Virus record (IMG/VR): IMGVR_UViG_3300042446_001529
Span: 1-64,000 of that record
Reading direction: 5' to 3' (one strand)
DNA: 64,000 nt
From: a virus
A model generated the notes under the pieces. The model saw nothing but the letters and a program-made list of their open reading frames with translations, searched no databases and had not been told where the DNA came from. Positions 1 to 64,000 of this stretch are shown in pieces (position 1 is the first letter of the stretch; the number at the start of each line of letters is the position of its first letter). Both the position numbers and the translations under genes were made by a program.

Positions 1-88
1 CAGCAAGTAAGGCCTTGAGCGTGGCTTCGGAAGCTGCATTTTGAGCTTCAACTTGGCCAATTCCTGGGATGTCGATCATTACTGCCAT
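1..88 (-). CDS. N-terminus of an unidentified (possibly tail) protein, cut by window edge
   Basis: Twenty-nine codons can be read on the minus strand from an ATG at 88 to the window edge, beginning MAVMIDIPGIGQVEA. An AGGAA ribosome-binding sequence lies about 11 bases upstream. The gene diverges from gp26, which places it in the baseplate/tail neighbourhood. Marine T4-like phages often have a large tail or tape-measure protein next to gp26, so that is the first guess, but 29 residues are too few to assign a family. Confidence 0.55.
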   Translation of the reverse strand, partial: MAVMIDIPGIGQVEAQNAASEATLKALLA

Positions 89-116
89 GGCTTATTTTTT
101 CCTGGATAAATGCGCA

Positions 117-124
117 TATAAATA
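117..124 (+). promoter_or_regulatory. T4-type late promoter box TATAAATA
   Basis: This is an exact match to the T4 late promoter octamer, ending 32 bases before the gp26 ATG. Late promoters of this kind are read by RNA polymerase carrying the gp55 sigma factor, which is encoded in this window. It should drive gp26 and the following gp51-like gene late in infection. Confidence 0.75.
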
Positions 125-156
125 CACTTGCGTATTATATATTTACCGGAGATAAA

Positions 157-1020
157 ATGGACCAAATTCCTAATTACAGTCAGCAAAAAAAGAACCCGCT
201 GGCCAGCTTTTATAGACAGCCAAAGATCTATGTCAAACTACCAAGCAAAGGTGAATTCTATCCACCTGGCAGTTTGGATGTCAGTGCCAACGGAGAATAT
301 CCTGTTTATGCAATGACTGCCAAAGATGAACTGCTGTTTAAAACTCCGGATGCGCTGTTAAGCGGACAAAGCACAGTGGAATTGATTAAAAGCTGTATTC
401 CAGCGATAACCAATCCCTGGGCCATGCCAAACATAGATCTAGACTTTGCTTTGATAGCCATACGCATTGCTACCTACGGTGACAAGATGGAAGTGGGTTG
501 TAACTGTCCTCACTGCGAAGCTGAAAACAGCTACGACATCGATCTCACTGCTTGGTTTGGTGTGTTCAACAATTTCCATTATGAAAAAGATATACCGATA
601 GATCAACTAACAGTTCATGTGCGCCCGTATACCTACAAAGAAGTTACAAAAACTGCAATCCAGACCATGGAGCAGCAGAGAATATTTCAGATCATCAATG
701 ATGACACTCTCACAGACGAAGTCAAACTAGAAAGATTTGGTGTGAGTTTTATCAAACTCACAGAACTCACCGTGGATATCATTGCAGACTGTATCACTGC
801 CATAGATGCTCCAGAAGGCACAGTCACTGATCAAGCTATGATCAAAGAGTTTATTGCAAACTGTGCCAAAGATGTATTTGAAAAAATACAGAACCATGTG
901 ATACAGATGAAAGACAATATTCAGTTTGAAGCACAAAACGTTACCTGTGGAGAATGTAATAAGTCATTTAGCTTGCCTATTACAATGGATCAGGCAAATT
1001 TTTTCGCCGTAAAATCTTAA
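157..1020 (+). CDS. 26: Baseplate hub assembly protein gp26-like (T4 baseplate family)
   Basis: This 287-residue protein resembles the T4 gp26-type baseplate hub family that marine T4-like phages carry next to the gp51 gene. Features seen are an N-terminal segment rich in Pro and Lys (about residues 1-40), a CxxC pair around residue 115 (CNCPHC), and a second CxxC near the C-terminus (CGECNKSF). Together the pairs could form a zinc site. Acidic helical sequence fills the middle. The start is supported by CGGAGA a few bases upstream and by a late promoter at 117-124. In T4, gp26 acts in hub assembly in the cytoplasm. The family call is by resemblance to remembered homologues; the zinc site is inferred. 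Confidence 0.8.
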   Translation: MDQIPNYSQQKKNPLASFYRQPKIYVKLPSKGEFYPPGSLDVSANGEYPVYAMTAKDELLFKTPDALLSGQSTVELIKSCIPAITNPWAMPNIDLDFALIAIRIATYGDKMEVGCNCPHCEAENSYDIDLTAWFGVFNNFHYEKDIPIDQLTVHVRPYTYKEVTKTAIQTMEQQRIFQIINDDTLTDEVKLERFGVSFIKLTELTVDIIADCITAIDAPEGTVTDQAMIKEFIANCAKDVFEKIQNHVIQMKDNIQFEAQNVTCGECNKSFSLPITMDQANFFAVKS

Positions 1021-1028
1021 CGCTGTCC

Positions 1029-1232
1029 TTGCCGGAGATTTTACGAGAATCTGATCGCTTAGACAAAGAAGGCAAGGATCTCAAAAAAGAATGCATGAAA
1101 CTGTGTTGGTATATGCGTGGACTAAGTTTTGCTGAAGTCATGCACATGAGCTGGGACGAGCGAGAAATAATTGCAGAGATTGTTAAAGAAAATCTCGAAA
1201 CTACAAGAAAAACAGGACTGCCTTTCTTTTAG
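1029..1232 (+). CDS. 51: gp51-like baseplate hub assembly protein (small)
   Basis: This is a 67-residue product starting at a TTG nine bases after the gp26 stop; no ATG is available in this frame upstream of an in-frame stop. It carries a CWYMRGLSFAEVMHMS-type helix followed by an acidic helix and ends KTGLPFF, a tail shared with small proteins that follow gp26 in marine T4-like phages. By position it is the gp51-type hub assembly factor, expected to act with gp26. Its last bases overlap the stop of the convergent minus-strand gene by three bases. A CTG six bases further upstream is another possible start. Confidence 0.6.
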   Translation: MPEILRESDRLDKEGKDLKKECMKLCWYMRGLSFAEVMHMSWDEREIIAEIVKENLETTRKTGLPFF

Positions 1233-1654
1233 AGTGTGTTTCTATAAGACTTTAGAGCAAATAAGTCTTGACTGTCAAGAGGACTGCCTCGCAGCACTTT
1301 GTCAACAGTAGCACCTACTTCTTCATCGCTGATATCTGCACGATGAATTCTTAATTTCTGTAGGCCTGCTGTGTCCAACGGCTTACCGGACATGGCTTGA
1401 TCAATCAGGGTCTTAAGTTCGTTATTATCGGTGGGTGCTGAATCAGATTTAGTTTTAGATGATTTAGTACCACTAGGTTCAAACCATCTAGACGGAGTCA
1501 ATAGCTTATCCATCTTGTCTGCACCTTTGTCATACTGTATCTTGGCGTTGGTGCCGTCTAGCCATTTACTAGGACTTAATACTTTGTCCATCTTGGACTT
1601 GCCTTTCTCGTAGGCCACTGGTCCGACTTCTACTACAATGTCACGTATTTTCAT
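1229..1654 (-). CDS. Putative internal head or structural protein with capsid-targeting-like leader
   Basis: This 141-residue protein of unknown family begins MKIRDIVVE, which lines up residue by residue with the MRINELLTE start of the gene before it. T4 internal head proteins carry a short N-terminal capsid-targeting peptide ending in Glu that the prohead protease removes, so both products may be packaged in the head; this is inference. Two copies of a KxxKMDKxLxPSxW motif occur near residues 17-31 and 43-57. A Lys/Ser/Thr-rich linker and an acidic, helical C-terminal half (about 78-141) follow. The ATG overlaps the upstream stop in an ATGA arrangement, suggesting coupled translation from the late promoter at 2579-2586. 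Confidence 0.6.
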   Translation of the reverse strand: MKIRDIVVEVGPVAYEKGKSKMDKVLSPSKWLDGTNAKIQYDKGADKMDKLLTPSRWFEPSGTKSSKTKSDSAPTDNNELKTLIDQAMSGKPLDTAGLQKLRIHRADISDEEVGATVDKVLRGSPLDSQDLFALKSYRNTL

Positions 1655-2550
1655 TTTCTAAACACGCTGATAGTGCCCTTTGATAATCCAGTTTCAAATA
1701 TTTTCTGCTTGTGCATTTCCACACGAGCTGCTAATGCTTCTGACAATGCATTTCCGTAATTGATCTTACTGGCGTTTTGTTGAGATAATTGATTTGCCAT
1801 ATTACCCATCACTGCATTGCCAACTTTGGATTGTTTGGCAGCTGCTGCTCTAGTTTCACGTCTACGTACGGCACTTGGTGTCATACTTGGACCAGCGCCT
1901 TTTACTCTACCACCTCTTTTCTTAGTTTGCTGTTGATTGGAATTGTCAGCTGGTAATGTTGTTGGTTCAGGTGCTGCTGTTGTTGCCGCAGCTGGCTCTA
2001 CTGCTGTTGTTGGTTCAGGTGCTGCTGTTGTTGCCGCAGCCGGCTCTACTGCTGTTGTTGGTTCAGGTGCTGCTGTTGTTGCCGGTGGTGCTTTAGGTAC
2101 AGGAGCTGCTACTGATTTCTGCAGCAATTGCAAAATTCGTTGCTTGCCTTTTTTATCTAATTTGTTTACGTTGGCTTTAACCTGTGCGTACACAGTTTGA
2201 TTGGCTTTTTCTTGTGACTGAGCTTGCTGTTTATCTACAACTGCTGTGGTTTTTGCTAGCGCCGAGCCAGCAGGTCCTTGTGCATTGATATCCTGTGCTG
2301 TTGGAGGAGGTGTAGAAGGAGCAGGGTCAGTATAGCCAGGCTGTCCTGCATTAGGATCAGGATCATCACCTACCACAGCTTTGCCGGTCTGATACCCTTT
2401 CTTAAGAGCACGTCCAGCACCTACTACACCGCCAGCTACAGCTCCTACGCCTTTAGCAACACCACCTACAAATTTGCCTATTCCACGGCTTATTGGCCCT
2501 TCGTCTAGCTGTTCAAGTTGTGATTCAGTTAATAGTTCGTTAATTCTCAT
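1651..2550 (-). CDS. Low-complexity putative internal head or structural protein with Pro/Ala/Thr repeats
   Basis: This 299-residue protein matches no family I recognise. It starts MRINELLTE, with a Leu-Thr-Glu that fits the (L/I)xE cleavage rule of T4-type prohead proteases. Next come a Gly/Ala/Val-rich stretch (about 20-52), a Pro-rich linker, a helical Gln/Lys segment, and a tandem Ala/Pro/Glu/Thr repeat of 16 residues per unit encoded by 48-base units. The C-terminal half is strongly basic (KKRGGRVKG, RRRETRAAAAK), which would suit DNA binding inside a capsid. A late-type octamer lies 28 bases before the start. It is probably co-expressed with the following gene. Function is inferred only from composition, leader and promoter. 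Confidence 0.6.
   Translation of the reverse strand: MRINELLTESQLEQLDEGPISRGIGKFVGGVAKGVGAVAGGVVGAGRALKKGYQTGKAVVGDDPDPNAGQPGYTDPAPSTPPPTAQDINAQGPAGSALAKTTAVVDKQQAQSQEKANQTVYAQVKANVNKLDKKGKQRILQLLQKSVAAPVPKAPPATTAAPEPTTAVEPAAATTAAPEPTTAVEPAAATTAAPEPTTLPADNSNQQQTKKRGGRVKGAGPSMTPSAVRRRETRAAAAKQSKVGNAVMGNMANQLSQQNASKINYGNALSEALAARVEMHKQKIFETGLSKGTISVFRK
1961..2082 (-). repeat. 48-bp in-frame tandem repeat (2.5 copies)
   Basis: Two full 48-base units start at 1961 and 2009, and a partial third starts at 2057; they are nearly identical. They encode 16-residue Ala/Pro/Glu/Thr/Val units inside the 299-residue protein. The near identity suggests recent slippage expansion, so copy number may vary between related phages. 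Confidence 0.85.
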
Positions 2551-2578
2551 ATCAAGGCATTCCTATTAGGTATAACTT

Positions 2579-2586
2579 TATTTATT
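2579..2586 (-). promoter_or_regulatory. Late-type promoter box AATAAATA
   Basis: On the minus strand this reads AATAAATA, one base from the T4 late octamer, and ends 28 bases before the ATG of the 299-residue protein. The spacing agrees with the other late boxes in the window. It lies directly after the terminator hairpin at 2587-2608, so it would restart transcription after the gp55-to-nuclease unit ends. Confidence 0.55.
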
Positions 2587-2608
2587 AAAAACGAGCTTTC
2601 GCTCGTTT
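2587..2608 (-). terminator. Rho-independent terminator
   Basis: An eight-base-pair stem (AAACGAGC/GCTCGTTT, 2589-2608) closes a four-base loop (GAAA read on the minus strand). The minus strand continues with a run of five Ts. It is placed to stop minus-strand transcription coming from the gp55/47/46/GIY-YIG block. The other strand has a weaker, interrupted T tract, so termination in both directions is possible. Confidence 0.7.
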
Positions 2609-2610
2609 GC

Positions 2611-3045
2611 GTTTTCGCTTGTCGCTCAACGCCTTTGTCTTCTTTTTAATAATTATTGACATTGTAATTGCGAAGCAATTCAAGTATTATGCAGATTGTT
2701 CAGTCACACTTTGCCCAGGCCGGGCAAAGATAAGAGCATTATGCGAGTTGCACAGTACACTCTAGCGTTACAGCATTACAGAGGCGGTCATCCGGTACCT
2801 CGAGCTGCGTCTTTATACGACGGCGGTGTATACATTTACGCTAACAAATGCACACACGTAGGGTATTTCTCCCTTCTTTTTGCCTTGTTTTTCTTTTCAA
2901 ATAACCAAATCGCAGGTCTTAGTAGCGATCGTCATCCTTTCGGGTAGTGGTTAAGCACCTTTGCGGCAAGGTTTTCCATCCCTGTGTACACGTAGACCAG
3001 GTTTAGAGCGCACGAAATTAAGCCTGCGCTAGCCAAAAAACCGCT
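2611..3045. other. About 435-bp gene-free region with several hairpins, possible structured RNA
   Basis: No convincing protein gene fills this stretch. Stems seen by eye are an AATTGC/GCAATT stem with a three-base loop (2666-2680), a perfect eight-base stem CTTTGCCC/GGGCAAAG with a five-base loop (2709-2729), ACCTT/AAGGT (2957-2972) and AGCGCA/TGCGCT with a 12-base loop (3007-3030). It lies downstream of the GIY-YIG gene and ends at a terminator on the minus strand, so it could be a long 3' untranslated region or a non-coding RNA. A TTGACA on the plus strand (2657-2662) lacks a -10 box at normal spacing. Confidence 0.45.
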
Positions 3046-3480
3046 TTATTTTGCCTGAGATTGTTCTAGTAGACGCTGTCTAAGTATGTTTGAACCGCCG
3101 ACTCTGACGTTTATAATGCCATTATAATAGTCATCAGTTTCTAAAACTCTGCGTTCAAACTGTTCTCTTGCCTCTAAATAACTGAGTTCTGCCTTGGATT
3201 TACAAAGGTAAAGTATTTCTCTTGTGAAGTTTTCCGGACCTAATGATTGGACGTCTGCGTTTAACCTGTCAGATGAACCATAGTATTCTCGCCAATCGCT
3301 TTCTACTACACTTCTTCTTTTGAGTTTTTTGCCTTTGAGTGGGGGTTTAGTGCGTTTGAATTGTGCTAGTTTCTTGCCTATGTACTTCTGTCCGGTAGTT
3401 TTATTCGTGATTATATAAACAAAGCCAATATAGCCTTCTGGTATTTCGTCTATTATTTGATTTTGAAACGTCCATTGCAC
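3046..3480 (-). CDS. GIY-YIG domain nuclease (Seg-like)
   Basis: This 144-residue protein has an N-terminal GIY-YIG core: VYI at residues 21-23 and YIG at 33-35, separated by a Thr-Thr-Gly turn. A YYGSS motif near 75 and a Glu-containing LEAREQFER helix near 125 follow, as expected for the catalytic fold. Stand-alone proteins of this type sit beside gp46/gp47 in many marine T4-like phages and are often labelled Seg-like homing endonucleases, although whether they home is unclear. The start is GTG, 11 bases after the preceding gene stop. Its substrate is unknown. It is the last gene of the minus-strand block that starts with gp55. Confidence 0.75.
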   Translation of the reverse strand: MQWTFQNQIIDEIPEGYIGFVYIITNKTTGQKYIGKKLAQFKRTKPPLKGKKLKRRSVVESDWREYYGSSDRLNADVQSLGPENFTREILYLCKSKAELSYLEAREQFERRVLETDDYYNGIINVRVGGSNILRQRLLEQSQAK

Positions 3481-3491
3481 TCTTTAATTAG

Positions 3492-3710
3492 TTAAAGCTT
3501 CTTGCCTCTCATGCCTTTTCTGGATTCTCGCTGTGCCTTTCGTTTATCTTGTATTTCTACTCTTATGATTGATGCCTGTGTGCGTATTTCTGATAGCCAT
3601 GATCTTGCTTTGATACCTGCTTCGTTGGATTTTTTGTGATGAAATCGATCCTGCCATTTAAAGTATTCTTGAAAGGCATGGATCATACGATCGTGTGCGT
3701 CCGAACTCAT
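3492..3710 (-). CDS. Small basic conserved phage protein
   Basis: A 72-residue, strongly charged protein whose ATG overlaps the gp46 stop, so it is translationally coupled to the recombination nuclease. It is predicted helical, with a His/Lys-rich middle (FHHKKSNEAG) and a basic C-terminus (KRKAQRESRKGMRGKKL) that could touch nucleic acid. No family recognised. Linkage to gp46/gp47 suggests an accessory role in DNA metabolism, but nothing in the sequence shows a reaction. Confidence 0.65.
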   Translation of the reverse strand: MSSDAHDRMIHAFQEYFKWQDRFHHKKSNEAGIKARSWLSEIRTQASIIRVEIQDKRKAQRESRKGMRGKKL

Positions 3711-5485
3711 GCCATAATCTCTATGTCATTGCTATAACTAGTGAATCCATTTTCTTTGATCACTTTCAGCACGTGATTAACACGACTGGTCAAATCATCT
3801 CTATGTGAAATCAAGAACACATTCTTGTCACGCTCACGAGTCATGCGTTTCAACACAGCAATACTGGATTCAACGCCACTAGCATCCATGCCCGAATCCA
3901 CAAGTTCGTCGATAAACAACAAATTAATACTGGTGTATAGATTTTCCCACACATCACGGAACGCCCACGACAAAGATAAGATCAATCTGTTACGTTCTCC
4001 ACGGCTTAGATTGTCAAAATCTAGATCTTGTCCTAGCTGTGTGATAACCACAGTTAAATCATTCTGAAACTCCACGGTGTGAGGCAATCCGATCTTGTCC
4101 AAATAGTAGGTCAAGCGTTGATTCAAGAACGCAAGATTCTGATCTATTATTCGTTTGCGAACAAAACTATCTTTGTTGGTCAATAACTTGTGCAAGAACT
4201 CTTGGTGATCTTTAACACGCACCAACTCGTTGAGTCCGTTCCAATCTATTTCCTGTACGGCTGTTTCTTTGAGTTCAACGATCTGATCATCATAGGGATT
4301 TTCTTCTGCTGTCTTGATTGTAATGTCACGTTCTAGGCTGTCTAGAGTATTTTTATGATTCAATGCTGCTTCTAAACTGTCGTAGATCACTGAGGGACAT
4401 GCTCCAAGATCGCCTAGCAGCGATATTGCTTCAGTGATCACACTGAGCTCTTCAAGATGTTCGTTGATAGCGCCACGGCTTTCTTCAATCTGTGCAGACT
4501 TAGCAGACATGATTTCATTATGCTTGGTATCGTGCAGCTCTTGTCCGCAGGTATGACATTTGTGTTCTGTTAGACTGACTAATTCTCGTTCCAGTTTGTC
4601 TAGAATACGCTGTTCTTTTTCCAAAGCTGAAGTTTGTTTAGCACTCAGTGATGCTAGACTTTCGTGTTCTTTTTTGTTTGTATTCCAATCTGCCAAAGCT
4701 CGCTGATTTACTATTTCTTGATCGATGTCAATGTCGCTGAGTCGATCTATGCTTTTAAGCAAATTGGTCAGAGCAGTTTCTTTCTGTTCTTCCCACATGC
4801 GTTGTTTGCGTATCAGCGACTCTATGCTTTGTTGTATTCTTTCGTTACTGGCTTTGACAGTTTCTATTCTTGTGTTTTCTGTTGCAATACTGTCTTTGCT
4901 GATCCTGATTGCATCTTTAAGTGCTTCTGCTTTTTCTGAAAGTATGGTAATGCCCAACAGCTGTTCGATAATAGCACGTTGATCTGCAGCCTTCATGCTC
5001 AAGAACGGTTCTGTGTAGGTGTTTAAAGCAATGAGATGTTTGAACATTTCGTGTTTCATGCCAAACACTTCTTCAATGGCCTTTTGTGTTTCTCTGCTGT
5101 CGCCTTGACTTTCGTCGAGGTCGCTAAGTTCTTGTTCCTGATCATTGATACTGAATCTCAGTAAATTAGGCTTGCGACCTCGCTCAATATGATACTTGAC
5201 ACCATCTTTTTCAAAAGTCACTGTACACAGCATGCCTTTACAGTTGATCTTGTTAATAAGATTGTCACGCTTGATGTTGGTTAAAGCCTGGCCATAGATA
5301 GCATAGCTCAATCCGTTGATGATAGTGGTCTTACCTGTGCCGTTTCTAGCACCCGAGTCATCGCCACCTAGGTCCAAGTTTTCACCTAAGACCAAAGTAA
5401 GTTGTCCGCGATCAAAATCTATGGCCTGGGTCTGATTGCCCACGCTCATGAAGTTGCGTACTGTGAGATTGTTGATTTTAATCAT
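3707..5485 (-). CDS. 46: gp46 recombination endonuclease subunit (SbcC/Rad50-like ATPase)
   Basis: The 592-residue protein has the Rad50/SbcC plan. The Walker A loop GARNGTGKTT is at residues 45-54, followed by a long coiled coil, a zinc-hook CHTC near residue 310, a second coiled coil, the ABC signature LSRGERNRL and a Walker B stretch ending in LLFIDELVDSG near the C-terminus. With gp47 it forms the ATP-driven nuclease that resects double-strand ends and supports recombination-dependent replication and host DNA breakdown in T4. Length is close to T4 gp46 (560). The start overlaps the gp47 stop by four bases and the next gene overlaps its stop, so the three are coupled. Confidence 0.97.
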   Translation of the reverse strand: MIKINNLTVRNFMSVGNQTQAIDFDRGQLTLVLGENLDLGGDDSGARNGTGKTTIINGLSYAIYGQALTNIKRDNLINKINCKGMLCTVTFEKDGVKYHIERGRKPNLLRFSINDQEQELSDLDESQGDSRETQKAIEEVFGMKHEMFKHLIALNTYTEPFLSMKAADQRAIIEQLLGITILSEKAEALKDAIRISKDSIATENTRIETVKASNERIQQSIESLIRKQRMWEEQKETALTNLLKSIDRLSDIDIDQEIVNQRALADWNTNKKEHESLASLSAKQTSALEKEQRILDKLERELVSLTEHKCHTCGQELHDTKHNEIMSAKSAQIEESRGAINEHLEELSVITEAISLLGDLGACPSVIYDSLEAALNHKNTLDSLERDITIKTAEENPYDDQIVELKETAVQEIDWNGLNELVRVKDHQEFLHKLLTNKDSFVRKRIIDQNLAFLNQRLTYYLDKIGLPHTVEFQNDLTVVITQLGQDLDFDNLSRGERNRLILSLSWAFRDVWENLYTSINLLFIDELVDSGMDASGVESSIAVLKRMTRERDKNVFLISHRDDLTSRVNHVLKVIKENGFTSYSNDIEIMA

Positions 5486-6492
5486 AGTTCGTTATAGATG
5501 TCCAACAGTAGTTTTTTGTCATAGGTATCGCTGTCTATGTTATTGATCTGATTCATCACAATGGTATCCACTGATTCGAATGTGATGTCTATGGGATTAA
5601 CAGCACTTTCTACTTCTACCTTTTCTGGAATCAGCATGAGTTCACGCAGTTTATACTGCGGCATAAACTGTTCTTTGATGAAGTTTGCTTCTTCAAAGGT
5701 TATAGGCAAGTCAATGGTCACACGACAATGCATCTTTTCACGCAGCAACTTGTCTGGAGTGTCGATGATCTGACTCAGCTTATAGGTTCTATATATAGGT
5801 TGATCAGGCCAAGAATGGTATTCGGGCTTGCCGCCCCAATCCATGATCATCATGCCACGATCATCATCACCTGCATCTGCATAGTTATGCGGAAATGCAT
5901 TGCCTATGTAAACCACATTGCCTTTTTGTTGCCGCTTGTGAAAGTGTCCAGTAAACACCAATTCTTGATGCTGAAAATGTCCAGTCTGCAACTGACCGTG
6001 ATCAGGCATCTGCACCATAGCATTCATGTAAAAATGCGGCAGTTCAAGATGACCGAATATGTATCTACTTTTCAGTTGTTTTACCGTGGTCCATTCGTCA
6101 CCTATCAGCCAAGGCATGATAGTGACATCGCCTTCTGTGTGTAATTCACGTATGGGCACAATGTTAGGAAACAACCTCATAAACTCTACAGAGTTAATTT
6201 CACGCTTGTCTTTGTAGAATAAATCGTGATTGCCCAGAATGAAATAGACTTTTTCAAAGCTCTGACTGAGTTTTTCTAAGTTACTCACAGTATAATTCAT
6301 AGTGCTGACATCAGTGGTACTGCGATTATGATGCCAGTCACCTAGAAATATAGCTGTTTCGCAGCCTTGTGCTCGAGCTGTGTCACAGAACCAAGACACG
6401 AAATCTTCGCAGTCTTGATTGTGTGTACGACTTCCGGATTTTAATCCAAAGTGTATGTCAGTGAAGCATGCAACTTTCTTAAAGAGATTCAT
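5482..6492 (-). CDS. 47: gp47 recombination endonuclease subunit (SbcD/Mre11-like)
   Basis: The 336-residue protein carries the calcineurin-like phosphoesterase metal ligands in order: DIH (12-14), GDWHHN (51-56), GNHD (87-90) and a late GHFH within FTGHFHKRQ. It is the Mn-dependent nuclease partner of gp46. Length equals the family norm (T4 gp47 is 339). No Shine-Dalgarno sequence precedes the ATG; instead a near-consensus sigma70 promoter has its -10 box six bases upstream, suggesting a leaderless early transcript. The gene follows gp55 with a gap of 37 bases that contains this promoter. Confidence 0.97.
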   Translation of the reverse strand: MNLFKKVACFTDIHFGLKSGSRTHNQDCEDFVSWFCDTARAQGCETAIFLGDWHHNRSTTDVSTMNYTVSNLEKLSQSFEKVYFILGNHDLFYKDKREINSVEFMRLFPNIVPIRELHTEGDVTIMPWLIGDEWTTVKQLKSRYIFGHLELPHFYMNAMVQMPDHGQLQTGHFQHQELVFTGHFHKRQQKGNVVYIGNAFPHNYADAGDDDRGMMIMDWGGKPEYHSWPDQPIYRTYKLSQIIDTPDKLLREKMHCRVTIDLPITFEEANFIKEQFMPQYKLRELMLIPEKVEVESAVNPIDITFESVDTIVMNQINNIDSDTYDKKLLLDIYNEL

Positions 6493-6498
6493 AGATTA

Positions 6499-6527
6499 AT
6501 TATAACAGAATGTAAATGTAAGGTCAA
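6499..6527 (-). promoter_or_regulatory. Sigma70-type promoter for gp47-gp46
   Basis: On the minus strand TTGACC (6527-6522), a 17-base spacer and TATAAT (6504-6499) form a near-perfect host-type promoter. Six bases separate the -10 box from the gp47 ATG, so transcription would begin at or beside the start codon. It allows early expression of the recombination nuclease independent of late sigma gp55. Confidence 0.75.
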
Positions 6528-6529
6528 GT

Positions 6530-7372
6530 TCAATCTAAACTATCTGTGATAGTGACTGGGCCAGGAGCGTTTTTACCACCATTGGCACTGTTTTGGCGTG
6601 TCCATGAAGGATTCATACCATTCATTTCGAGAATGTCGTCTCGAATGTTTTGATTGCGCTTCTCCAGGTTGATAATTCTAACGAATGAATTAGTGACAGC
6701 AGCAGTATAGTAAGCAAAAGGATTATCAGATTTACTTTCATCGAATTGGAGTCCTATTTGAGTTAGTTGAAGAATGGCTTGACCTTTCATTTCATCATTG
6801 TATGTGTAGCCCCTGACGTTGCCTCTAGTGGCATATCTCTCACAGAGCTTGATAAACATGCGAGCTAGGTCGTTGGTCATTTGCCCGTGATCTTTGGAAA
6901 ACTCTCCACGATCTAGATCTCCTTTCCAATGACTTTTGCCCACACAGATCAAGTTGTCGTTGTCGTCATATTTCCAATGCTGAAAAGGCGGGAAGTTTAC
7001 TTTATCATGACTGTCAGCAGTGTTTTTAAGAGTTTTCTTACGGCCCGGCGCTAATGGTATGTGTGTAAAGGTCATCACACGAAAAACTAGATCTTGTTTC
7101 TTCACTTTGCGATAGTCTACTTCAAATTCTTTTGCAGGCATTTTTTTACCAGCTGCGGTCACAGCTGCTTCGTGCGCAGCTTTGGACATTTTAGATGCCC
7201 TATTTCGTTTGGCTTCTGCAATAGTTCGGATGTTCAGTTTGTCTAAGGTAGTAACGATTAGATCGTATTCTCCGTATGCAGGATCTGTGAAACTACTGTA
7301 GGTATTTTTGCTTAGATGTATTTCTCTTAGTAAATCTTTGTTGGTTAGATACTTAATTTTAGGCACAATCAT
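6530..7372 (-). CDS. 55: gp55 late-transcription sigma factor
   Basis: The 280-residue protein matches the T4-like late sigma factor gp55, longer than the 185 residues of T4 gp55. The recognisable core lies at about residues 165-245: an MTNDLARMFIKLCERYATRG helix, a YTYNDEMKGQAILQL segment and a FAYYTAAVTNSFVRIIN segment, the sigma region 2-like part that binds polymerase and melts the late octamer. The N-terminal half contains an SKAAHEAAVTAAGKK segment and basic stretches that are probably family-specific. A CGGAG lies 11 bases before the ATG. The TATAAATA-like boxes across this window are its expected targets. Confidence 0.92.
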   Translation of the reverse strand: MIVPKIKYLTNKDLLREIHLSKNTYSSFTDPAYGEYDLIVTTLDKLNIRTIAEAKRNRASKMSKAAHEAAVTAAGKKMPAKEFEVDYRKVKKQDLVFRVMTFTHIPLAPGRKKTLKNTADSHDKVNFPPFQHWKYDDNDNLICVGKSHWKGDLDRGEFSKDHGQMTNDLARMFIKLCERYATRGNVRGYTYNDEMKGQAILQLTQIGLQFDESKSDNPFAYYTAAVTNSFVRIINLEKRNQNIRDDILEMNGMNPSWTRQNSANGGKNAPGPVTITDSLD

Positions 7373-7420
7373 TAGTTAGAATTCTCCGTTATATGTTATA
7401 TAATAGCACATTTTTATCAT

Positions 7421-7428
7421 AATAAATA
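7421..7428 (+). promoter_or_regulatory. Late-type promoter box AATAAATA
   Basis: The box differs from the T4 late octamer at one base and ends 28 bases before the gp48 ATG, matching the spacing at other sites. It would drive the baseplate operon that runs to about 30.7 kb. It lies in the 84-base divergent gap between gp55 and gp48. Confidence 0.55.
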
Positions 7429-7456
7429 GTCTATATGACAAGGAAATCTGCTCAAA

Positions 7457-8722
7457 ATGGCTCGTAAGACTTATCCCAACACGCCGGAAGAGGAAGCCGC
7501 TAGCATAAATGCAAAGAGTGGCAAACCCGATAGCATCACCGCTGCACAAGTGTCCAACAATCGCGCACTTAATGAAAAATTAACAGCGGCATTTGGATTC
7601 GGCGGCGATAAAGCACCATCTTCGGGGCCCGGCAGTAATCCTGTGGCTCCTTTTTCACAACTGGTAGCAGGTATTTCAGAAAACATCAGCCAGGCCACTA
7701 ATGAAGGACAAGCATCTCTGCAAGACGCTACTTCTGTCACGGACAAACTCAAACTTGACGACAAGGTTTCTGATCTATCTGGCGGATTTAAATCAGGATT
7801 AAACCAGTTAGCAGGAGGTGCAAAAAACTTCAGCGCCAGTGCTATGGGTGGTAACAATACCATACAAAGTGCTGTGGGAGGTGCAGTTGATAAACTAAGA
7901 ACAGTTGCAGGTTCGACGAGTAACATAGCAGCAGATATCTCCGGAACAATTAACAAACTTACTGGTGGCAATCTTGCAGGTGGATTAATGAAAGCTGCCG
8001 GTGAGATCAGTGGAGCAGCAGGCATGCTCAACAATATACTTAGTCTCAAGCGAGGCATCAACATACCCAAAGGGGCAGAAGTGTTTGCACCACAAGGGCA
8101 GGCTATACAGTTGAAAGCAGGATCCAAGGATGATTGGCGAGTGCGTATAAATTGTGAATGGAATACTTTTAATAGTCCGTTATTCGGAGTTCTCAAACAA
8201 ACTGGCGGTGTGGTATGGCCATACATGCCTAGCATCACTGTCAGCACCAAGGCAGAATACAATACCATACCTATAACTCATGCCAACTATTCTCAATACA
8301 GTTATAAAAACAGTGTGGTTGATGATATATCGATCAGCGGTGAGTTCAGCTGCGAAACTGCCACAGACGGTGCCTATTGGATAGCAGCAACTACATTTTT
8401 TAAAACAGCTACTAAGATGTTTTTTGGGCAAGGTGACCTTGCAGGCAATCCACCTATCATTTGTAATCTCACAGGTTACGGTAGTCATGTGTTTGACAAG
8501 GTTCCTGTGATTATAAAATCATTCTCAGTGGATTTCAAAGACGATGTAAACTATATCAAATGTGATCCTTTCAACAACGGCAAGTACACTTGGGTGCCAG
8601 TGTTGAGCACTATCACAGTCAGTGTGGCACCTGTATACAGTAGACAAGGACTGAGAAAATTCAACTTACAAGACTATGCTAGAGGCAAAATGTCCGGTGA
8701 AGGGCAGGTGGGATACATCTAA
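7457..8722 (+). CDS. 48: gp48 baseplate tail-tube cap protein
   Basis: The 421-residue protein has a C-terminal half (about 215-421) like the T4-like tail-tube cap gp48: WPYMPSITVSTKAEYN, THANYSQYSYKNS, GEFSCETATDGAYWIA, a LTGYGSHVFDKVPVIIKSF segment and the ending SRQGLRKFNL. It caps the baseplate and primes the tail tube. The N-terminal 190 residues are Ala/Gly/Ser-rich with heptad-like hydrophobics and look like a flexible or helical extension. It overlaps the gp53 start by one base. The neighbouring tube initiator gp54 is not identified separately, so gp54 is an alternative name, but the pattern favours gp48. Confidence 0.85.
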   Translation: MARKTYPNTPEEEAASINAKSGKPDSITAAQVSNNRALNEKLTAAFGFGGDKAPSSGPGSNPVAPFSQLVAGISENISQATNEGQASLQDATSVTDKLKLDDKVSDLSGGFKSGLNQLAGGAKNFSASAMGGNNTIQSAVGGAVDKLRTVAGSTSNIAADISGTINKLTGGNLAGGLMKAAGEISGAAGMLNNILSLKRGINIPKGAEVFAPQGQAIQLKAGSKDDWRVRINCEWNTFNSPLFGVLKQTGGVVWPYMPSITVSTKAEYNTIPITHANYSQYSYKNSVVDDISISGEFSCETATDGAYWIAATTFFKTATKMFFGQGDLAGNPPIICNLTGYGSHVFDKVPVIIKSFSVDFKDDVNYIKCDPFNNGKYTWVPVLSTITVSVAPVYSRQGLRKFNLQDYARGKMSGEGQVGYI

Positions 8723-9021
8723 TGGCCAAATACGCAAAAACCAGTCCCTGGTCTGATACTAGGCAGAATAATTTTTATCTTGATCTCTTAGAGATTAGAC
8801 CGGTGCCGTCCGAACCAGACGATTTTAGATATGTGATCGAAAATCAATATAGACATCGTCCAGATCTGTTGGCATACGATGTCTACGGTAACGCCAAACT
8901 GTGGTGGGTGTTTGTGCAAAGAAACATGAGTGTGATCAAAGACCCCATATACGATTTTGAACCAGGAACTGTGATATACCTGCCTAAAAAAACAAACCTT
9001 TCAAAGTTTTTAGGAGTATAA
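8722..9021 (+). CDS. 53: gp53 baseplate wedge protein (LysM-like core)
   Basis: The 99-residue protein matches the gp53-type wedge subunit of marine T4-like phages. It has a YRHRPDLLAYDVYGNAKLWWVF segment broken around residues 43-64, then VIKDPIYDFEPGTVIYLP, a small LysM-like fold that binds neighbouring wedge proteins. It is shorter than T4 gp53 (196), as is usual in this group. The ATG lies within the TAATG overlap with the gp48 stop, so coupling is likely. Confidence 0.85.
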   Translation: MAKYAKTSPWSDTRQNNFYLDLLEIRPVPSEPDDFRYVIENQYRHRPDLLAYDVYGNAKLWWVFVQRNMSVIKDPIYDFEPGTVIYLPKKTNLSKFLGV

Positions 9022-11433
9022 ATGGTAGCAAGATTTATTCCTGCAGGTAAAGAGTTAGTTTTTAAACCAGACGGCACTCGATCTATTGAAGAATTTACTA
9101 ACAGCGTTCTCAGCATAGGTACCGCCGTGAGAAAAACTCTTGAGGTGCCAGCACGAGCCTCTGATGTGTTGGAAAATGGTAAATCTAATCAAGAAACAAA
9201 ATCAAACACCACAGCTGCGTCGGCCAAGAAAAATCTGCCCGCATTGGTTCGCAACCCCATGGAAGTGTTTGTCAGCAATAATGTGCTATGGACATTTGCT
9301 TGTTTGACTTCCGAACAATTCAATGATCCGAAATCGTATAGAAATAATCCATCAGCTTTGAAAAATATAGTGTTTTCATCTGGAGGACGGTTTGACGCAG
9401 ACAGAGTAGCGACATTTTTTGGCAGTCCAGAATACTACATTAACAACTTTGTAATGCAGACAGTGATAGGAGCCAATGAAGCCACAGGTAACAGCAATGC
9501 TGTTAAATTTTCATTTGATATAATCGAACCACATTCTATGGGACTGCTGTTACAAAGCATGCAGAATGCCGCAGTAAAAGCAGGATACCTTAGTTATCTA
9601 GACAACGCACCGTTTGTGTTACGCATGGACATTCAAGGATTCAATGAACTAGGGCAGAATTTGTCTCAGATAAAACCCAAGTATTTTGTAATGAAACTAT
9701 CGTCTACCAAGTTCACGGTCAATGAAAGCGGCAGTGTATACAAGGTAGAAGCCATCCCATATAACCATCAGGGATTTTCTGATACTATCAACACCACTTA
9801 CAGTGATGTAAAAATATTTGCTAGCGGCAAAGGCCATGTATTTGATCTGTTATCAGGCAGCGAAGGCAGTCTTGTAGCATATCTCAACAATAACGAAAAA
9901 AAACTCAAGGCCGAAGGAAAGATTACTGAAACAGATGAATATGTCATACAGTTTCCTATACTGTCCAGTGACTGGCAAAGTTCAGCAGGCAATCAATCAG
10001 AAATAAAAAAAGCCACAGTAGATCCAAATGCTGTGGAAAATAAAAAAGCTGAGGTCAAAACCTCTATGATCAAAATCGATCCACAGCTACTAGATCAGAA
10101 CAGCATAGCCTCTGCCAGTCTAGGCTTTGACCAAAGTTCTGGTGGTAGAGCTATTTTCAAACGAGCCGGCGATCAATTCGACGAAAAAACAGGTGTTTTA
10201 AAAAGAGAAGGAATGACCATAGATCCAAAAACCCGAGCCTTTCAATTTGGACAGAGTCAGTCATTGACAGCAATCATAAATCAAGTTATTCTCAGCTCAG
10301 AATATGCCACTGATGCCTTAGAGCCAAAAAATCTCACACCGCAGGGATTTATCAAGTGGTTTAAGCTAGATGTGCAGATAGAATTGTTAAAACCTGATAC
10401 GCTCACAGGCGATTATGCAAAAAGGATCACTTACAGAGTGGTGCCGTATCTAGTTCATCAAAGCATATTTGCCAACGCCACTTCCGCACCAGTGGGGTAT
10501 GCGGAACTGATGAAAGATGTAGTCAAAGAATATCAATATATCTATACCGGACAAAATGTAGATATCCTTAGTTTCAGTATTGACATCAATAATTTATTTT
10601 ATGCAGGAGCAAATCCTAAACCAGAAGCCGAGGCTGCTAAAACTGCCACACAAGATCAAAACGCATCTGAAACAAAAAATTCTTCTACTAAAACAGGCAA
10701 AGGACAGGCTGCAGAAGTGCAGTCTGCACAAACTGGTAGAGCTAGACCAAAACGTGATCCTAGACTATTAAAAGGATTCAAAGGTGGATCTGAATACAAA
10801 ACTGTTGAACAGAATGTTGCGGAGAATTTTCAAGAAGCGTTTATCAGTGGCAGCAGTGCTGACATGGTCACGGTAAATCTTGAAATACTTGGTGATCCTT
10901 ATTGGTTGATAGATTCAGGAATGAGTAATTATTTTGTAGGGGCTGCTTCTCCTACAGCTCAGATAACAGACGATGGCACTATGAACTATGAAAGCGGCAA
11001 CGTCTATATCTACATGACATTTAGAACTCCAGCTGATGTAAACACATTAACTGGGCTATATGATTTTTCAATAGCAGGAAAGGAAAGCCCATTTGGTGGT
11101 ATATATAGGGTTGTCAGCTGTGAAAATCAATTCAATGATGGAAATTGGAAACAAAAATTGAAATGTATTAGAATGCCAGGCCCACAAGGACCGGAAGTCA
11201 ACGAAACTATTACCGGAGACAAAGCATCAGTGGTAGACAAAGCAGATGTGCCAGCGGTAGAAATAGGCGACAAAGAACCGCCAAAAACATCATTGGTTGA
11301 CAGCAGTGCTTCTAGCTCTACAGTTGGAGCTGACACTGCATCCTCTAGCACAGGCGCTCAACCAACCACTACATCTAATCAACCCCAACGAAGAGTGGGC
11401 TTTAGATATTATCGAGATCTAGGACAAAATTAA
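9022..11433 (+). CDS. Large baseplate hub-region protein, candidate gp27 equivalent
   Basis: The 803-residue protein lies between gp53 and gp5. Residues 75-270 look like an ordered domain (VFVSNNVLWTFACL, NNFVMQTVIGAN, IIEPHSMGLLLQSMQNAA, FVLRMDIQGFNELG, YFVMKLSSTKFTVNESGSVY), in the style of tail hub proteins that form the platform for the gp5 spike. A second ordered part spans about 400-545. Residues about 530-600 form a Lys/Ala/Thr/Gln-rich linker, and the last 60 residues are Ser/Thr/Pro-rich. T4 places gp27 with gp5, so this is a reasonable gp27 counterpart of twice the length; the assignment is by context and fold impression, not by a recognised motif. Confidence 0.6.
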   Translation: MVARFIPAGKELVFKPDGTRSIEEFTNSVLSIGTAVRKTLEVPARASDVLENGKSNQETKSNTTAASAKKNLPALVRNPMEVFVSNNVLWTFACLTSEQFNDPKSYRNNPSALKNIVFSSGGRFDADRVATFFGSPEYYINNFVMQTVIGANEATGNSNAVKFSFDIIEPHSMGLLLQSMQNAAVKAGYLSYLDNAPFVLRMDIQGFNELGQNLSQIKPKYFVMKLSSTKFTVNESGSVYKVEAIPYNHQGFSDTINTTYSDVKIFASGKGHVFDLLSGSEGSLVAYLNNNEKKLKAEGKITETDEYVIQFPILSSDWQSSAGNQSEIKKATVDPNAVENKKAEVKTSMIKIDPQLLDQNSIASASLGFDQSSGGRAIFKRAGDQFDEKTGVLKREGMTIDPKTRAFQFGQSQSLTAIINQVILSSEYATDALEPKNLTPQGFIKWFKLDVQIELLKPDTLTGDYAKRITYRVVPYLVHQSIFANATSAPVGYAELMKDVVKEYQYIYTGQNVDILSFSIDINNLFYAGANPKPEAEAAKTATQDQNASETKNSSTKTGKGQAAEVQSAQTGRARPKRDPRLLKGFKGGSEYKTVEQNVAENFQEAFISGSSADMVTVNLEILGDPYWLIDSGMSNYFVGAASPTAQITDDGTMNYESGNVYIYMTFRTPADVNTLTGLYDFSIAGKESPFGGIYRVVSCENQFNDGNWKQKLKCIRMPGPQGPEVNETITGDKASVVDKADVPAVEIGDKEPPKTSLVDSSASSSTVGADTASSSTGAQPTTTSNQPQRRVGFRYYRDLGQN

Positions 11434-13028
11434 TGGCAGAATTATCAAGACCGTCGGTTGATGATGAAGGCAGAAGCGGTGGATTAACCACGGGCATATA
11501 CATCGCCCGAGTTATTAGTCATCTTGACCCTTCCTTCATGGGATCTATCGAAGTTACCTTATTGAAAGATCAGTCAAACGCATCAGGTGACGACAGTCAA
11601 ACTTTTATTGTGAAATACGCATCGCCGTTTTTCGGTTATACTCCATTTGAATTCATGGGAAACAACGATGGATCAAAGTCAACCATTGACGGGTTCAGCG
11701 ACACACAGAAATCATACGGCATGTGGTTTGTACCGCCGGATGTTGGTGTTAATGTGTTGGTATTGTTTGTCAATGGCGATCCTGCAGCAGGTTATTGGTT
11801 TGCCTGCGTACCTGGCATCAACATCAATCACATGGTACCAGCCATAGCTAGCAGCACTGTAAACAGTTTAGATGCTGAAGATAAAAAAAGATATGGTAAT
11901 ACTACATTGCCCTTGCCTGTGGCTGAAATCAACAAACGCATCAATGGCGACACACAGGAAATTGATCCAGAAAAATATCCTAGAGTGGTTCATCCTATAG
12001 CAGATAGATTTCTTGAACAAGGCCTATTAGAGGATGATGTTAGAGGATTCAATACAAGTTCACCGAGACGAGAAGCTCCTAGCATGGTGTTTGGTATTTC
12101 TACTCCGGGCCCGCTTGATCGCAGAACCAGTGCTAAAAAACAACAGATAGGCAAATCAGACAGTCAGGCTACTGTGCCAGTGAGTAGATTAGGTGGCACA
12201 CAGTTGGTCATGGATGACGGCAATGATAGATTTCACAGAGAAAAATCTGCAGCAGAAGGTCCAGTGAAATACATCGATCTTTTAGATCCTACTAATCAGA
12301 AAAAAGGTGATACAGGATCTGCAACGATCCCTGCTAGTGAATATTTTAGAGTAAGAACAAGAACTGGGCATCAGATCCTGATGCACAACTCAGAAGATCT
12401 AATCTATATTGCCAATGCTCGTGGCACAGCATGGATAGAACTTACCAGCAACGGTAAGATCGATGTCTATGCACAAGACAGCATCAGTGTGCATACACAG
12501 CAAGATCTCAACATACGTGCTGCTCGAGATATAAATCTAGAAGCAGGTAGAAATATTAATATGAGAACTGAATCAGGTAAGTGGCACGTAGAAATTGCCA
12601 CAGACATGGAATTTTTAATCAACAATGATTCTAAACTCACAGTGGGTGCTAACCTAGATATATTAGTCGGAGCCAAGACTAAAATATCCACCAACAACGA
12701 TCTAGATATTGCATCCGGAGCAGAAACTAAAATTAGCTCCACTTCAGATATCAATCTAGGTAGTGGCGCAGAAGTCAAAGTCAACGGTACTAAAATATTT
12801 TTTAACGGTCCTACAAACGCAGAAACTGCCGAGGCTGCTGACTTTGTAAGACCCTATGATCTCAGAGACAATTTAGCCACTAGCACCACAGCAGGTTGGG
12901 ACAAGCGTTACCAAGCCGGCATTGTAAAAAGCTTCATGAAACGCATACCCATGCATGAGCCTTGGGCCTTGCATGAACATAGAGCACCGCAATTATTAAC
13001 TCCAGATAAAACTGACAGGGACACCTAA
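11433..13028 (+). CDS. 5: gp5-like baseplate central spike, without lysozyme domain
   Basis: The 531-residue protein begins with a gp5/VgrG-type OB-fold (about 20-150: GIYIARVISHLDPSFMGSIEV, then a GVNVLVLFVNGDPAAGYWF segment). A linker follows, then a RTRTGHQILMHNSED segment (about 307) and a repetitive beta-helix-like part (about 345-465) made of D-I-N-L/I-G-A repeats, and a C-terminus with MKRIPMHEPW. T4 gp5 has a lysozyme domain between OB-fold and beta-helix; here no lysozyme catalytic pattern is visible and the space is occupied by a Lys/Ser/Gln linker, so host wall degradation must come from elsewhere. It overlaps the preceding gene by one base. Confidence 0.85.
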   Translation: MAELSRPSVDDEGRSGGLTTGIYIARVISHLDPSFMGSIEVTLLKDQSNASGDDSQTFIVKYASPFFGYTPFEFMGNNDGSKSTIDGFSDTQKSYGMWFVPPDVGVNVLVLFVNGDPAAGYWFACVPGININHMVPAIASSTVNSLDAEDKKRYGNTTLPLPVAEINKRINGDTQEIDPEKYPRVVHPIADRFLEQGLLEDDVRGFNTSSPRREAPSMVFGISTPGPLDRRTSAKKQQIGKSDSQATVPVSRLGGTQLVMDDGNDRFHREKSAAEGPVKYIDLLDPTNQKKGDTGSATIPASEYFRVRTRTGHQILMHNSEDLIYIANARGTAWIELTSNGKIDVYAQDSISVHTQQDLNIRAARDINLEAGRNINMRTESGKWHVEIATDMEFLINNDSKLTVGANLDILVGAKTKISTNNDLDIASGAETKISSTSDINLGSGAEVKVNGTKIFFNGPTNAETAEAADFVRPYDLRDNLATSTTAGWDKRYQAGIVKSFMKRIPMHEPWALHEHRAPQLLTPDKTDRDT

Positions 13029-13031
13029 AAC

Positions 13032-13469
13032 ATGGCCACAAGACTATACAACCAACAAACAGCAGCGCAGCGTTCTGCTACGGTAACGCAGAATCAAGGT
13101 CAGTTCACCTATAAAGGATTCAGCTCTACTGAAGCTAATAAGAACTTTAAGCTATACGATATCAATCTTGTCAAACAGGATTTGATCAATCATTTTTATA
13201 TTCGCAAAGGCGAAAAACTGGAAAATCCGGAATTCGGCACAGTGATCTGGGACATGCTGTTTGAACCATTTACTCCAGATGTCAAAGAAATCATAGCCAA
13301 GGATGTAGAAGCTATCATCAACTATGATCCGAGATTTGCAGTCACTGAAATCAACATAGACAGCACAGATCAAGGCATGCGTATTCAAGCAGATTTGGTG
13401 TATATTCCGTTTAACATCAATGAACGCATGACCTTGAACTTTGACAAAAACAACAGTGTGATTAACTAA
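13032..13469 (+). CDS. 25: gp25 baseplate wedge protein
   Basis: The 145-residue protein belongs to the gp25/TssE family of baseplate wedge subunits. Typical parts are LVKQDLINHFYIRKGEKLENPEFGT, seen in pieces at about 45-75, FEPFTPDV, and a YDPRF turn near 112 followed by a beta strand pair. In the assembled tail, gp25 connects wedge gp6 to the sheath. It starts four bases after the gp5 stop and is followed by gp6, the usual T4 order. Confidence 0.93.
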   Translation: MATRLYNQQTAAQRSATVTQNQGQFTYKGFSSTEANKNFKLYDINLVKQDLINHFYIRKGEKLENPEFGTVIWDMLFEPFTPDVKEIIAKDVEAIINYDPRFAVTEINIDSTDQGMRIQADLVYIPFNINERMTLNFDKNNSVIN

Positions 13470-13498
13470 GCAGTTTATTTTTAAGGGTAAATATTGGT

Positions 13499-16400
13499 AT
13501 GACTACAACTAGCAGACAAAACAATCTCATACTGAATCAAGATTGGACCAGGATATATCAGACCTTTAAAAACGCGGATTTCCGCAGCTACGACTTTGAA
13601 AATCTGCGCAGGGTTATTATCACGTACCTACGTGAAAACTACCCAGAAGATTTCAACGACTACATAGAATCATCAGAATACATGGCATTGATTGATGCTG
13701 TGGCGTTCTTAGGTCAGAGTCTGGCATTCCGCATAGATCTTGCCAGCCGTGAAAACTTTATTGAGCTAGCAGAAACCAAAGAAAGTGTGCTGCGTATTGC
13801 TCGCATGCTCAGTTACAATGCCAAACGTACCGCAGCCGCCAGCGGACTTTTAAAATTTGTTTCAGTATCTACCACTGATACTATCGTCGACAGTAATGGC
13901 AAGAATCTTGCTCAACAGTTGATAACCTGGAACGACCCTACCAATACTAACTGGCTAGAACAATTTCTCACTGTGTTGAACAGTGCCATGGCCGACAACA
14001 CAGAATTTGGTCGCAGCCAAGGATCCGCGATTATCCAAGGTATTCCTACTGAGCAATATAGATTCCGAACTGTGGGCACAGATGTTCCTTTGTTCTCGTT
14101 TACTAAGACTGTGGCTAGTAGAAGTGTAAATTTTGAAATAGTCAGCACATCTTTCAAGAACAGTGAAAATATCTATGAAGAGCCTCCAGTTCCGGGTAAC
14201 CAATTGGGATTTATATATAAAAATGATGGATCCGGACCAGGTAGTGCTAACACAGGATTTTTTATACAGTTCAAGCAAGGTAGCTTGGAACTAGCAGATT
14301 TTTCTATAGATGTACCAACTACCAACGAAAAAATTGCAGTGGACGCAGGTAATATCAACAATGACGATGTGTGGTTATTTTCTCTTAATTCGCAAGGTGC
14401 CCAACTGGAAGAATGGACCAAGGTGTCATCGCTAGTAGGCAATAATATTGCATATAACAGCGTAACACAAGACATACGCAACATATATGCTATCAACACC
14501 AAAGAAAATGACAATATTGATCTTGTGTTTGCGGACGGTGTTTACGGAAATCTGCCGCAAGGGGCATTTAGAGTATTTTATAGAACCAGCAATGGTTTAT
14601 CGTATACCATATATCCCAACGAATTAAGAGGTATTAATATTTCTGTATTATACAGAAACAAAAATAATGTTGAACATACACTAACTATAGGGTTGGCTTT
14701 ACAGAGCACTGTAGCAAACTCGGCAGCATCAGAAGACATAGACACCATCCGAGCAAATGCGCCAGCAGTGTATTACACTCAGAATAGAATGATCACTGCA
14801 GAAGATTACAATCTTGCTCCTTTGTTAGGATCGCAAAACATTGTAAAAATAAAATCAGTCAACAGAACCAGCAGCGGCATCAGCAGAAATTTTGACATCA
14901 TTGATGCCACAGGAAAATACAGCAGTATAAATGTATTTGGTGACGACGGATATCTTTATAAAAAAGAAGACGAGTCAGTATTGTCATTTAAATTTACCAG
15001 TAGAATAGACATCATTAACTTTCTTAGACGCAGCATAGAACCAGTTTTTACTGACGCAGAAATTTACAATTTTTATTTTACCAAGTTTGATAAAATACTT
15101 TTCACAGATACCAACACAGTATGGCAGTCTATTTCCACAGCGACCAGCACAGGCTATTTTAAAAATGTGGTAGATAACTCACAGTTGTTGGTAGGTGCAT
15201 ATTCAACTAGTAACCTAAAATATGTGTTGACTAACGCAACTGTGAAATTTACAGCCCCTGCAGGCAGTAGATTTAAAAAAGGAAAAATTGTTCCAGCTGA
15301 TGTCAATGACGCAGATCAAACAGATTATATCTGGGCAAAAATTATCAAAGTTTCCGGCGACGGCCGCTATGTCAAAGGTCTTGGTCCTATATTGTTGAAT
15401 ATTGTAGTGCCAACAGGTGCAATTGCTACACGAATCCTGCCAAGATTTATCAATGACTTACCTACGGCATTAGAAACAGAAATAGTTAATCAAGTTTTTG
15501 AAAATCAAAATTTTGGATTGCGTTATGAATCTTCTGAATCGCAGTGGAAACTAGTGACCAGTAACAATTTAAATCTTGTAGATGATTTTATTCTTGGCAA
15601 GGCAGGAGATACTACAAATACAAATATAGATAGTTCTTGGATAGTGGCATTTGTCAAACAGCCTGACAGTTACACAGTGAGAATTAGAAAGCTTGGTTAT
15701 ATTTTTGGTAGTGTTAATCAGAATAGATTTTACTTTGACTCAAATGAAAAACGTTATAATGATCAATTGGGGTTAGTAGTAAAAGATCAAATCAAGGTTC
15801 TAGGGGTCAATACCAGCAAAGATTTTGTCACGCAACTGATTCAAGATTTTCCTTTTGAAATCAGCGATACAATAAAATTCAGCGACGGCTACGAAAGCAC
15901 CAGTGAAATCAAACTAAGTTTTAGAGACTCTGACGATGACGGAGTTATAGATAATCCTGAAGCATTTGAAAATATAGTAGGCGTTGATACAGATTTAAAT
16001 TTTTTATTTTTTCAAGCTACCAACGATATCTACGGTACTAGAATCAGCACACTAATTGATAACTCTACAGATCTTATATTAATTAGAGATAAACAAGACA
16101 ACATAGATTTTACAGATGTTGTATCATATCCTGATCAACAATTGATTTATTTTTATGATATTGGTGAAAATGTAATTAAACGAGTAAATCGAACAACTAA
16201 TACCCTGGACATCGCCAGCGAATATTCTGCAGTATTGGGTAGGAGAAATCTCAAGTTTCAATATATACACAACGCTAGTGTAGATAGAAGAATAGATCCT
16301 TCCTCTAGCAACATCATTGATATCTATCTGTTAATTAGAAGTTATGATGAAAGTTATAGAACATATCTTGCAGGCGGTACATCCACCCAACCAGTAGCAC

Positions 16401-16930
16401 CTACTAGTGAAGCGTTAAGAACTACATTTGGATCTGCGCTATCATCGATAAAAAGCATCAGTGATGACATAATATATCATCCTGTAAAATATAAAGTGCT
16501 GTTTGGCGCCAAGGCTGATCCTGCGTTTCAAGCCGTGTTCAAGATTGTGAAAAATCAAAATCTGTCTATCAACGATAACGATCTCAAGGTAAGAATTATT
16601 TCAGCTATCAACGATTTCTTTGATATCAACAATTGGGATTTTGGAGACAGATTCTATATGGGCGAACTTACTACGTATATTTTAAATACTGTAGCTCCGG
16701 ACCTAGCAAATATTGTGATCATTCCAAGACAAACAAGTCAGGCATTTGGCAGTCTTTTTGAAATACAAAGCAATCCTGATGAAATTTTAATTAGCGCAGC
16801 CACAGTTGATGATATAGAAATTGTATCTGCGATCACTGCTGCTGAAATAGGTACAAGAACAAACACAAGTGTGCAATCTGAAAATGAACAAGTTACAACA
16901 TACCAGACTAGTAGCGGAGGATACGTTTAA
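13499..16930 (+). CDS. 6: gp6 baseplate wedge protein
   Basis: The 1143-residue protein is gp6, the core wedge ring component. It is recognised from its N-terminal region (QDWTRIYQTFKNADFRSYDF, then SSEYMALIDAVAFLGQSLAFR and SRENFIELAETKESVLRIAR), conserved across T4-like phages, and from order after gp25. It is nearly twice T4 gp6 (660 residues), as in marine relatives. The C-terminal part (about 985-1095) has a YHPVKYKVLFGAKADPAFQA segment and a DFFDINNWDFGDRFYMGEL segment as in gpJ-type baseplate proteins. The start has TTAAGGG upstream. It overlaps the next gene by one base. Confidence 0.92.
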   Translation: MTTTSRQNNLILNQDWTRIYQTFKNADFRSYDFENLRRVIITYLRENYPEDFNDYIESSEYMALIDAVAFLGQSLAFRIDLASRENFIELAETKESVLRIARMLSYNAKRTAAASGLLKFVSVSTTDTIVDSNGKNLAQQLITWNDPTNTNWLEQFLTVLNSAMADNTEFGRSQGSAIIQGIPTEQYRFRTVGTDVPLFSFTKTVASRSVNFEIVSTSFKNSENIYEEPPVPGNQLGFIYKNDGSGPGSANTGFFIQFKQGSLELADFSIDVPTTNEKIAVDAGNINNDDVWLFSLNSQGAQLEEWTKVSSLVGNNIAYNSVTQDIRNIYAINTKENDNIDLVFADGVYGNLPQGAFRVFYRTSNGLSYTIYPNELRGINISVLYRNKNNVEHTLTIGLALQSTVANSAASEDIDTIRANAPAVYYTQNRMITAEDYNLAPLLGSQNIVKIKSVNRTSSGISRNFDIIDATGKYSSINVFGDDGYLYKKEDESVLSFKFTSRIDIINFLRRSIEPVFTDAEIYNFYFTKFDKILFTDTNTVWQSISTATSTGYFKNVVDNSQLLVGAYSTSNLKYVLTNATVKFTAPAGSRFKKGKIVPADVNDADQTDYIWAKIIKVSGDGRYVKGLGPILLNIVVPTGAIATRILPRFINDLPTALETEIVNQVFENQNFGLRYESSESQWKLVTSNNLNLVDDFILGKAGDTTNTNIDSSWIVAFVKQPDSYTVRIRKLGYIFGSVNQNRFYFDSNEKRYNDQLGLVVKDQIKVLGVNTSKDFVTQLIQDFPFEISDTIKFSDGYESTSEIKLSFRDSDDDGVIDNPEAFENIVGVDTDLNFLFFQATNDIYGTRISTLIDNSTDLILIRDKQDNIDFTDVVSYPDQQLIYFYDIGENVIKRVNRTTNTLDIASEYSAVLGRRNLKFQYIHNASVDRRIDPSSSNIIDIYLLIRSYDESYRTYLAGGTSTQPVAPTSEALRTTFGSALSSIKSISDDIIYHPVKYKVLFGAKADPAFQAVFKIVKNQNLSINDNDLKVRIISAINDFFDINNWDFGDRFYMGELTTYILNTVAPDLANIVIIPRQTSQAFGSLFEIQSNPDEILISAATVDDIEIVSAITAAEIGTRTNTSVQSENEQVTTYQTSSGGYV

Positions 16931-19900
16931 TGGCTGATAATACATTCCCTAAAAGCGGATTACCTATACGCAGATCAGTCGAACTACTACCTACAATTTT
17001 TCAAACTCCTACCAACGATAAATTTTTATCTGCAGTAGTTGATCCGTTGATTCAGCCTGGCGTGTTGGATAAAGTAGTAGGTTATGTAGGTCGTAGATAT
17101 GACAAAACCTACAATGGCAATGACGTGTATGTTGATACAGATGCTACTTTGAGAAGCAGCTATCAGCTTGAACCTGGAGTCATATTTAGAGATCAGGATA
17201 AAATAGAAAACTTCTATGACTACATAGATGTTAAAAATCAACTGAAATTTTTTGGAAACTCTATCGAACGCGATGACAAGCTGGCTGATCAAACGCACTA
17301 CACATGGAATCCTCCCATAGATTGGGACAAGTTCATAAACTATCGTGAATACTATTGGGAACCATTGGGCCCCCGCAGCATTAATATTACTGGTCAATCT
17401 GCGGATATAGTCAGCACATATAAAGTTGTGTTAGGCACAACAAAAAATTCCTTTGTGTTTAGTCCTGACAGCTACACAAATAATCCTACGCTAACTTTAT
17501 TCCGCGGTCAAACATATAAATTTAAAATCAATGCCCCTGACGAAGGCTTTAACTTACGCACCAATTTTGATTCCGGCTCACTACTGTTTCGACCCAATCA
17601 ACCGTATCGTGCAGGAAGTTTTGCTGTGTATGATTCAAAATTATGGAGAGCAATTCGTGATGTGTCTGTTTTAGATGCCAGTTCTATTGCCATTGATAGT
17701 CAAGATTGGCAGTTTGTTGAATCAGCTAACCAAGGCGCAGCACTTGCCTATGACAAGGGTGTTACAAACAACGGAATTGAAAACGGAACATTGACTTTTA
17801 CTGTGCCGTATGATGCACCCGATGTCCTTTATTATCAAAGCAACATCACTCCCGATGCATTTGGTAGATTTATCATTGCCGACATAGAAGAAAATACAGC
17901 GATTAATGTAGAACTAGAAATACTCGGAAAAACCACATATACCAGCGGCAATGCAGTGGAGTTTTCAAATGGAATGATTGTGGAATTCAATGGCAAAGTC
18001 ACCCCCTCGAAATATGCCAAGAACACGTGGTTGGTAGAAGGAGTAGGCACGGCTATTACCTTAACACGATTCAACGATCTAGTTGTGCCGAGATTAAGCA
18101 CAGACGTTCCTGAAATATTATTCGACAACGAAGGATTTGACACTCAGCCGTTTGATGATGCCACTGAATATGCTGCATTTAAAGATTATATCACTATTGC
18201 TAGAAACAGCCTAGACAATAATCCGTGGAGTCGATATAATCGCTGGTTCCATCGGTCAGTGTTGGAAAAAGCCTACAAACTACGAGGGCAAGATTTTCCA
18301 GCCGCAGAAACTTCCAGAGCCAAGCGGCCCATAATCGAATTCCTGCCTAATCTACAACTAGTTAATCACGGAACCACGGCAAAAATGTCTGTGGATTACA
18401 TTGATACAAATACTGCCGATGTGTTTTCAACCATTGAAGGATCAACAGGCTACAGCGTAGACGGTGAATTTTTATTCAACGGTGCAAGAATTTTAGTGAT
18501 AGCAGACACTGACAGATTAGCAAACAACAAAATCTACACAGTGCAATTTATCACACATACCAATTCAAAACAGATACACTTGCAGGAAACTGAAGATACA
18601 GAATCAATACTCGGACAAGGAGTAGTTGTTACCAGAGGTAACAAAAACAAAGGATTGATGTATCACTTTGATGGTGTAAATTGGGTAGCTAGCCAGAAAA
18701 AAACCACAGTCAATCAGTCACCATTGTTTGATGTTTTTGACAGCGATGGAATAAGTTTCGGTGATACCACAACGTATTCCGACACAGAGTTTTTAGGTTC
18801 GCATCTCCTTAGCTATAAGCCCGGGAATGGTAGAATTGACAGCGAGTTAGGTTTTAGACTTAGTTATCTCAATATAGATAATATTGGAGACATCGAATTT
18901 AATTGGAATTGGGAAACACAAACATTCAGGTATAGTGTTGATAGAAAGCCTGTGACACAAAAAATTTCCACTGGTTTTTATAAACTGGGATCTGATGTGT
19001 TTGCCAACGGTTGGCAGAAATTAAACAACACATATATCCAACCAATAATTGATAATCTCATAGTAGACACTGATACTGATACCTTGACATTTAACACGGT
19101 GAAATGGGATAGTCTCACAGCTGATCCTGAGATAAATTTTTACCTCAACGGAAACAGATATTTAGGTAATTGGACTCGAAGTCGAAACGTATTTGTATTC
19201 GATAAAACATTTGCTGCCAAAGATGCTGTGGTAATCAAGATCATTGCTGATATAGAACCTGATCAAGGATATTATGAAATGCCAATAGGCATTGAAAAGA
19301 ATCCCCTTAACACAGCAATTCAATCATTCACACTAGGGCAAGCTACTAATCATATTGCCAGTGCGATAGAATGGGACAAAGAGTTTATTGGTGTTTTACC
19401 AGGAGTCAGTAATCTAAGAGATCTTCAAGATTATAGATATCATGCGTCGAGATTTTTAAAACACAGCGGTAATACACCGTTGGCAGTAATGACCTTGTGT
19501 GACAAAACTCATAACATAGTCAAAGCTATACAATACGCTGAAAAAGAATATACAATTTTTAAAAATAATTTTTTACAGAAGTCCCTAGAAATTGATTACA
19601 ATGACACAGTAAATGATTTTGTAGATGACATCATCAACAGTCTTACCGCTGTAAAAACTGCACAGGACGCATTCTCAGATTCGGATATGATCGGAGCAGG
19701 AGCATTTACTGCGCTGACCACAGTGGTAGAGGACACAGGGATACGCACGTTTGCCCTGACACAGCCATTTGATCTTACAACTCCTAGTAGCAGAGCAGTG
19801 TATGTGTATAAAAATGACACACAGCTATTACATGGTGTTGACTATGTGTTTGATGCGACATTTAGCTTTGTGAAATTATTAGTGACACTGGAGTTATTAG

Positions 19901-22900
19901 ATGTCATAGAAATTAGAGAATATCTCAGCACAGCTACTAATCATATCCCTCCTACTCCAACCTCTATGGGTCTGTATAAAAAATACACTCCTACCAAGTT
20001 TCTTGATGACACATATCAAGAGCCTAGATATGTCATACAAGGTCACGACGGTAGTATCACAGCAGCGTTTGATGATTTTAGAGATGATCTATTGTTGGAA
20101 TTAGAATTACGTATCTACAACAATATCAAGCAGGAATATGATTCTGCGGTGTTCGACATAGATCAAATATTAGCCGGATACTACGAAGTAGGTGAATATT
20201 CTAAGGCTCAACTAGACGGCGTGATAGTCCAAGATTTTTTGAAATGGATACAAAATACCAATATCAATTATACCGTGAATGAATATTTTGACAGTGAAAA
20301 CTCATTTACGTATACCTATTCAAACATGTCCGACCCCACCAAGACCAAAAATATACCTGGTTGGTGGAGAGGAGTATATCAACATTTTTATGACACAGAC
20401 AGACCACATCGCTGTCCTTGGGAAATGTTAGGATTCAGTCAACAACCGGTCTGGTGGGAAGCCGAATACGGTGCCGCCCCTTATACCAGCAATAACTTGA
20501 TATTGTGGGAAGATCTTGAAGCCGGTATTATTCGCCAAGGCGTTCGAGCAGGTCGTTATGATAGATACAAACGACCCGGACTATCGTCGCACGTCCCTGT
20601 AGACGGCGACGGCAAGTTGCTGAGTCCGTTGGATTCGAATCTTGCAAAGGATTTTTCGTTGATTAATAATCGCGGACCTTTCGTGCTAGGAGATGTCAGC
20701 CCAGTTGAATACGCCTGGAGATCAAGTTCAGAATGGCCCTATGCGATAATCACAGCCATGTGCGTGATGAAACCATTCGAATATATTCCTGACAATTTTG
20801 ACAGATCAAAATTCTCCAAAAATAAACTAGATCAATATATAAATTCAGACACAGGATTGTTTGTGACTATTTCAGATGTTGCAAGACATGTGTCTGAAGC
20901 TAATAATATAGGCCTAGTGAGATATCTCACTAGTTACATAAAATCACAAGGCTTGCCTGTAGATAATCTACAGAAAAAAATAGAAAAATTAGATGTGGCC
21001 CTAAGTTTTAGAATGAGTGGATTTGTAGATCAGCAACAACAGAAATATCTACTAGACTCTAAAAATCCTTCTGCTACATCTAAAAGTATTTTCATACCTC
21101 CCGAAAACTATGATATCATATTCAATGTCAGCAGTCCAGTAACTACGATTAGTTACAGCGGAGTTCGATTGGAAAAAACTGGAGGCGGCTGGATAGTAGC
21201 AGGCTATGATGACATACATCCCTATTTCAATTATCATCAGCCACAGGCCAGCAGCAAAGATCCTGTAATTTCAGTAGGTGGCCTAAGTGAACCGTTTACA
21301 GACTGGGTCGAAGAAAAAAATTACAACAATGGTATATTAGTAAGATATCAAAGCAATTTTTATCGTGCGTTGAAAACACATCGCAGTACCAATGACTTTG
21401 ATCGAAGCCAATGGCAGAAATTAAGAGACGTTCCTAAAATAGGTGCAGTCGAAGCACTGAGAAGACGAATATTTAATACTATCACAGTTCGGCAGATGAG
21501 CTACGGCACATTGCTAACCAGTATACAACAAGTGGTAGATCTGTTGTTAGGTTATGACAGCTATCTTAAAACACAGGGTGTCGTATTCAATAACTATGAT
21601 CCTCAGAATGCTACCAGTCAAGATTGGTTAAGTGCTGCTAAAGAATTCATGTTCTGGACCAAACACAATTGGGAACCTGGTGCAATTATAGCTTTAAGCC
21701 CTTCGGCGCAAAAATTAGAAATTAATGTGCCTGTAGGGACACCAGATAATCTCTTAGACGGATTCTATGACTATCAGATACTCAAAGGTGATGGCACAGT
21801 ATTGCCTCCTAGATTTATTAACGTTAACAGAAGTTTTCAGAATTTCAAATTAGAAACAACAAATACCACCGACGGTATATATTATGCACGGTTACATTAT
21901 GTTATCAAAGAGCATGTGACTGTATTTGATGATCGCACAGTGTTTAATGATATTATCTATGACAAGACCACAGGATATCGGCAAGGGCGCATAAAAATGC
22001 AGGCCTTCCGTACAGTGGATTGGGACGGAGACTACACTAGTCCGGGATTTTTATTCGACAATGTTGATATACAAGTTTGGCAACCTTTCAAAGATTACAA
22101 ACTAGGGGACATCGTATCTTACAAGTCATACAATTGGACCAGCTTAGTTAACCAACTAGGTTCGGAAAACTTCATCGATGCAACATGGGCTAAATTAGAT
22201 TCCACCCCTGTTAAGCAGCTGGTATCTAATTTTGATTACAAAATAAATCAGTTCAGTGATTACTTTGAAACTACATCGCAAGGTATAAATCAAAGTCAAC
22301 GCGAACTTGCTAGACATGCTATAGGATATCAACAGCGAGATTACCTGCAAAATCTAGCAGAAGATTCTGTGAGTCAATTTCAACTATATCAAGGATTTAT
22401 CAGAGAAAAAGGCACAGCAAACAGCATAACCAAGATATTTGATAAGCTGAGTAGATCTTCAGCAGGCAGTGTTACTCTCAATGAAGAATGGGCATTTAGA
22501 CTAGGACAGATTGGCGGCACAGATCAGTTTACAGAAGTTGAAATACAGTTGGAAAAAACTAAATTTAAACTGAATCCTCAGTTGCACATTTCTAATCTCT
22601 CAGTGAATTCTAAAGTTGTAGATTCATTCTATCGTATCACTGCCAACGATTTCACTATTGCTCCTGTGCCCTACACAGTGGATTTTTTACCTACCACGAC
22701 ACAGACTGAGCCGGTGTTTACAGCTGGTTACGTGAGTGCCGGCCAGTATCAACATGTTATTCGAACCCTGAATGATTTAACTACTTTGGCCATCGACACA
22801 GTCAATGAAGCTGATCATATCTGGGTGACGTTCTATCAAGATTCGTGGCAAGTTCTACGAGTAAATGAATCGGCGCTGCTTTACGTAGTGTCGGTAGCTA

Positions 22901-25900
22901 GACCAGATGATACCACGGTGATACTAACACTCAATCGTCCACATGCTATAGCAGTTGATGACTACATAGGCATTCGTGAAATTGCAAATCTGCAAGGATT
23001 TTTCAAGATCACTGCGGCGACAAACACAACCGTAACAATCACAGTAAACGCAGATATAGATGATCCTGAGATAGACACTAGCACCACAGCTAATTTACAG
23101 TTGTTAACTCCATCAAGATTTTTTGATTATTCTAGTATAGATCAACGGTCTGCAGCACTACTAAAAAATAAATCTTTGGTCTTTGTTGATAACAATAGAA
23201 ATGATCAATGGGAAGTTATTGAAAAGAATAAAACTTATTCAGCAAAAAATATAGACGGTGCTGGTATATCTAATCCGTTAGGGTTAGGCACTAAGGTTAT
23301 ATATGACAATACTAATAAGCACACAATTGTTGCCATACCTCAGTCGGGTTTTGTAAATGTGTATGTAGAAACAGATAACGGTCTTTCGTTAAAACAGATC
23401 ATAGCACCGCCGGTAGGTTTCTTTGAAACAGCATTGGGATCGTTTGGCGAAAAAATGGCAGTTAGTCCGGACGGCAAATATCTTGTAATAGGTGCTCCCA
23501 CAGCCAGCGGAGTAACTAGTAGATATCGAGGCGAGTGGGCCGTGGATGTGTTTTATGCACAGGACGATATTGTCGTATATGGCGGTAGATTATATAGAGC
23601 TCTGAACGCCAACACAGCGGCTACTGATGGAAGTTCAGAAATAGCTATAAATTCAGATGACTGGATGCCACATTCCACTGTCATTCCTGCACAGACAACA
23701 GCAGGAAATTTTGGATACTATCAGCAGGGCATGGTTGCGGTCTATGAATTTGTCAGCGGAAGATATGTTAATGTCACAGCATTCGTGTCACCGAGACCTG
23801 CAGACAATGAAAAATTTGGTTCTGAAATTGTCATCGGTGTAAACGGATCTGAATATTATTTGGCAGTATCTGCTGTGGGATCTTATAACAACACAGGCAG
23901 GGTATATCTCATCAAGCGCACAGGAACAGAGTGGACACATATGGAAAACCCTTTGTATAAAGGCATATACAACCTATCTGATTCCTACAAGCAAGATGAT
24001 ATAGTATGGCAAGCAGCGCAAGATCCCATCTTAGAAACAGCACGTGGCAATTTATGGCAGAGTCTAGACGGATCAACCTCGGATGGCAGCACCATCACTC
24101 TCGATTCACAAAATTGGCTCAAAGTCAGCGACATATCAACACACTGCTCTCTACCAACAAATATCTCTGTGGAAGATGATGGTTCCACACAGGAGTTTAC
24201 AACCACTGGACTGTTAACCAACACTCAGAAAGCAGAACTAGTCAAGCAAGGAGATCAGTTTGGGTTTTCTATGGCCATGAGTGGCGATGGAAATATTTTA
24301 GTTATAGGTGCCCCAAACAGCGATGGACAATATTTTGCAAACTATCGAGGATTATGGAGACCAGACGTTGAATATGTCGAAGGAGAGACTGTAAGATTTC
24401 AAGGATCACCTGGCACAGCATATCAATATTATCAATTAGGTGACACATTTGACAGTACAGACAGCACATATCGCAGTTATAATGAAGATCCATCTGCTAG
24501 TGTTAATTGGCATCAGGTAGGAGACAGCACTACTACACCTAGCGGTAAGATTTTTGTATATAAAAAAACTGCATACGATTCCTATGAATTTGTTCAAATG
24601 ATCAATGCTGGCACACTGTCGTCGTTCACCGACATAGATTCTGGGTTAGTGATTAGTACTGGGGATCAGTTTGGATTTGCTATGGATTTAGATGCCAATG
24701 GAAATACACTAGTAGTTTCTAGTCCTAGATCAGATGTAAATTATCAAGATCAGGGCGCAGTATATGTGTTAGAATTAGATCAATCAACAACAGAATTCCG
24801 AGTGAAACAGCGTTTACAAAGTTATGAAATCTATGCTGATGAATATTTTGGTTTTGCCGTATCGGTGAGTCCAGACAGTTCTAAAATAGCAGTCGGTGCT
24901 AGAAATACAAAAACGCCTTTCTCTATCAATTTTGATCTACTGGAAGGCACAACATTTGATAATGCAAGAACAAGATTTTATATTGATCAAGGATTTACTG
25001 GTGGTGTCTATGTGTTTGACAACAAAGATCAAATATTCTTTCTTACAGAAAAACTGGACAGCGATCTACAGACAGACGAATCATTTGGACACAGCATAGA
25101 CTGTATAGGTTCAAAAATACTAGTAGGATCACCTTATTATAAAAACACATCTACCAAAGCATATCAAGGCATAGCACGTCTGTTCACAGCTAGTGCAGAT
25201 GCAAGTTGGACTGTGCTTACAAGCCAACGACCATTGGTAGATTTAAGAAAAATTAAAAAAATTGAACTTTATGACAATGTAAACAATGTAAAAATACAAG
25301 ACATAGATTTCGTCGATGCAGCTAGAGGAAAAATTCTTAATATAGCTGAGCAAGAAATCAAGTATAAAACACCATACGATCCTGCGGTGTATTCAGTAGG
25401 CACGGATGAAGTGGTAGTGGATACAACTATAAACTGGTTAGAAAAAAATGTAGGAAAATTATGGTGGAATACCAGCACTGCAAAATTTCAATATGCAGAA
25501 CAAAAAGATTCTGCTTATAAAACAGGAAATTGGAATCAACAGGTGTTGGGTTCGAGTATAGATGTGTATGAATGGGTTGAGACGGTGTTGTTACCTAATG
25601 AATGGGCAGCGTTGGCAGACACTAATGCAGGACTGGCTCAAGGAGTTAGCGGGCAACCATTATATCCCAACAATGATGTTTACAGTGTGAAATTTTTCTT
25701 TAGCCCAACTACTGGACTTGTCTCAGAAACATTATATTATTATTGGGTAAGAAGCAAAGCCGTCACACCCAGCAATATGCCAGACAGAACAAAATCAGCT
25801 GCTGAGGTGGCCGGATTAATTGCAAATCCAGCAGGATCGAATCTAGCTTTTGTTGCGTTGATAGAATCCAATAAATTTCTCACATATAATTTTAAAACAA

Positions 25901-28900
25901 TCATGCAGTCTGATACAGCGTTGTTGAATCTACAAATTAACAACAGCTTGGAATCACCGAGACCAATTCACAACGAATACCAATTGCTTACAGAAGGAGT
26001 GGCTGATAATTTACCATCTCCGAAATTAGAAAACAAATGGATTGACAGTCTTGTTGGTTCGGATATCGCAGGAAATAAAATTCCTGATATCGATCTTCCA
26101 GCTAAACAAAAATACGGTATACAATATAGACCTCGACAGACCATGTTTGTCGACAGATTGTTAGCATTACAAATCGTTATAGAATACATCAATGATATAT
26201 TACTAAATGAAACTTTTGCAGAAATCATAGAATATACTAATTTAAATAAAGTTGATACAGCTCCTAGTGATAAATTGAATCTTTATGACATTGCAGTAGA
26301 CACTGAAATAGATCTACAGACAGTGGGAACAACCAATACCAAACGTGCTGTATTGCGTGGTAATTTAATCAACGGTGAATTAGACACAATAGATATAATA
26401 GATCCGGGATATGGATACAAGCCTAAAGAATTATTCGATCAAGAACAACCTGGAATTTATATTGGTCCCCCGGTGATCATCACCGGTGATGGATTGAATG
26501 CCACAGCAGTATGTCACATTGATGGACAAGGCAGAGTAATAGCTGTGGTAGTTACCAATCGTGGTAAAAAATACAGTGTGATCAAGGTCGAGGTGAGATA
26601 TTTTTCTGTGTTAGTAAACAATGATGCAACGCTGAATAATTTCTGGAGCATTTATTCTTGGGATGATTTACGCAAGACATATTTCCGTAGTAGATCACAA
26701 GCGTTTGACACAACAGCATACTGGAATAAAGTAGATTGGGTTAGACCAGGATACAGTGATAATCTACGTGTTGTTAAAGAATATTCTAACATTTATGAGG
26801 TCATAGATAGCCTTGTAATGATCGGTGACATTATCAAAGTCAAAGAATATGCTGCAGGCGGATGGGCTAAATTCCAAAAAACTCAAGAAATAGGTCAAAC
26901 ATTTTTAGACAAGTATCTACTAGTTGGTAGACAAAACGGTACAATACAAATAAATTCTTCATTGTACGACACTGGTGTAACTGGAGTCGGGTTCGATAAT
27001 ACACAACCATTTGACACTACAACCTATGACATAGAAAATTCGCAAGAACTTAGAAATATTTTTGCAGCAGTAAAAGAAAATATTTTTGTAGGAGATTACG
27101 CAGTAGAATGGAACAAATTGTTTTTTGCTTCGATACGACATGTGTTCAGCGAACAGCAGTATGTGGATTGGGTGTTCAAAACCAGTTTCCTAAATGCCAC
27201 CCATAATATTGGCACACTAGCAAGCCCGCCAAATTACAAAAATGATAATCTATCAAGTTATCAAGAATACATCAACGAAGTTAAACCATTTAGAACCACA
27301 GTTAGAGAGTATATCAGCCGTTATGACCAACCAGAAACATATGCATCGTCGGCGGTTGATTTTGATCTTCCACCGTCATATTCAATCTTTGACGGCCGTG
27401 CTAATCCTGTTAATGCATCATCAACAGAAATATCACAGTATCCGTGGAAATGGTGGGCAGATAATAAAGGCTACGCAGTCACAGCTATAGAGGTATATCA
27501 GCAGGGCACAGAATACTTAACTCCACCTAGGGTGTTGATAGAAGGAGATGGAATTGGTGCCACCGCTAGAGCATTTATTTCAAATGGTAGAGTGTCGGGC
27601 ATACAGATGTTAACTCAGGGTTCAGGATATCTTAAAGCACCAACAGTGACATTGGTAGGAGGAAATCCATCTACTGCTGTACAGGCCAAAGCCACTGCAA
27701 TCATAGGAAATTCTCAAGTGCGTATGTTTGATGTCGCTTTGAAATTTGATAGACTCTCGGCCAACGGCATCTATGAAAATTTTTCGCAGACACAGACATT
27801 CATTGCCGGCGGTAGTAGTGCTGTATTCTTTTTAAATTATGCACCAACTAATGATAAAACTCGAATCAAGGTAACTAGAAAAATATCTGCCACACAAAAA
27901 ACACAGGTTGTGTTGGCTAGTGACTATCAGATATCTCTGTATTATCAACCCACAGGTGGTTATAATTTACTTCGTGGAAAACTGACATTTAATACTGCAC
28001 CAACTATAAATGATGAAATCACAGTGATCTATGACAAGAACATTTTGTTATTAGATGCTGTGAATAGAATAGAAAAGTCCTATAACCCAAAAACAGGCAT
28101 GATAGGCAAGGAACTAAACCAACTCATGACTGGTATTGACTTTGGTGGCGTAAGAATACAAGGCACTACATTCGATGTCACTGGTGGTTGGGATGCGCTA
28201 CCTTGGTTTACTGATAGTTGGGATTCAGTAGAGCTCAGTTCAGATTATTACCATGTAGCGGACGGCAGCACCGTCTCGGTGACGTTACCATATATACCAG
28301 CAGCTGGGCAGCAAATCAACATATATATCAAACGTAAAAACACAAACATCACAGTGCGTGTAGATGATGAAAATTATTCATCGGCACAAGATTCTAGCAC
28401 AGGTGTTAATCCTGCAGCAGAAATGCCAACGTTTGTAGGTGATGGGGTAAATGCTGTGGTATTAATAGGGCCGTATCTCAGCACCCAAGATGGTGATATC
28501 CTTATTTTCCGTCCGATAGACAGCGACGGATCTGTGGTAATTACAGATGATAACATATTAGATACCAAACTCAGCGGCGGATCGTTGTCAGCTATTAGTT
28601 CTGCTTATGCCACTGCCACCGGTGCAACTGCAGAAGAAATTGCTATTACAGGTGGAAAGTTCATTGACAAAGATAACATTCCGGCGCCTGAAGAAAATAT
28701 ACCAGGACAGGTAATAGACAGTGTTTCGATAAAAGTATACAACAACAAAACATCCGGAGCAGCTGCGTTACAATCAAAGATTACTATTTCTAATGGTCAA
28801 GACACTGTGTTTGCTATAGGTCAGACAGTTTTAGAAAATTCCTCAGTGTTTGTTTATGTTGATAACACTGCAAAAGCGTTGAATCAACATTACACTATAG

Positions 28901-30747
28901 ACCGTTCCGCCGCAACTGTGAATTTTATTTCAGCACCAGCAATAGGTGAACTAGTGGAAATATTAAGCATAGGTATTGGCGGTCTTGGTATATTAGATTA
29001 TCAAAGTTATATAGCAGATGGCACCACTGGATTATTTCTTACTAATGCAGGCTATGATGTTACTAGTGGTGTATTTGTTACATTAAATGGATCTCGGGTT
29101 GATGTAGGATTCCGCAACAGCACAGATATTATAGATGCTGTGGGAAAAACTTTAGTTGAATTTGCAATAAAGCCTCAGGCAGGTGATGTGATCAAAATCG
29201 TATGTCTAGCAGCATCGTTGGATGTAGATTCATTGGGTCTGTCTCTAGTAAATGTAAATACCCAAACATTTTATTACGAAGGCAGCACACGCAGTTTTGA
29301 TCTCAACGGATTCAGTGAGTTAGCTAGAGGATCGGCTTTAAGTTCTGTGATTGTGGAAGTTAACGGTCAATTGCTTAACGGTCCAGACACCGACTATGTA
29401 ACTTATGACGGCACCAACAACCAGTTCATACTTGGAGTAGATCCGTTTGAATCAGGAGGTAGCATATTACCTTCTAATCTAAGAGTTTACATCAATGATG
29501 ATCCCAGCACGTTTGTGATTGATTATACATTCAACGGTCCTACTAAGGAATTGATCATCAAACCAGAAAAGCTATCAGTAGGCGATAAAATCAAAATTGA
29601 AAACGATTTAAATGCACAGTATTTTATACAAGGAAATAATGTAATTATTGACAGTGGATTTGATTTTGGATTTCCTGGAGATTCCACAATATCTGATTCA
29701 ACATACCCTGCAATTAATGTTACTTGGTTTGGTGAATATCCTTCTATGGATATTATTCAAGATGAAACCAAAGGCGGCAAAGTGAATTATCAATTGTCTA
29801 GATCTCCTATATCGGCCAGTTATGTATGGGTATACTTAAACGGCATCAGACTTCAACAAGAAAAAGATTACTTTGTGAGCCTGCCAAGAGCAGTGGTATA
29901 TCTCAATGTCACGACCACCCTTGATGATACTGTCAAAATAATTACTTTTGGGAATGATATTTTCAAATTGCCCTCGGCGTACGAAATCCACAAAGACATG
30001 TTAAATGTGTATCACTTTAACAGATTTTCAAAAGCATCATGCAAATTAGTAAAGCCTTTGAGATATTTTGATACAACCATAGAAGTATCAGATGCTAGTT
30101 TGTTAGGGCAACCGATCGTATCTAGAAATTTACCAGGAACCATATTCATTGACGGTGAACGCATTGAATACATGCTGAAAACAGGCAATGTGCTTGGACA
30201 GCTGCGCAGAGGAGTGCAAGGAACATCAATCGCAGAAACGTATGCTACAAACACTGTGGTTGCTGACGTGAGTTACAGTGAAACTATTCCTTACAATGAA
30301 ACACAACAGCGGATTGATTTTACCAGCGACGGCAGCACATTACTGATTGGACCATTAGATTTTACTCCTGTAAAAAGCTCACGAAGCGGTCTCTGGTATA
30401 GAAAATCTATTCCGCTAACTTATGGACCGTGCGATCAACTTGAAGTTTTTGCAGCAGGTCGTAGATTGAAAAAAGATCCACAGGATGTATACACCGAAAC
30501 TAACGGAGCGGCAAGCCCTGATGCAGATCAAACACAAGAAGCTGAGTTTAGTGTGGACGGTGTTTCACAGCAAATTAGATTAACCGCTGCTTTGCCTGCT
30601 GGGACCAGAGTCACTGTGCTTAGACGACTAGGACAAACTTGGTATACAAGGGGCGATACTACAGCAGCAGATGGGGTGAGTCTAATAGATAGCGTAACGT
30701 CGGTGGCTAGATTCATTGTGGAAAAGACCACTGACATCCCTGAATAA
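16930..30747 (+). CDS. Giant 4605-residue baseplate/tail protein in gp7 position, with FG-GAP propeller and CBM-like modules
   Basis: This uninterrupted 13.8-kb gene follows gp6, where T4 has gp7 (1032 residues). The N-terminus (SGLPIRRSVELLPTIFQTPT) is of a type seen in marine T4-like phages. Six FG-GAP-like blades lie near residues 2172, 2296, 2443, 2580, 2639 and 2718 (e.g. QFGFSMAMSGDGNILVIGAP), suggesting one beta-propeller. Carbohydrate-binding-like modules of the chitinase CBM5/12 style (W-x-Y-x-GD-V-Y-x-W pattern) lie near 223, 1458, 1715, 2198, 2345 and 2472. Two Gly-Tyr-x-x-P-P-x-V repeats lie near 3156 and 3523. The C-terminus contains GTIFIDGERIEYMLKTGNV. It probably forms part of the baseplate periphery and contacts host glycans; function is inferred. 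Confidence 0.8.
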   Translation: MADNTFPKSGLPIRRSVELLPTIFQTPTNDKFLSAVVDPLIQPGVLDKVVGYVGRRYDKTYNGNDVYVDTDATLRSSYQLEPGVIFRDQDKIENFYDYIDVKNQLKFFGNSIERDDKLADQTHYTWNPPIDWDKFINYREYYWEPLGPRSINITGQSADIVSTYKVVLGTTKNSFVFSPDSYTNNPTLTLFRGQTYKFKINAPDEGFNLRTNFDSGSLLFRPNQPYRAGSFAVYDSKLWRAIRDVSVLDASSIAIDSQDWQFVESANQGAALAYDKGVTNNGIENGTLTFTVPYDAPDVLYYQSNITPDAFGRFIIADIEENTAINVELEILGKTTYTSGNAVEFSNGMIVEFNGKVTPSKYAKNTWLVEGVGTAITLTRFNDLVVPRLSTDVPEILFDNEGFDTQPFDDATEYAAFKDYITIARNSLDNNPWSRYNRWFHRSVLEKAYKLRGQDFPAAETSRAKRPIIEFLPNLQLVNHGTTAKMSVDYIDTNTADVFSTIEGSTGYSVDGEFLFNGARILVIADTDRLANNKIYTVQFITHTNSKQIHLQETEDTESILGQGVVVTRGNKNKGLMYHFDGVNWVASQKKTTVNQSPLFDVFDSDGISFGDTTTYSDTEFLGSHLLSYKPGNGRIDSELGFRLSYLNIDNIGDIEFNWNWETQTFRYSVDRKPVTQKISTGFYKLGSDVFANGWQKLNNTYIQPIIDNLIVDTDTDTLTFNTVKWDSLTADPEINFYLNGNRYLGNWTRSRNVFVFDKTFAAKDAVVIKIIADIEPDQGYYEMPIGIEKNPLNTAIQSFTLGQATNHIASAIEWDKEFIGVLPGVSNLRDLQDYRYHASRFLKHSGNTPLAVMTLCDKTHNIVKAIQYAEKEYTIFKNNFLQKSLEIDYNDTVNDFVDDIINSLTAVKTAQDAFSDSDMIGAGAFTALTTVVEDTGIRTFALTQPFDLTTPSSRAVYVYKNDTQLLHGVDYVFDATFSFVKLLVTLELLDVIEIREYLSTATNHIPPTPTSMGLYKKYTPTKFLDDTYQEPRYVIQGHDGSITAAFDDFRDDLLLELELRIYNNIKQEYDSAVFDIDQILAGYYEVGEYSKAQLDGVIVQDFLKWIQNTNINYTVNEYFDSENSFTYTYSNMSDPTKTKNIPGWWRGVYQHFYDTDRPHRCPWEMLGFSQQPVWWEAEYGAAPYTSNNLILWEDLEAGIIRQGVRAGRYDRYKRPGLSSHVPVDGDGKLLSPLDSNLAKDFSLINNRGPFVLGDVSPVEYAWRSSSEWPYAIITAMCVMKPFEYIPDNFDRSKFSKNKLDQYINSDTGLFVTISDVARHVSEANNIGLVRYLTSYIKSQGLPVDNLQKKIEKLDVALSFRMSGFVDQQQQKYLLDSKNPSATSKSIFIPPENYDIIFNVSSPVTTISYSGVRLEKTGGGWIVAGYDDIHPYFNYHQPQASSKDPVISVGGLSEPFTDWVEEKNYNNGILVRYQSNFYRALKTHRSTNDFDRSQWQKLRDVPKIGAVEALRRRIFNTITVRQMSYGTLLTSIQQVVDLLLGYDSYLKTQGVVFNNYDPQNATSQDWLSAAKEFMFWTKHNWEPGAIIALSPSAQKLEINVPVGTPDNLLDGFYDYQILKGDGTVLPPRFINVNRSFQNFKLETTNTTDGIYYARLHYVIKEHVTVFDDRTVFNDIIYDKTTGYRQGRIKMQAFRTVDWDGDYTSPGFLFDNVDIQVWQPFKDYKLGDIVSYKSYNWTSLVNQLGSENFIDATWAKLDSTPVKQLVSNFDYKINQFSDYFETTSQGINQSQRELARHAIGYQQRDYLQNLAEDSVSQFQLYQGFIREKGTANSITKIFDKLSRSSAGSVTLNEEWAFRLGQIGGTDQFTEVEIQLEKTKFKLNPQLHISNLSVNSKVVDSFYRITANDFTIAPVPYTVDFLPTTTQTEPVFTAGYVSAGQYQHVIRTLNDLTTLAIDTVNEADHIWVTFYQDSWQVLRVNESALLYVVSVARPDDTTVILTLNRPHAIAVDDYIGIREIANLQGFFKITAATNTTVTITVNADIDDPEIDTSTTANLQLLTPSRFFDYSSIDQRSAALLKNKSLVFVDNNRNDQWEVIEKNKTYSAKNIDGAGISNPLGLGTKVIYDNTNKHTIVAIPQSGFVNVYVETDNGLSLKQIIAPPVGFFETALGSFGEKMAVSPDGKYLVIGAPTASGVTSRYRGEWAVDVFYAQDDIVVYGGRLYRALNANTAATDGSSEIAINSDDWMPHSTVIPAQTTAGNFGYYQQGMVAVYEFVSGRYVNVTAFVSPRPADNEKFGSEIVIGVNGSEYYLAVSAVGSYNNTGRVYLIKRTGTEWTHMENPLYKGIYNLSDSYKQDDIVWQAAQDPILETARGNLWQSLDGSTSDGSTITLDSQNWLKVSDISTHCSLPTNISVEDDGSTQEFTTTGLLTNTQKAELVKQGDQFGFSMAMSGDGNILVIGAPNSDGQYFANYRGLWRPDVEYVEGETVRFQGSPGTAYQYYQLGDTFDSTDSTYRSYNEDPSASVNWHQVGDSTTTPSGKIFVYKKTAYDSYEFVQMINAGTLSSFTDIDSGLVISTGDQFGFAMDLDANGNTLVVSSPRSDVNYQDQGAVYVLELDQSTTEFRVKQRLQSYEIYADEYFGFAVSVSPDSSKIAVGARNTKTPFSINFDLLEGTTFDNARTRFYIDQGFTGGVYVFDNKDQIFFLTEKLDSDLQTDESFGHSIDCIGSKILVGSPYYKNTSTKAYQGIARLFTASADASWTVLTSQRPLVDLRKIKKIELYDNVNNVKIQDIDFVDAARGKILNIAEQEIKYKTPYDPAVYSVGTDEVVVDTTINWLEKNVGKLWWNTSTAKFQYAEQKDSAYKTGNWNQQVLGSSIDVYEWVETVLLPNEWAALADTNAGLAQGVSGQPLYPNNDVYSVKFFFSPTTGLVSETLYYYWVRSKAVTPSNMPDRTKSAAEVAGLIANPAGSNLAFVALIESNKFLTYNFKTIMQSDTALLNLQINNSLESPRPIHNEYQLLTEGVADNLPSPKLENKWIDSLVGSDIAGNKIPDIDLPAKQKYGIQYRPRQTMFVDRLLALQIVIEYINDILLNETFAEIIEYTNLNKVDTAPSDKLNLYDIAVDTEIDLQTVGTTNTKRAVLRGNLINGELDTIDIIDPGYGYKPKELFDQEQPGIYIGPPVIITGDGLNATAVCHIDGQGRVIAVVVTNRGKKYSVIKVEVRYFSVLVNNDATLNNFWSIYSWDDLRKTYFRSRSQAFDTTAYWNKVDWVRPGYSDNLRVVKEYSNIYEVIDSLVMIGDIIKVKEYAAGGWAKFQKTQEIGQTFLDKYLLVGRQNGTIQINSSLYDTGVTGVGFDNTQPFDTTTYDIENSQELRNIFAAVKENIFVGDYAVEWNKLFFASIRHVFSEQQYVDWVFKTSFLNATHNIGTLASPPNYKNDNLSSYQEYINEVKPFRTTVREYISRYDQPETYASSAVDFDLPPSYSIFDGRANPVNASSTEISQYPWKWWADNKGYAVTAIEVYQQGTEYLTPPRVLIEGDGIGATARAFISNGRVSGIQMLTQGSGYLKAPTVTLVGGNPSTAVQAKATAIIGNSQVRMFDVALKFDRLSANGIYENFSQTQTFIAGGSSAVFFLNYAPTNDKTRIKVTRKISATQKTQVVLASDYQISLYYQPTGGYNLLRGKLTFNTAPTINDEITVIYDKNILLLDAVNRIEKSYNPKTGMIGKELNQLMTGIDFGGVRIQGTTFDVTGGWDALPWFTDSWDSVELSSDYYHVADGSTVSVTLPYIPAAGQQINIYIKRKNTNITVRVDDENYSSAQDSSTGVNPAAEMPTFVGDGVNAVVLIGPYLSTQDGDILIFRPIDSDGSVVITDDNILDTKLSGGSLSAISSAYATATGATAEEIAITGGKFIDKDNIPAPEENIPGQVIDSVSIKVYNNKTSGAAALQSKITISNGQDTVFAIGQTVLENSSVFVYVDNTAKALNQHYTIDRSAATVNFISAPAIGELVEILSIGIGGLGILDYQSYIADGTTGLFLTNAGYDVTSGVFVTLNGSRVDVGFRNSTDIIDAVGKTLVEFAIKPQAGDVIKIVCLAASLDVDSLGLSLVNVNTQTFYYEGSTRSFDLNGFSELARGSALSSVIVEVNGQLLNGPDTDYVTYDGTNNQFILGVDPFESGGSILPSNLRVYINDDPSTFVIDYTFNGPTKELIIKPEKLSVGDKIKIENDLNAQYFIQGNNVIIDSGFDFGFPGDSTISDSTYPAINVTWFGEYPSMDIIQDETKGGKVNYQLSRSPISASYVWVYLNGIRLQQEKDYFVSLPRAVVYLNVTTTLDDTVKIITFGNDIFKLPSAYEIHKDMLNVYHFNRFSKASCKLVKPLRYFDTTIEVSDASLLGQPIVSRNLPGTIFIDGERIEYMLKTGNVLGQLRRGVQGTSIAETYATNTVVADVSYSETIPYNETQQRIDFTSDGSTLLIGPLDFTPVKSSRSGLWYRKSIPLTYGPCDQLEVFAAGRRLKKDPQDVYTETNGAASPDADQTQEAEFSVDGVSQQIRLTAALPAGTRVTVLRRLGQTWYTRGDTTAADGVSLIDSVTSVARFIVEKTTDIPE

Positions 30748-30750
30748 ATA
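30743..30750 (+). promoter_or_regulatory. Late-type promoter box AATAAATA
   Basis: This box overlaps the stop codon of the giant gene and ends 25 bases before the ATG at 30776, the same distance as at other late sites in the window. It would start a transcript covering the fibre genes. Confidence 0.5.
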
Positions 30751-30775
30751 CATGATGGAACAAAAAGAGATAAAA

Positions 30776-31426
30776 ATGCCTAAAAATCAAGATCAATCAG
30801 CTCAAAATACACAATCTCGACCCAACGAAACAGGCGGATTTAATTTTGAAGGTCATATCAAGATTCACGATCCTGAGACCAAAGAAATTTTTGTAGACAA
30901 ACGCAATGCTATTCACTATGAAAATATGAGTGTGGCCATGGTCAATAGTCTTAGTAATCAAGGATACGGCACAGTGTATCAGATGATTTTTGGTACAGGC
31001 GGAACCACAGTCGACCCCACAGGTCTTATCACTTATCTTACACCCAATACTGTTGGTGTTAATTCTAGCCTCTACAATCAAACCTACCAAAAAGTAGTTG
31101 ATCAAAATGCTATTGAAAATCAAGATCCTGTGAGAAATAAAATGGAAATTAGACATATCAGCGGAGCGACTTATAGTGATATTGTGATCAGCTGCTTGTT
31201 AGATTATGGAGAACCATTAGAGCAAGAAGCATTTGACAACAGCGTTGACATGAATGGTGAATTCGTATTTGATGAATTAGGATTAAAAAGCATCGGCCAA
31301 AACGGCGCTGAAGGAAAACTATTAACACACGTGGTGTTTCACCCTGTGCAGAAAAGTCTTAACAGACTGTTACAGATTGACTACACTATCCGTGTGCAGA
31401 GTTTAACTGGATTCACTGAGATATAA
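30776..31426 (+). CDS. Putative structural protein between baseplate and fibre genes
   Basis: A product of 216 residues when started at the ATG at 30776, which has AAGAGA eight bases upstream; ATGs at 30752 and 30755 and a GTG at 30716 would lengthen it but lack a ribosome-binding sequence. The N-terminus is polar (SAQNTQSRPNE), then FNFEGHIKIHDPETKEIFVD starts an ordered beta-rich part with YQMIFGTGGTTVDPTG. No T4 gene is recognised. Position and late promoter indicate a virion component, perhaps a connector for fibres. Confidence 0.65.
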   Translation: MPKNQDQSAQNTQSRPNETGGFNFEGHIKIHDPETKEIFVDKRNAIHYENMSVAMVNSLSNQGYGTVYQMIFGTGGTTVDPTGLITYLTPNTVGVNSSLYNQTYQKVVDQNAIENQDPVRNKMEIRHISGATYSDIVISCLLDYGEPLEQEAFDNSVDMNGEFVFDELGLKSIGQNGAEGKLLTHVVFHPVQKSLNRLLQIDYTIRVQSLTGFTEI

Positions 31427-31428
31427 TC

Positions 31429-33546
31429 ATGCCATATATTGTTAATTTCACAGACAAAGAAAATAAAAGTCCAATCACAGTGTTTGATAATACATCCAGC
31501 ACAGATACCAGTTTGACATTTCCTGGTAGAAATGTCACAGGTTACGGGCAGATTATCGCAGAGAATTTTTTATCACTACTGGAAAATTTTGCATCTACTA
31601 ATCAACCAGTTAATCCTGTAGAAGGACAGCTTTGGTATGATAGCACAAGCGGAACACAAACTCTAAAAATATGGGATAACACTGCATGGAAGGCAGCATC
31701 TGGAATACAAAAAGGAGTTAGCCAACCTTCAGTAGAAACCAGTAAAGTAGGAGAGTTATGGGTAGACACTACTAATCAACAACTGCGGATATTTACAGGC
31801 ACACGTTGGATATTAGTTGGCCCAGTTGAGAGTTCAGTTGGTGGTTTGAGATATGGACCGGTTATAGAAAAAATATCAGATTCTGATAACTTAGATAAAT
31901 TTATTCTAACATTTTATATTGCAGACATTCCTGTAATTATTTTTAGTAAAGACAGTTTTACACCAAAGACTCTGATCACTGGATTTGATCTGATAAAATC
32001 AGGTATTAACATCAGTGCTCCTGCAACTTCGGGTGAAATTGCAAATTTTGTAGGGGGATTTTTACCTGTTCTGAACGGTACAGCAAGAAATGCTCAAGCA
32101 TTATTGGTAGGCGGAGTAGAAAAAGCTGCAGGAACATTTCTTAGATCAGATACCATCAATACCACTAATTTTGAAATAAAGATCAAAAACAATAACGGTA
32201 TTTCTATCGGGGCCGACGAGACATTTAAGTTATCAGCTACAACAACATCTAGTAACATCTATAATTCTTCTGCAGGCAGTTCTATTGATCTACAGACAAA
32301 CCGAAACGGTATCCCAGCAACAGTTTTAAGAATTGTTGACAACAAAGTTGGAGTAAATCAAAGTAACCCATTAGAAGCGTTAGACATCCAAGGCAATGCA
32401 AAAATCACAGGTTCTTTTTTTACTACCAGTAGCTTAGCCAGCACTAATTTAAATAATGGTAGCATGGTCACTCAAGGTGGAATTGCAGTTGCAAAAAATA
32501 TAATTGTCGGTGACGGCATTGACGTCACTGGCGTCCTACAAACCGCGGTTATAATACCAAAAATCACAAACACGTATGATATAGGCACTACAACAAGACG
32601 CTTCAATAATATACGTGCCAAAACAATCATTGCAGATACTATACAAGGCGTGCTCGAGGGAAACATCAGTGGCAACGCCAATACTGCTACATCTCTCAGC
32701 ACAATCACCAGTTTTCAACTAGCAGGAGATGTGATCTCACCGGCTGTGCAATTTGACGGGCAAGTTGGTAGTTCTACAAAAATTCTTAATGCCACACTCA
32801 CAGCAAATATTATTGCGGGTAAAGAAACTCCAGTACCTAATCGTGGCAAAAAAGGGGATTTTGTTTTAACCTACAGGCCTAGTGAAAGCACTTTAGCTAG
32901 TTCTGGTCTTCTTAAACAAACTAGAGAAGTATTTCTCGGTGATCTAGCAGTGCCGATAGGAGCTATTCTTCCGTATGCGGGTATTACTGCTCCTGATGGT
33001 TACTTGTTCTGTGACGGCTCAGAAATTGAAAGGGTAAAGTATACAGACCTGTATGATGTGATCGGCACCACATATAATGGAGTCACAGCATTGCTGGGAG
33101 TGAACACATTTAGATTACCTGATCTCAGAGGTAGATTCGCACTTGGTAAGGATAATATGGATAATGCAGGCACTGTGCCAACTATTACAGGTCCTTACGT
33201 AGATGCAGGTGGCGGTGTTGCAGGCCGGGTTCCAGACGTGCAGGCCACAATACTTGGAGGCTCAGCTGGACAAAGTTCTGTAGCGTTAACATTGCCAAAT
33301 CTACCAGAACACAGTCATTCTCTGTCAACCCCCACTCAAGACTATTCTGCAGTCGCACTTACAACAACACTTGATCCGTTGGCCACCTCTGGACCTGGAC
33401 CGACAGCTCCGGGACAGGCACAATATCTCAAAGACAGCGGCGGAGTAAAAAAAGCCGTAGGAGTGACACTAGCAACACCAGTAGGTTTAATGAATCCTTT
33501 CTTGGCAATGAATTATATTATAAGATCTGGACCACCAGCTTTCTAA
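31429..33546 (+). CDS. Tail-fibre-like protein with C-terminal tail collar domain
   Basis: The 705-residue protein starts with a module shared by the next three fibre genes: GYGQIIAENFLSLLENFA, then EGQLWYDS and GELWVDTTNQQLRIFTGTRW. A repetitive central shaft follows. Residues about 507-580 form a phage tail collar domain (IGAILPYAG, PDGYLFCDGSEI, YTDLYDVIGTTYNG, FRLPDLRGRFALG), followed by LPNLPEHSHSL, typical of fibre tips and short-fibre collars. It probably trimerises and contributes to host recognition. It begins two bases after the preceding gene. Confidence 0.82.
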   Translation: MPYIVNFTDKENKSPITVFDNTSSTDTSLTFPGRNVTGYGQIIAENFLSLLENFASTNQPVNPVEGQLWYDSTSGTQTLKIWDNTAWKAASGIQKGVSQPSVETSKVGELWVDTTNQQLRIFTGTRWILVGPVESSVGGLRYGPVIEKISDSDNLDKFILTFYIADIPVIIFSKDSFTPKTLITGFDLIKSGINISAPATSGEIANFVGGFLPVLNGTARNAQALLVGGVEKAAGTFLRSDTINTTNFEIKIKNNNGISIGADETFKLSATTTSSNIYNSSAGSSIDLQTNRNGIPATVLRIVDNKVGVNQSNPLEALDIQGNAKITGSFFTTSSLASTNLNNGSMVTQGGIAVAKNIIVGDGIDVTGVLQTAVIIPKITNTYDIGTTTRRFNNIRAKTIIADTIQGVLEGNISGNANTATSLSTITSFQLAGDVISPAVQFDGQVGSSTKILNATLTANIIAGKETPVPNRGKKGDFVLTYRPSESTLASSGLLKQTREVFLGDLAVPIGAILPYAGITAPDGYLFCDGSEIERVKYTDLYDVIGTTYNGVTALLGVNTFRLPDLRGRFALGKDNMDNAGTVPTITGPYVDAGGGVAGRVPDVQATILGGSAGQSSVALTLPNLPEHSHSLSTPTQDYSAVALTTTLDPLATSGPGPTAPGQAQYLKDSGGVKKAVGVTLATPVGLMNPFLAMNYIIRSGPPAF

Positions 33547-33557
33547 CAGAGTAAAAC

Positions 33558-35372
33558 ATGGCATATCAAATAAACAAAACTGACGGCACAATTGTAGCAA
33601 CTGTAGCAGACGGCCAGGTCGATGACCTTTCCACTGATATCACTCTTATAGGAAAGAATTTCAGCGGATTTGGCGAAGCGTTTAATGAGAATCTTATAAA
33701 ATTACTAGAGCATTTTTCTGGTAACACAGCCCCTATGCGCCCGATCAAGGGTCAAATATGGTTTGATACTAGCCAGTCAAAATTAAAAGTCTATAATGGC
33801 ATCTCTTTCGTTCCGGTAAGTTCAGCTACAGTATCGAGCTCTCAACCAAGCACATTAGCTGCAGGCGACCTCTGGTATGACGATGTTGGAAAACAACTAT
33901 ACTTTTTTGATGGTCTTTCGGCGGTGTTACTTGCACCAGCGTATAGTAGTGTGCAGGGTCTCAGCGGACTGCGAGTAGACACCATTTTAGATACATTGAA
34001 TCAAACCAGAGTAGTAACTAGTCTTTATAATAATGGTGTGTTACTGGGAATTTTTTCCAAAGACAGTTTTACACCTAAAGTAGAAATCGTAGGATTTAAT
34101 GGCAATATAGAACCTGGTTTCAATGCAGGCACGTTATCTAATTTTAAAATACGTGCGACCTGTATAAACAGCGACAGTTTAGGCGGATCTCCGGCAACCA
34201 CCTATGTTAGAACTGATACTTCTAACAGTATAAATGGACAATTACAGATTACCAGTGATTTAGGTATCATAGTAGGTTCAGCAGGCCAGGCAAATTTATT
34301 TGTCAGTGCTGGAGATGTATTAATAAGCAATGCTGCAACTGATAGAAACATTCAGTTGAGTGTACGCAAGGGTATTACACAAGAAGCAGCTATTACTATT
34401 AATGCAGCAACAAGAAACATCAACCTATATTCTGGATTTACCAGCAGCACAGTGACCACCGGCGGCGATCTAATAGTCAGTGGTAATCTCACAGTTGAAG
34501 GTACAACCACAACTATAAACACTAACACAGTAGAGATAGAAGATAAAAATATAGTCATAGCCAATGTTGCCAGTCCCACAAATCTTACAGCCGATGGTGC
34601 AGGTATTACAATTAAGGCATCTACAGATAAAACTATAATATACAGCAATAGCAGTAATTGGCTTGATGTATCCGAGACATTGAATTTAGCTGCCGGCAAA
34701 GCAATGTATATTGGCGGAACTAAGGTAATAGATGGCAATAGTTTAGGTTCTGCTATCACAAGTATCCCAGGGGTTAGTTCTTTTGGTACACAGACTGTGG
34801 TCAACATCGGACCGGGCGTGCCTGCAGTTACTCAGATGAGACTGGAAAATCACAGAATCAGCACTGTGAGTACAAATTTTGATATTGAATTAGAACCAGA
34901 TGGCACAGGAAATGTTGCATTGATCGGGGCTCCAAGAATCACCGGCATGCAAGATCCTGTGTCTGCTCAAGATGCTGCTACTAAAGAATATGCAGATAAC
35001 AAAGTGGAATCAAGACCTGTGATTTTTACTATTGATTTATCTGATGGTAAATCCAATACGTATATTATTACAAATATATTGAATAATCTTGCTCCTGTGA
35101 GTGAGTATAGGCCAAGCACATATGCCAGAATTTTATGTAATTTGATAAGCAACAACGCTCAATCTTTAAGCATAAATTCATTGCCACCATCGATTTCCAC
35201 AGCACCATTTTTAACCAATCTTGGTGGAGCCAGTAGCCAAGCAATTACAAACATCAGCTTCCCCACAGCTAACATAGCCGCAGCAAGTGTCTCGGTAACA
35301 AGAATTATCAAAGTATTTCAAATAATCGGAGGAGTGTGGATATGGCAGTCAGATCTACCATTACCTCCATAA
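33558..35372 (+). CDS. Tail-fibre-like protein (paralogue 2)
   Basis: The 604-residue protein has the shared fibre N-terminal module (FGEAFNENLIKLLEHFSGN, KGQIWFDTSQSKLKVYNG, AGDLWYDDVGKQLYFFDG) and a FSKDSFTPKVEIVGF linker almost identical to one in the previous gene. The centre includes a segment found in marine phage fibres (NLTVEGTTTTINTNTVEIED). The C-terminus is different from its neighbours and lacks a collar domain; it contains a DPVSAQDAATKEYADNKV segment, a motif often placed before fibre tips. Probably a trimeric fibre or adhesin. Confidence 0.78.
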   Translation: MAYQINKTDGTIVATVADGQVDDLSTDITLIGKNFSGFGEAFNENLIKLLEHFSGNTAPMRPIKGQIWFDTSQSKLKVYNGISFVPVSSATVSSSQPSTLAAGDLWYDDVGKQLYFFDGLSAVLLAPAYSSVQGLSGLRVDTILDTLNQTRVVTSLYNNGVLLGIFSKDSFTPKVEIVGFNGNIEPGFNAGTLSNFKIRATCINSDSLGGSPATTYVRTDTSNSINGQLQITSDLGIIVGSAGQANLFVSAGDVLISNAATDRNIQLSVRKGITQEAAITINAATRNINLYSGFTSSTVTTGGDLIVSGNLTVEGTTTTINTNTVEIEDKNIVIANVASPTNLTADGAGITIKASTDKTIIYSNSSNWLDVSETLNLAAGKAMYIGGTKVIDGNSLGSAITSIPGVSSFGTQTVVNIGPGVPAVTQMRLENHRISTVSTNFDIELEPDGTGNVALIGAPRITGMQDPVSAQDAATKEYADNKVESRPVIFTIDLSDGKSNTYIITNILNNLAPVSEYRPSTYARILCNLISNNAQSLSINSLPPSISTAPFLTNLGGASSQAITNISFPTANIAAASVSVTRIIKVFQIIGGVWIWQSDLPLPP

Positions 35373-35391
35373 TGAATCAGGAGTGGCATAA

Positions 35392-37494
35392 ATGGCCTAT
35401 GTAATTAACAAGTTCAACAAGGAACAATTAGTGGTGCTGCAGGATGGCACCATTGATACTACCACAAGTCTGGGATTGGTTGGCAGAAACTATGTGGGCT
35501 ATGGTGAAATACAGAATGAAAATTTTGTGTTTCTCTTGGAAAATTTTGCTAATACAGCTCCTCCATCGAGGCCTTTAACTGGACAGATATGGTTTAATAC
35601 CACAGACTCTATAACCTATGCCTATGATGGCACACAGTGGAATCCCATAGGATCTGCTGTTGTAAGCGCCACAGTCCCTGTCAGCGCCAACCCGGGTTCT
35701 TTATGGTTTAAGACTCCGATTAATCAACTGTTTACATATACTGGTACAGCATGGAGATTGATAGGTCCAGAAGCTGTGGAAGGATTTGGATCTACTAAAG
35801 CAAGATCAGGAACCCTGGACGACAACACCGGTAATCCTCGCCCAGTGATATTCTTAGAAACCAATGGCGTGATATTTGCTATCTGCACTGCGACAGCTTT
35901 TACTATCAACACAAACGATCAAGTTACAGGATTCAGCGACAGTCTATTAGCGGGAATCAATCTTTCTAGCACGGCTAAGATCAATGGCAGCGTAACCGGC
36001 AATGCTGCCACAGCTGATCAGTTATCAACAGCTAGACTAATTAACGGAGTGCCATTTACAGCCGCGTCAAATATCACAATCACAGCAAATACCACCAATG
36101 CATTGAAAAAAGGTGATTATATCCTAGGATCAGATTTCAATGGTTCGGTAGAAAGAACATGGAATGTGGATGCATCTCCTGCCAATCTCATAGGTAAGAT
36201 AGTCGCTAGAAATTCACAAGGCGGATTTTCAGCAGGCACTATCACAGCAGATCTAGTTGGCAACCTTACTGGAAATGTCACAGCAACCAGTGGAACCAGC
36301 ACATTTAACATAGTTCAGGCCACCCAATTTATCGGCGCACAGTTGTCTGGAAATTCATCCACTGCTACACGATTAGCCACTTCTAGAACCATTAACGGCG
36401 TGGGATTTGATGGTTCTAATAATATCACAGTCACAGCTGATGCCGCAACCTTGACCGGAAGCAGTCTTAATAATTCTGTGACACTGAGTGGTTTGACACA
36501 GTTAGGAACATTGAGTTCTTTAAATGTCAGTGACACAGGAATAGTGTTAGGCAGTGGAAATCAACTGCGAGTGTTTGTTCATTCAACTGGTCCTACTATA
36601 AGATCTACTAGCGGAAAATTAAAATTTGATATGTTAGGAATAGGACCTGAGTTATCATTTATAGGTGCTCCAGAATCATTATCTTTAGGCGGTCCCAACG
36701 ATCCTGCAATTATTTCTGATAATCTATCAAATTTGGGTATTCCGAGTCATAAATTTAAAAATGTGTATGCAACATATTTTAAAGGTACCGATGCTGAAGT
36801 TACTAGCATAACGTCAGCAGATCCTAGTAATAATATAACTGCCAACGGCAATTTAATTGTAACTGGAAATTTAACAGTTCAGGGAAATGTAACAGCAGTC
36901 AATTCCACAGAACTTACAATCGAAGACAAATTAATAACACTAGCCAGCGGAGCAGCTACAGCAGCTGAAGCTAGTGGTGCTGGTATATTCATTAACGGGT
37001 CTGGCGCTTCGGTTATGTATTCAAGCACAGGCAACAAATGGGTTTTAAACAGAGTTTTAGATACAGGTAGTAATGATATTTTCACTACTGGTTTGTTTAG
37101 GGGAACAGCAACAACTGCTCAGTATGCAGATCTAGCAGAAAATTATGTAGCTGACAGAGAATACGAACCCGGCACAGTTTTAGAAATTGGCGGAGAATAT
37201 GAAGTTACTCTAGCTCGACCAGAAACTAATAAAATTGCTGGTATTGTTTCTACTGACCCCGCATATTTAATGAATTCTTCATGTGCAGGTAACCATGTAG
37301 TTGCTGTAGCATTACAAGGACGAGTTCCGTGTAAAGTTACAGGAAAAATTAATAAGGGTGATATATTAGTAAGCGCCGGTAACGGGTTCGCTAAATCAAC
37401 TAATCAACCGCAGTTTGGTAATATAGTAGGTAAATCTTTAGAAAATTTTAACGGAACTGACGGAATTATTGAAGTTTTAGTTGGAAGAAACTAA
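35392..37494 (+). CDS. Tail-fibre-like protein (paralogue 3)
   Basis: The 700-residue protein shares the fibre N-terminal module (GYGEIQNENFVFLLENFANT, TGQIWFNTTDS, GSLWFKTPINQLFTYTG) and ends with a domain shared with the next fibre: YADLAENYVADREYEPGTVL, a segment with IAGIVSTDPAYLMN, and a RVPCKVTGKINKGDILV segment. This C-terminal domain resembles phage fibre end domains that act as intramolecular chaperones; cleavage is not shown. An AGGAG precedes the start. Confidence 0.78.
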   Translation: MAYVINKFNKEQLVVLQDGTIDTTTSLGLVGRNYVGYGEIQNENFVFLLENFANTAPPSRPLTGQIWFNTTDSITYAYDGTQWNPIGSAVVSATVPVSANPGSLWFKTPINQLFTYTGTAWRLIGPEAVEGFGSTKARSGTLDDNTGNPRPVIFLETNGVIFAICTATAFTINTNDQVTGFSDSLLAGINLSSTAKINGSVTGNAATADQLSTARLINGVPFTAASNITITANTTNALKKGDYILGSDFNGSVERTWNVDASPANLIGKIVARNSQGGFSAGTITADLVGNLTGNVTATSGTSTFNIVQATQFIGAQLSGNSSTATRLATSRTINGVGFDGSNNITVTADAATLTGSSLNNSVTLSGLTQLGTLSSLNVSDTGIVLGSGNQLRVFVHSTGPTIRSTSGKLKFDMLGIGPELSFIGAPESLSLGGPNDPAIISDNLSNLGIPSHKFKNVYATYFKGTDAEVTSITSADPSNNITANGNLIVTGNLTVQGNVTAVNSTELTIEDKLITLASGAATAAEASGAGIFINGSGASVMYSSTGNKWVLNRVLDTGSNDIFTTGLFRGTATTAQYADLAENYVADREYEPGTVLEIGGEYEVTLARPETNKIAGIVSTDPAYLMNSSCAGNHVVAVALQGRVPCKVTGKINKGDILVSAGNGFAKSTNQPQFGNIVGKSLENFNGTDGIIEVLVGRN

Positions 37495-37507
37495 TAATAT
37501 CTGAATA

Positions 37508-37515
37508 GATAAATA
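37508..37515 (+). promoter_or_regulatory. Late-type promoter box GATAAATA
   Basis: In the 48-base gap between fibre paralogues 3 and 4, GATAAATA differs at one base from the T4 late octamer and ends 27 bases before the ATG at 37543. It is likely an internal late promoter for the last fibre and following genes. Confidence 0.6.
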
Positions 37516-37542
37516 TAAAACATAGCAGAGGTTCTTAACAAC

Positions 37543-39345
37543 ATGGCATATGAAGTCAACAAATTTAACGGTGTGTTTTTAACGTCTGTAGCTGACGGCA
37601 CTATCGACACCACCACTGATCTAAGGCTAGTGGGCAAAAATTACGCAGGCTACGGCGAAGTGCAGAATGAAAATTTTGTTCATCTATTAGAAAATTTTGC
37701 TAATAACACAGCACCTCCAAAAGCTATTACCGGGCAAGTTTGGTTTGATACACAACTTAAAAAACTAAAGTTCTATGATGGTGCCAAGTTCAAAACAGCT
37801 GGCGGTGCTGAAGCCAGCGCATCAGCACCTAGTGGTTTGTCTGTAGGTGATTTTTGGTGGGACACATTAGCCAAACAGTTATATACCTATACCGGTAATG
37901 ATTTCACTCTTATTGGACCTATAGCCAGTCCCGATTTAGGCACATCAATTATCAGCCCGGCAGTGGTATATGGAACACTGACTACTGCAGAAGGCCCACA
38001 TACTATACTTAAAGTCATAGCAGACAGCAAGACCATAGCTGTGATCAGCAAGACTGCGTTTACTCTTGATAATAGTAAAAATGCCATAGATGATTTCACA
38101 GTGATTAAGAAAGGTATAACATTAGTAAAATCACAGACTGGTGTTTCTACGGATGATTTTACGTTTTGGGGCACTGCAAGCAATGCCACCAAGCTAGGCG
38201 GATTCACAGCTGACCAATATATCAAAACAGGTGAAAGCGCATTTATTTCGGAAGTTGGTTTCAAAGATCCTGGCTTTCAAGTAGGCGACGGCAATGATCT
38301 TAGAGTTAGAGTTGAAAACGGCAGCGATGTAATTGTAGAAAATCGTTTAGGCAATGATATAACATTTAGGATCACAGTACAAGACGCTGTCGATGAGAGA
38401 GATATTGCAATTATAAAACGCACAGGAATAGAACCTGGTATCTCTAACGCATATGCTTTAGGATCGACTACCAAAAGGTGGAGTAATGTTTTCGCTACAG
38501 CATTCAATGGTGCCTTAACTGGAGCAGTGACGGGAAACACCACAGGTATACACAAAGGCAACGTATTGGCCAATGATGATACAGTGTTGATAGATGCTAC
38601 AACAAAACAGATAGGATTTGCCGGAGCTAACATTGTTGGTACTCTTACTGGGTCGGTTACCGGGTCTGCGTCAACAGCAGTAAATGCTGGTAAACTAAAC
38701 AATTTAGATCCCAGTGCTGTTATACCCGGATCAGCAATTTCAACAGTAGCTGTACGAAACGCCAACGGTGATATATTAGCCAATCAATTTGTTGGTACTG
38801 CAGACCGCACCGATAGAACATTTATCGATAGAACCAATGCAATATCTGATCCTACATGGGCAGATGGAACAGTCAGCACCCAATATAGAACCGCAAGAAT
38901 TACAGCCACAGCTTACAGCATTGCGGCAAGAGATGTCAGCGGTAACATCACTGCAAATATTTTCAATGGCACGGCCACAGCTGCTCGTTATGCAGACTTA
39001 GCTGAAAAATATCTTGCTGACAAAGAATACGAAGCAGGCACAGTGGTAATGATAGGCGGTGAAAAAGAAGTCACAGCTAGCGATGTCAATACTCGCGCTG
39101 TAGGAGTAGTTAGTGCAGATCCTGCTTTTATGATGAACAAAGATCTTGAAGGTGGAATATACATTGCTCTCAAAGGCAGAGTTCCATGTAAGGCATACGG
39201 TTCAGTAGCAAAAGGTGATAGGCTGATAGCTGGCCCAGGCGGCACAGCTATGGCAGCTCACGGTAATTATGCCAACGTGTTTGCAGTTGCTCTAGAATCA
39301 ACCGGAACACGAACTGGCAACATCATTGAAGTATTGGTGCTGTAA
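37543..39345 (+). CDS. Tail-fibre-like protein (paralogue 4)
   Basis: The 600-residue protein has the shared N-terminal module (GYGEVQNENFVHLLENFANN, TGQVWFDTQLKKLKFYDG, VGDFWWDTLAKQLYTYTG), a TKLGGFTADQYIKTGESA segment, a middle shaft with ALGSTTKRWSNVFATAFNG, and the same C-terminal domain as paralogue 3 (ARYADLAEKYLADKEYEAGT, ending in NIIEVLVL). GCAGAGG upstream supports the start. Differences from paralogue 3 lie mainly in the shaft, fitting duplication followed by change in receptor-facing parts. Confidence 0.8.
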   Translation: MAYEVNKFNGVFLTSVADGTIDTTTDLRLVGKNYAGYGEVQNENFVHLLENFANNTAPPKAITGQVWFDTQLKKLKFYDGAKFKTAGGAEASASAPSGLSVGDFWWDTLAKQLYTYTGNDFTLIGPIASPDLGTSIISPAVVYGTLTTAEGPHTILKVIADSKTIAVISKTAFTLDNSKNAIDDFTVIKKGITLVKSQTGVSTDDFTFWGTASNATKLGGFTADQYIKTGESAFISEVGFKDPGFQVGDGNDLRVRVENGSDVIVENRLGNDITFRITVQDAVDERDIAIIKRTGIEPGISNAYALGSTTKRWSNVFATAFNGALTGAVTGNTTGIHKGNVLANDDTVLIDATTKQIGFAGANIVGTLTGSVTGSASTAVNAGKLNNLDPSAVIPGSAISTVAVRNANGDILANQFVGTADRTDRTFIDRTNAISDPTWADGTVSTQYRTARITATAYSIAARDVSGNITANIFNGTATAARYADLAEKYLADKEYEAGTVVMIGGEKEVTASDVNTRAVGVVSADPAFMMNKDLEGGIYIALKGRVPCKAYGSVAKGDRLIAGPGGTAMAAHGNYANVFAVALESTGTRTGNIIEVLVL

Positions 39346-40247
39346 TGACTAGCGGAACATCAATATTTGCTTCGCAGTATGTGGCCATACAAGACAAAGC
39401 AGAGTCTTTGTTAGGCATTGGATCTACCACTAGGGGGTATGGTCAGACCGTGCAATCTTCAGATGTTTTCATTGGTAATGCTATAACCAAAGCACAATGG
39501 GATCTGTTGAGATTTGATATTATCAATATAAGACTGCACCAGGATGGAGTAATTCCCTCGATAGTACAGGTCGCTGTCGGTGATGCAATTGGATTTGGAC
39601 CAAGTTCTCCAAACACAAATTACGACATATTGTTAGAACAGGCCATTACAAATAGATTCAATCTTGCCGACAACCAATCAGTAGTCACAGCTAAAGCCAC
39701 ACAGACATTCAGTTCTTCGTGGTCAACTCAAGCACAGACCACATTGACTTGTAATTTTGCTGATGCTACCACAGCTAGGTATTTTTTCAACAGTGGAGGA
39801 AAAATTAGAATTACTTCGGCGTTGACAGCTGGCGCACCAACAGCACAAGTTACAGCTTGGGTAAACTTTTTGAACAGTGTTGGAACACGAAGTTTTGGTG
39901 CCAATACGAATCCTACTGTCAATTATTACACATTGACTAATGTGTATCAGACATTTTATCAAGATTCTCTCAGTAGCCCGTATTCTGCAAACAATTATAG
40001 ACTTGAAGCCAAGTCTGATGTAGCAAATAACTCCACAGGCACAGCCACTCAAGTCCAGATACGTATTACATTAACAGACACGTATACTGATCCCGGCCCA
40101 GAACCCAGTCCACCACCGGGGGATTCTGTAGTGGGCACGTTAACAGTGAATGTGGCAGAAGTCAAAGCTTCTGGACTGTTACAGCCATCGGGCAATTTCA
40201 CAATCACTAGTCCGACATATTCACTTTCAAGTATTGTAGCAGCATAA
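39345..40247 (+). CDS. Putative virion protein, paralogue of the next gene
   Basis: A 300-residue beta-rich protein. It shares with the next gene an N-terminal stretch (Q-x-x-S-L/V-LG-x-G-x-G-YGQ), a Trp-x-x-LR-x-DI-IN motif near residue 50, ARYFFNSGGKIRI near residue 150, and YQTFYQDSLSSPYSANNYRL near 205. The C-terminus is Pro-rich, then a short beta segment. Such proteins sit at the end of fibre clusters in marine T4-like phages and are reported as structural. The ATG overlaps the fibre stop by one base. Function unknown. Confidence 0.7.
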   Translation: MTSGTSIFASQYVAIQDKAESLLGIGSTTRGYGQTVQSSDVFIGNAITKAQWDLLRFDIINIRLHQDGVIPSIVQVAVGDAIGFGPSSPNTNYDILLEQAITNRFNLADNQSVVTAKATQTFSSSWSTQAQTTLTCNFADATTARYFFNSGGKIRITSALTAGAPTAQVTAWVNFLNSVGTRSFGANTNPTVNYYTLTNVYQTFYQDSLSSPYSANNYRLEAKSDVANNSTGTATQVQIRITLTDTYTDPGPEPSPPPGDSVVGTLTVNVAEVKASGLLQPSGNFTITSPTYSLSSIVAA

Positions 40248-40263
40248 TCTCTTAAATATTCTC

Positions 40264-41244
40264 ATGCCAGCTGTTAACAGTGTAATAGTCCAAGCAGACT
40301 ACAATTCAATAAGAAACAAAATCATTGCTGTGTTAGGTTCCGGCAGTGGAAACTCTGGATACGGTCAACAAATCAGAATCCAATCTACGGCTGTAACAGA
40401 AGGCACTAAAGTCACTATCAACGAGTGGGCAAATCTGAGATATGACATTATCAATGCCTACAAGCACATTAACGGATCTAACCCAGTTACCGCTGTGGTC
40501 GCAGACGGTAATACTATTCGATATTCCAGTTCATTTACTCCCGATATCGGAACCCTCGACGTACCGCAAAAGCAATATGATGATTGGGCCGATAATATCA
40601 CAGCTAATAGATTCACAATAGCCACTAGTGAATCGGGTACCACAGCAGTGACCACATCAAGCAGAACCGGAGCATGGGTTAGCCAGTGCGAATGCGTCAT
40701 ACAATTTTATTGGTCCAATGCCAATGATGCTAGATATTGGTTCAACAGTGGCGGTAAAATTAGGATCAGTGCGAGCCGAACCGGTGGGGTGCTTGGCACG
40801 GCTCAAAATACTAGTTGGACTAGTCTTCTCAGTGCCGCAGGCACACAGAGTTTTGGAGGCGCAGCGCCTAACGCAAGTCTTGTAACTTCCCCTAACGACG
40901 GTACAAACTGGTATAGAACCACTAACTCTTTCCAGACATTTTACACAGCCACAGCCAGCAGTCCCTATGGTTCTAACAACTATCGTCTACAGGCTAGGTG
41001 TGTTGATGTGCCTTCAAACAGCGGAGGCACCGCGGCCAGCGGTGAAATACGAATATTGTTCACAGACGGATACACCGACTCGGGTGCAGGGGGTAGTCCT
41101 AACCCACCCCCAGGTGATGACATAGATGGAACACTTACAGTAAGTGTTTCTACACTGTTTGCTACAGGTATTATGGTGCCTAGCAGCGCAGTATTCACTG
41201 TGACTCAACCCACAGTTTCTATTGGTGCTGTCACTGGCTCGTAA
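40264..41244 (+). CDS. Putative virion protein, paralogue of the previous gene
   Basis: A 326-residue protein sharing the blocks of its neighbour: GNSGYGQQIRIQS, EWANLRYDIINAYKHI, DARYWFNSGGKIRI, FQTFYTATASSPYGSNNYRL and a Pro/Gly-rich GGSPNPPPGDDIDG linker before the last 45 residues. Tandem duplication is the likely origin of the pair. It is the last gene before a 59-base gap holding the late promoter of the modification island. Confidence 0.7.
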   Translation: MPAVNSVIVQADYNSIRNKIIAVLGSGSGNSGYGQQIRIQSTAVTEGTKVTINEWANLRYDIINAYKHINGSNPVTAVVADGNTIRYSSSFTPDIGTLDVPQKQYDDWADNITANRFTIATSESGTTAVTTSSRTGAWVSQCECVIQFYWSNANDARYWFNSGGKIRISASRTGGVLGTAQNTSWTSLLSAAGTQSFGGAAPNASLVTSPNDGTNWYRTTNSFQTFYTATASSPYGSNNYRLQARCVDVPSNSGGTAASGEIRILFTDGYTDSGAGGSPNPPPGDDIDGTLTVSVSTLFATGIMVPSSAVFTVTQPTVSIGAVTGS

Positions 41245-41268
41245 TTTATTTCAGACCACATAATTCTC

Positions 41269-41276
41269 TATAAATA
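41269..41276 (+). promoter_or_regulatory. T4-type late promoter box TATAAATA
   Basis: Exact late octamer, ending 27 bases before the ATG at 41304. It is the only clear promoter seen ahead of the 16 tightly packed genes that end at 58470, so the whole glycosyltransferase/radical SAM island is predicted to be expressed late, along with virion proteins. Confidence 0.75.
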
Positions 41277-41303
41277 AACTACGCAGTTTATCAAGGAGAA
41301 CTC

Positions 41304-41651
41304 ATGAACGAACAGTTGAAAGCTGTATTGGATTTCGCCAATTATCAGCAGACTTTTTCAATCCACAAAAAAATTCTCAAAGAACGCACAGCTGCCAAAC
41401 TGATGTATGGTTTCTCTGGCGGGCTGTTTGCCATTGATAGAAATCTGTTGACATTTGTTGAAATGCTGTGTAGCAAAGGCAGAGTTTCTGGAACAGTGCT
41501 GTTGGACAGCAACGAAAATCCCATTTTGATAGAAAATCTAGAAGCTTTTCGTGATGAAATCTTCAGCAGATATTTCGAAGTCACCAATGAATACTTTCAA
41601 GAATTTGACAAGATCAAGAAATCTAGATCTGTAGAAAAACTTATCGCATAA
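41304..41651 (+). CDS. Conserved T4-like phage protein of unknown function
   Basis: A 115-residue, mostly helical protein, with a GGLFAIDRNLLTFVEMLCSKG segment and a SRYFEVTNEYFQEFDKIKK segment also remembered from cyanophage proteins located near fibre genes. AAGGAG precedes the ATG by seven bases. It heads the island operon, and its stop overlaps the next start in TAATG. No function can be read from it; its conservation with T4-like relatives suggests it predates the enzymes behind it. Confidence 0.75.
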   Translation: MNEQLKAVLDFANYQQTFSIHKKILKERTAAKLMYGFSGGLFAIDRNLLTFVEMLCSKGRVSGTVLLDSNENPILIENLEAFRDEIFSRYFEVTNEYFQEFDKIKKSRSVEKLIA

Positions 41652-42511
41652 TGACCAATGGCATTTTAATTTTCGCACATAATAATCGTGAAGTAGATTA
41701 CGGATTATTAGCAGTGATCAGTGGCGGGCTTGCAAAAAAACATCTTAATGTTCCAGTGTCATTGGTCACAGACCTTAGCACCAAGGAATGGTTGATCGAA
41801 TCCCGCACATGGCAGCAGGTTGAAACAGTATTCGAACATGTTATAATTGTTGATAAGCCTGTTACGGATAATCAACGTGGATTGCACGACGGTGTAATTA
41901 ATAAAAAAATACCGTTTTGCAATACCAACAGACATTCTGTATGGGACCTTACACCCTATGATAGAACACTGCTGATAGACAGCGATTTTTTAATATTCAG
42001 TGATAATCTAAACAAATATTGGAATGTAGAAGCTGACGTTATGATAGGAGATTCGATCAACGACATATATAGCGAAGATAGATTAGGATACCTTGATAGA
42101 TACGTCTGTGAAACCAGCTGTAAAATGTATTGGGCAACCACAGTGATGTTCACGAAAAATCCACAGTCCAAACTGTTTTTTGATACGGTGAATTTAATCA
42201 AAGAAAATTACAAGCACTATGCTGATGTCTTTCGATTTGATCATAGACAATATAGAAATGACATAGCGTTTAGTGTTGCCAAGCATATGCTAGATGGATT
42301 TGAAAACATGAACACACCAACGCTGCCGCCTGTGTTATCAGTGATGGACAAAGACATACTCACAGCCGTCGACAAGGACAAATTGACATTCTTGATCGAT
42401 CATCGATTGGATGCCACATATTGTGCAGCATCAGTGACTGGAGTTGATATACATGTGATGAATAAACAAAGTATATTGAGACATCAACAACAGTTAATGG
42501 AGTTGATATGA
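41651..42511 (+). CDS. GT-A-type glycosyltransferase-like protein
   Basis: The 286-residue protein has a GT-A layout: an N-terminal ILIFAHNNREVDYGLLAV strand-helix, then YDRTLLIDSDFLIF with a DSD motif at residues 110-112 that would bind metal and nucleotide-sugar, as in GT8-like enzymes. A YWATTVMFTKN strand and a DIAFSVAKHMLDG helix follow. The next gene is a diverged paralogue. It may add sugar to a virion protein or glycan; donor and acceptor are unknown. Starts are coupled to the preceding gene. Confidence 0.72.
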   Translation: MTNGILIFAHNNREVDYGLLAVISGGLAKKHLNVPVSLVTDLSTKEWLIESRTWQQVETVFEHVIIVDKPVTDNQRGLHDGVINKKIPFCNTNRHSVWDLTPYDRTLLIDSDFLIFSDNLNKYWNVEADVMIGDSINDIYSEDRLGYLDRYVCETSCKMYWATTVMFTKNPQSKLFFDTVNLIKENYKHYADVFRFDHRQYRNDIAFSVAKHMLDGFENMNTPTLPPVLSVMDKDILTAVDKDKLTFLIDHRLDATYCAASVTGVDIHVMNKQSILRHQQQLMELI

Positions 42512-43347
42512 ACTTTGGGTATCTGTTATTTGTAGCACACAATGATGACATTGATTATCTCAAGTGCGCCTATGCTCTAGCTCTGAGTATAAAAACCACA
42601 CAAAAACCAGGGTATGACAAGGTGGCATTGGTAATTGACAACAAAAAATCGCTTGAAAAATTATCAAGTCCGTGGGTGTTTGACACAGTGATAGAATGGG
42701 ACCAAGAGAAATATTGGGATGGTAGATCGTGGATGGATCAACTGTCTCCGTTTGATCACACAGTATGCCTTGACGCTGACATGTTATTCCTACGAGATTA
42801 CAGTCATTGGATTGATTATTTTATTGCTAACAGTGAATTATATGTGGCCAACCAAGTCTATACCTATAGGGGCGAAACAATCACAGATCGCACATATAGA
42901 AAAACCTTTGACAGAAACTGCCTGCCAGATTTATACTCTATGTGGACTTTTTTCTCTAAAGGATCTGTGCTATGCCAAGAATTTTTTGATTTAGGCCGAC
43001 AGATTATAAAAAATCCCAATGAATTCACTAATCAGTTTCTAAATGAACATAGACCCAAGGTCGTTGGCACAGATGAAGCATTCGCACTGGCTGCTAAAAT
43101 ACTAGATATAACTGATGACGTCGCATACGATTTACCATTTCCTCGAGTAGTGCATATGAAACCAATGCTGCAAAATTGGCCGTGGCCGGCTGACACTTGG
43201 AGCGATCATGTGGGATTTTATCTCAATGCAGATGCTAGACTAAAGATAGGAAATTTTCAACAGAATGATATTGTGCATTACGTAGAGAAAAATTTAATCA
43301 CAGATGAGTGCATACATATCTTGGAGACCAAAGCATGGAAACTATAG
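42508..43347 (+). CDS. GT-A-type glycosyltransferase-like protein
   Basis: The 279-residue paralogue of the preceding gene has YLLFVAHNDDIDYLKCAYAL at the N-terminus and FDHTVCLDADMLFL with a DAD motif at 89-91. A VVGTDEAFALAAKI segment and a FPRVVHMKP segment near the C-terminus fit the acceptor side of GT8-like folds. The ATG overlaps the preceding stop in ATGA. It probably acts in the same pathway as its neighbour on a different step. Confidence 0.75.
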   Translation: MNFGYLLFVAHNDDIDYLKCAYALALSIKTTQKPGYDKVALVIDNKKSLEKLSSPWVFDTVIEWDQEKYWDGRSWMDQLSPFDHTVCLDADMLFLRDYSHWIDYFIANSELYVANQVYTYRGETITDRTYRKTFDRNCLPDLYSMWTFFSKGSVLCQEFFDLGRQIIKNPNEFTNQFLNEHRPKVVGTDEAFALAAKILDITDDVAYDLPFPRVVHMKPMLQNWPWPADTWSDHVGFYLNADARLKIGNFQQNDIVHYVEKNLITDECIHILETKAWKL

Positions 43348-43952
43348 AAGATTTTGATAAATGGCTGAAAGAATACAAGCCACCGATTATACAATATGTA
43401 GCGGTGTTTGATCCAAATACGGGTCGAGTTATCAGCGTAGGACCAGATCATGCTTTTGCAGATCAAAAACATACAGTGCAGATATCACAAGAAATTGCTG
43501 AATCTATAATCACAGCTGAAACACAGATACACAACTGTCAAATAAATGTAGAGTCAGGACAGTTAGAGATAGCTGAAAAAAAGACACTAAACAAATTAGA
43601 TGATGTATTGCATAGAATTCCTGACATCAAATATTTGGAAGAATTTAAATCGGACATACATCTAACATACAGTTCGAAAAGCAAATATTTGAAAATTCAA
43701 CTGTCTACAGAATACGGTGGAACTAAAAAACACAAAGGCAGCATCGGAACAAGACAATTTATTTGGGATGGTTCTACCGATATGGATTTTTTAATCACCG
43801 ATTACAACGATCCCAACTTGATTTTTCAGATGTTTTCTGTTAAACTAAATGAACTAGTTGGGCATAATGTAACAATTAAAAACATTGAATATGATAGATT
43901 CAGTGTGTATACAAGACGCCTATTTAAGAATTATGTGATCGAATATAAATGA
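43335..43952 (+). CDS. Hypothetical protein within glycosyltransferase cluster
   Basis: This 205-residue protein starts at the ATG at 43335, chosen because GGAG lies eight bases upstream; a start at 43308 lacks such support. It has an acidic N-terminal helix, an IIQYVAVFDPNTGRVISVGP segment (about 17-36) and a basic, beta-rich C-terminal half containing TKKHKGSIGTRQFIWDGS. No family recognised. It overlaps genes on both sides, so it is a fixed part of the operon, perhaps a structural substrate or an accessory factor of the adjacent transferases. Confidence 0.65.
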   Translation: METIEDFDKWLKEYKPPIIQYVAVFDPNTGRVISVGPDHAFADQKHTVQISQEIAESIITAETQIHNCQINVESGQLEIAEKKTLNKLDDVLHRIPDIKYLEEFKSDIHLTYSSKSKYLKIQLSTEYGGTKKHKGSIGTRQFIWDGSTDMDFLITDYNDPNLIFQMFSVKLNELVGHNVTIKNIEYDRFSVYTRRLFKNYVIEYK

Positions 43953-44866
43953 AAGTAATCGAGTTTGATGTAGTTTTTTTAAGTTACGATGAGCCTAATG
44001 CAGATCTGCATTATGCTGATTTGTGTAACAAAGTTCCGTGGGCTAAACGCATTCACGGAGTCAAAGGATCTGACCATGCCCATAAAGCCGCAGCAGAAGC
44101 CAGTGAAACAGATTGGTTTATCACAGTTGATGCTGACAACATTGTAGATCCTAGATTTTTTAACATCGACCTTGACATGAGTGATCCCAAGATACAGGTC
44201 TATGGTTGGTGTGGTCGTAATGCAATTAACGGTCTTCGATATGGCAATGGTGGATTAAAAATCTGGCGTAAGGATTTTGTCTTGAACATGAAGACACATG
44301 AAAATTCCAACAGTGATCGCGGCCAAGTAGATTTTTGTTGGGAAGATGGATATAGAAATTTTCCATTAACGTTCAGTGAAAGTGTTATTACAGGATCATC
44401 ATTTCAAGCATGGAGAGCAGGATTTCGAGAAGGTGTTAAAATGACCTTGCTTGACGGCGTTAAAGTTCCTCCGATGGAAATTAAAGAACGCATATGGTGG
44501 CATAATATTCACAGACTGCGCATGTGGTCAACTGTGGGTGCTCACGAAGAAAATGGAATCTATGCAGTCTATGGTGCTAGACTAGGAACATGGATGGCCA
44601 ACTGCACTGAATGGAATTATGTTGATGTTCGAGATTTTGAAATACTCAGAGATATATGGAATCAATATGGAAAACCTTATCAAGAAGTAAACGGTGACGG
44701 ATTAATAGATGAGATTAAAAATTTAGGCGATAAAATAAAAATGAGTCTGGGATTAGATTGGCCTTTTCTTGATGCACAGCAGAGCAAATTTACTTTAGAT
44801 TTGTATAATGAAACCATGAATCTCAACGACACTTATTTTAAGATGCCGGTGCCTACGAATGTATGA
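43949..44866 (+). CDS. Glycosyltransferase-like protein (DAD motif)
   Basis: The 305-residue protein starts FDVVFLSYDEPNADLHYADL, followed by AKRIHGVKGSDHAHKAAAEA and the metal-binding WFITVDADN (DAD at 61-63). A NGLRYGNGGLKIWRKDF segment follows, then a helical acceptor region with QAWRAGFREGVKM. This is a GT-A-like family seen in marine phages, matching the C-terminal domain of the next gene. It begins within the stop of its neighbour (ATGA) and overlaps the next gene by eight bases. Acceptor unknown. Confidence 0.75.
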   Translation: MKVIEFDVVFLSYDEPNADLHYADLCNKVPWAKRIHGVKGSDHAHKAAAEASETDWFITVDADNIVDPRFFNIDLDMSDPKIQVYGWCGRNAINGLRYGNGGLKIWRKDFVLNMKTHENSNSDRGQVDFCWEDGYRNFPLTFSESVITGSSFQAWRAGFREGVKMTLLDGVKVPPMEIKERIWWHNIHRLRMWSTVGAHEENGIYAVYGARLGTWMANCTEWNYVDVRDFEILRDIWNQYGKPYQEVNGDGLIDEIKNLGDKIKMSLGLDWPFLDAQQSKFTLDLYNETMNLNDTYFKMPVPTNV

Positions 44867-47162
44867 TATTTTTTATGTTTCAGCAAGCAACGGAAATGAC
44901 AAAGACTGGTCAACAATAAAGTCTAGGTATCCACTTGCTCAAAAATTAACAAACATAAAATCTTACGAAGAAATTCAATCTAAATCCTTTACAAAAATGT
45001 TCTGGGTTATCTGGGACGATATAAATCTTACAGAATTTAATTTATTAGATTATAAAGCCACTAAGTGGGATGACATGTATGTTCACGTTTTTAAAAACGG
45101 AGAACACTATGATGGTATTTGTTTGTTTCCTAAATCGTTGACGATTTCTCAGCGTGAATTTCATCATAGATTTTTTACAGCTAAAAAAGAAATTGATATT
45201 GTTGCTAGTATTCCAAAACAATATAAAACATACAGTCCTAATACATTCAACGAATACCAACACATAACCGACGACATGTTTTGGCTAGTATGGCCAGAAG
45301 TTACTGTAACTGACAAATCAATTTTTGACATATATTTTAGTCATCATAATAGTTATGACCGCAGAGAAAATCATGTATTTAAAAATCTCTGCAATAGTGT
45401 TGAATCTTATCTCAGCGGAGTAATCCTTTGCAGCAAATATAAACCTTTATCAAATCGAGAGTTTGATAAACAGTATGCTGTAGATAAAAAAGAGCACAAC
45501 AAAGTTGTCAGCAAATATCAATACCCAGTTTATAAAATTAATTCTTATGCTGATTATTTAGAGATTATTGACAATGAAAAACAACAAATGTTTTGGTGTC
45601 AGTGGCCTAGTATAGAAATTATTGACGATACAATATTTGATTTTTATCTTGATCCTAACAATGGTGCATTAGATTATGATAGGCAAGAAAATCATGTATT
45701 TAAAAATTTATGCAATGATAAAGAATCATATCTAAGCGGAGTTGTTTTATTTTCTAAATCTAAAATTATTTCTAAGAAAGAATTTGATAGAAAATATTTA
45801 ATTGACAAAAAAGAACATACCCGCATAGTTAGTAGGTATAGATATAATCGATACAATATTTCCAGTTACGAAGAATATAAACAAATTATAGAAACAGAAA
45901 CTCAACCTTTATTCTGGGGTATATGGCCCGAAATAAACATTATAGATGAAACAATTTTTGATTTATATTTTGATCCCAACGATGGAAAGTATGATCATGA
46001 TAGAAAAGAAAATCACGTGTTTAAAAATCTATGCAATGACAAAGAAACATATTTGTGCGGGCTAGTTTTATTCTCAAAAGAAAAAGTTATTTCGCAAAAA
46101 GAATTTAACCGTAGATATTTAATAGACAAAAAAGAACATACAACTGTTGTTAGTCGGTATAGATATAATAGATATGTTCTTTCGTCATACGACAACTACA
46201 CAGACATTTTAAAAAATGAAACACAGCCGATGTTTTGGGGGATATGGCCTGAGATAGATATTGTAGATGAATCTGTATTTGATCTATATTTTGATCCTAA
46301 TGATGGAAAATATGATCATGATAGAAAAGAAAATCATACATTTAAGCATCTGTTTAACGGTAAAGAAATTCATACCAACGGACTAGTATTATTGTCTAAA
46401 GATAAAATTATAGGACAACGAGAATTTAAACATAGATTTTTAATTGAGAAAAAAGAACATGATCGACTAGTATCTAAACATCGTTTATATGATGTTGTTT
46501 TTATTTCTTATAACGAGCCCAACGCTGACGAGAACTATAAAAAATTAATAGATATGTGTCCTAGGGCCAAACGAGTGCGTGGCGTGAAAGGAATTCACAA
46601 TGCACATATTAAAGCAGCAAGTATATGTGATACTGATATGATATGGATAGTCGATGGCGATGCAATAATTGAAGACAGTTTTAGTTTTGATACAGTGATG
46701 TCAAGCTATGATATAGATTGTGTTCATGTGTGGCAAAGTAAAAATCCTATTAACAATTTAGAATACGGTAACGGTGGTGTTAAATTATTACCAAGACACC
46801 TAACATTGAATATGAATGTTAATACTTCGGATATGACAACAAGTATATCTGACAAGTTTAAAGCCATGAATACTGTGTCTAATATTAACTCTTTCAATAC
46901 TGATGAGTTTGCAACATGGAGATCGGCCTTTAGAGAATGTTGTAAACTAGCTAGTCGTATTATTGAAAGGCAGTACGAAGAAGAAACTAAACTACGATTG
47001 GACATATGGTGTTCAGCTGGTGTTGAACAACCGTTTGGGGCATATGCAATTGCCGGGGCACAGGCGGGTAGACATTACGGCGAAACTAATAAAAATAATC
47101 CAGACGCTCTTAATAAAATCAATGACTTTGAATGGTTACAGGAACAGTTTAGTGGAATATAA
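44859..47162 (+). CDS. Multi-repeat protein: degenerate GT-core repeats plus one intact GT domain
   Basis: The 767-residue protein ends in an intact glycosyltransferase domain (about 543-767: YDVVFISYNEPNADENYKKL, then MIWIVDGDA with DGD at 599-601, and NPINNLEYGNGGVKLL). Residues 1-543 are tandem units of about 105 residues, each aligning to the same core but with the DxD replaced: MFWVIWDD (47-54), WPE (145-147), WPS (249-251), WPE (356-358) and WPE (463-465). Each unit continues with a KENHVFKNLCNDKE-type block matching the region after DxD. They are likely non-catalytic scaffold or glycan-binding copies. The gene is visibly AT-richer than its left neighbours and overlaps the following radical SAM gene. 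Confidence 0.75.
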   Translation: MYDIFYVSASNGNDKDWSTIKSRYPLAQKLTNIKSYEEIQSKSFTKMFWVIWDDINLTEFNLLDYKATKWDDMYVHVFKNGEHYDGICLFPKSLTISQREFHHRFFTAKKEIDIVASIPKQYKTYSPNTFNEYQHITDDMFWLVWPEVTVTDKSIFDIYFSHHNSYDRRENHVFKNLCNSVESYLSGVILCSKYKPLSNREFDKQYAVDKKEHNKVVSKYQYPVYKINSYADYLEIIDNEKQQMFWCQWPSIEIIDDTIFDFYLDPNNGALDYDRQENHVFKNLCNDKESYLSGVVLFSKSKIISKKEFDRKYLIDKKEHTRIVSRYRYNRYNISSYEEYKQIIETETQPLFWGIWPEINIIDETIFDLYFDPNDGKYDHDRKENHVFKNLCNDKETYLCGLVLFSKEKVISQKEFNRRYLIDKKEHTTVVSRYRYNRYVLSSYDNYTDILKNETQPMFWGIWPEIDIVDESVFDLYFDPNDGKYDHDRKENHTFKHLFNGKEIHTNGLVLLSKDKIIGQREFKHRFLIEKKEHDRLVSKHRLYDVVFISYNEPNADENYKKLIDMCPRAKRVRGVKGIHNAHIKAASICDTDMIWIVDGDAIIEDSFSFDTVMSSYDIDCVHVWQSKNPINNLEYGNGGVKLLPRHLTLNMNVNTSDMTTSISDKFKAMNTVSNINSFNTDEFATWRSAFRECCKLASRIIERQYEEETKLRLDIWCSAGVEQPFGAYAIAGAQAGRHYGETNKNNPDALNKINDFEWLQEQFSGI
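45324..46487 (+). repeat. Four in-frame repeats of 312-321 bp (degenerate glycosyltransferase cores)
   Basis: Units begin near 45324, 45636, 45957 and 46278, at protein residues 156, 260, 367 and 474. The last three are very similar (FDLYFDPNDGKYDHDRKENH occurs in both 3 and 4), showing recent duplication; a more diverged unit precedes them near 45027. Confidence 0.8.
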
Positions 47163-48585
47163 TCGTAATATAAAAGGCAATGAACTTAAAGAGATTAATG
47201 GTAGATATGAATCTCGTTATCTTGCCGACGCTGAATATGTGTATAAAGAACTAAACAAGGTTAGTCCTAGTTTCTGTCTTGCCAAATGGTATAACGTTAG
47301 TATACATATTCCCACAGGAAAGACTCATAGTTGTTATCATCCTAGAGCACATCAAATTCCATTAGATGAAATAGTGATCGATGTAAGTGCGTTGCATAAT
47401 ACCAAGTATAAAAAAGAACAACGTAAATTAATGCTAGAAGGGACTCGTCCTAAAGAATGTGAATTTTGTTGGCAAATCGAAGACAGTGGCAATCAACTCA
47501 GCGATCGCGCATATCGCAGTAAGGACGTTTACGAAGACGGACTAATTGAGGAAGCCAAGGCATTGGGATTTGAAGGTGATGCAATACCTCGATATGTTGA
47601 AGTAAACTTCAATCAGGCCTGCAATTTTAAATGCAGCTATTGTAGTCCGCACCTAAGCACAGCATGGCAACAGGATATAGAACAAAGCGGTGCTATCACT
47701 TTATCTGATCGCTGGCACAATGACATTACATGGGTAAAAAAACTCAATATCGACAACGGTCCTGACAATCCTTATCTAAAAGCCTTTTGGAAATGGATGC
47801 CTGTAGTTTATCCAAAGCTACAAACGTTCCGTATGACTGGTGGCGAACCGTTGATGGATAAAAATACTTTTAAAATGTTTGATTATGTATACGAGCACCC
47901 ACATCCTGCCTTAAACCTGTCTATAACGTCAAATTGCTGCCCGCCTGGAAATCAGTGGAATAAGTTCATGATATCATTGAAGAAAATCACTGAAAAAAAT
48001 GCAATTGACCACTTTATGTTGTTTTGCAGTTTAGACTCGTGGGGCAAACAGGCTGAATATATACGTAACGGCATGAACTTTGACATGCTATACACCAATG
48101 TAACTGATTATCTCCAAAACAGCGATAAACATAGTTTGACATTTATTATCACTTTTAATGCGTTGTCGTACACACGATTTTACGAATACATGGAAAATAT
48201 ATTAAAATTACGCAAACAATTTAACAGTGGTCGTCAGTTGGTTTGGTTTGATGTGCCTCAGTTAATTGATCCCGATTTTTTGAATCCTAAATTATTACCT
48301 GATTTAGTTTCTGAGTTAGAACGCACAATTGAGTTTATGAAATATAATCCAGAAACCAAATGGAACGAGTTTAAAGGATTTAGCGACTTTGAAATTAGCA
48401 AAGTACAGAGATTGATCGATTGGATTAAATCAGACACTGGATTTAACAGTGAATTAGCTAAAGAGAATTTTTATTTATTTTTTAGCCAGCAAGACAAGCG
48501 TCAAGACACAAATTTTTTAAATACATTTCCAGAGTTAGAAACTTTCTGGAAAGAATGCGAGGCAAAATGCAAGAAAACAGAGTAA
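47152..48585 (+). CDS. Radical SAM enzyme 1 with N-terminal twitch-like cysteines
   Basis: Started at GTG 47152, which has AGGAA seven bases upstream, this is a 477-residue protein. The radical SAM motif CNFKCSYC is at 157-164 and TGGEPLM, which binds S-adenosylmethionine, follows about 70 residues later. Before the core, C42, C61, C103 and C106 form a twitch/SPASM-like set that could hold a second iron-sulphur cluster. Blocks SCYHPRAHQI and KKEQRKLMLEGTRPKEC are shared with the next gene. The C-terminus has DKRQDTNFLNTFPE. Substrate unknown; enzymes of this layout are usually peptide or sugar modifying. Confidence 0.85.
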   Translation: MEYNRNIKGNELKEINGRYESRYLADAEYVYKELNKVSPSFCLAKWYNVSIHIPTGKTHSCYHPRAHQIPLDEIVIDVSALHNTKYKKEQRKLMLEGTRPKECEFCWQIEDSGNQLSDRAYRSKDVYEDGLIEEAKALGFEGDAIPRYVEVNFNQACNFKCSYCSPHLSTAWQQDIEQSGAITLSDRWHNDITWVKKLNIDNGPDNPYLKAFWKWMPVVYPKLQTFRMTGGEPLMDKNTFKMFDYVYEHPHPALNLSITSNCCPPGNQWNKFMISLKKITEKNAIDHFMLFCSLDSWGKQAEYIRNGMNFDMLYTNVTDYLQNSDKHSLTFIITFNALSYTRFYEYMENILKLRKQFNSGRQLVWFDVPQLIDPDFLNPKLLPDLVSELERTIEFMKYNPETKWNEFKGFSDFEISKVQRLIDWIKSDTGFNSELAKENFYLFFSQQDKRQDTNFLNTFPELETFWKECEAKCKKTE

Positions 48586-49922
48586 CGTTTATTAAAAACG
48601 TAAGAGATAGATTAAACAAAGTTGGTTCGGGATTCTGTGCAATGAAGTGGTTGCACCAAACTCTGTATCTACACACCGGTGATAATCATAGTTGCTATCA
48701 TCCACGCCCGCATCATATTGGCTTAGATGAAATTGCAGCAGATCCTAGTGCGTTACACAATACAAGATGGAAAAAAGAACAGCGTAAAACTATGTTAGAA
48801 GGAGGTCGCCCTAACGAATGCCAATATTGTTGGAATATTGAAGATCTACCAGGCGAGCATATCAGTGACAGAATGATACATAGTTCAAGTGATTTTAGCG
48901 AACCGCTGATTGAAAAACTAGCAGAGCTTCCCTGGGATGCACCAGTTAATCCTCGTTACCTAGAAGTTAGTTTTGGTAATGGCTGTAATTATCGTTGCGG
49001 TTATTGCTGCCCACAAGCAAGCACCATGTGGACAGAAGAAATCAAGAAGCATGGTAATTACGATCTAACCTATAATCAGTATGGCATTGAGTTTATGACC
49101 AACGGAACATACTATGGTCCTAAAGACGAAAATCCCTACATTGAAGCATTCTGGAAATGGTGGCCCAGTCTGCGTAAAGATCTACACACACTCCGCATCA
49201 CAGGCGGTGAACCTCTAATGAATCCAGGTGCAATGCAGTTTTTTGATCTGTTAGAAGACGAACCAGCCCCTCACTTAGAAATTACATTAAACAGTAATCT
49301 AGGTGTAACATTCGATCGTGTTGACAGACTTATTCAAAGAGTAACTAGTCTGGTTCGTCAAAAGAAAATTCGTAAGTTTAGTTTCTTTACCAGCATTGAT
49401 AGTTGGGGCGAGCAAGCAGAGTATATGCGTACAGGACTTAAATGTGATCACTGGGAACGCAACATGATAGAAGTAATCAAAGCAGGTGCTACTGTAAACT
49501 TAATGTGTACATATAATGTTCTTTGTGTAACTAACTTTCAACAACTATTAGAAAAGGTGATTGAATGGCGTGAGAAGTTTGGATTTGAATCAGTCTCCTT
49601 TGATACCCCTTACTTAAAAGAACCACCACACTGGATGATTAATATTCTTACAGACGATTTCATAAAACATCAAGAACGTCAACTACAATTTATTGTAGAT
49701 AATAAAAAATGGTTTACAGATGTTGAATATGAAAAAATGCTTCGTGTTACAGATTATATGAAGGAAAAAACAATTCCTGCAGAAAAAATTCGTGCTGGTC
49801 GCAGAGACTTTTACAGCTTCTTTTCAGAAAACGACAAGCGGTTAAATACTAACTTATTAAAGACCTTTCCAGAATATAAAGATTTTTACGAATTGTGCAA
49901 AACAGTTTACAATGAATATTAA
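48555..49922 (+). CDS. Radical SAM enzyme 2 with N-terminal twitch-like cysteines
   Basis: The 455-residue paralogue of radical SAM 1 has CNYRCGYC at residues 144-151, an ITGGEPLM motif, and N-terminal cysteines C28, C47, C89 and C92 in the same arrangement. Shared blocks include SCYHPRPHHIGLDEI and KKEQRKTMLEGGRP. The C-terminal DKRLNTNLLKTFPE matches the DKRQDTNFLNTFPE of its neighbour. A second ATG at 48567 with GAGG just upstream is an equally good start. The overlap with the preceding gene (31 bases) is one of the longest in the operon. Confidence 0.85.
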   Translation: MRGKMQENRVTFIKNVRDRLNKVGSGFCAMKWLHQTLYLHTGDNHSCYHPRPHHIGLDEIAADPSALHNTRWKKEQRKTMLEGGRPNECQYCWNIEDLPGEHISDRMIHSSSDFSEPLIEKLAELPWDAPVNPRYLEVSFGNGCNYRCGYCCPQASTMWTEEIKKHGNYDLTYNQYGIEFMTNGTYYGPKDENPYIEAFWKWWPSLRKDLHTLRITGGEPLMNPGAMQFFDLLEDEPAPHLEITLNSNLGVTFDRVDRLIQRVTSLVRQKKIRKFSFFTSIDSWGEQAEYMRTGLKCDHWERNMIEVIKAGATVNLMCTYNVLCVTNFQQLLEKVIEWREKFGFESVSFDTPYLKEPPHWMINILTDDFIKHQERQLQFIVDNKKWFTDVEYEKMLRVTDYMKEKTIPAEKIRAGRRDFYSFFSENDKRLNTNLLKTFPEYKDFYELCKTVYNEY

Positions 49923-50661
49923 AAAACATCTTGGAATTTTTGGAGATAGCTTTGCAAGTAAAGACCTATCTCCTCTACCCATATCTGGAGAGCCATGGGC
50001 GAAAACTCTTTCTGATTTATTAAATATTGATTCTACTTTATACGCACTACATGGAACAAGTATCTGGTGGAGTTTTAATAATTTTATAAAACATTACAAA
50101 GACTACTCACACATAGTATTTGTATATAGTCAGCACAATCGGTGGCATAGTCTCCAAAAAGAATACGAAACAATGCACCATATTACTGTAAATAAATTAT
50201 TCGTTCCTAATATAGCCAAAGAAAAACGTGATGTTGCAAAAATTCTTTTAGATACATACCCCATCGTAAACTCGGAAGAGTTTGATCTTTTTGTATATCA
50301 AAAAATATTTAATGATGTGAATCAACTATGTCGCGATAATAACATAAAATTGATAAATTTCATGCCGTTTGATAACGGTACGTTGATTAATTATGAAAGC
50401 AGAGCAGGATTTTGCATATATAATGCTATTGACCTAATCCAATTTGAACAACAACAATTAACACCTGTAGAACAAGAACAATTTATAAAAATGATATACT
50501 CAGGCGATATGCGATATTGCCACATGAATTGGAAAAATAATAAATTAGTTGCCGATCGCATGTATGAAAATTTAAATAATACATCGACTATGATAGATAT
50601 CCTTAAAGATAAAAATGTTTCAAACGACCCAAACTGTATTAGAGAACTATTAAAATTATGA
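49912..50661 (+). CDS. SGNH/GDSL hydrolase-like protein 1
   Basis: The 249-residue protein has the SGNH block I motif GDSF at residues 11-14 (nucleophile Ser13), a HGTS block near 46 and a C-terminal CHMNWKNNKLVADRM segment in the position of the catalytic Asp-x-x-His block. Such enzymes remove or transfer acyl groups on sugars and polysaccharides. It lies between radical SAM genes 2 and 3 with overlaps on both sides. Acyl ester hydrolysis or transfer on a phage glycan is inferred. Confidence 0.65.
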   Translation: MNIKKHLGIFGDSFASKDLSPLPISGEPWAKTLSDLLNIDSTLYALHGTSIWWSFNNFIKHYKDYSHIVFVYSQHNRWHSLQKEYETMHHITVNKLFVPNIAKEKRDVAKILLDTYPIVNSEEFDLFVYQKIFNDVNQLCRDNNIKLINFMPFDNGTLINYESRAGFCIYNAIDLIQFEQQQLTPVEQEQFIKMIYSGDMRYCHMNWKNNKLVADRMYENLNNTSTMIDILKDKNVSNDPNCIRELLKL

Positions 50662-51875
50662 TAAACGAACAAAATAAAACTACCTGGTGTGTAAACGCTG
50701 ACCACGCAATGAGTGGAAATAATACTGGTACAACAAAAATTTGTTGCATGTATCGAGATCAAGATCTAAAACATTCATTAGGTGCTGAACCTATTGCAAT
50801 TAATTTTAATCAGAAAGCATTTCAGGAAGTGAGAGATACATTGGGTTCCGGAAAGAGACACGATAAGTGCAGTTGGTGTTTCGAAGAAGAAGACGCTGGT
50901 CGTAAAAGTAAGCGTCAGCGCGATAACGACAAATACGTTGACTGGTTACGTAAAGGAAATGCACCCTTTAAAGGTCTTGCCAAAGTTGAATTAAACTTGG
51001 GCAATACCTGCAATTTAAAATGCAGAACCTGCGGAAGTCATTCTAGTAGTACTTGGATGGAAGAGGACTACGATGTTTATGAAAACCAGAGATATTCTAC
51101 ATATAAATTATTTGCTCAAAGTATGAAAAAGTATCATCAGCACTACGATGACGAAAGTCCGTTTTGGGATGATCTAGAAAATAACTTAGCAACGATTAAA
51201 CAGTTCGACTTCTATGGCGGTGAGCCTTTCATGAGTAAAAAAATGTGGCGTATCTTAGAAGTTGCTGTTGAAAAAGGATATGCTAAAGATATCGAAGTAC
51301 ACTATGCTACCAACGGCACACAGTGGCCTGCTGAAAAAGTTGAAATATTCAAACATTTTAGACACGTACATTTATCATTCAGTGTCGACGGTATAGGAGA
51401 ACAATTCGAATACATGCGTTATCCTGCTAAATGGAGCGAAGTAAAAGAAAATATGAAAAAGGCAGTAGAACTTAGTAATAGAACAGGTAACATCTATCTA
51501 GGTTGGTGTATTACTTTGAGTACAATAAACATTACAGGATTGCCAGCAATATTAAAAGAACACAATACAAATTTTAAAGAATTTGGACCCTATCTTAATT
51601 TAGTACACGGACCAATACAATATAACTTAACTCAACTGCCAACGGACGTAAAATCCTATGTTGTTGATATACTCAAGTCAATTCCTAAAGAAGATGTTGA
51701 TGGGTATATGTATGAGTATCATATTCCAGGAATTATTAATTTTATTATTAACGGCACTGCTAAATCAGAAAATTGGGAAAAGTTTAATCGACATGTAAAA
51801 GCACACGATGAATATCGAGGACAAAATTTTGCAACAGTATATCCAGAATATGCAAAGACAATAAACTATGAATAA
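50658..51875 (+). CDS. Radical SAM enzyme 3 with N-terminal twitch-like cysteines
   Basis: The 405-residue protein has an N-terminal cysteine set C11, C29, C30, C71 and C74 (TKICCMYRD, CSWCFEEED), the radical SAM motif CNLKCRTC at 118-125 and FYGGEPFM. A SFSVDGIGEQFEYMRYP stretch near residue 240 is shared in type with the other enzymes (SxDxxGxQxEYxR). It ends FATVYPEYAK, matching the FPE tail of enzymes 1 and 2. The start overlaps the SGNH stop in ATGA. Confidence 0.87.
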   Translation: MINEQNKTTWCVNADHAMSGNNTGTTKICCMYRDQDLKHSLGAEPIAINFNQKAFQEVRDTLGSGKRHDKCSWCFEEEDAGRKSKRQRDNDKYVDWLRKGNAPFKGLAKVELNLGNTCNLKCRTCGSHSSSTWMEEDYDVYENQRYSTYKLFAQSMKKYHQHYDDESPFWDDLENNLATIKQFDFYGGEPFMSKKMWRILEVAVEKGYAKDIEVHYATNGTQWPAEKVEIFKHFRHVHLSFSVDGIGEQFEYMRYPAKWSEVKENMKKAVELSNRTGNIYLGWCITLSTINITGLPAILKEHNTNFKEFGPYLNLVHGPIQYNLTQLPTDVKSYVVDILKSIPKEDVDGYMYEYHIPGIINFIINGTAKSENWEKFNRHVKAHDEYRGQNFATVYPEYAKTINYE

Positions 51876-53130
51876 TAACTTTTTTAATTTTGATCAACTA
51901 GATCAATTACACATCGAGCTGTCTAATGCGTGTAATGCTGCGTGTCCAATGTGTACTCGATTTCATGTTAACAGTCCACTTACTCGTCCAGATTTAGAAA
52001 TAGATCAAATTACTATTGAAAAATTTAAACAATATTTTCCACCAGAAGTTGTTAACAAGTGTGAAGTAATTTTGTTTTGCGGTGTTCACGGTGACCCCGG
52101 CATGGCAAAAGATCTATACGAGATTTGCGAATACATAGATCAAGTAAGTCCAACAACTGTCATTCGTATGAATACGAACGGTGGAATGCGTAAACCAGAA
52201 TTCTGGGCTAAGATGGGAACTTTGTTTTCAAAGAAACTAAGAGATCACTGGTCATGGCAAATTACATTTAGTATCGACGGACTAGCAGACACAAACCACT
52301 TGTACAGAAGAAACGTAGAGTGGGATAAGCTCATAGCAAATGCAAAAGCATTCATAGATGCAGGTGGTCGTGCAGAATGGGACTACTTGATTTTTAAACA
52401 TAACGAACATCAAATCGACGAAGCTAAACAACTTTCTAAAGACATGGGATTTCATGCATTTGTTCCTAAGAAAGCATTGGGCGTTGATAACGGTACAAGT
52501 TTAGTACGCATGAGTGCAATGACTCGCGAGGGTGAATTTGATTATTGGATCGATGCTCCTGTAGACCCAAAGAATAGAAATTTGGAAAATCCTCAAGGAC
52601 AAGTACAAGATCAATTTTGGAAATTTAGTATAGATGATTACAAACGTCTTAAAGAAAATAAACTAACACACAACAATCATCCTGAACGTGTTGCCAACGT
52701 ATATGACATGCTACGTTCAGAAGATAATTCTATATTAGATAGTGCTAGCATCAAGTGTAAAGCCGAAACTAGAAATGGTGGTAGAGAAATATTTGTTGAT
52801 CAAAAGGGTCGTGTTATCCCTTGTTGTTACATGGGCACACACTTAAACGGCGTACATTCAGATAGCCAAAGCCTGCAACTGCATTACGAGATTGAAAAGT
52901 ACGGCTGGGATCACTTCGACCTTAACAAACATAGCCTTCAAGAAATCATGGAAGGTCATCACCTGGATCGGGTGTTTACGGACTCATGGACCAAGTCTAG
53001 CTGTGCCGAAGGCAAAATGGCATATTGTGCTAACATATGCGGAACCTTTAGTCGAGTAGATAGAATTTATACACACGAAAAGATGGACGACAAATCTAGA
53101 AATTGGCGGGAAATAAAGGTATCTAAATGA
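51868..53130 (+). CDS. Radical SAM/SPASM-type enzyme 4
   Basis: The 420-residue protein begins with the core almost at once: CNAACPMC at 22-29. In place of GGEP it has FCGVHGDPGM. The C-terminus holds a SPASM-like cysteine set: C297, C319-C320, C379, C387 and C391, around FVDQKGRVIPCCYMG. This differs from the other cluster members, whose extra cysteines precede the core. SPASM enzymes often work on peptides, so this is the best candidate for peptide or protein modification. Coupled to both neighbours. Confidence 0.87.
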   Translation: MNNNFFNFDQLDQLHIELSNACNAACPMCTRFHVNSPLTRPDLEIDQITIEKFKQYFPPEVVNKCEVILFCGVHGDPGMAKDLYEICEYIDQVSPTTVIRMNTNGGMRKPEFWAKMGTLFSKKLRDHWSWQITFSIDGLADTNHLYRRNVEWDKLIANAKAFIDAGGRAEWDYLIFKHNEHQIDEAKQLSKDMGFHAFVPKKALGVDNGTSLVRMSAMTREGEFDYWIDAPVDPKNRNLENPQGQVQDQFWKFSIDDYKRLKENKLTHNNHPERVANVYDMLRSEDNSILDSASIKCKAETRNGGREIFVDQKGRVIPCCYMGTHLNGVHSDSQSLQLHYEIEKYGWDHFDLNKHSLQEIMEGHHLDRVFTDSWTKSSCAEGKMAYCANICGTFSRVDRIYTHEKMDDKSRNWREIKVSK

Positions 53131-54260
53131 ACAAAGAAACATTTTGTTCTTTGCCGTTCACTGAGATTTTCTTAGGACCGGATGGCCACGTCAAGACTTG
53201 TTGTTCGGCATCTAATTCTATAGGATCGTTACATACAAACACAATTGACGAACTAATCAACGGAAAGGTTGCAACCGATATTCGACAGCATATTCTTGAT
53301 GGTAAATGGCATGAGTCTTGCAGACAATGTAAACAACAAGAATCTCAAAATGCTAGATCAGAAAGAGACAGTGATTTGGAAAGATTTCAAACTGACTACG
53401 GACCTGTTGATAATTCTTTTTTTAAATTGAGAAGATTAGATCTACGCTGGAGTAACACTTGTAATTTATCTTGTACTTATTGTTATGAATATTTTAGTTC
53501 TAAGTGGGCAACGTTGAAGGGTTTAAAAATTAATACAATCAAAGATGAAAACGAAAATAGTTTATTTCTCATGATTGAAAAAAACATAGACTCTATAGAA
53601 AATATCTTAATGTTAGGCGGCGAACCGTTATTACAAAAACAAAATCTACGATTAGTTAATACTATAACAGATGATAGAAGTTTTTACATCTTATCCAATC
53701 TAGCAATACCATTAGAATCTAACTCAATTGCACAAACATTAATAAATGAACGAACTACAAAATGGGGAGTTAGTTTTGAAACAGTTGGCAACAGATACGA
53801 GTATGTAAGACGAGGAGCATCTTGGGATCTATTTGCAAAAAATATAAATTACATACAAGAAAAAACATCCAATAATATAGATGCACATAGTTTATATTCG
53901 ATATATTCTGCATTTAATCTTGTTGAATTTTATGAGTTTATACAGGAAAATAAAATTAAAAATGTATTTTGGAATTTATTAGAGTCGTCGGGAGAAAATT
54001 CTACAGCTAGTGTTCTTAAATTATCTCCTGAATTAAAGCAACGTGCAATCGACGAAATCACTCAATGTGAAAAATTATTTCCAGATGCTCCCGGATTAGA
54101 GTGGTTATTGACTTTTAAGAAAAATCTCACATTAAAAACAAAATCAACAAATAAAAGTTTTGTAGAAGAAATATATTCATTAGAAACTACCTATTTAAAA
54201 AATGAAACTTTAAAATTTGAAAAATTGTGGCCTACTGAATGGGAGTTATTAAACAAATGA
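53127..54260 (+). CDS. Radical SAM enzyme 5 with N-terminal twitch-like cysteines
   Basis: The 377-residue protein has FCSLPF with C7, then C25 and C26 (VKTCCSASN), and C65 and C68 (CRQCKQQE). These are followed by the radical SAM motif CNLSCTYC at 112-119 and LMLGGEPLL. The N-terminal block, in which Cys-x-x-Pro is followed by a GPDGHV turn and CC, is a complete twitch/SPASM-like set placed before the core. Its ATG is in the ATGA overlap with gene 4, and its own stop overlaps the next start. Confidence 0.87.
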   Translation: MNKETFCSLPFTEIFLGPDGHVKTCCSASNSIGSLHTNTIDELINGKVATDIRQHILDGKWHESCRQCKQQESQNARSERDSDLERFQTDYGPVDNSFFKLRRLDLRWSNTCNLSCTYCYEYFSSKWATLKGLKINTIKDENENSLFLMIEKNIDSIENILMLGGEPLLQKQNLRLVNTITDDRSFYILSNLAIPLESNSIAQTLINERTTKWGVSFETVGNRYEYVRRGASWDLFAKNINYIQEKTSNNIDAHSLYSIYSAFNLVEFYEFIQENKIKNVFWNLLESSGENSTASVLKLSPELKQRAIDEITQCEKLFPDAPGLEWLLTFKKNLTLKTKSTNKSFVEEIYSLETTYLKNETLKFEKLWPTEWELLNK

Positions 54261-54982
54261 AACTATGGGCATACGGTGATAGTTTTGTAGCAGGTGATCA
54301 GGATATTCCTGATCGGATCGACGCTATACTAGAAAACATGGAATATAATAGATATAATGTTAGTTTTGCATCAGTACTAGCAAAAAAACTTAATGTAACT
54401 TTAACAAATCGAGCAATTAGTGGGTGTAGTAATTTTGTTCAATTAGATCAGTTATGGTTAGATTGCACTAACATGTCTTCTGATGATCTAATATTGTTTG
54501 GCATTACTACACCTCTGCGTGATAGATTTATGATACCTCATCTAGCTCCTGAATTTTTAAGAAAAACTCGTGGACCGGGATTAATAAATCGATCATTATT
54601 ACACGACCACCCTGACACTAGGATTTGCACAATTGACACATTCTATACATTTTCTGTATTAGAAAAACTAGAAAAAATGTATAATCTTAATATAGTTAAA
54701 TTTAATTTGTTTCATGACCCATTACAAGATGCATCAGAAGAAGATATAAAAAAATTTAATTTCAACAACTATATTGGGCTTGCCACGCCGGGAAACACCC
54801 TACTCGATATATTAACTGACAATTGGGGCAACGGTGTTCCAAGGATTTCTGATCACAGCAAGTGGAAGCCCCCAGTTGAATACAAACATTTATTCACTCA
54901 AAATTCTCATCCCAATATCGAAGGCCACAAAAAAATAGCTGTATGGTTGGAAAATGAATTAAAAAAAATGCAGGCTATTTAA
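54257..54982 (+). CDS. SGNH/GDSL hydrolase-like protein 2
   Basis: The ATG at 54257, in an ATGA overlap and with GGGAG upstream, gives a 241-residue protein; a start at 54239 would add six residues. GDSF is at 7-10 (nucleophile Ser9), and SHPNIEGHKKIA near 217-228 supplies the catalytic His of the family (Asp/Asn-x-x-His pattern). The NRAISGCSN segment near residue 48 fits block II. It is probably a carbohydrate acyl-esterase or acyltransferase for the same glycan as its partner at 49912. Confidence 0.72.
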   Translation: MKLWAYGDSFVAGDQDIPDRIDAILENMEYNRYNVSFASVLAKKLNVTLTNRAISGCSNFVQLDQLWLDCTNMSSDDLILFGITTPLRDRFMIPHLAPEFLRKTRGPGLINRSLLHDHPDTRICTIDTFYTFSVLEKLEKMYNLNIVKFNLFHDPLQDASEEDIKKFNFNNYIGLATPGNTLLDILTDNWGNGVPRISDHSKWKPPVEYKHLFTQNSHPNIEGHKKIAVWLENELKKMQAI

Positions 54983-54983
54983 A

Positions 54984-55760
54984 ATGGAATTTACATTAGA
55001 TCGAAATTGGCGTAAAGGGTTGGGAACAGAGTTAATAGTCTTATGTACCTTACTAGACTATAAAGTTTCACAGCTTAATATTAATAAAAGTTTAAATAAC
55101 ACCAATTTTGAAAAATATAAAAAAATTTTTAATATCTCAGACGATATATTACGAATACATCAAACAACTGATTTACAAAATGAAATAGAACCTAGCGATA
55201 TTTTTAAAATCTATAGTCCCTATTACAAACTATCAAATAATAAACAAAACAAAAGATTTATCGGTATTGCCGCTTATCAAGATAGTCAAGCATTTGAAAA
55301 TCCAGGACTAGTATACCCTGAATCAAAATACTATCCTATACAAAAATATTCAGAATTATACAAACTTTTAAAATTATTTGGTTGGGAAGTAATTACATTA
55401 GATAGTAAAGATGTTTCTGTAGAAGAAAAAGTTAATCTAATATCAAATTATTGTGAATGTGTTATTGGATACGAAGGTGGTATTGCTCATTTGTGTCATA
55501 TGCTAGATGTACCTTACATAATGTTTCCTTGGAAAACTTCATTTGACGCCAAATTGCTTCACTTAGATAAAAAAACTTTTTTCTTAGATTCATTTGATCG
55601 AATACTATCTTGGACCAAGGAAGATCTAGATAAATGTATTAATGACTTACACAGCGGAATAACTAACAATGAGTTAGTAAATAACAAACAATTAATAACA
55701 AAAAGACTAATTGGCCATTCAGTGTCTAACGAAGAAAAAAAATTTCTATCATCTAAATGA
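54984..55760 (+). CDS. GT-B-type glycosyltransferase-like protein
   Basis: The 258-residue protein is Asn/Lys-rich with a C-terminal half like heptosyltransferase and other GT-B enzymes: RFIGIAAYQDSQAF strand, YPIQKYSELYKLLKLFGWEV, then IGYEGGIAHLCHMLDVPYIM around residue 170, where the GG-x-x-H block binds the nucleotide. The N-terminal domain is short for the family. Start is one base after the SGNH stop. Donor and acceptor unknown. Confidence 0.6.
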   Translation: MEFTLDRNWRKGLGTELIVLCTLLDYKVSQLNINKSLNNTNFEKYKKIFNISDDILRIHQTTDLQNEIEPSDIFKIYSPYYKLSNNKQNKRFIGIAAYQDSQAFENPGLVYPESKYYPIQKYSELYKLLKLFGWEVITLDSKDVSVEEKVNLISNYCECVIGYEGGIAHLCHMLDVPYIMFPWKTSFDAKLLHLDKKTFFLDSFDRILSWTKEDLDKCINDLHSGITNNELVNNKQLITKRLIGHSVSNEEKKFLSSK

Positions 55761-56428
55761 ATAAAATAAATTTTACATACAACAACATACGTGAAGAATT
55801 AAAACAATGTTTCTTAGAAAAACCATTTAGTTGTACTTATGGGTGGATTATTAATTGGATTAATTTAGAAATTTCTAAATTGCCGCAAGGATCTTTGATT
55901 TTAGAAATGGGTACGTTTGTTGGAGGATCTACTTGTTTATTAGCGAAAGATAATCAACACGTGATTATACATACAATTGATTTAAATAAATTCGAAGAAA
56001 ATAACCATATGTTAGAATCAATGAGGAGTTCACATAATCTACCTCTACTAACATCCTTAGATTTATTAGAAATTCAAAAAATGCATATTGAAGATTTTCC
56101 AAATATTATACCTCATACAGGAGATAGTAAATCTTTAGATCTTAAAGATCTTTCAGTGGTGTTTATTGATGCTGGACACAGTGAAGATGAGGTTACTGCA
56201 GATTTAAACTATGCATGGGATCGATTATTAGACGGCGGCTGCATATTTGGCGACGATATTAATTCTCCTATGGTTTATAATGCTTTTACAAAATTTGCAA
56301 GAACAAAAGATGTAGAATTAACCTTATACAGTAAATGTGCTAGGATTCGAAAAACTGATAAAATAAGTCCAGATATTAGATTTTTTGATTTTGAACTTTC
56401 TAGTGATATATTAATTGCAAAATTTTAA
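55757..56428 (+). CDS. Class I SAM-dependent methyltransferase
   Basis: The 223-residue protein has a Rossmann methyltransferase pattern: motif I LILEMGTFVGGSTCLLA (about 47-63), HTIDL for motif II, VVFIDAGHSEDEVTADL (about 134-150) and LLDGGCIFGDD. The arrangement matches the Methyltransf_24 type used on sugars and small molecules. It fits terminal O-methylation of a glycan built by the neighbouring enzymes. ATG overlaps the previous stop, and the gene ends in TAATG with the next. Confidence 0.8.
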   Translation: MNKINFTYNNIREELKQCFLEKPFSCTYGWIINWINLEISKLPQGSLILEMGTFVGGSTCLLAKDNQHVIIHTIDLNKFEENNHMLESMRSSHNLPLLTSLDLLEIQKMHIEDFPNIIPHTGDSKSLDLKDLSVVFIDAGHSEDEVTADLNYAWDRLLDGGCIFGDDINSPMVYNAFTKFARTKDVELTLYSKCARIRKTDKISPDIRFFDFELSSDILIAKF

Positions 56429-58470
56429 TGAAAAAAAATATTCCAATAGTCAAAGCAACACTACACAAACCTGTAGATTTAGATGATAAACATTTAAAAA
56501 TAATGGAAGCTATACTTCCTTATGCTAGATCTACACCTCAGAAAAATCTCACAGAAGTAGTTATTAATAATGTTACTAGAAAATCTAAAGTAAGATTTTT
56601 CTTATTGCCTGAATGGGCCATTAATTTTCCACCTTACAATCTAGCAAGATTGATATCGGTTGCCAAAGAAGCAGGATACAGTGCTGACGGAGTTGATTTA
56701 AACATCAAAGCATACAAAGATAAATCTAATTGGGATATCGACTTTAATCCTTGGCACGGCAGCAAAGAGTGGAGATGGATGGGAGAGTCATATCATCAGC
56801 ACCTGCACAAATATATGCAGCCATTGATGGAAAAATATATAAAACAAATTGAAACAGACAGGGTGGATATTGTTGGATTCAGTTTATATTACTGCAATCA
56901 AGAACCAACGGATTGGATGGCATCTGAAATTAAACGAAGATATCCGCATGTTAAAATTATGGTAGGCGGCCCGCAGTGCCACGCATTTCCTCCTGGACCA
57001 GATAAACCGTATTATGATTATGTTGTATCTGGAGAAGGCGAAGAAATGCTGCTTAAAGTTTTAGATGAAATAGAGACAGATAACGCATCGTCTTTACAGG
57101 TAACTATAGCACAACAAGAAGGACAGAGATTAGATCTAGATCGATTACCTTGGGCAGATTACAGTCATTTTGAGTTGTCAGAATATCAAATGCCCAACGG
57201 AGTTAACGCTGAATTTAGTAGAGGATGTACTGCCAAGTGTGTGTTTTGCAGTGAAACACATTTTTGGAAATACAGAGGACGATCGGCTAAAAACACCTTA
57301 AATGAAATTGTTCATTTGTACAACAACTACGGAATAGATTTTGTTTGGTTCCTTGACAGCCTAGTGAATGGTAACATAAATGAATTAAGAGCATTTTGTA
57401 AAGGAGTCATTGCCAGCGGAATTAAAATTAATTGGACTGGATATGCTCGTTGTAATGAAAAGATGGACTTTAAATATTATCAAGACCTTGCAGGATCTGG
57501 ATGTAAGATGTTGAGTTACGGAATAGAATCTGGGTCTAACAAAGTTCTTAAAGACATGGATAAACGTGTTACTGTTGATGAAATAGAACAAAACCTGTAT
57601 CACGGGTCATTGGTCGGAGTAGAAGCTCATACTAATTGGATCATAGGATTTCCTACAGAAGAGATGCAACACTTTTACGAGTCTTTGAATCTAATATGGC
57701 GTAATCGTTCTTACATAGAAGTAATTGCGTGTGGACACGGATTCACAGAGCCGCCCGATACAATTTTATCTCAAAACTCTGAAAAATACGGAATGATAAA
57801 AGCCTATTATATGAATAATTGGATCACACATGATTTTAGAAATTCAAAAGTTCATCGAGCAATAAGATTAGTTACATTTAATATCTTTTTAGAACATACT
57901 CCAAAAGCTGGATTGGTTAATAAACTAACAGGCGGTAATTTTGCTAATTTTAGCACAGACAAATATCACAAAATTAAATTTCACAAGAATAGGGTATTAA
58001 ACTCTATAGAATATGAAAATTTTGATTTTAATATAATTAACCCTAATATTAATCCGTTGGCCGATAGCGTAGTAAATGAAATATGGCCTTTGTTACGATT
58101 GCTATGGAGAGCACGTGGAGGATACGAAATTGACGTAGCAATTACTCCAGACGATATTAATAACGAGTTTGGAACTAGACTAGGGTGTAATTTAACAGCC
58201 ATTTACAATTTTAAAATAACAGCCTCAGGAGAATGGTTGGCCGATTTTAAATTTAATTTTAAACAAGATACCGATGCTTGGAAATATCAGGATTATTCTA
58301 GAGAAACTTCTATGTCGGCTAAACGTGCTAGAACATTAGCAGTGCCAGGGAGTAATGGTGAAAGTGATTGGACTACAGCAAAGTATGACGTGCATTTAAA
58401 ACTAATTGAAGAATTAAAAGACACAGATTTCAGTTTTAATTACCACTACCAAGATTCTGGTAAATGGTAA
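56428..58470 (+). CDS. B12-binding-like radical SAM enzyme 6
   Basis: The 680-residue protein has a Rossmann-like cobalamin-binding-type domain (about 55-215: FFLLPEWAINFPPYNLARLI, IVGFSLYYCN, IMVGGPQCHAFPPGP, YVVSGEGEEMLLKVL), then the radical SAM motif CTAKCVFC at 267-274 and FLDSLVNGN and GIESGSNKVLKDMDK segments. The DxHxxG cobalamin ligand is absent, as in BchE-like and many other members. Such enzymes methylate or rearrange carbon centres. It is the last gene of the island; its stop abuts the stop of the convergent minus-strand gene. Confidence 0.87.
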   Translation: MKKNIPIVKATLHKPVDLDDKHLKIMEAILPYARSTPQKNLTEVVINNVTRKSKVRFFLLPEWAINFPPYNLARLISVAKEAGYSADGVDLNIKAYKDKSNWDIDFNPWHGSKEWRWMGESYHQHLHKYMQPLMEKYIKQIETDRVDIVGFSLYYCNQEPTDWMASEIKRRYPHVKIMVGGPQCHAFPPGPDKPYYDYVVSGEGEEMLLKVLDEIETDNASSLQVTIAQQEGQRLDLDRLPWADYSHFELSEYQMPNGVNAEFSRGCTAKCVFCSETHFWKYRGRSAKNTLNEIVHLYNNYGIDFVWFLDSLVNGNINELRAFCKGVIASGIKINWTGYARCNEKMDFKYYQDLAGSGCKMLSYGIESGSNKVLKDMDKRVTVDEIEQNLYHGSLVGVEAHTNWIIGFPTEEMQHFYESLNLIWRNRSYIEVIACGHGFTEPPDTILSQNSEKYGMIKAYYMNNWITHDFRNSKVHRAIRLVTFNIFLEHTPKAGLVNKLTGGNFANFSTDKYHKIKFHKNRVLNSIEYENFDFNIINPNINPLADSVVNEIWPLLRLLWRARGGYEIDVAITPDDINNEFGTRLGCNLTAIYNFKITASGEWLADFKFNFKQDTDAWKYQDYSRETSMSAKRARTLAVPGSNGESDWTTAKYDVHLKLIEELKDTDFSFNYHYQDSGKW

Positions 58471-58776
58471 TTAAAATAGTTTGTTTGTTTCGCTAGCAAT
58501 ATCGTTTTTCAAACGAGATATATCAACTTTAAAATCGATCTTTTTGATTTCATCCTTGTATTCTTGGAGTGTGTTAAGCAATACGTCAGCAATGCTTTCG
58601 GAAGTTTGTTTGGTCAATTCGCTTTTCACATCGATTTCCCATACTCTGCCATCTATAAAATCCAGTCGTACTGAATCCAGATACGCCACAGGCATGGTAT
58701 TCATATAAAGATCTTCAAAAACCTCCGGCCATTCTTTCACAAGATGGCGTGGAGGTTTGAACAAAGGATTAGGCAT
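58471..58776 (-). CDS. Conserved T4-like phage protein, unknown function
   Basis: The ATG at 58776 gives a 101-residue protein starting MPNPLFKPPRHLVKEWPEVF; a longer frame upstream runs inside the neighbouring gene and is not needed. The pieces FEDLYMNTMPVAYLDSVRLDF and FKVDISRLKNDI are of a type I remember from cyanophage proteins. Predicted mixed alpha/beta, acidic. It overlaps the preceding gene by eight bases. No function is apparent. Confidence 0.72.
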   Translation of the reverse strand: MPNPLFKPPRHLVKEWPEVFEDLYMNTMPVAYLDSVRLDFIDGRVWEIDVKSELTKQTSESIADVLLNTLQEYKDEIKKIDFKVDISRLKNDIASETNKLF

Positions 58777-59410
58777 CAGCAGTTTCTTCTGCCTTTTTAA
58801 CCTTCTTGACTGTGGGATCAAGATCTTCTGCTTCTTTACGTAATCTTGCTGCTTCTTTATACATGGCATCAGCTTGACTGCGATAGCTCTTGGCAATATC
58901 TTTATCAGATAATGCTTCGTTTGATGCAGCTTGAGCACGTAATGGTGCAGGAATGTCTGAATCTACTGCAGGAGCGATATCATTTACTGAAGCTACATCG
59001 GCTTTAGCGGACGGAGCACCTGCTACAAATGTGCATAGATCATCTACGGTGCAGTTCTTCTGTTCTGCTATCAGTGTGTTAAGATTAGCTAACAGCACAG
59101 TATCGTTGGTAGTAGGAGTCATCATCACAGCATCAGTGGCTACTTTTACTAGTCTGTTATCAGCCTGCATGGCCCGCAGCATAGGTCTGCCGTCTGGGAA
59201 TGGGCGTATGTGCATGATTTCGCCAAACTCAAATGCGTCCTGCGCTTGATCAGTTTCTATCAAAGTCATAATTGAATCATGATACTGATCTGGCAGTTGC
59301 GCTACCGGTAATACTAGAGCCATATTTGACTCTCCTGGCAGAGTTCTAAACACCACTATGACTTTAGCACCTGTGTTTTGAATTCTGCCTATGTGTTTTA
59401 AGCTTCTCAT
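58769..59410 (-). CDS. Conserved phage protein with alanine-rich helical C-terminus
   Basis: The 213-residue protein starts MRSLKHIGRIQNTGAKVIVV and continues with FRTLPGESNMALVLPVAQLP, a compact beta-rich N-terminal domain (about 1-100), then a Ala/Asp/Pro linker and a charged C-terminal helix rich in Ala, Lys and Glu. AAGGAAG lies upstream of the ATG. It is similar in start to proteins in marine T4-like genomes. No known function; low-complexity end suggests interaction with a partner. Confidence 0.7.
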   Translation of the reverse strand: MRSLKHIGRIQNTGAKVIVVFRTLPGESNMALVLPVAQLPDQYHDSIMTLIETDQAQDAFEFGEIMHIRPFPDGRPMLRAMQADNRLVKVATDAVMMTPTTNDTVLLANLNTLIAEQKNCTVDDLCTFVAGAPSAKADVASVNDIAPAVDSDIPAPLRAQAASNEALSDKDIAKSYRSQADAMYKEAARLRKEAEDLDPTVKKVKKAEETADA

Positions 59411-59650
59411 TTAGGCTTCCTTTTTAGATACAGCTTCAAGGAAGGCATTTAGTTTGTTGAAACTTTTACCAACTGCTTCCAATTCTGCTGCTTTGAACGC
59501 TCCTCTACTTGTTGCAACTTCGATGATATTTTTTACGGCTAACAGATCGCTGATATTTAAATCAGGACCTTGTGCTGCAGGTGCTTCTGTTGCCGCAGGC
59601 GCTGCTTGGGCTGGTGTCTCTACGACTTGATCTTTAACTTCTTCTGACAT
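59411..59650 (-). CDS. Small conserved phage protein (Ala/Pro-rich N-terminus)
   Basis: A 79-residue product from the ATG at 59650, chosen because AAGGAGA lies just upstream; a longer reading from 59674 has no ribosome site. Residues 1-30 are Ala/Pro/Glu-rich and likely disordered. Residues 31-79 contain LLAVKNIIEVATSRGAFKAA and a following helix, which I remember from cyanophage proteins of this length. Function unknown. Confidence 0.7.
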   Translation of the reverse strand: MSEEVKDQVVETPAQAAPAATEAPAAQGPDLNISDLLAVKNIIEVATSRGAFKAAELEAVGKSFNKLNAFLEAVSKKEA

Positions 59651-59919
59651 TAGTTTCTCCTTAGATGTGGGCATGCAAGCATGAAATAGGTTAATTCTTT
59701 TTGATCTTCAAAACCTACGAAATGCGAAGATCTTAAATTTCCACTCTGGTCTAGAGCAGGTTTTTTGCAGATATAATATCTGCCCTTGAGTTTGACTTTG
59801 ATCCAATCTTCGATGCCTTCAAATATTTCAGATTCTGAAATATTCAATTCAGTGAAATGTGGGGCCACAGTCTTCAGCTTGCGCTGTTGCAGTACGTCCA
59901 TTGGATTAAGGTCAAACAT
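59650..59919 (-). CDS. Hypothetical small phage protein
   Basis: An 89-residue protein with a WIKVKLKGRYYICKKP beta pair in the middle. Its stop overlaps the next start (TAATG). A perfect late octamer ends only eight bases before its ATG, so its message would have almost no leader; an in-frame ATG seven codons in at 59901 is an alternative. No family recognised. Confidence 0.65.
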   Translation of the reverse strand: MFDLNPMDVLQQRKLKTVAPHFTELNISESEIFEGIEDWIKVKLKGRYYICKKPALDQSGNLRSSHFVGFEDQKELTYFMLACPHLRRN

Positions 59920-59927
59920 AGTGAAAA

Positions 59928-59935
59928 TATTTATA
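59928..59935 (-). promoter_or_regulatory. T4-type late promoter box TATAAATA (minus strand)
   Basis: Exact late octamer on the minus strand. It lies just eight bases upstream of the ATG at 59919, much closer than the other late boxes (25-32), so any transcript would start within a few bases of the start codon. Confidence 0.6.
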
Positions 59936-59943
59936 CAGGGGGA

Positions 59944-60342
59944 TTATTCGGGGGTGGATTCTTGGCTAAGTCTTTTGCTCATGGCTCTATTGTGCCCTAG
60001 CTTTCTAACATCACCACTGAGTAGATATAGTTCAAAAGCAGCTTTTTCCTTCATTACTATGATGTGTTTTTTATTGACGAAGAAAGGTGAATCGATATAG
60101 TTGTCTAACCAAAGCAGTACCTGTGGAGTAAATGCAAATTCTTTGGGGAATTCTATCTTGTAGGTTTTAATTTTGGCATGTTTCTCAATGAATTCGAGAG
60201 CCTGTTCGGTTAGTCTTAAACCGCCTTGATCTTTTTTTCGAAAACTCCACCACCATACAGCTTTGTAGTCTTTGATGTTTTTTTCATTAACGGGTAATTC
60301 TGCTGCCTGCAAGAACGCCTTAGTGTAGGCATCTTTGTTCAT
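59944..60342 (-). CDS. Conserved T4-like phage protein, unknown function
   Basis: The ATG at 60342, one base after the preceding stop, gives 132 residues beginning MNKDAYTKAFLQAA. It carries YKAVWWWSFRKKD near residue 28 and KTYKIEFPKEFAFTPQVLLW near residue 60, then LYLLSGDVRKLGHNRAMSKR. The same segments are remembered from cyanophage hypothetical proteins. A longer frame starting at 60384 lies inside the upstream gene and has no support. Function unknown. Confidence 0.72.
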   Translation of the reverse strand: MNKDAYTKAFLQAAELPVNEKNIKDYKAVWWWSFRKKDQGGLRLTEQALEFIEKHAKIKTYKIEFPKEFAFTPQVLLWLDNYIDSPFFVNKKHIIVMKEKAAFELYLLSGDVRKLGHNRAMSKRLSQESTPE

Positions 60343-60343
60343 G

Positions 60344-60628
60344 TCATTTAATCTCTTCACCTGCAGTGAGTTTATATACAGCAAAGTCTTTGGTCTTGAA
60401 TAATCGATTTAATTTTTTTGCCAAATTATGTGCGTGACCTGGATTTGAAAAAGAAACTTTTTTATATTTGGGTCCAGGATAACTAGCAATTAAACTACCG
60501 CTCTTGAGATTGAAAGGCTGGCCGTTGTAGAACACAGCCCAGATAGCTTCTGAATCGAGAATTTGCTCAACCTTGTAGGTTTCTTTGTTAGCATATTCTA
60601 AAAGAATTTTAGGTTTGGGTCTACTCAT
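60344..60628 (-). CDS. Conserved T4-like phage protein, unknown function
   Basis: A 94-residue protein with an IWAVFYNGQPFNLKSG segment, a YPGPKYKKVSFSNPGHAHNL segment and an AKKLNRLFKTKDFAV helix; small and basic. These match remembered proteins in marine T4-like phages. A perfect late box lies 27 bases upstream of the ATG, so it heads a short late unit that reads into the gene at 60342. No function apparent. Confidence 0.75.
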   Translation of the reverse strand: MSRPKPKILLEYANKETYKVEQILDSEAIWAVFYNGQPFNLKSGSLIASYPGPKYKKVSFSNPGHAHNLAKKLNRLFKTKDFAVYKLTAGEEIK

Positions 60629-60655
60629 ATACGTGTTCCTAATTAACCACGTATA

Positions 60656-60663
60656 TATTTATA
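60656..60663 (-). promoter_or_regulatory. T4-type late promoter box TATAAATA (minus strand)
   Basis: Exact late octamer on the minus strand, ending 27 bases before the ATG at 60628, in the 40-base gap after the next upstream gene. It separates a late unit from the early-type block to its right. Confidence 0.72.
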
Positions 60664-60668
60664 TCTTT

Positions 60669-60917
60669 TTAGAACTTGCCGCCGTCGAATTTTACGTCTA
60701 TTTGAGTGGTTGATTCTTTGATTGCTGCTAGCATTTGATGTATTTCGCCCACAGTCTTGCTTAGTTTAGCAGACATGAGTGCTAGTTCTGTGGTCAGATC
60801 ACGTGCTTCTTGTAAACTAATGCGTATTTCTTTTTGTTGACTGCGTTCAGCTACTTGAATTCTCTGCAACAGTTTCTGTATAGTGGGCAGTGTATCTGGT
60901 AGATTATTTTGCGACAT
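60669..60917 (-). CDS. Small helical phage protein
   Basis: An 82-residue protein, almost fully helical with heptad-like spacing (ARDLTTELALMSAKLSKTVG) and a short beta-like end (TQIDVKFDGGKF). It may form a coiled coil. The ATG overlaps the preceding stop by 14 bases, so it is coupled to the gene at 60904. Similar short proteins are found near RNase H in marine T4-like phages. Function unknown. Confidence 0.65.
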   Translation of the reverse strand: MSQNNLPDTLPTIQKLLQRIQVAERSQQKEIRISLQEARDLTTELALMSAKLSKTVGEIHQMLAAIKESTTQIDVKFDGGKF

Positions 60918-61380
60918 TAGCCAACACCTGTTTCATTTCTAATTCTGTTTTGAACGGACCTTTATATGGATATCGTTCCAGCGTGATTTTTTTTGGACAA
61001 AAACTTTTGACCCATCCTTTGTCAAATTTTATACAGTAGTAACCTGCACAGTATAAACTCTTGGAATCGCTGCTCTTAGTGAATAGCGGCAGCTTCTTAC
61101 GAATATCAAACATGGCATTGTGAGGTTCGGCACTGGTGGCGTATCCATGAACCTCATTAGGTAGAGCTGTGTCGGCTTCCTTGACAATTTTTACTGTGAA
61201 AAACTTTTTACCAAACTGACGAGTTAGACTGTCTTTGGTTTCGTAAATTGTTACCCCTGTCTCATTGCTCATAAAAAATCTATTGTCGTCGTCTTTTCTT
61301 AGAGTGGCAATCTTTTCACCGTTCTCCTCTACGATCCAAAATTTATTTGCTATGATAGGTTTAGCATGTATGTCTGTCAT
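60904..61380 (-). CDS. Conserved T4-like phage protein, unknown function
   Basis: The 158-residue protein has an N-terminal beta-rich part (KFWIVEENGEKIATLRKD) and a C-terminal YCAGYYCIKFDKGWVKSFCP segment with four cysteines, followed by KITLERYPYKGPFKTELEM. The cysteine pattern is not a recognised zinc motif. It overlaps RNase H by four bases, suggesting the same transcript and some link to DNA metabolism, but no activity can be read. Confidence 0.7.
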   Translation of the reverse strand: MTDIHAKPIIANKFWIVEENGEKIATLRKDDDNRFFMSNETGVTIYETKDSLTRQFGKKFFTVKIVKEADTALPNEVHGYATSAEPHNAMFDIRKKLPLFTKSSDSKSLYCAGYYCIKFDKGWVKSFCPKKITLERYPYKGPFKTELEMKQVLANVAK

Positions 61381-62363
61381 TGTGTATATCTCGCATTAAG
61401 TGGTTCTGCATAACTCTGTGCCTGATCAGCAATCTTTTTCAAATCCCATAGATTACAGAACTTGATTAATCTTATACCAACTTGACTCACGTTCTTTTGT
61501 TCAGCAGTGGCAGTGGCAATAGTGTTTACAATTATCTCTTTGATGTCGTCGGGTTGGTGACTTAGATCGATCAGTCGACGATTGCGTTCATAATCTTCTA
61601 ACACACGATGTTCTTCACCGTTGTGATCAGACCACCTCTGAAGCATGAGATTGTTCCACGCATATCCTTTGCTGTTACGATCTTCGAACGCTTCACTAAG
61701 ACCCACTTTTTTGCTTGTGCCTTTAGTACGCACACCTGGATACGCCGAGAAGACATTATCACTGGTATCACCACGCATGCATTTTTCAAACAACAACCAT
61801 TCTGGATTAGGTGCTGCTTTTGGCTCTTGTGTTTTTTTGTCAATGATGGGCTTGCCTTTGTCATCAAAAATTCCTTTGTCAGTGATAACATGTTCCATAA
61901 CACCATTGTATTGTGTGACATTGGGTGCAATCAATTGAACGAAGTCTGTGTCTGTGCTGATGATCACATGTTTGTCATTTGGATGTGTTTGTATCCAACC
62001 AGCAATTAAATCATCTGCTTCTAATTGTGAATTTTGTAAAACAGTGCAGTTAGTTTTTTCTGCGATAAAGTCTTTGAACGTGTCAAATGCTTCCCAGAAG
62101 ATTTTGTCTTCTTCTTGTTCTTTTTCTGTGTGTGCGGCACGAGCATCTGAACGATTACGCTTGTAAGGAGCATAGTAGTCCTTGCGCCACGATCTACCCT
62201 CTAAACAGAAGATAACATGACTACCTTCGAACTGCTGCCATGCTTTGCGAATACTGTTTAATGTGATGTGAAATGCCATGCCTAGTTTGATATCAGCGTC
62301 ACCGTTGATAACGTGACGAGCACGAAAGAATGTGTTTGCTGTATCAACTAAGATATAATTCAT
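61377..62363 (-). CDS. rnh: RNase H / 5'-3' exonuclease (T4 Rnh, FEN-1 family)
   Basis: The 328-residue protein has the acidic sites of the FEN/PIN nuclease fold in order: YILVDTANTFF with D7, FCLEGRSWRKDYYAPYKRNR near 52-72, LEADDLIAGW near 114-124 and ISTDTDFVQL near 135-145. The KCMRGDTSDNV helix-hairpin start follows at about 195. In T4, RNase H removes RNA primers from lagging-strand fragments. Length is close to T4 Rnh (305). The gene overlaps both neighbours by four bases. Confidence 0.92.
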   Translation of the reverse strand: MNYILVDTANTFFRARHVINGDADIKLGMAFHITLNSIRKAWQQFEGSHVIFCLEGRSWRKDYYAPYKRNRSDARAAHTEKEQEEDKIFWEAFDTFKDFIAEKTNCTVLQNSQLEADDLIAGWIQTHPNDKHVIISTDTDFVQLIAPNVTQYNGVMEHVITDKGIFDDKGKPIIDKKTQEPKAAPNPEWLLFEKCMRGDTSDNVFSAYPGVRTKGTSKKVGLSEAFEDRNSKGYAWNNLMLQRWSDHNGEEHRVLEDYERNRRLIDLSHQPDDIKEIIVNTIATATAEQKNVSQVGIRLIKFCNLWDLKKIADQAQSYAEPLNARYTQ

Positions 62364-62803
62364 AGATTATCTTTCTTCACTGTTTTAATATCAATTACGC
62401 CTGTGTTTACAGGACCGCCGAAATCGCCATCGACTACTACATTGGCACACAGTTCACGGAACCAACGATCTATAATTTCTTCGTCTTTGTCTCCGTCCTC
62501 ACCATATCCCTCTTGCTTTAATTTTAACACAAAAAGGTCGTTCCAGTCAAGCTCAAAAAAGCCATTACGAACATTATCTTTGTTGACATGTGTTTCGATT
62601 ACGCCTACCCACGGTTCTTTTTTACGTGTTGCACGTTCTTTTGGAGATAATTTGGCCTGTGCCTCTGCTTCTGTAGCACGTTCGGCAGCTTCAGTGGCTG
62701 CTTTGGCTGTTTCAGAGGCTTGTGCTGCAATGCCTATTGATCGTTCTGCTTCTGCTCTGATCTTGTCAATACCAAATAATTTTTCAATCCATTTATTCAT
62801 CAT
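62360..62803 (-). CDS. Coiled-coil phage protein of unknown function
   Basis: The protein is 147 residues from the ATG at 62803, which has GGGGA close upstream and sits in the ATGATGA overlap with the QueE stop; 62800 is an alternative ATG. Residues about 12-50 form an Ala/Glu/Arg-rich helix (TAKAATEAAERATEAEAQA), then a basic turn and an ordered part with WVGVIETHVNKDNVRNGFFE and VDGDFGGPVNTGVIDI. The latter is typical of marine T4-like hypothetical proteins. Function unknown. Confidence 0.7.
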   Translation of the reverse strand: MMNKWIEKLFGIDKIRAEAERSIGIAAQASETAKAATEAAERATEAEAQAKLSPKERATRKKEPWVGVIETHVNKDNVRNGFFELDWNDLFVLKLKQEGYGEDGDKDEEIIDRWFRELCANVVVDGDFGGPVNTGVIDIKTVKKDNL

Positions 62804-63654
62804 GTTCCCCACTCATTTTTAAATAGCGGCACTTGCAGTCTATCACTGTAACGTAGTCCCATCTTCATTGCTAATTCTGCCACCCGGCGATTATTTAGTG
62901 TATATACACTTTCAACTCCGCCCACAGGCATGAGATAACAATGTCCGGTAAATCCTTCTGCACGATATATATCTAAAGTTTCTAAGGCTTCTTCGGCATC
63001 TTCTTCTGTGGCTATTACAAATTTAAGATAGGTATAACCAGCTTCTTGATATTCACAAACAACGTCCGGCTTTATCGCTTCGTGTCTTTCCTCTCCGGAA
63101 CAGCTGAGCTTGGCACTGACTGAAAATGTAACTTCTCTAGAAGCGAATGGAGGATTCTGACCCCACTCTTGTAGGAATGTTTTAAATTCTGGAGTGAGTT
63201 TTTGAGTGCCGTTGGTTTCAAACGTAATTTCTTTAAGTTTGATCATACTAGGATGGTTAAGTAATTCTGGATAAGCACGTTGCCAACCCAACAAAGGCTC
63301 ACCGCCTGTAATAACTAGATGTTCAGCCTGCCACTGATTAAAAGGTAAGATTTCCATTATACGCTCAGCGATAGCATCACTAGTAAGCATAGGACTAAGA
63401 TCCTTAAACCTTGGATCCCAGCTTGCATAGCTATCACAGCCAGTACTGACAAGTGGTAGTTCTTCATATGTTTTAAATTTATCTACGATTTGTGCAATAG
63501 AATCAACTTCGGTACTTAGTTTATCTTTAGGCATACCAAAGCCCGCACATTTAAAGTTGCAGCCAAATGTGCGTAAGAAAACAGAAGGCACACCCATATA
63601 GCGTCCTTCACCCTGAATGCTGTAAAACAGCTCTGCAATTTTAATTTTACTCAT
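62800..63654 (-). CDS. queE: QueE-like 7-carboxy-7-deazaguanine synthase (radical SAM)
   Basis: The 284-residue protein matches QueE: FYSIQGEGRYMGVPSVFLRT at the N-terminus, then GCNFKC (C32, C36), VSTGCDSYASWDP (C73), VITGGEPLL and FSVSAKLSCSG. QueE makes the 7-deazaguanine core used in queuosine in tRNA and in phage DNA modification. The usual third cysteine two residues after C36 is replaced by Phe (CAGFGMPK), and C73 is the likely substitute, so cysteine spacing is atypical. A sigma70-type promoter lies just upstream with no Shine-Dalgarno, suggesting an early leaderless transcript. The other Que genes are not in this window. Confidence 0.88.
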   Translation of the reverse strand: MSKIKIAELFYSIQGEGRYMGVPSVFLRTFGCNFKCAGFGMPKDKLSTEVDSIAQIVDKFKTYEELPLVSTGCDSYASWDPRFKDLSPMLTSDAIAERIMEILPFNQWQAEHLVITGGEPLLGWQRAYPELLNHPSMIKLKEITFETNGTQKLTPEFKTFLQEWGQNPPFASREVTFSVSAKLSCSGEERHEAIKPDVVCEYQEAGYTYLKFVIATEEDAEEALETLDIYRAEGFTGHCYLMPVGGVESVYTLNNRRVAELAMKMGLRYSDRLQVPLFKNEWGT

Positions 63655-63659
63655 AGTTT

Positions 63660-63688
63660 ATTATACACTCTTTTTCTGTAATTGCCAA
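63660..63688 (-). promoter_or_regulatory. Sigma70-type promoter for queE
   Basis: On the minus strand TTGGCA (63688-63683), a 17-base spacer and TATAAT (63665-63660). It overlaps the 3' end of the small AbrB-like gene, and the -10 box ends five bases before the queE ATG. The match and spacing are good; the transcript would begin at about the start codon. Confidence 0.65.
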
Positions 63689-63825
63689 GAGCCATTGCCC
63701 TGATCTATCCATTCTAATGTGTCGCCTTCGCCCCAACCTTGCAGATCCAACACTTCCTGTGGTATTGGCATAATGAGATCACCGGTATCAGGATCTTCTT
63801 CTAATACAACTGTCCAATTTTTCAA
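63661..63825 (-). CDS. Small AbrB/SpoVT-like protein
   Basis: A 54-residue reading frame from TTG at 63825, with AGGAG seven bases upstream, begins with a MKNWTVVLEEDPDTGDLIMP segment and contains an IPQEVLDLQGWGEGDTLEWI segment. The pattern of acidic beta strands around an I-P-x-E-V-L, then G-x-GD-x-L-x-W, is that of AbrB-type swapped-hairpin DNA-binding folds, common as small proteins in marine T4-like phages. Its 3' end carries the queE promoter. It could be a transcription regulator or a toxin-antitoxin-like relic; neither is shown. Confidence 0.72.
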   Translation of the reverse strand: MKNWTVVLEEDPDTGDLIMPIPQEVLDLQGWGEGDTLEWIDQGNGSWQLQKKSV

Positions 63826-63838
63826 TGTTAACTCCTGA

Positions 63839-64000
63839 TCAAATAGTATTGTCGTTCTTATTTTTCCAATCCAAATATCTACGTTTACGACATTCTTCTT
63901 TAACGTCAGTTGGAATATCTGGATGCCATTCTGCCATGCCGCAGTCGTAGACTCGATATTCTGGCATTTCTACTTGAGAAAGAAAGAGAATCCAAAGGAC
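63839..64000 (-). CDS. Partial C-terminus of an unidentified phage protein
   Basis: An open frame enters from the window end and stops at 63839, just before the ribosome site of the AbrB-like gene. The visible 53 residues end with YRVYDCGMAEWHPDIPTDVK followed by a basic tail with KKRRYLDWKN-like composition. An ATG at 63967 with no visible ribosome site could start a short 42-residue protein instead, but the frame stays open to the edge. No family recognised. Confidence 0.5.
   Translation of the reverse strand, partial: VLWILFLSQVEMPEYRVYDCGMAEWHPDIPTDVKEECRKRRYLDWKNKNDNTI

Follow-up and report, generated by a model that had tools for sequence, protein, structure and literature searches.

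In an uncultured giant phage of the T4-like type, two adjacent genes, ORF A and ORF B, start with a short leader that resembles the capsid-targeting peptides (CTS) of phage T4. The sequence of A makes it very probable that this protein is internal, targeted to the head and processed by a protease, and B is probably likewise a head-targeted internal protein, although its leader ends in VVE and breaks the (L/I)xE rule. CTS internal proteins are a known kind of protein, and A and B are new members of it. The first-pass annotation had proposed that these genes may encode new internal proteins of this type, and the proposal is supported by the enrichment of the modular leaders, the conserved sites in A and the protease cassette of relatives. 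The window, i.e., the whole 64,000-nucleotide stretch analyzed, comes from a virus record of this T4-like phage that is 98,644 bases long, of which it covers the first 64 kb (Table 1).

Table 1. Features near the left end of the window (↓, proposed cut).
Feature	Position	Strand	Details
T4_baseplate/hub protein	157-1020	+	
Small ORF	1029-1232	+	
ORF B	1229-1654	-	141 aa, N-terminus MKIRDIVVE
Leader of B	1628-1654	-	residues 1-9 MKIRDIVVE, ends VVE
ORF A	1651-2550	-	299 aa, N-terminus MRINELLTE
Proposed full propeptide of A	2500-2550	-	residues 1-17 MRINELLTESQLEQLDE, site 2 LDE↓GP
Leader of A	2524-2550	-	residues 1-9 MRINELLTE, site 1 LTE↓S
T4-late-promoter-like TAAATA	2579-2584	-	within TTTTAATAAATAAAG, 34 nt before the ATG of A
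Terminator-like hairpin ACGAGC-GAAA-GCTCGT-TTTT	2586-2606	-	directly before the late promoter; read from sequence
SegE-like GIY-YIG gene	3046-3480		
gp55-like late sigma factor	6530-7372		

Leaders and protease sites of A and B

The two ORFs, which overlap in ATGA on the minus strand at the left end of the window, had been placed correctly by the first-pass annotation, including their N-termini. Its statement that the leaders match by residue class at every position was wrong, as the classes agree at 7/9 positions (N4/R4 and T8/V8 differ) and the identity is 3/9 (M, I and E). In T4, the CTS is a propeptide of 10-19 residues in which residues 4 and 7 serve targeting and residues 8 and 10 serve processing, and the cut falls after L/I-x-E (PMC9026906). 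The leader of A is in keeping with this length (about 10-19 residues), ends in Glu and has hydrophobic residues at the targeting positions; as had been noted, its LTE fits (L/I)xE (LTE9↓S), and the rule is followed again at LDE17↓G. The VVE at the end of the leader of B fails the strict rule, with Val at P3. The same leader stands on otherwise unrelated proteins of the phage, and L/I-x-E closes it in A and not in B.

To compare the leaders with chance, N-termini were searched with the regular expression ^M[KR].{1,4}[DENQ][FILVMY]{2,3}.E, which matched 4/108 called genes of the 98,644-base contig, where shuffled N-termini gave a mean of 0.09. In a relative, G001 (281,658 bases), it matched 8/328 genes compared to 0.28 in shuffles. 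Since A and B shaped the expression, independent support comes from the other two contig matches (MRASEFIVE and MRAYEFVTE) and from the G001 matches, which include MRAKEFINE and MKTFKEYLVE along with some that are unconvincing, such as MKEEMMSE. These results show that the leader similarity exceeds chance. As a control, a looser expression, allowing up to two extra residues before K/R, returned IPII, IPIII, gp22, gp24 and 61.1 from T4 (~149 kb) and nothing else, and the leader expression had no matches in lambda and T7. A search for the leader on further proteins, proposed by the first-pass annotation, found it in the contig, in G001 and across viral contigs.

T4 gene 61.1 (AF158101 18966-19130, L313) combines a CTS-like leader, MKTFKEFIKE, with a copy of the mature N-arm of gp23 (GDSGGNPENISIGTTSGAVVNKGP in 61.1, GDHGYNATNIAAGQTSGAVTQIGP in gp23; 0/2000 shuffles were as good). 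In viral contigs, the small leader proteins L150, L151 and, more weakly, L175 resemble the PA5oct-type capsid N-arm (NASAGATxxGxIAT). Could 61.1-type leader proteins deliver a mimic of the capsid N-arm to the prohead?

The protease sites of A are kept among its homologues. Site 1, an [LI]xE closing the first 9-10 residues, is present in 26/26 distinct N-termini, and site 2, [LI]xE↓GP further in, is present in all 26 distinct homologues as well, at a varying spacing from site 1. Several relatives also carry, upstream of A, a paralogue of ~490 aa (L365 1512-2999, L383 1888-3366, L394 1636-3099) with a hydrophobic Gly-rich middle; in L383 and L394, for which the whole protein was read, the C-terminal part is A-like and follows an internal site of the LxE↓GP type, with ITE↓SQLNE↓GP (L383) or LQE↓GP (L394) lying directly before the A-like domain, which has YAQVKxDLxKLDxKGKxR in common with A. 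Because the (L/I)xE sites are kept at varying spacing and recur inside the paralogue, processing fits better than a purely structural leader. The paralogue is missing in the window and in G001. At the place that it occupies in relatives, A and the GIY-YIG gene of the window are separated by ~400 bp (2621-3045) in which no clear gene is seen, perhaps the remnant of a deletion.

Behind its CTS-like leader, A has a Gly-zipper-like segment (~residues 20-62), Ala/Pro/Thr-rich linkers, a helix-like segment (VYAQVKANVNKLDKKGKQRILQLLQKS) and a conserved basic C-terminus ending in HKQKIFETGLSKGTISVFRK. The C-terminal half had been described as strongly basic, which holds mainly for the last third (residues 200-299: 18 K/R vs 5 D/E, pI 11.4) and more weakly over residues 150-299 (19 K/R vs 10 D/E). 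In B, the leader is followed by a mostly helical protein with two internal duplications, for which the structure model is of low-to-moderate confidence (mean pLDDT 65; ~80 for residues 75-140) and had no match at E ≤ 0.001 among viral structure models (Foldseek). Pfam has no family for A or B, PHROG gave nothing significant for either (the sole weak match of A had E = 0.039), and tblastn of A, B, the C-terminal part of B and the paralogue of A against 50,697 phage records returned zero matches, so that no characterized homologue of A or B was found in these three collections.

Head genes, prohead protease and late promoter

In G001, A, B and the hub pair are followed by a 988-aa protein, the portal (gp20, PF07230, E = 4e-109), a small ORF, an acidic gp67-like ORF, a gp21-type protease (Peptidase_S77, PF03420, E = 5e-24) containing LGEVDHP and VSSRGSG, a gp22-like scaffold and, last, gp23. 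Place and composition are the basis for calling two of these products gp67-like and gp22-like. Here gp23 bears its own site (...NTRKYLAE↓SATAG). The hub gene and small ORF of the window (157-1232), which sit between A/B and the head cassette, are syntenic with G001 97633-98708, and the contig begins inside the gene that separates the hub pair from the portal in G001. A check for a prohead protease, also proposed by the first-pass annotation, was positive for the relatives, where the gp21 family was present in six related records (one of them partial) in the head cassette near A/B; the 98,644-base contig itself contains no S77 protease, but it ends just before the expected place of this gene.

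Of the contigs in which gp23 is complete and interior, 10/10 had both the leader and the S77 protease. In T4-like phages gp21 and gp23 adjoin, and for this reason the co-occurrence mainly shows that the contigs are T4-like. An earlier comparison, in which S77 was found in 10/25 leader contigs of >70 kb and 0/14 of 40-70 kb vs 1/14 random-14-mer contigs, is confounded by fragment length and was dropped in favor of the gp23 test.

The indication that A and B are expressed late is a motif, TAAATA, together with the gp55-like sigma factor gene in the window. The motif lies in the stretch TAATAAATA preceding A, and no TAAATA promoter-like motif was found before B; thus, A and B look like one late operon. 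In this phage group TAAATA is found upstream of ~18% of genes, compared to ~2% expected. Between the GIY-YIG gene and the gp55-like gene lie 46/47-like genes, as recognized by sequence and SbcD-like matches. Further into the window, the tail/baseplate region contains a single ORF of 4605 aa (16930-30747), perhaps the counterpart of the 3857-aa virion protein EST35_0128 of PA5oct, and 51868-54260 and its neighbors include genes that look like radical-SAM genes by CxxxCxxC, e.g., 51868-53130 with HIELSNACNAACPMCTRFH (from the ORF list).

Leader proteins in PA5oct virions and in environmental phages

For PA5oct (Arenbergviridae), a relative of this phage, the virion proteins detected by ESI-MS/MS are marked in GenBank, and the remaining genes were taken from our own ORF calling. 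Leaders of the form M[KR]...[LI]xE, ending at about residues 9-12, start 5/93 virion proteins compared to 3/408 others (p = 0.007, with a pattern chosen post hoc), and the control patterns [LI]x[KDNS] were not enriched among the virion proteins. With a stricter expression the numbers were 2/93 vs 2/408 (p = 0.16), and further definitions gave p = 0.08 (looser expression), 0.04 and 0.14 (any start); the enrichment is thus supportive, not decisive. The MS list also contains enzymes that are possible contaminants, e.g., ribonucleotide reductase. Two of the five leader proteins, EST35_0150 (MKINDIITE) and EST35_0238 (MKIKDILVE), nearly equal B in the leader and were detected in particles by MS, but no sequence similarity to B was detected past the leader. 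The G001 protein starting with MKTFKEYLVE, a weak match to the PHROG 'internal head protein', has a PA5oct homologue that was MS-detected in the virion and whose leader is degenerate (MKSFRDYYDA). Positional equivalents of A and B in PA5oct were considered and dropped, as EST35_0146 has no leader.

An Fe/Mn superoxide dismutase with an N-terminal extension is encoded in both phages (G001 217301-217858, L049; PA5oct 172979-173527). The PA5oct extension, MNDSIKKYISIAE↓AASS, ends in IAE↓A and its protein was MS-detected in virions; that of G001, MAYNFIQKFIVE↓GKKD, ends in IVE↓G. To our knowledge, a superoxide dismutase packaged in a phage would be unusual.

The related pattern MRAxEFIxE was searched at the DNA level and gave at least 120 stretches in viral contigs compared to 10 for a permuted motif. 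Among the matches listed, 102/124 viral ones began within 20 codons of an upstream stop (1/10 permuted) and 46/124 had TAAATA within 60 nt of the start (0/10 permuted). In contrast, a complete scan of bacterial and archaeal genomes (257 Gb of bacterial DNA) gave 79 matches lying a median of 212 codons inside an open frame, with 7/79 within 20 codons of a stop, mostly in tiny ORFs. Once the leader was removed, 108 distinct proteins among the matches listed formed 22 clusters by sequence, of which the largest had 61 members; here, unrelated means no blastp link at E ≤ 1e-4 and therefore concerns kinship at the sequence level only. One nine-residue pattern, phage-specific and at gene starts only, thus marks 22 unrelated clusters. 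The recognizable cargo includes a GH19 protein and an SLT transglycosylase (E = 5e-16 and 2e-4, respectively) as well as an HExxH protein.

The largest cargo family (L115, L123, L134 and ~58 others) consists of proteins of ~105-140 aa with invariant R44, S99, E101 and S111 (L123 numbering); no Pfam match was found for its representative and no PHROG match for L123, and L107 and L160 each hold two copies in one locus. For A3 (49 sequences), which is the largest leader family, the structure model has a mean pLDDT of 68. At G000 76787-82611 (L037/L038) lies a cluster of genes with leader-like starts, which are MRASEFIVE (on a Gly/Tyr-rich protein with a basic end), MRAYEFVTE, MRAKDII, MLLKEMF, MRDLLSK and, on a cytidylyltransferase-like protein (PF01467, E = 3e-8), MLLRQLFE↓AE.

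Proposed route, alternatives and comparison with T4

We consider it likely that A and B carry T4-type leaders, are expressed from a late operon, dock, are cut after Glu by an S77 protease and are retained in the head with the DNA. The two proteins would be produced late in infection, their genes forming a single operon next to those of the head, and the leader would dock each precursor onto the core of the forming prohead. The gp21-type (S77) protease would then act on A behind LTE9 and/or LDE17, so that the remaining basic chain begins with GPI..., and would cut B after VVE9, if B is cut at all. Mature A and B would stay inside the head with the DNA, and a mature protein may enter the next host, as we infer from T4 (PMC9026906, PMC12373910). 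The sequence evidence supports targeting and, for A, processing. Mutants of the T4 CTS that are targeted but not processed are known (PMC9026906).

One reading that we hold to be possible but somewhat improbable makes A and B parts of the prohead core or scaffold, as T4 gp67, gp68 and gp22 are, which would be targeted, cut and serve head assembly only, with little or no ejected effector. It would account for an A that, unlike the hypervariable T4 internal proteins, is conserved and keeps its syntenic place beside the portal-protease-scaffold-capsid cassette, and whose low-complexity sequence includes Gly-rich, Ala/Pro and basic parts; the T4 scaffold gp22 likewise bears such a leader. However, an acidic gp67-like protein and a gp22-like scaffold are already present in the G001 cassette, and the sites noted in A are close to its N-terminus and do not divide it into many fragments. 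Far less probable is that the N-termini are ordinary helices or tail-assembly signals and that A and B belong to the neighboring baseplate module, whose hub genes they adjoin: the T4 control matches of known role are head or internal proteins, the leader is present on enzyme-like proteins (GH19, SLT, HExxH), and the positions that matter for the protease rule are invariably Glu and L/I. A tail protein had also been considered for A from its hub neighbors and was dropped.

For B, the question is whether it is processed at all, since VVE fails L/I-x-E and the gene at its position in L357 starts with MRIRDLNDGF, without the leader; the likeness of the leaders could then reflect chance or a weaker shared function. 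This we regard as unlikely, because five distinct homologues of B retain MKIR[DE][IV][VI]VE↓VGP (only the one in L029 has IVE), L365 carries MKIPEIVIE↓A at the same place, and the near-identical leaders of EST35_0150 and EST35_0238 start MS-detected virion proteins. B may be the partner of A. The conservation, synteny, basic C-terminus, glycine-zipper-like stretch and low complexity of A suggest that it is probably a constant internal/core or DNA-associated protein and not a fast-evolving anti-restriction effector.

Somewhat more tentatively, we lean towards the view that environmental T4-like and giant phages use the leader generally as an address for head loading, and that it is carried by dozens of unrelated cargo families including enzymes (lytic transglycosylase, GH19 and HExxH proteins and perhaps superoxide dismutase), with A and B as constant cargo and A with a two-step propeptide. 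If so, a leader scan would list most of the injected proteins of these phages. The literature searched, which covered few subscription papers, held no description of such leader cargo in environmental phages. Phage-carried proteins act before phage gene expression, and their fast evolution makes them hard to detect by homology; in the T-even phages, it was the leader that led to the internal proteins. This logic works here in uncultured phages as well. Which proteins are injected becomes a question of sequence that proteomics can test in an isolate like PA5oct, and the leader offers a way to new proteins that are probably delivered by phages into bacteria.

Compared to IPI, IPII and IPIII of T4 (CTS MKTYQEFIAE), A and B have a similar short leader with a hydrophobic pair, any residue and Glu, and this leader stands on unrelated mature chains; A keeps the protease rule and is basic when mature, and G001 even carries MKTFKEYLVE. 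In contrast, the leaders of A and B have nine residues and read E-L-L-x-E or D-I-V-x-E where T4 has E-F-I-A-E; a further fixed site (LxE↓GP) is present in A, and B lacks the L/I. A is also conserved and of low complexity, whereas the T4 internal proteins are diverse, being diverse GmrSD inhibitors (PMC12373910). The closest single leader is that of T4 gp24 (MAKINELLRE↓S), in which KINELLRES is identical to RINELLTES of A at 7/9 positions, but A has no Pfam match or sequence sign of a gp24/HK97-type capsid protein.
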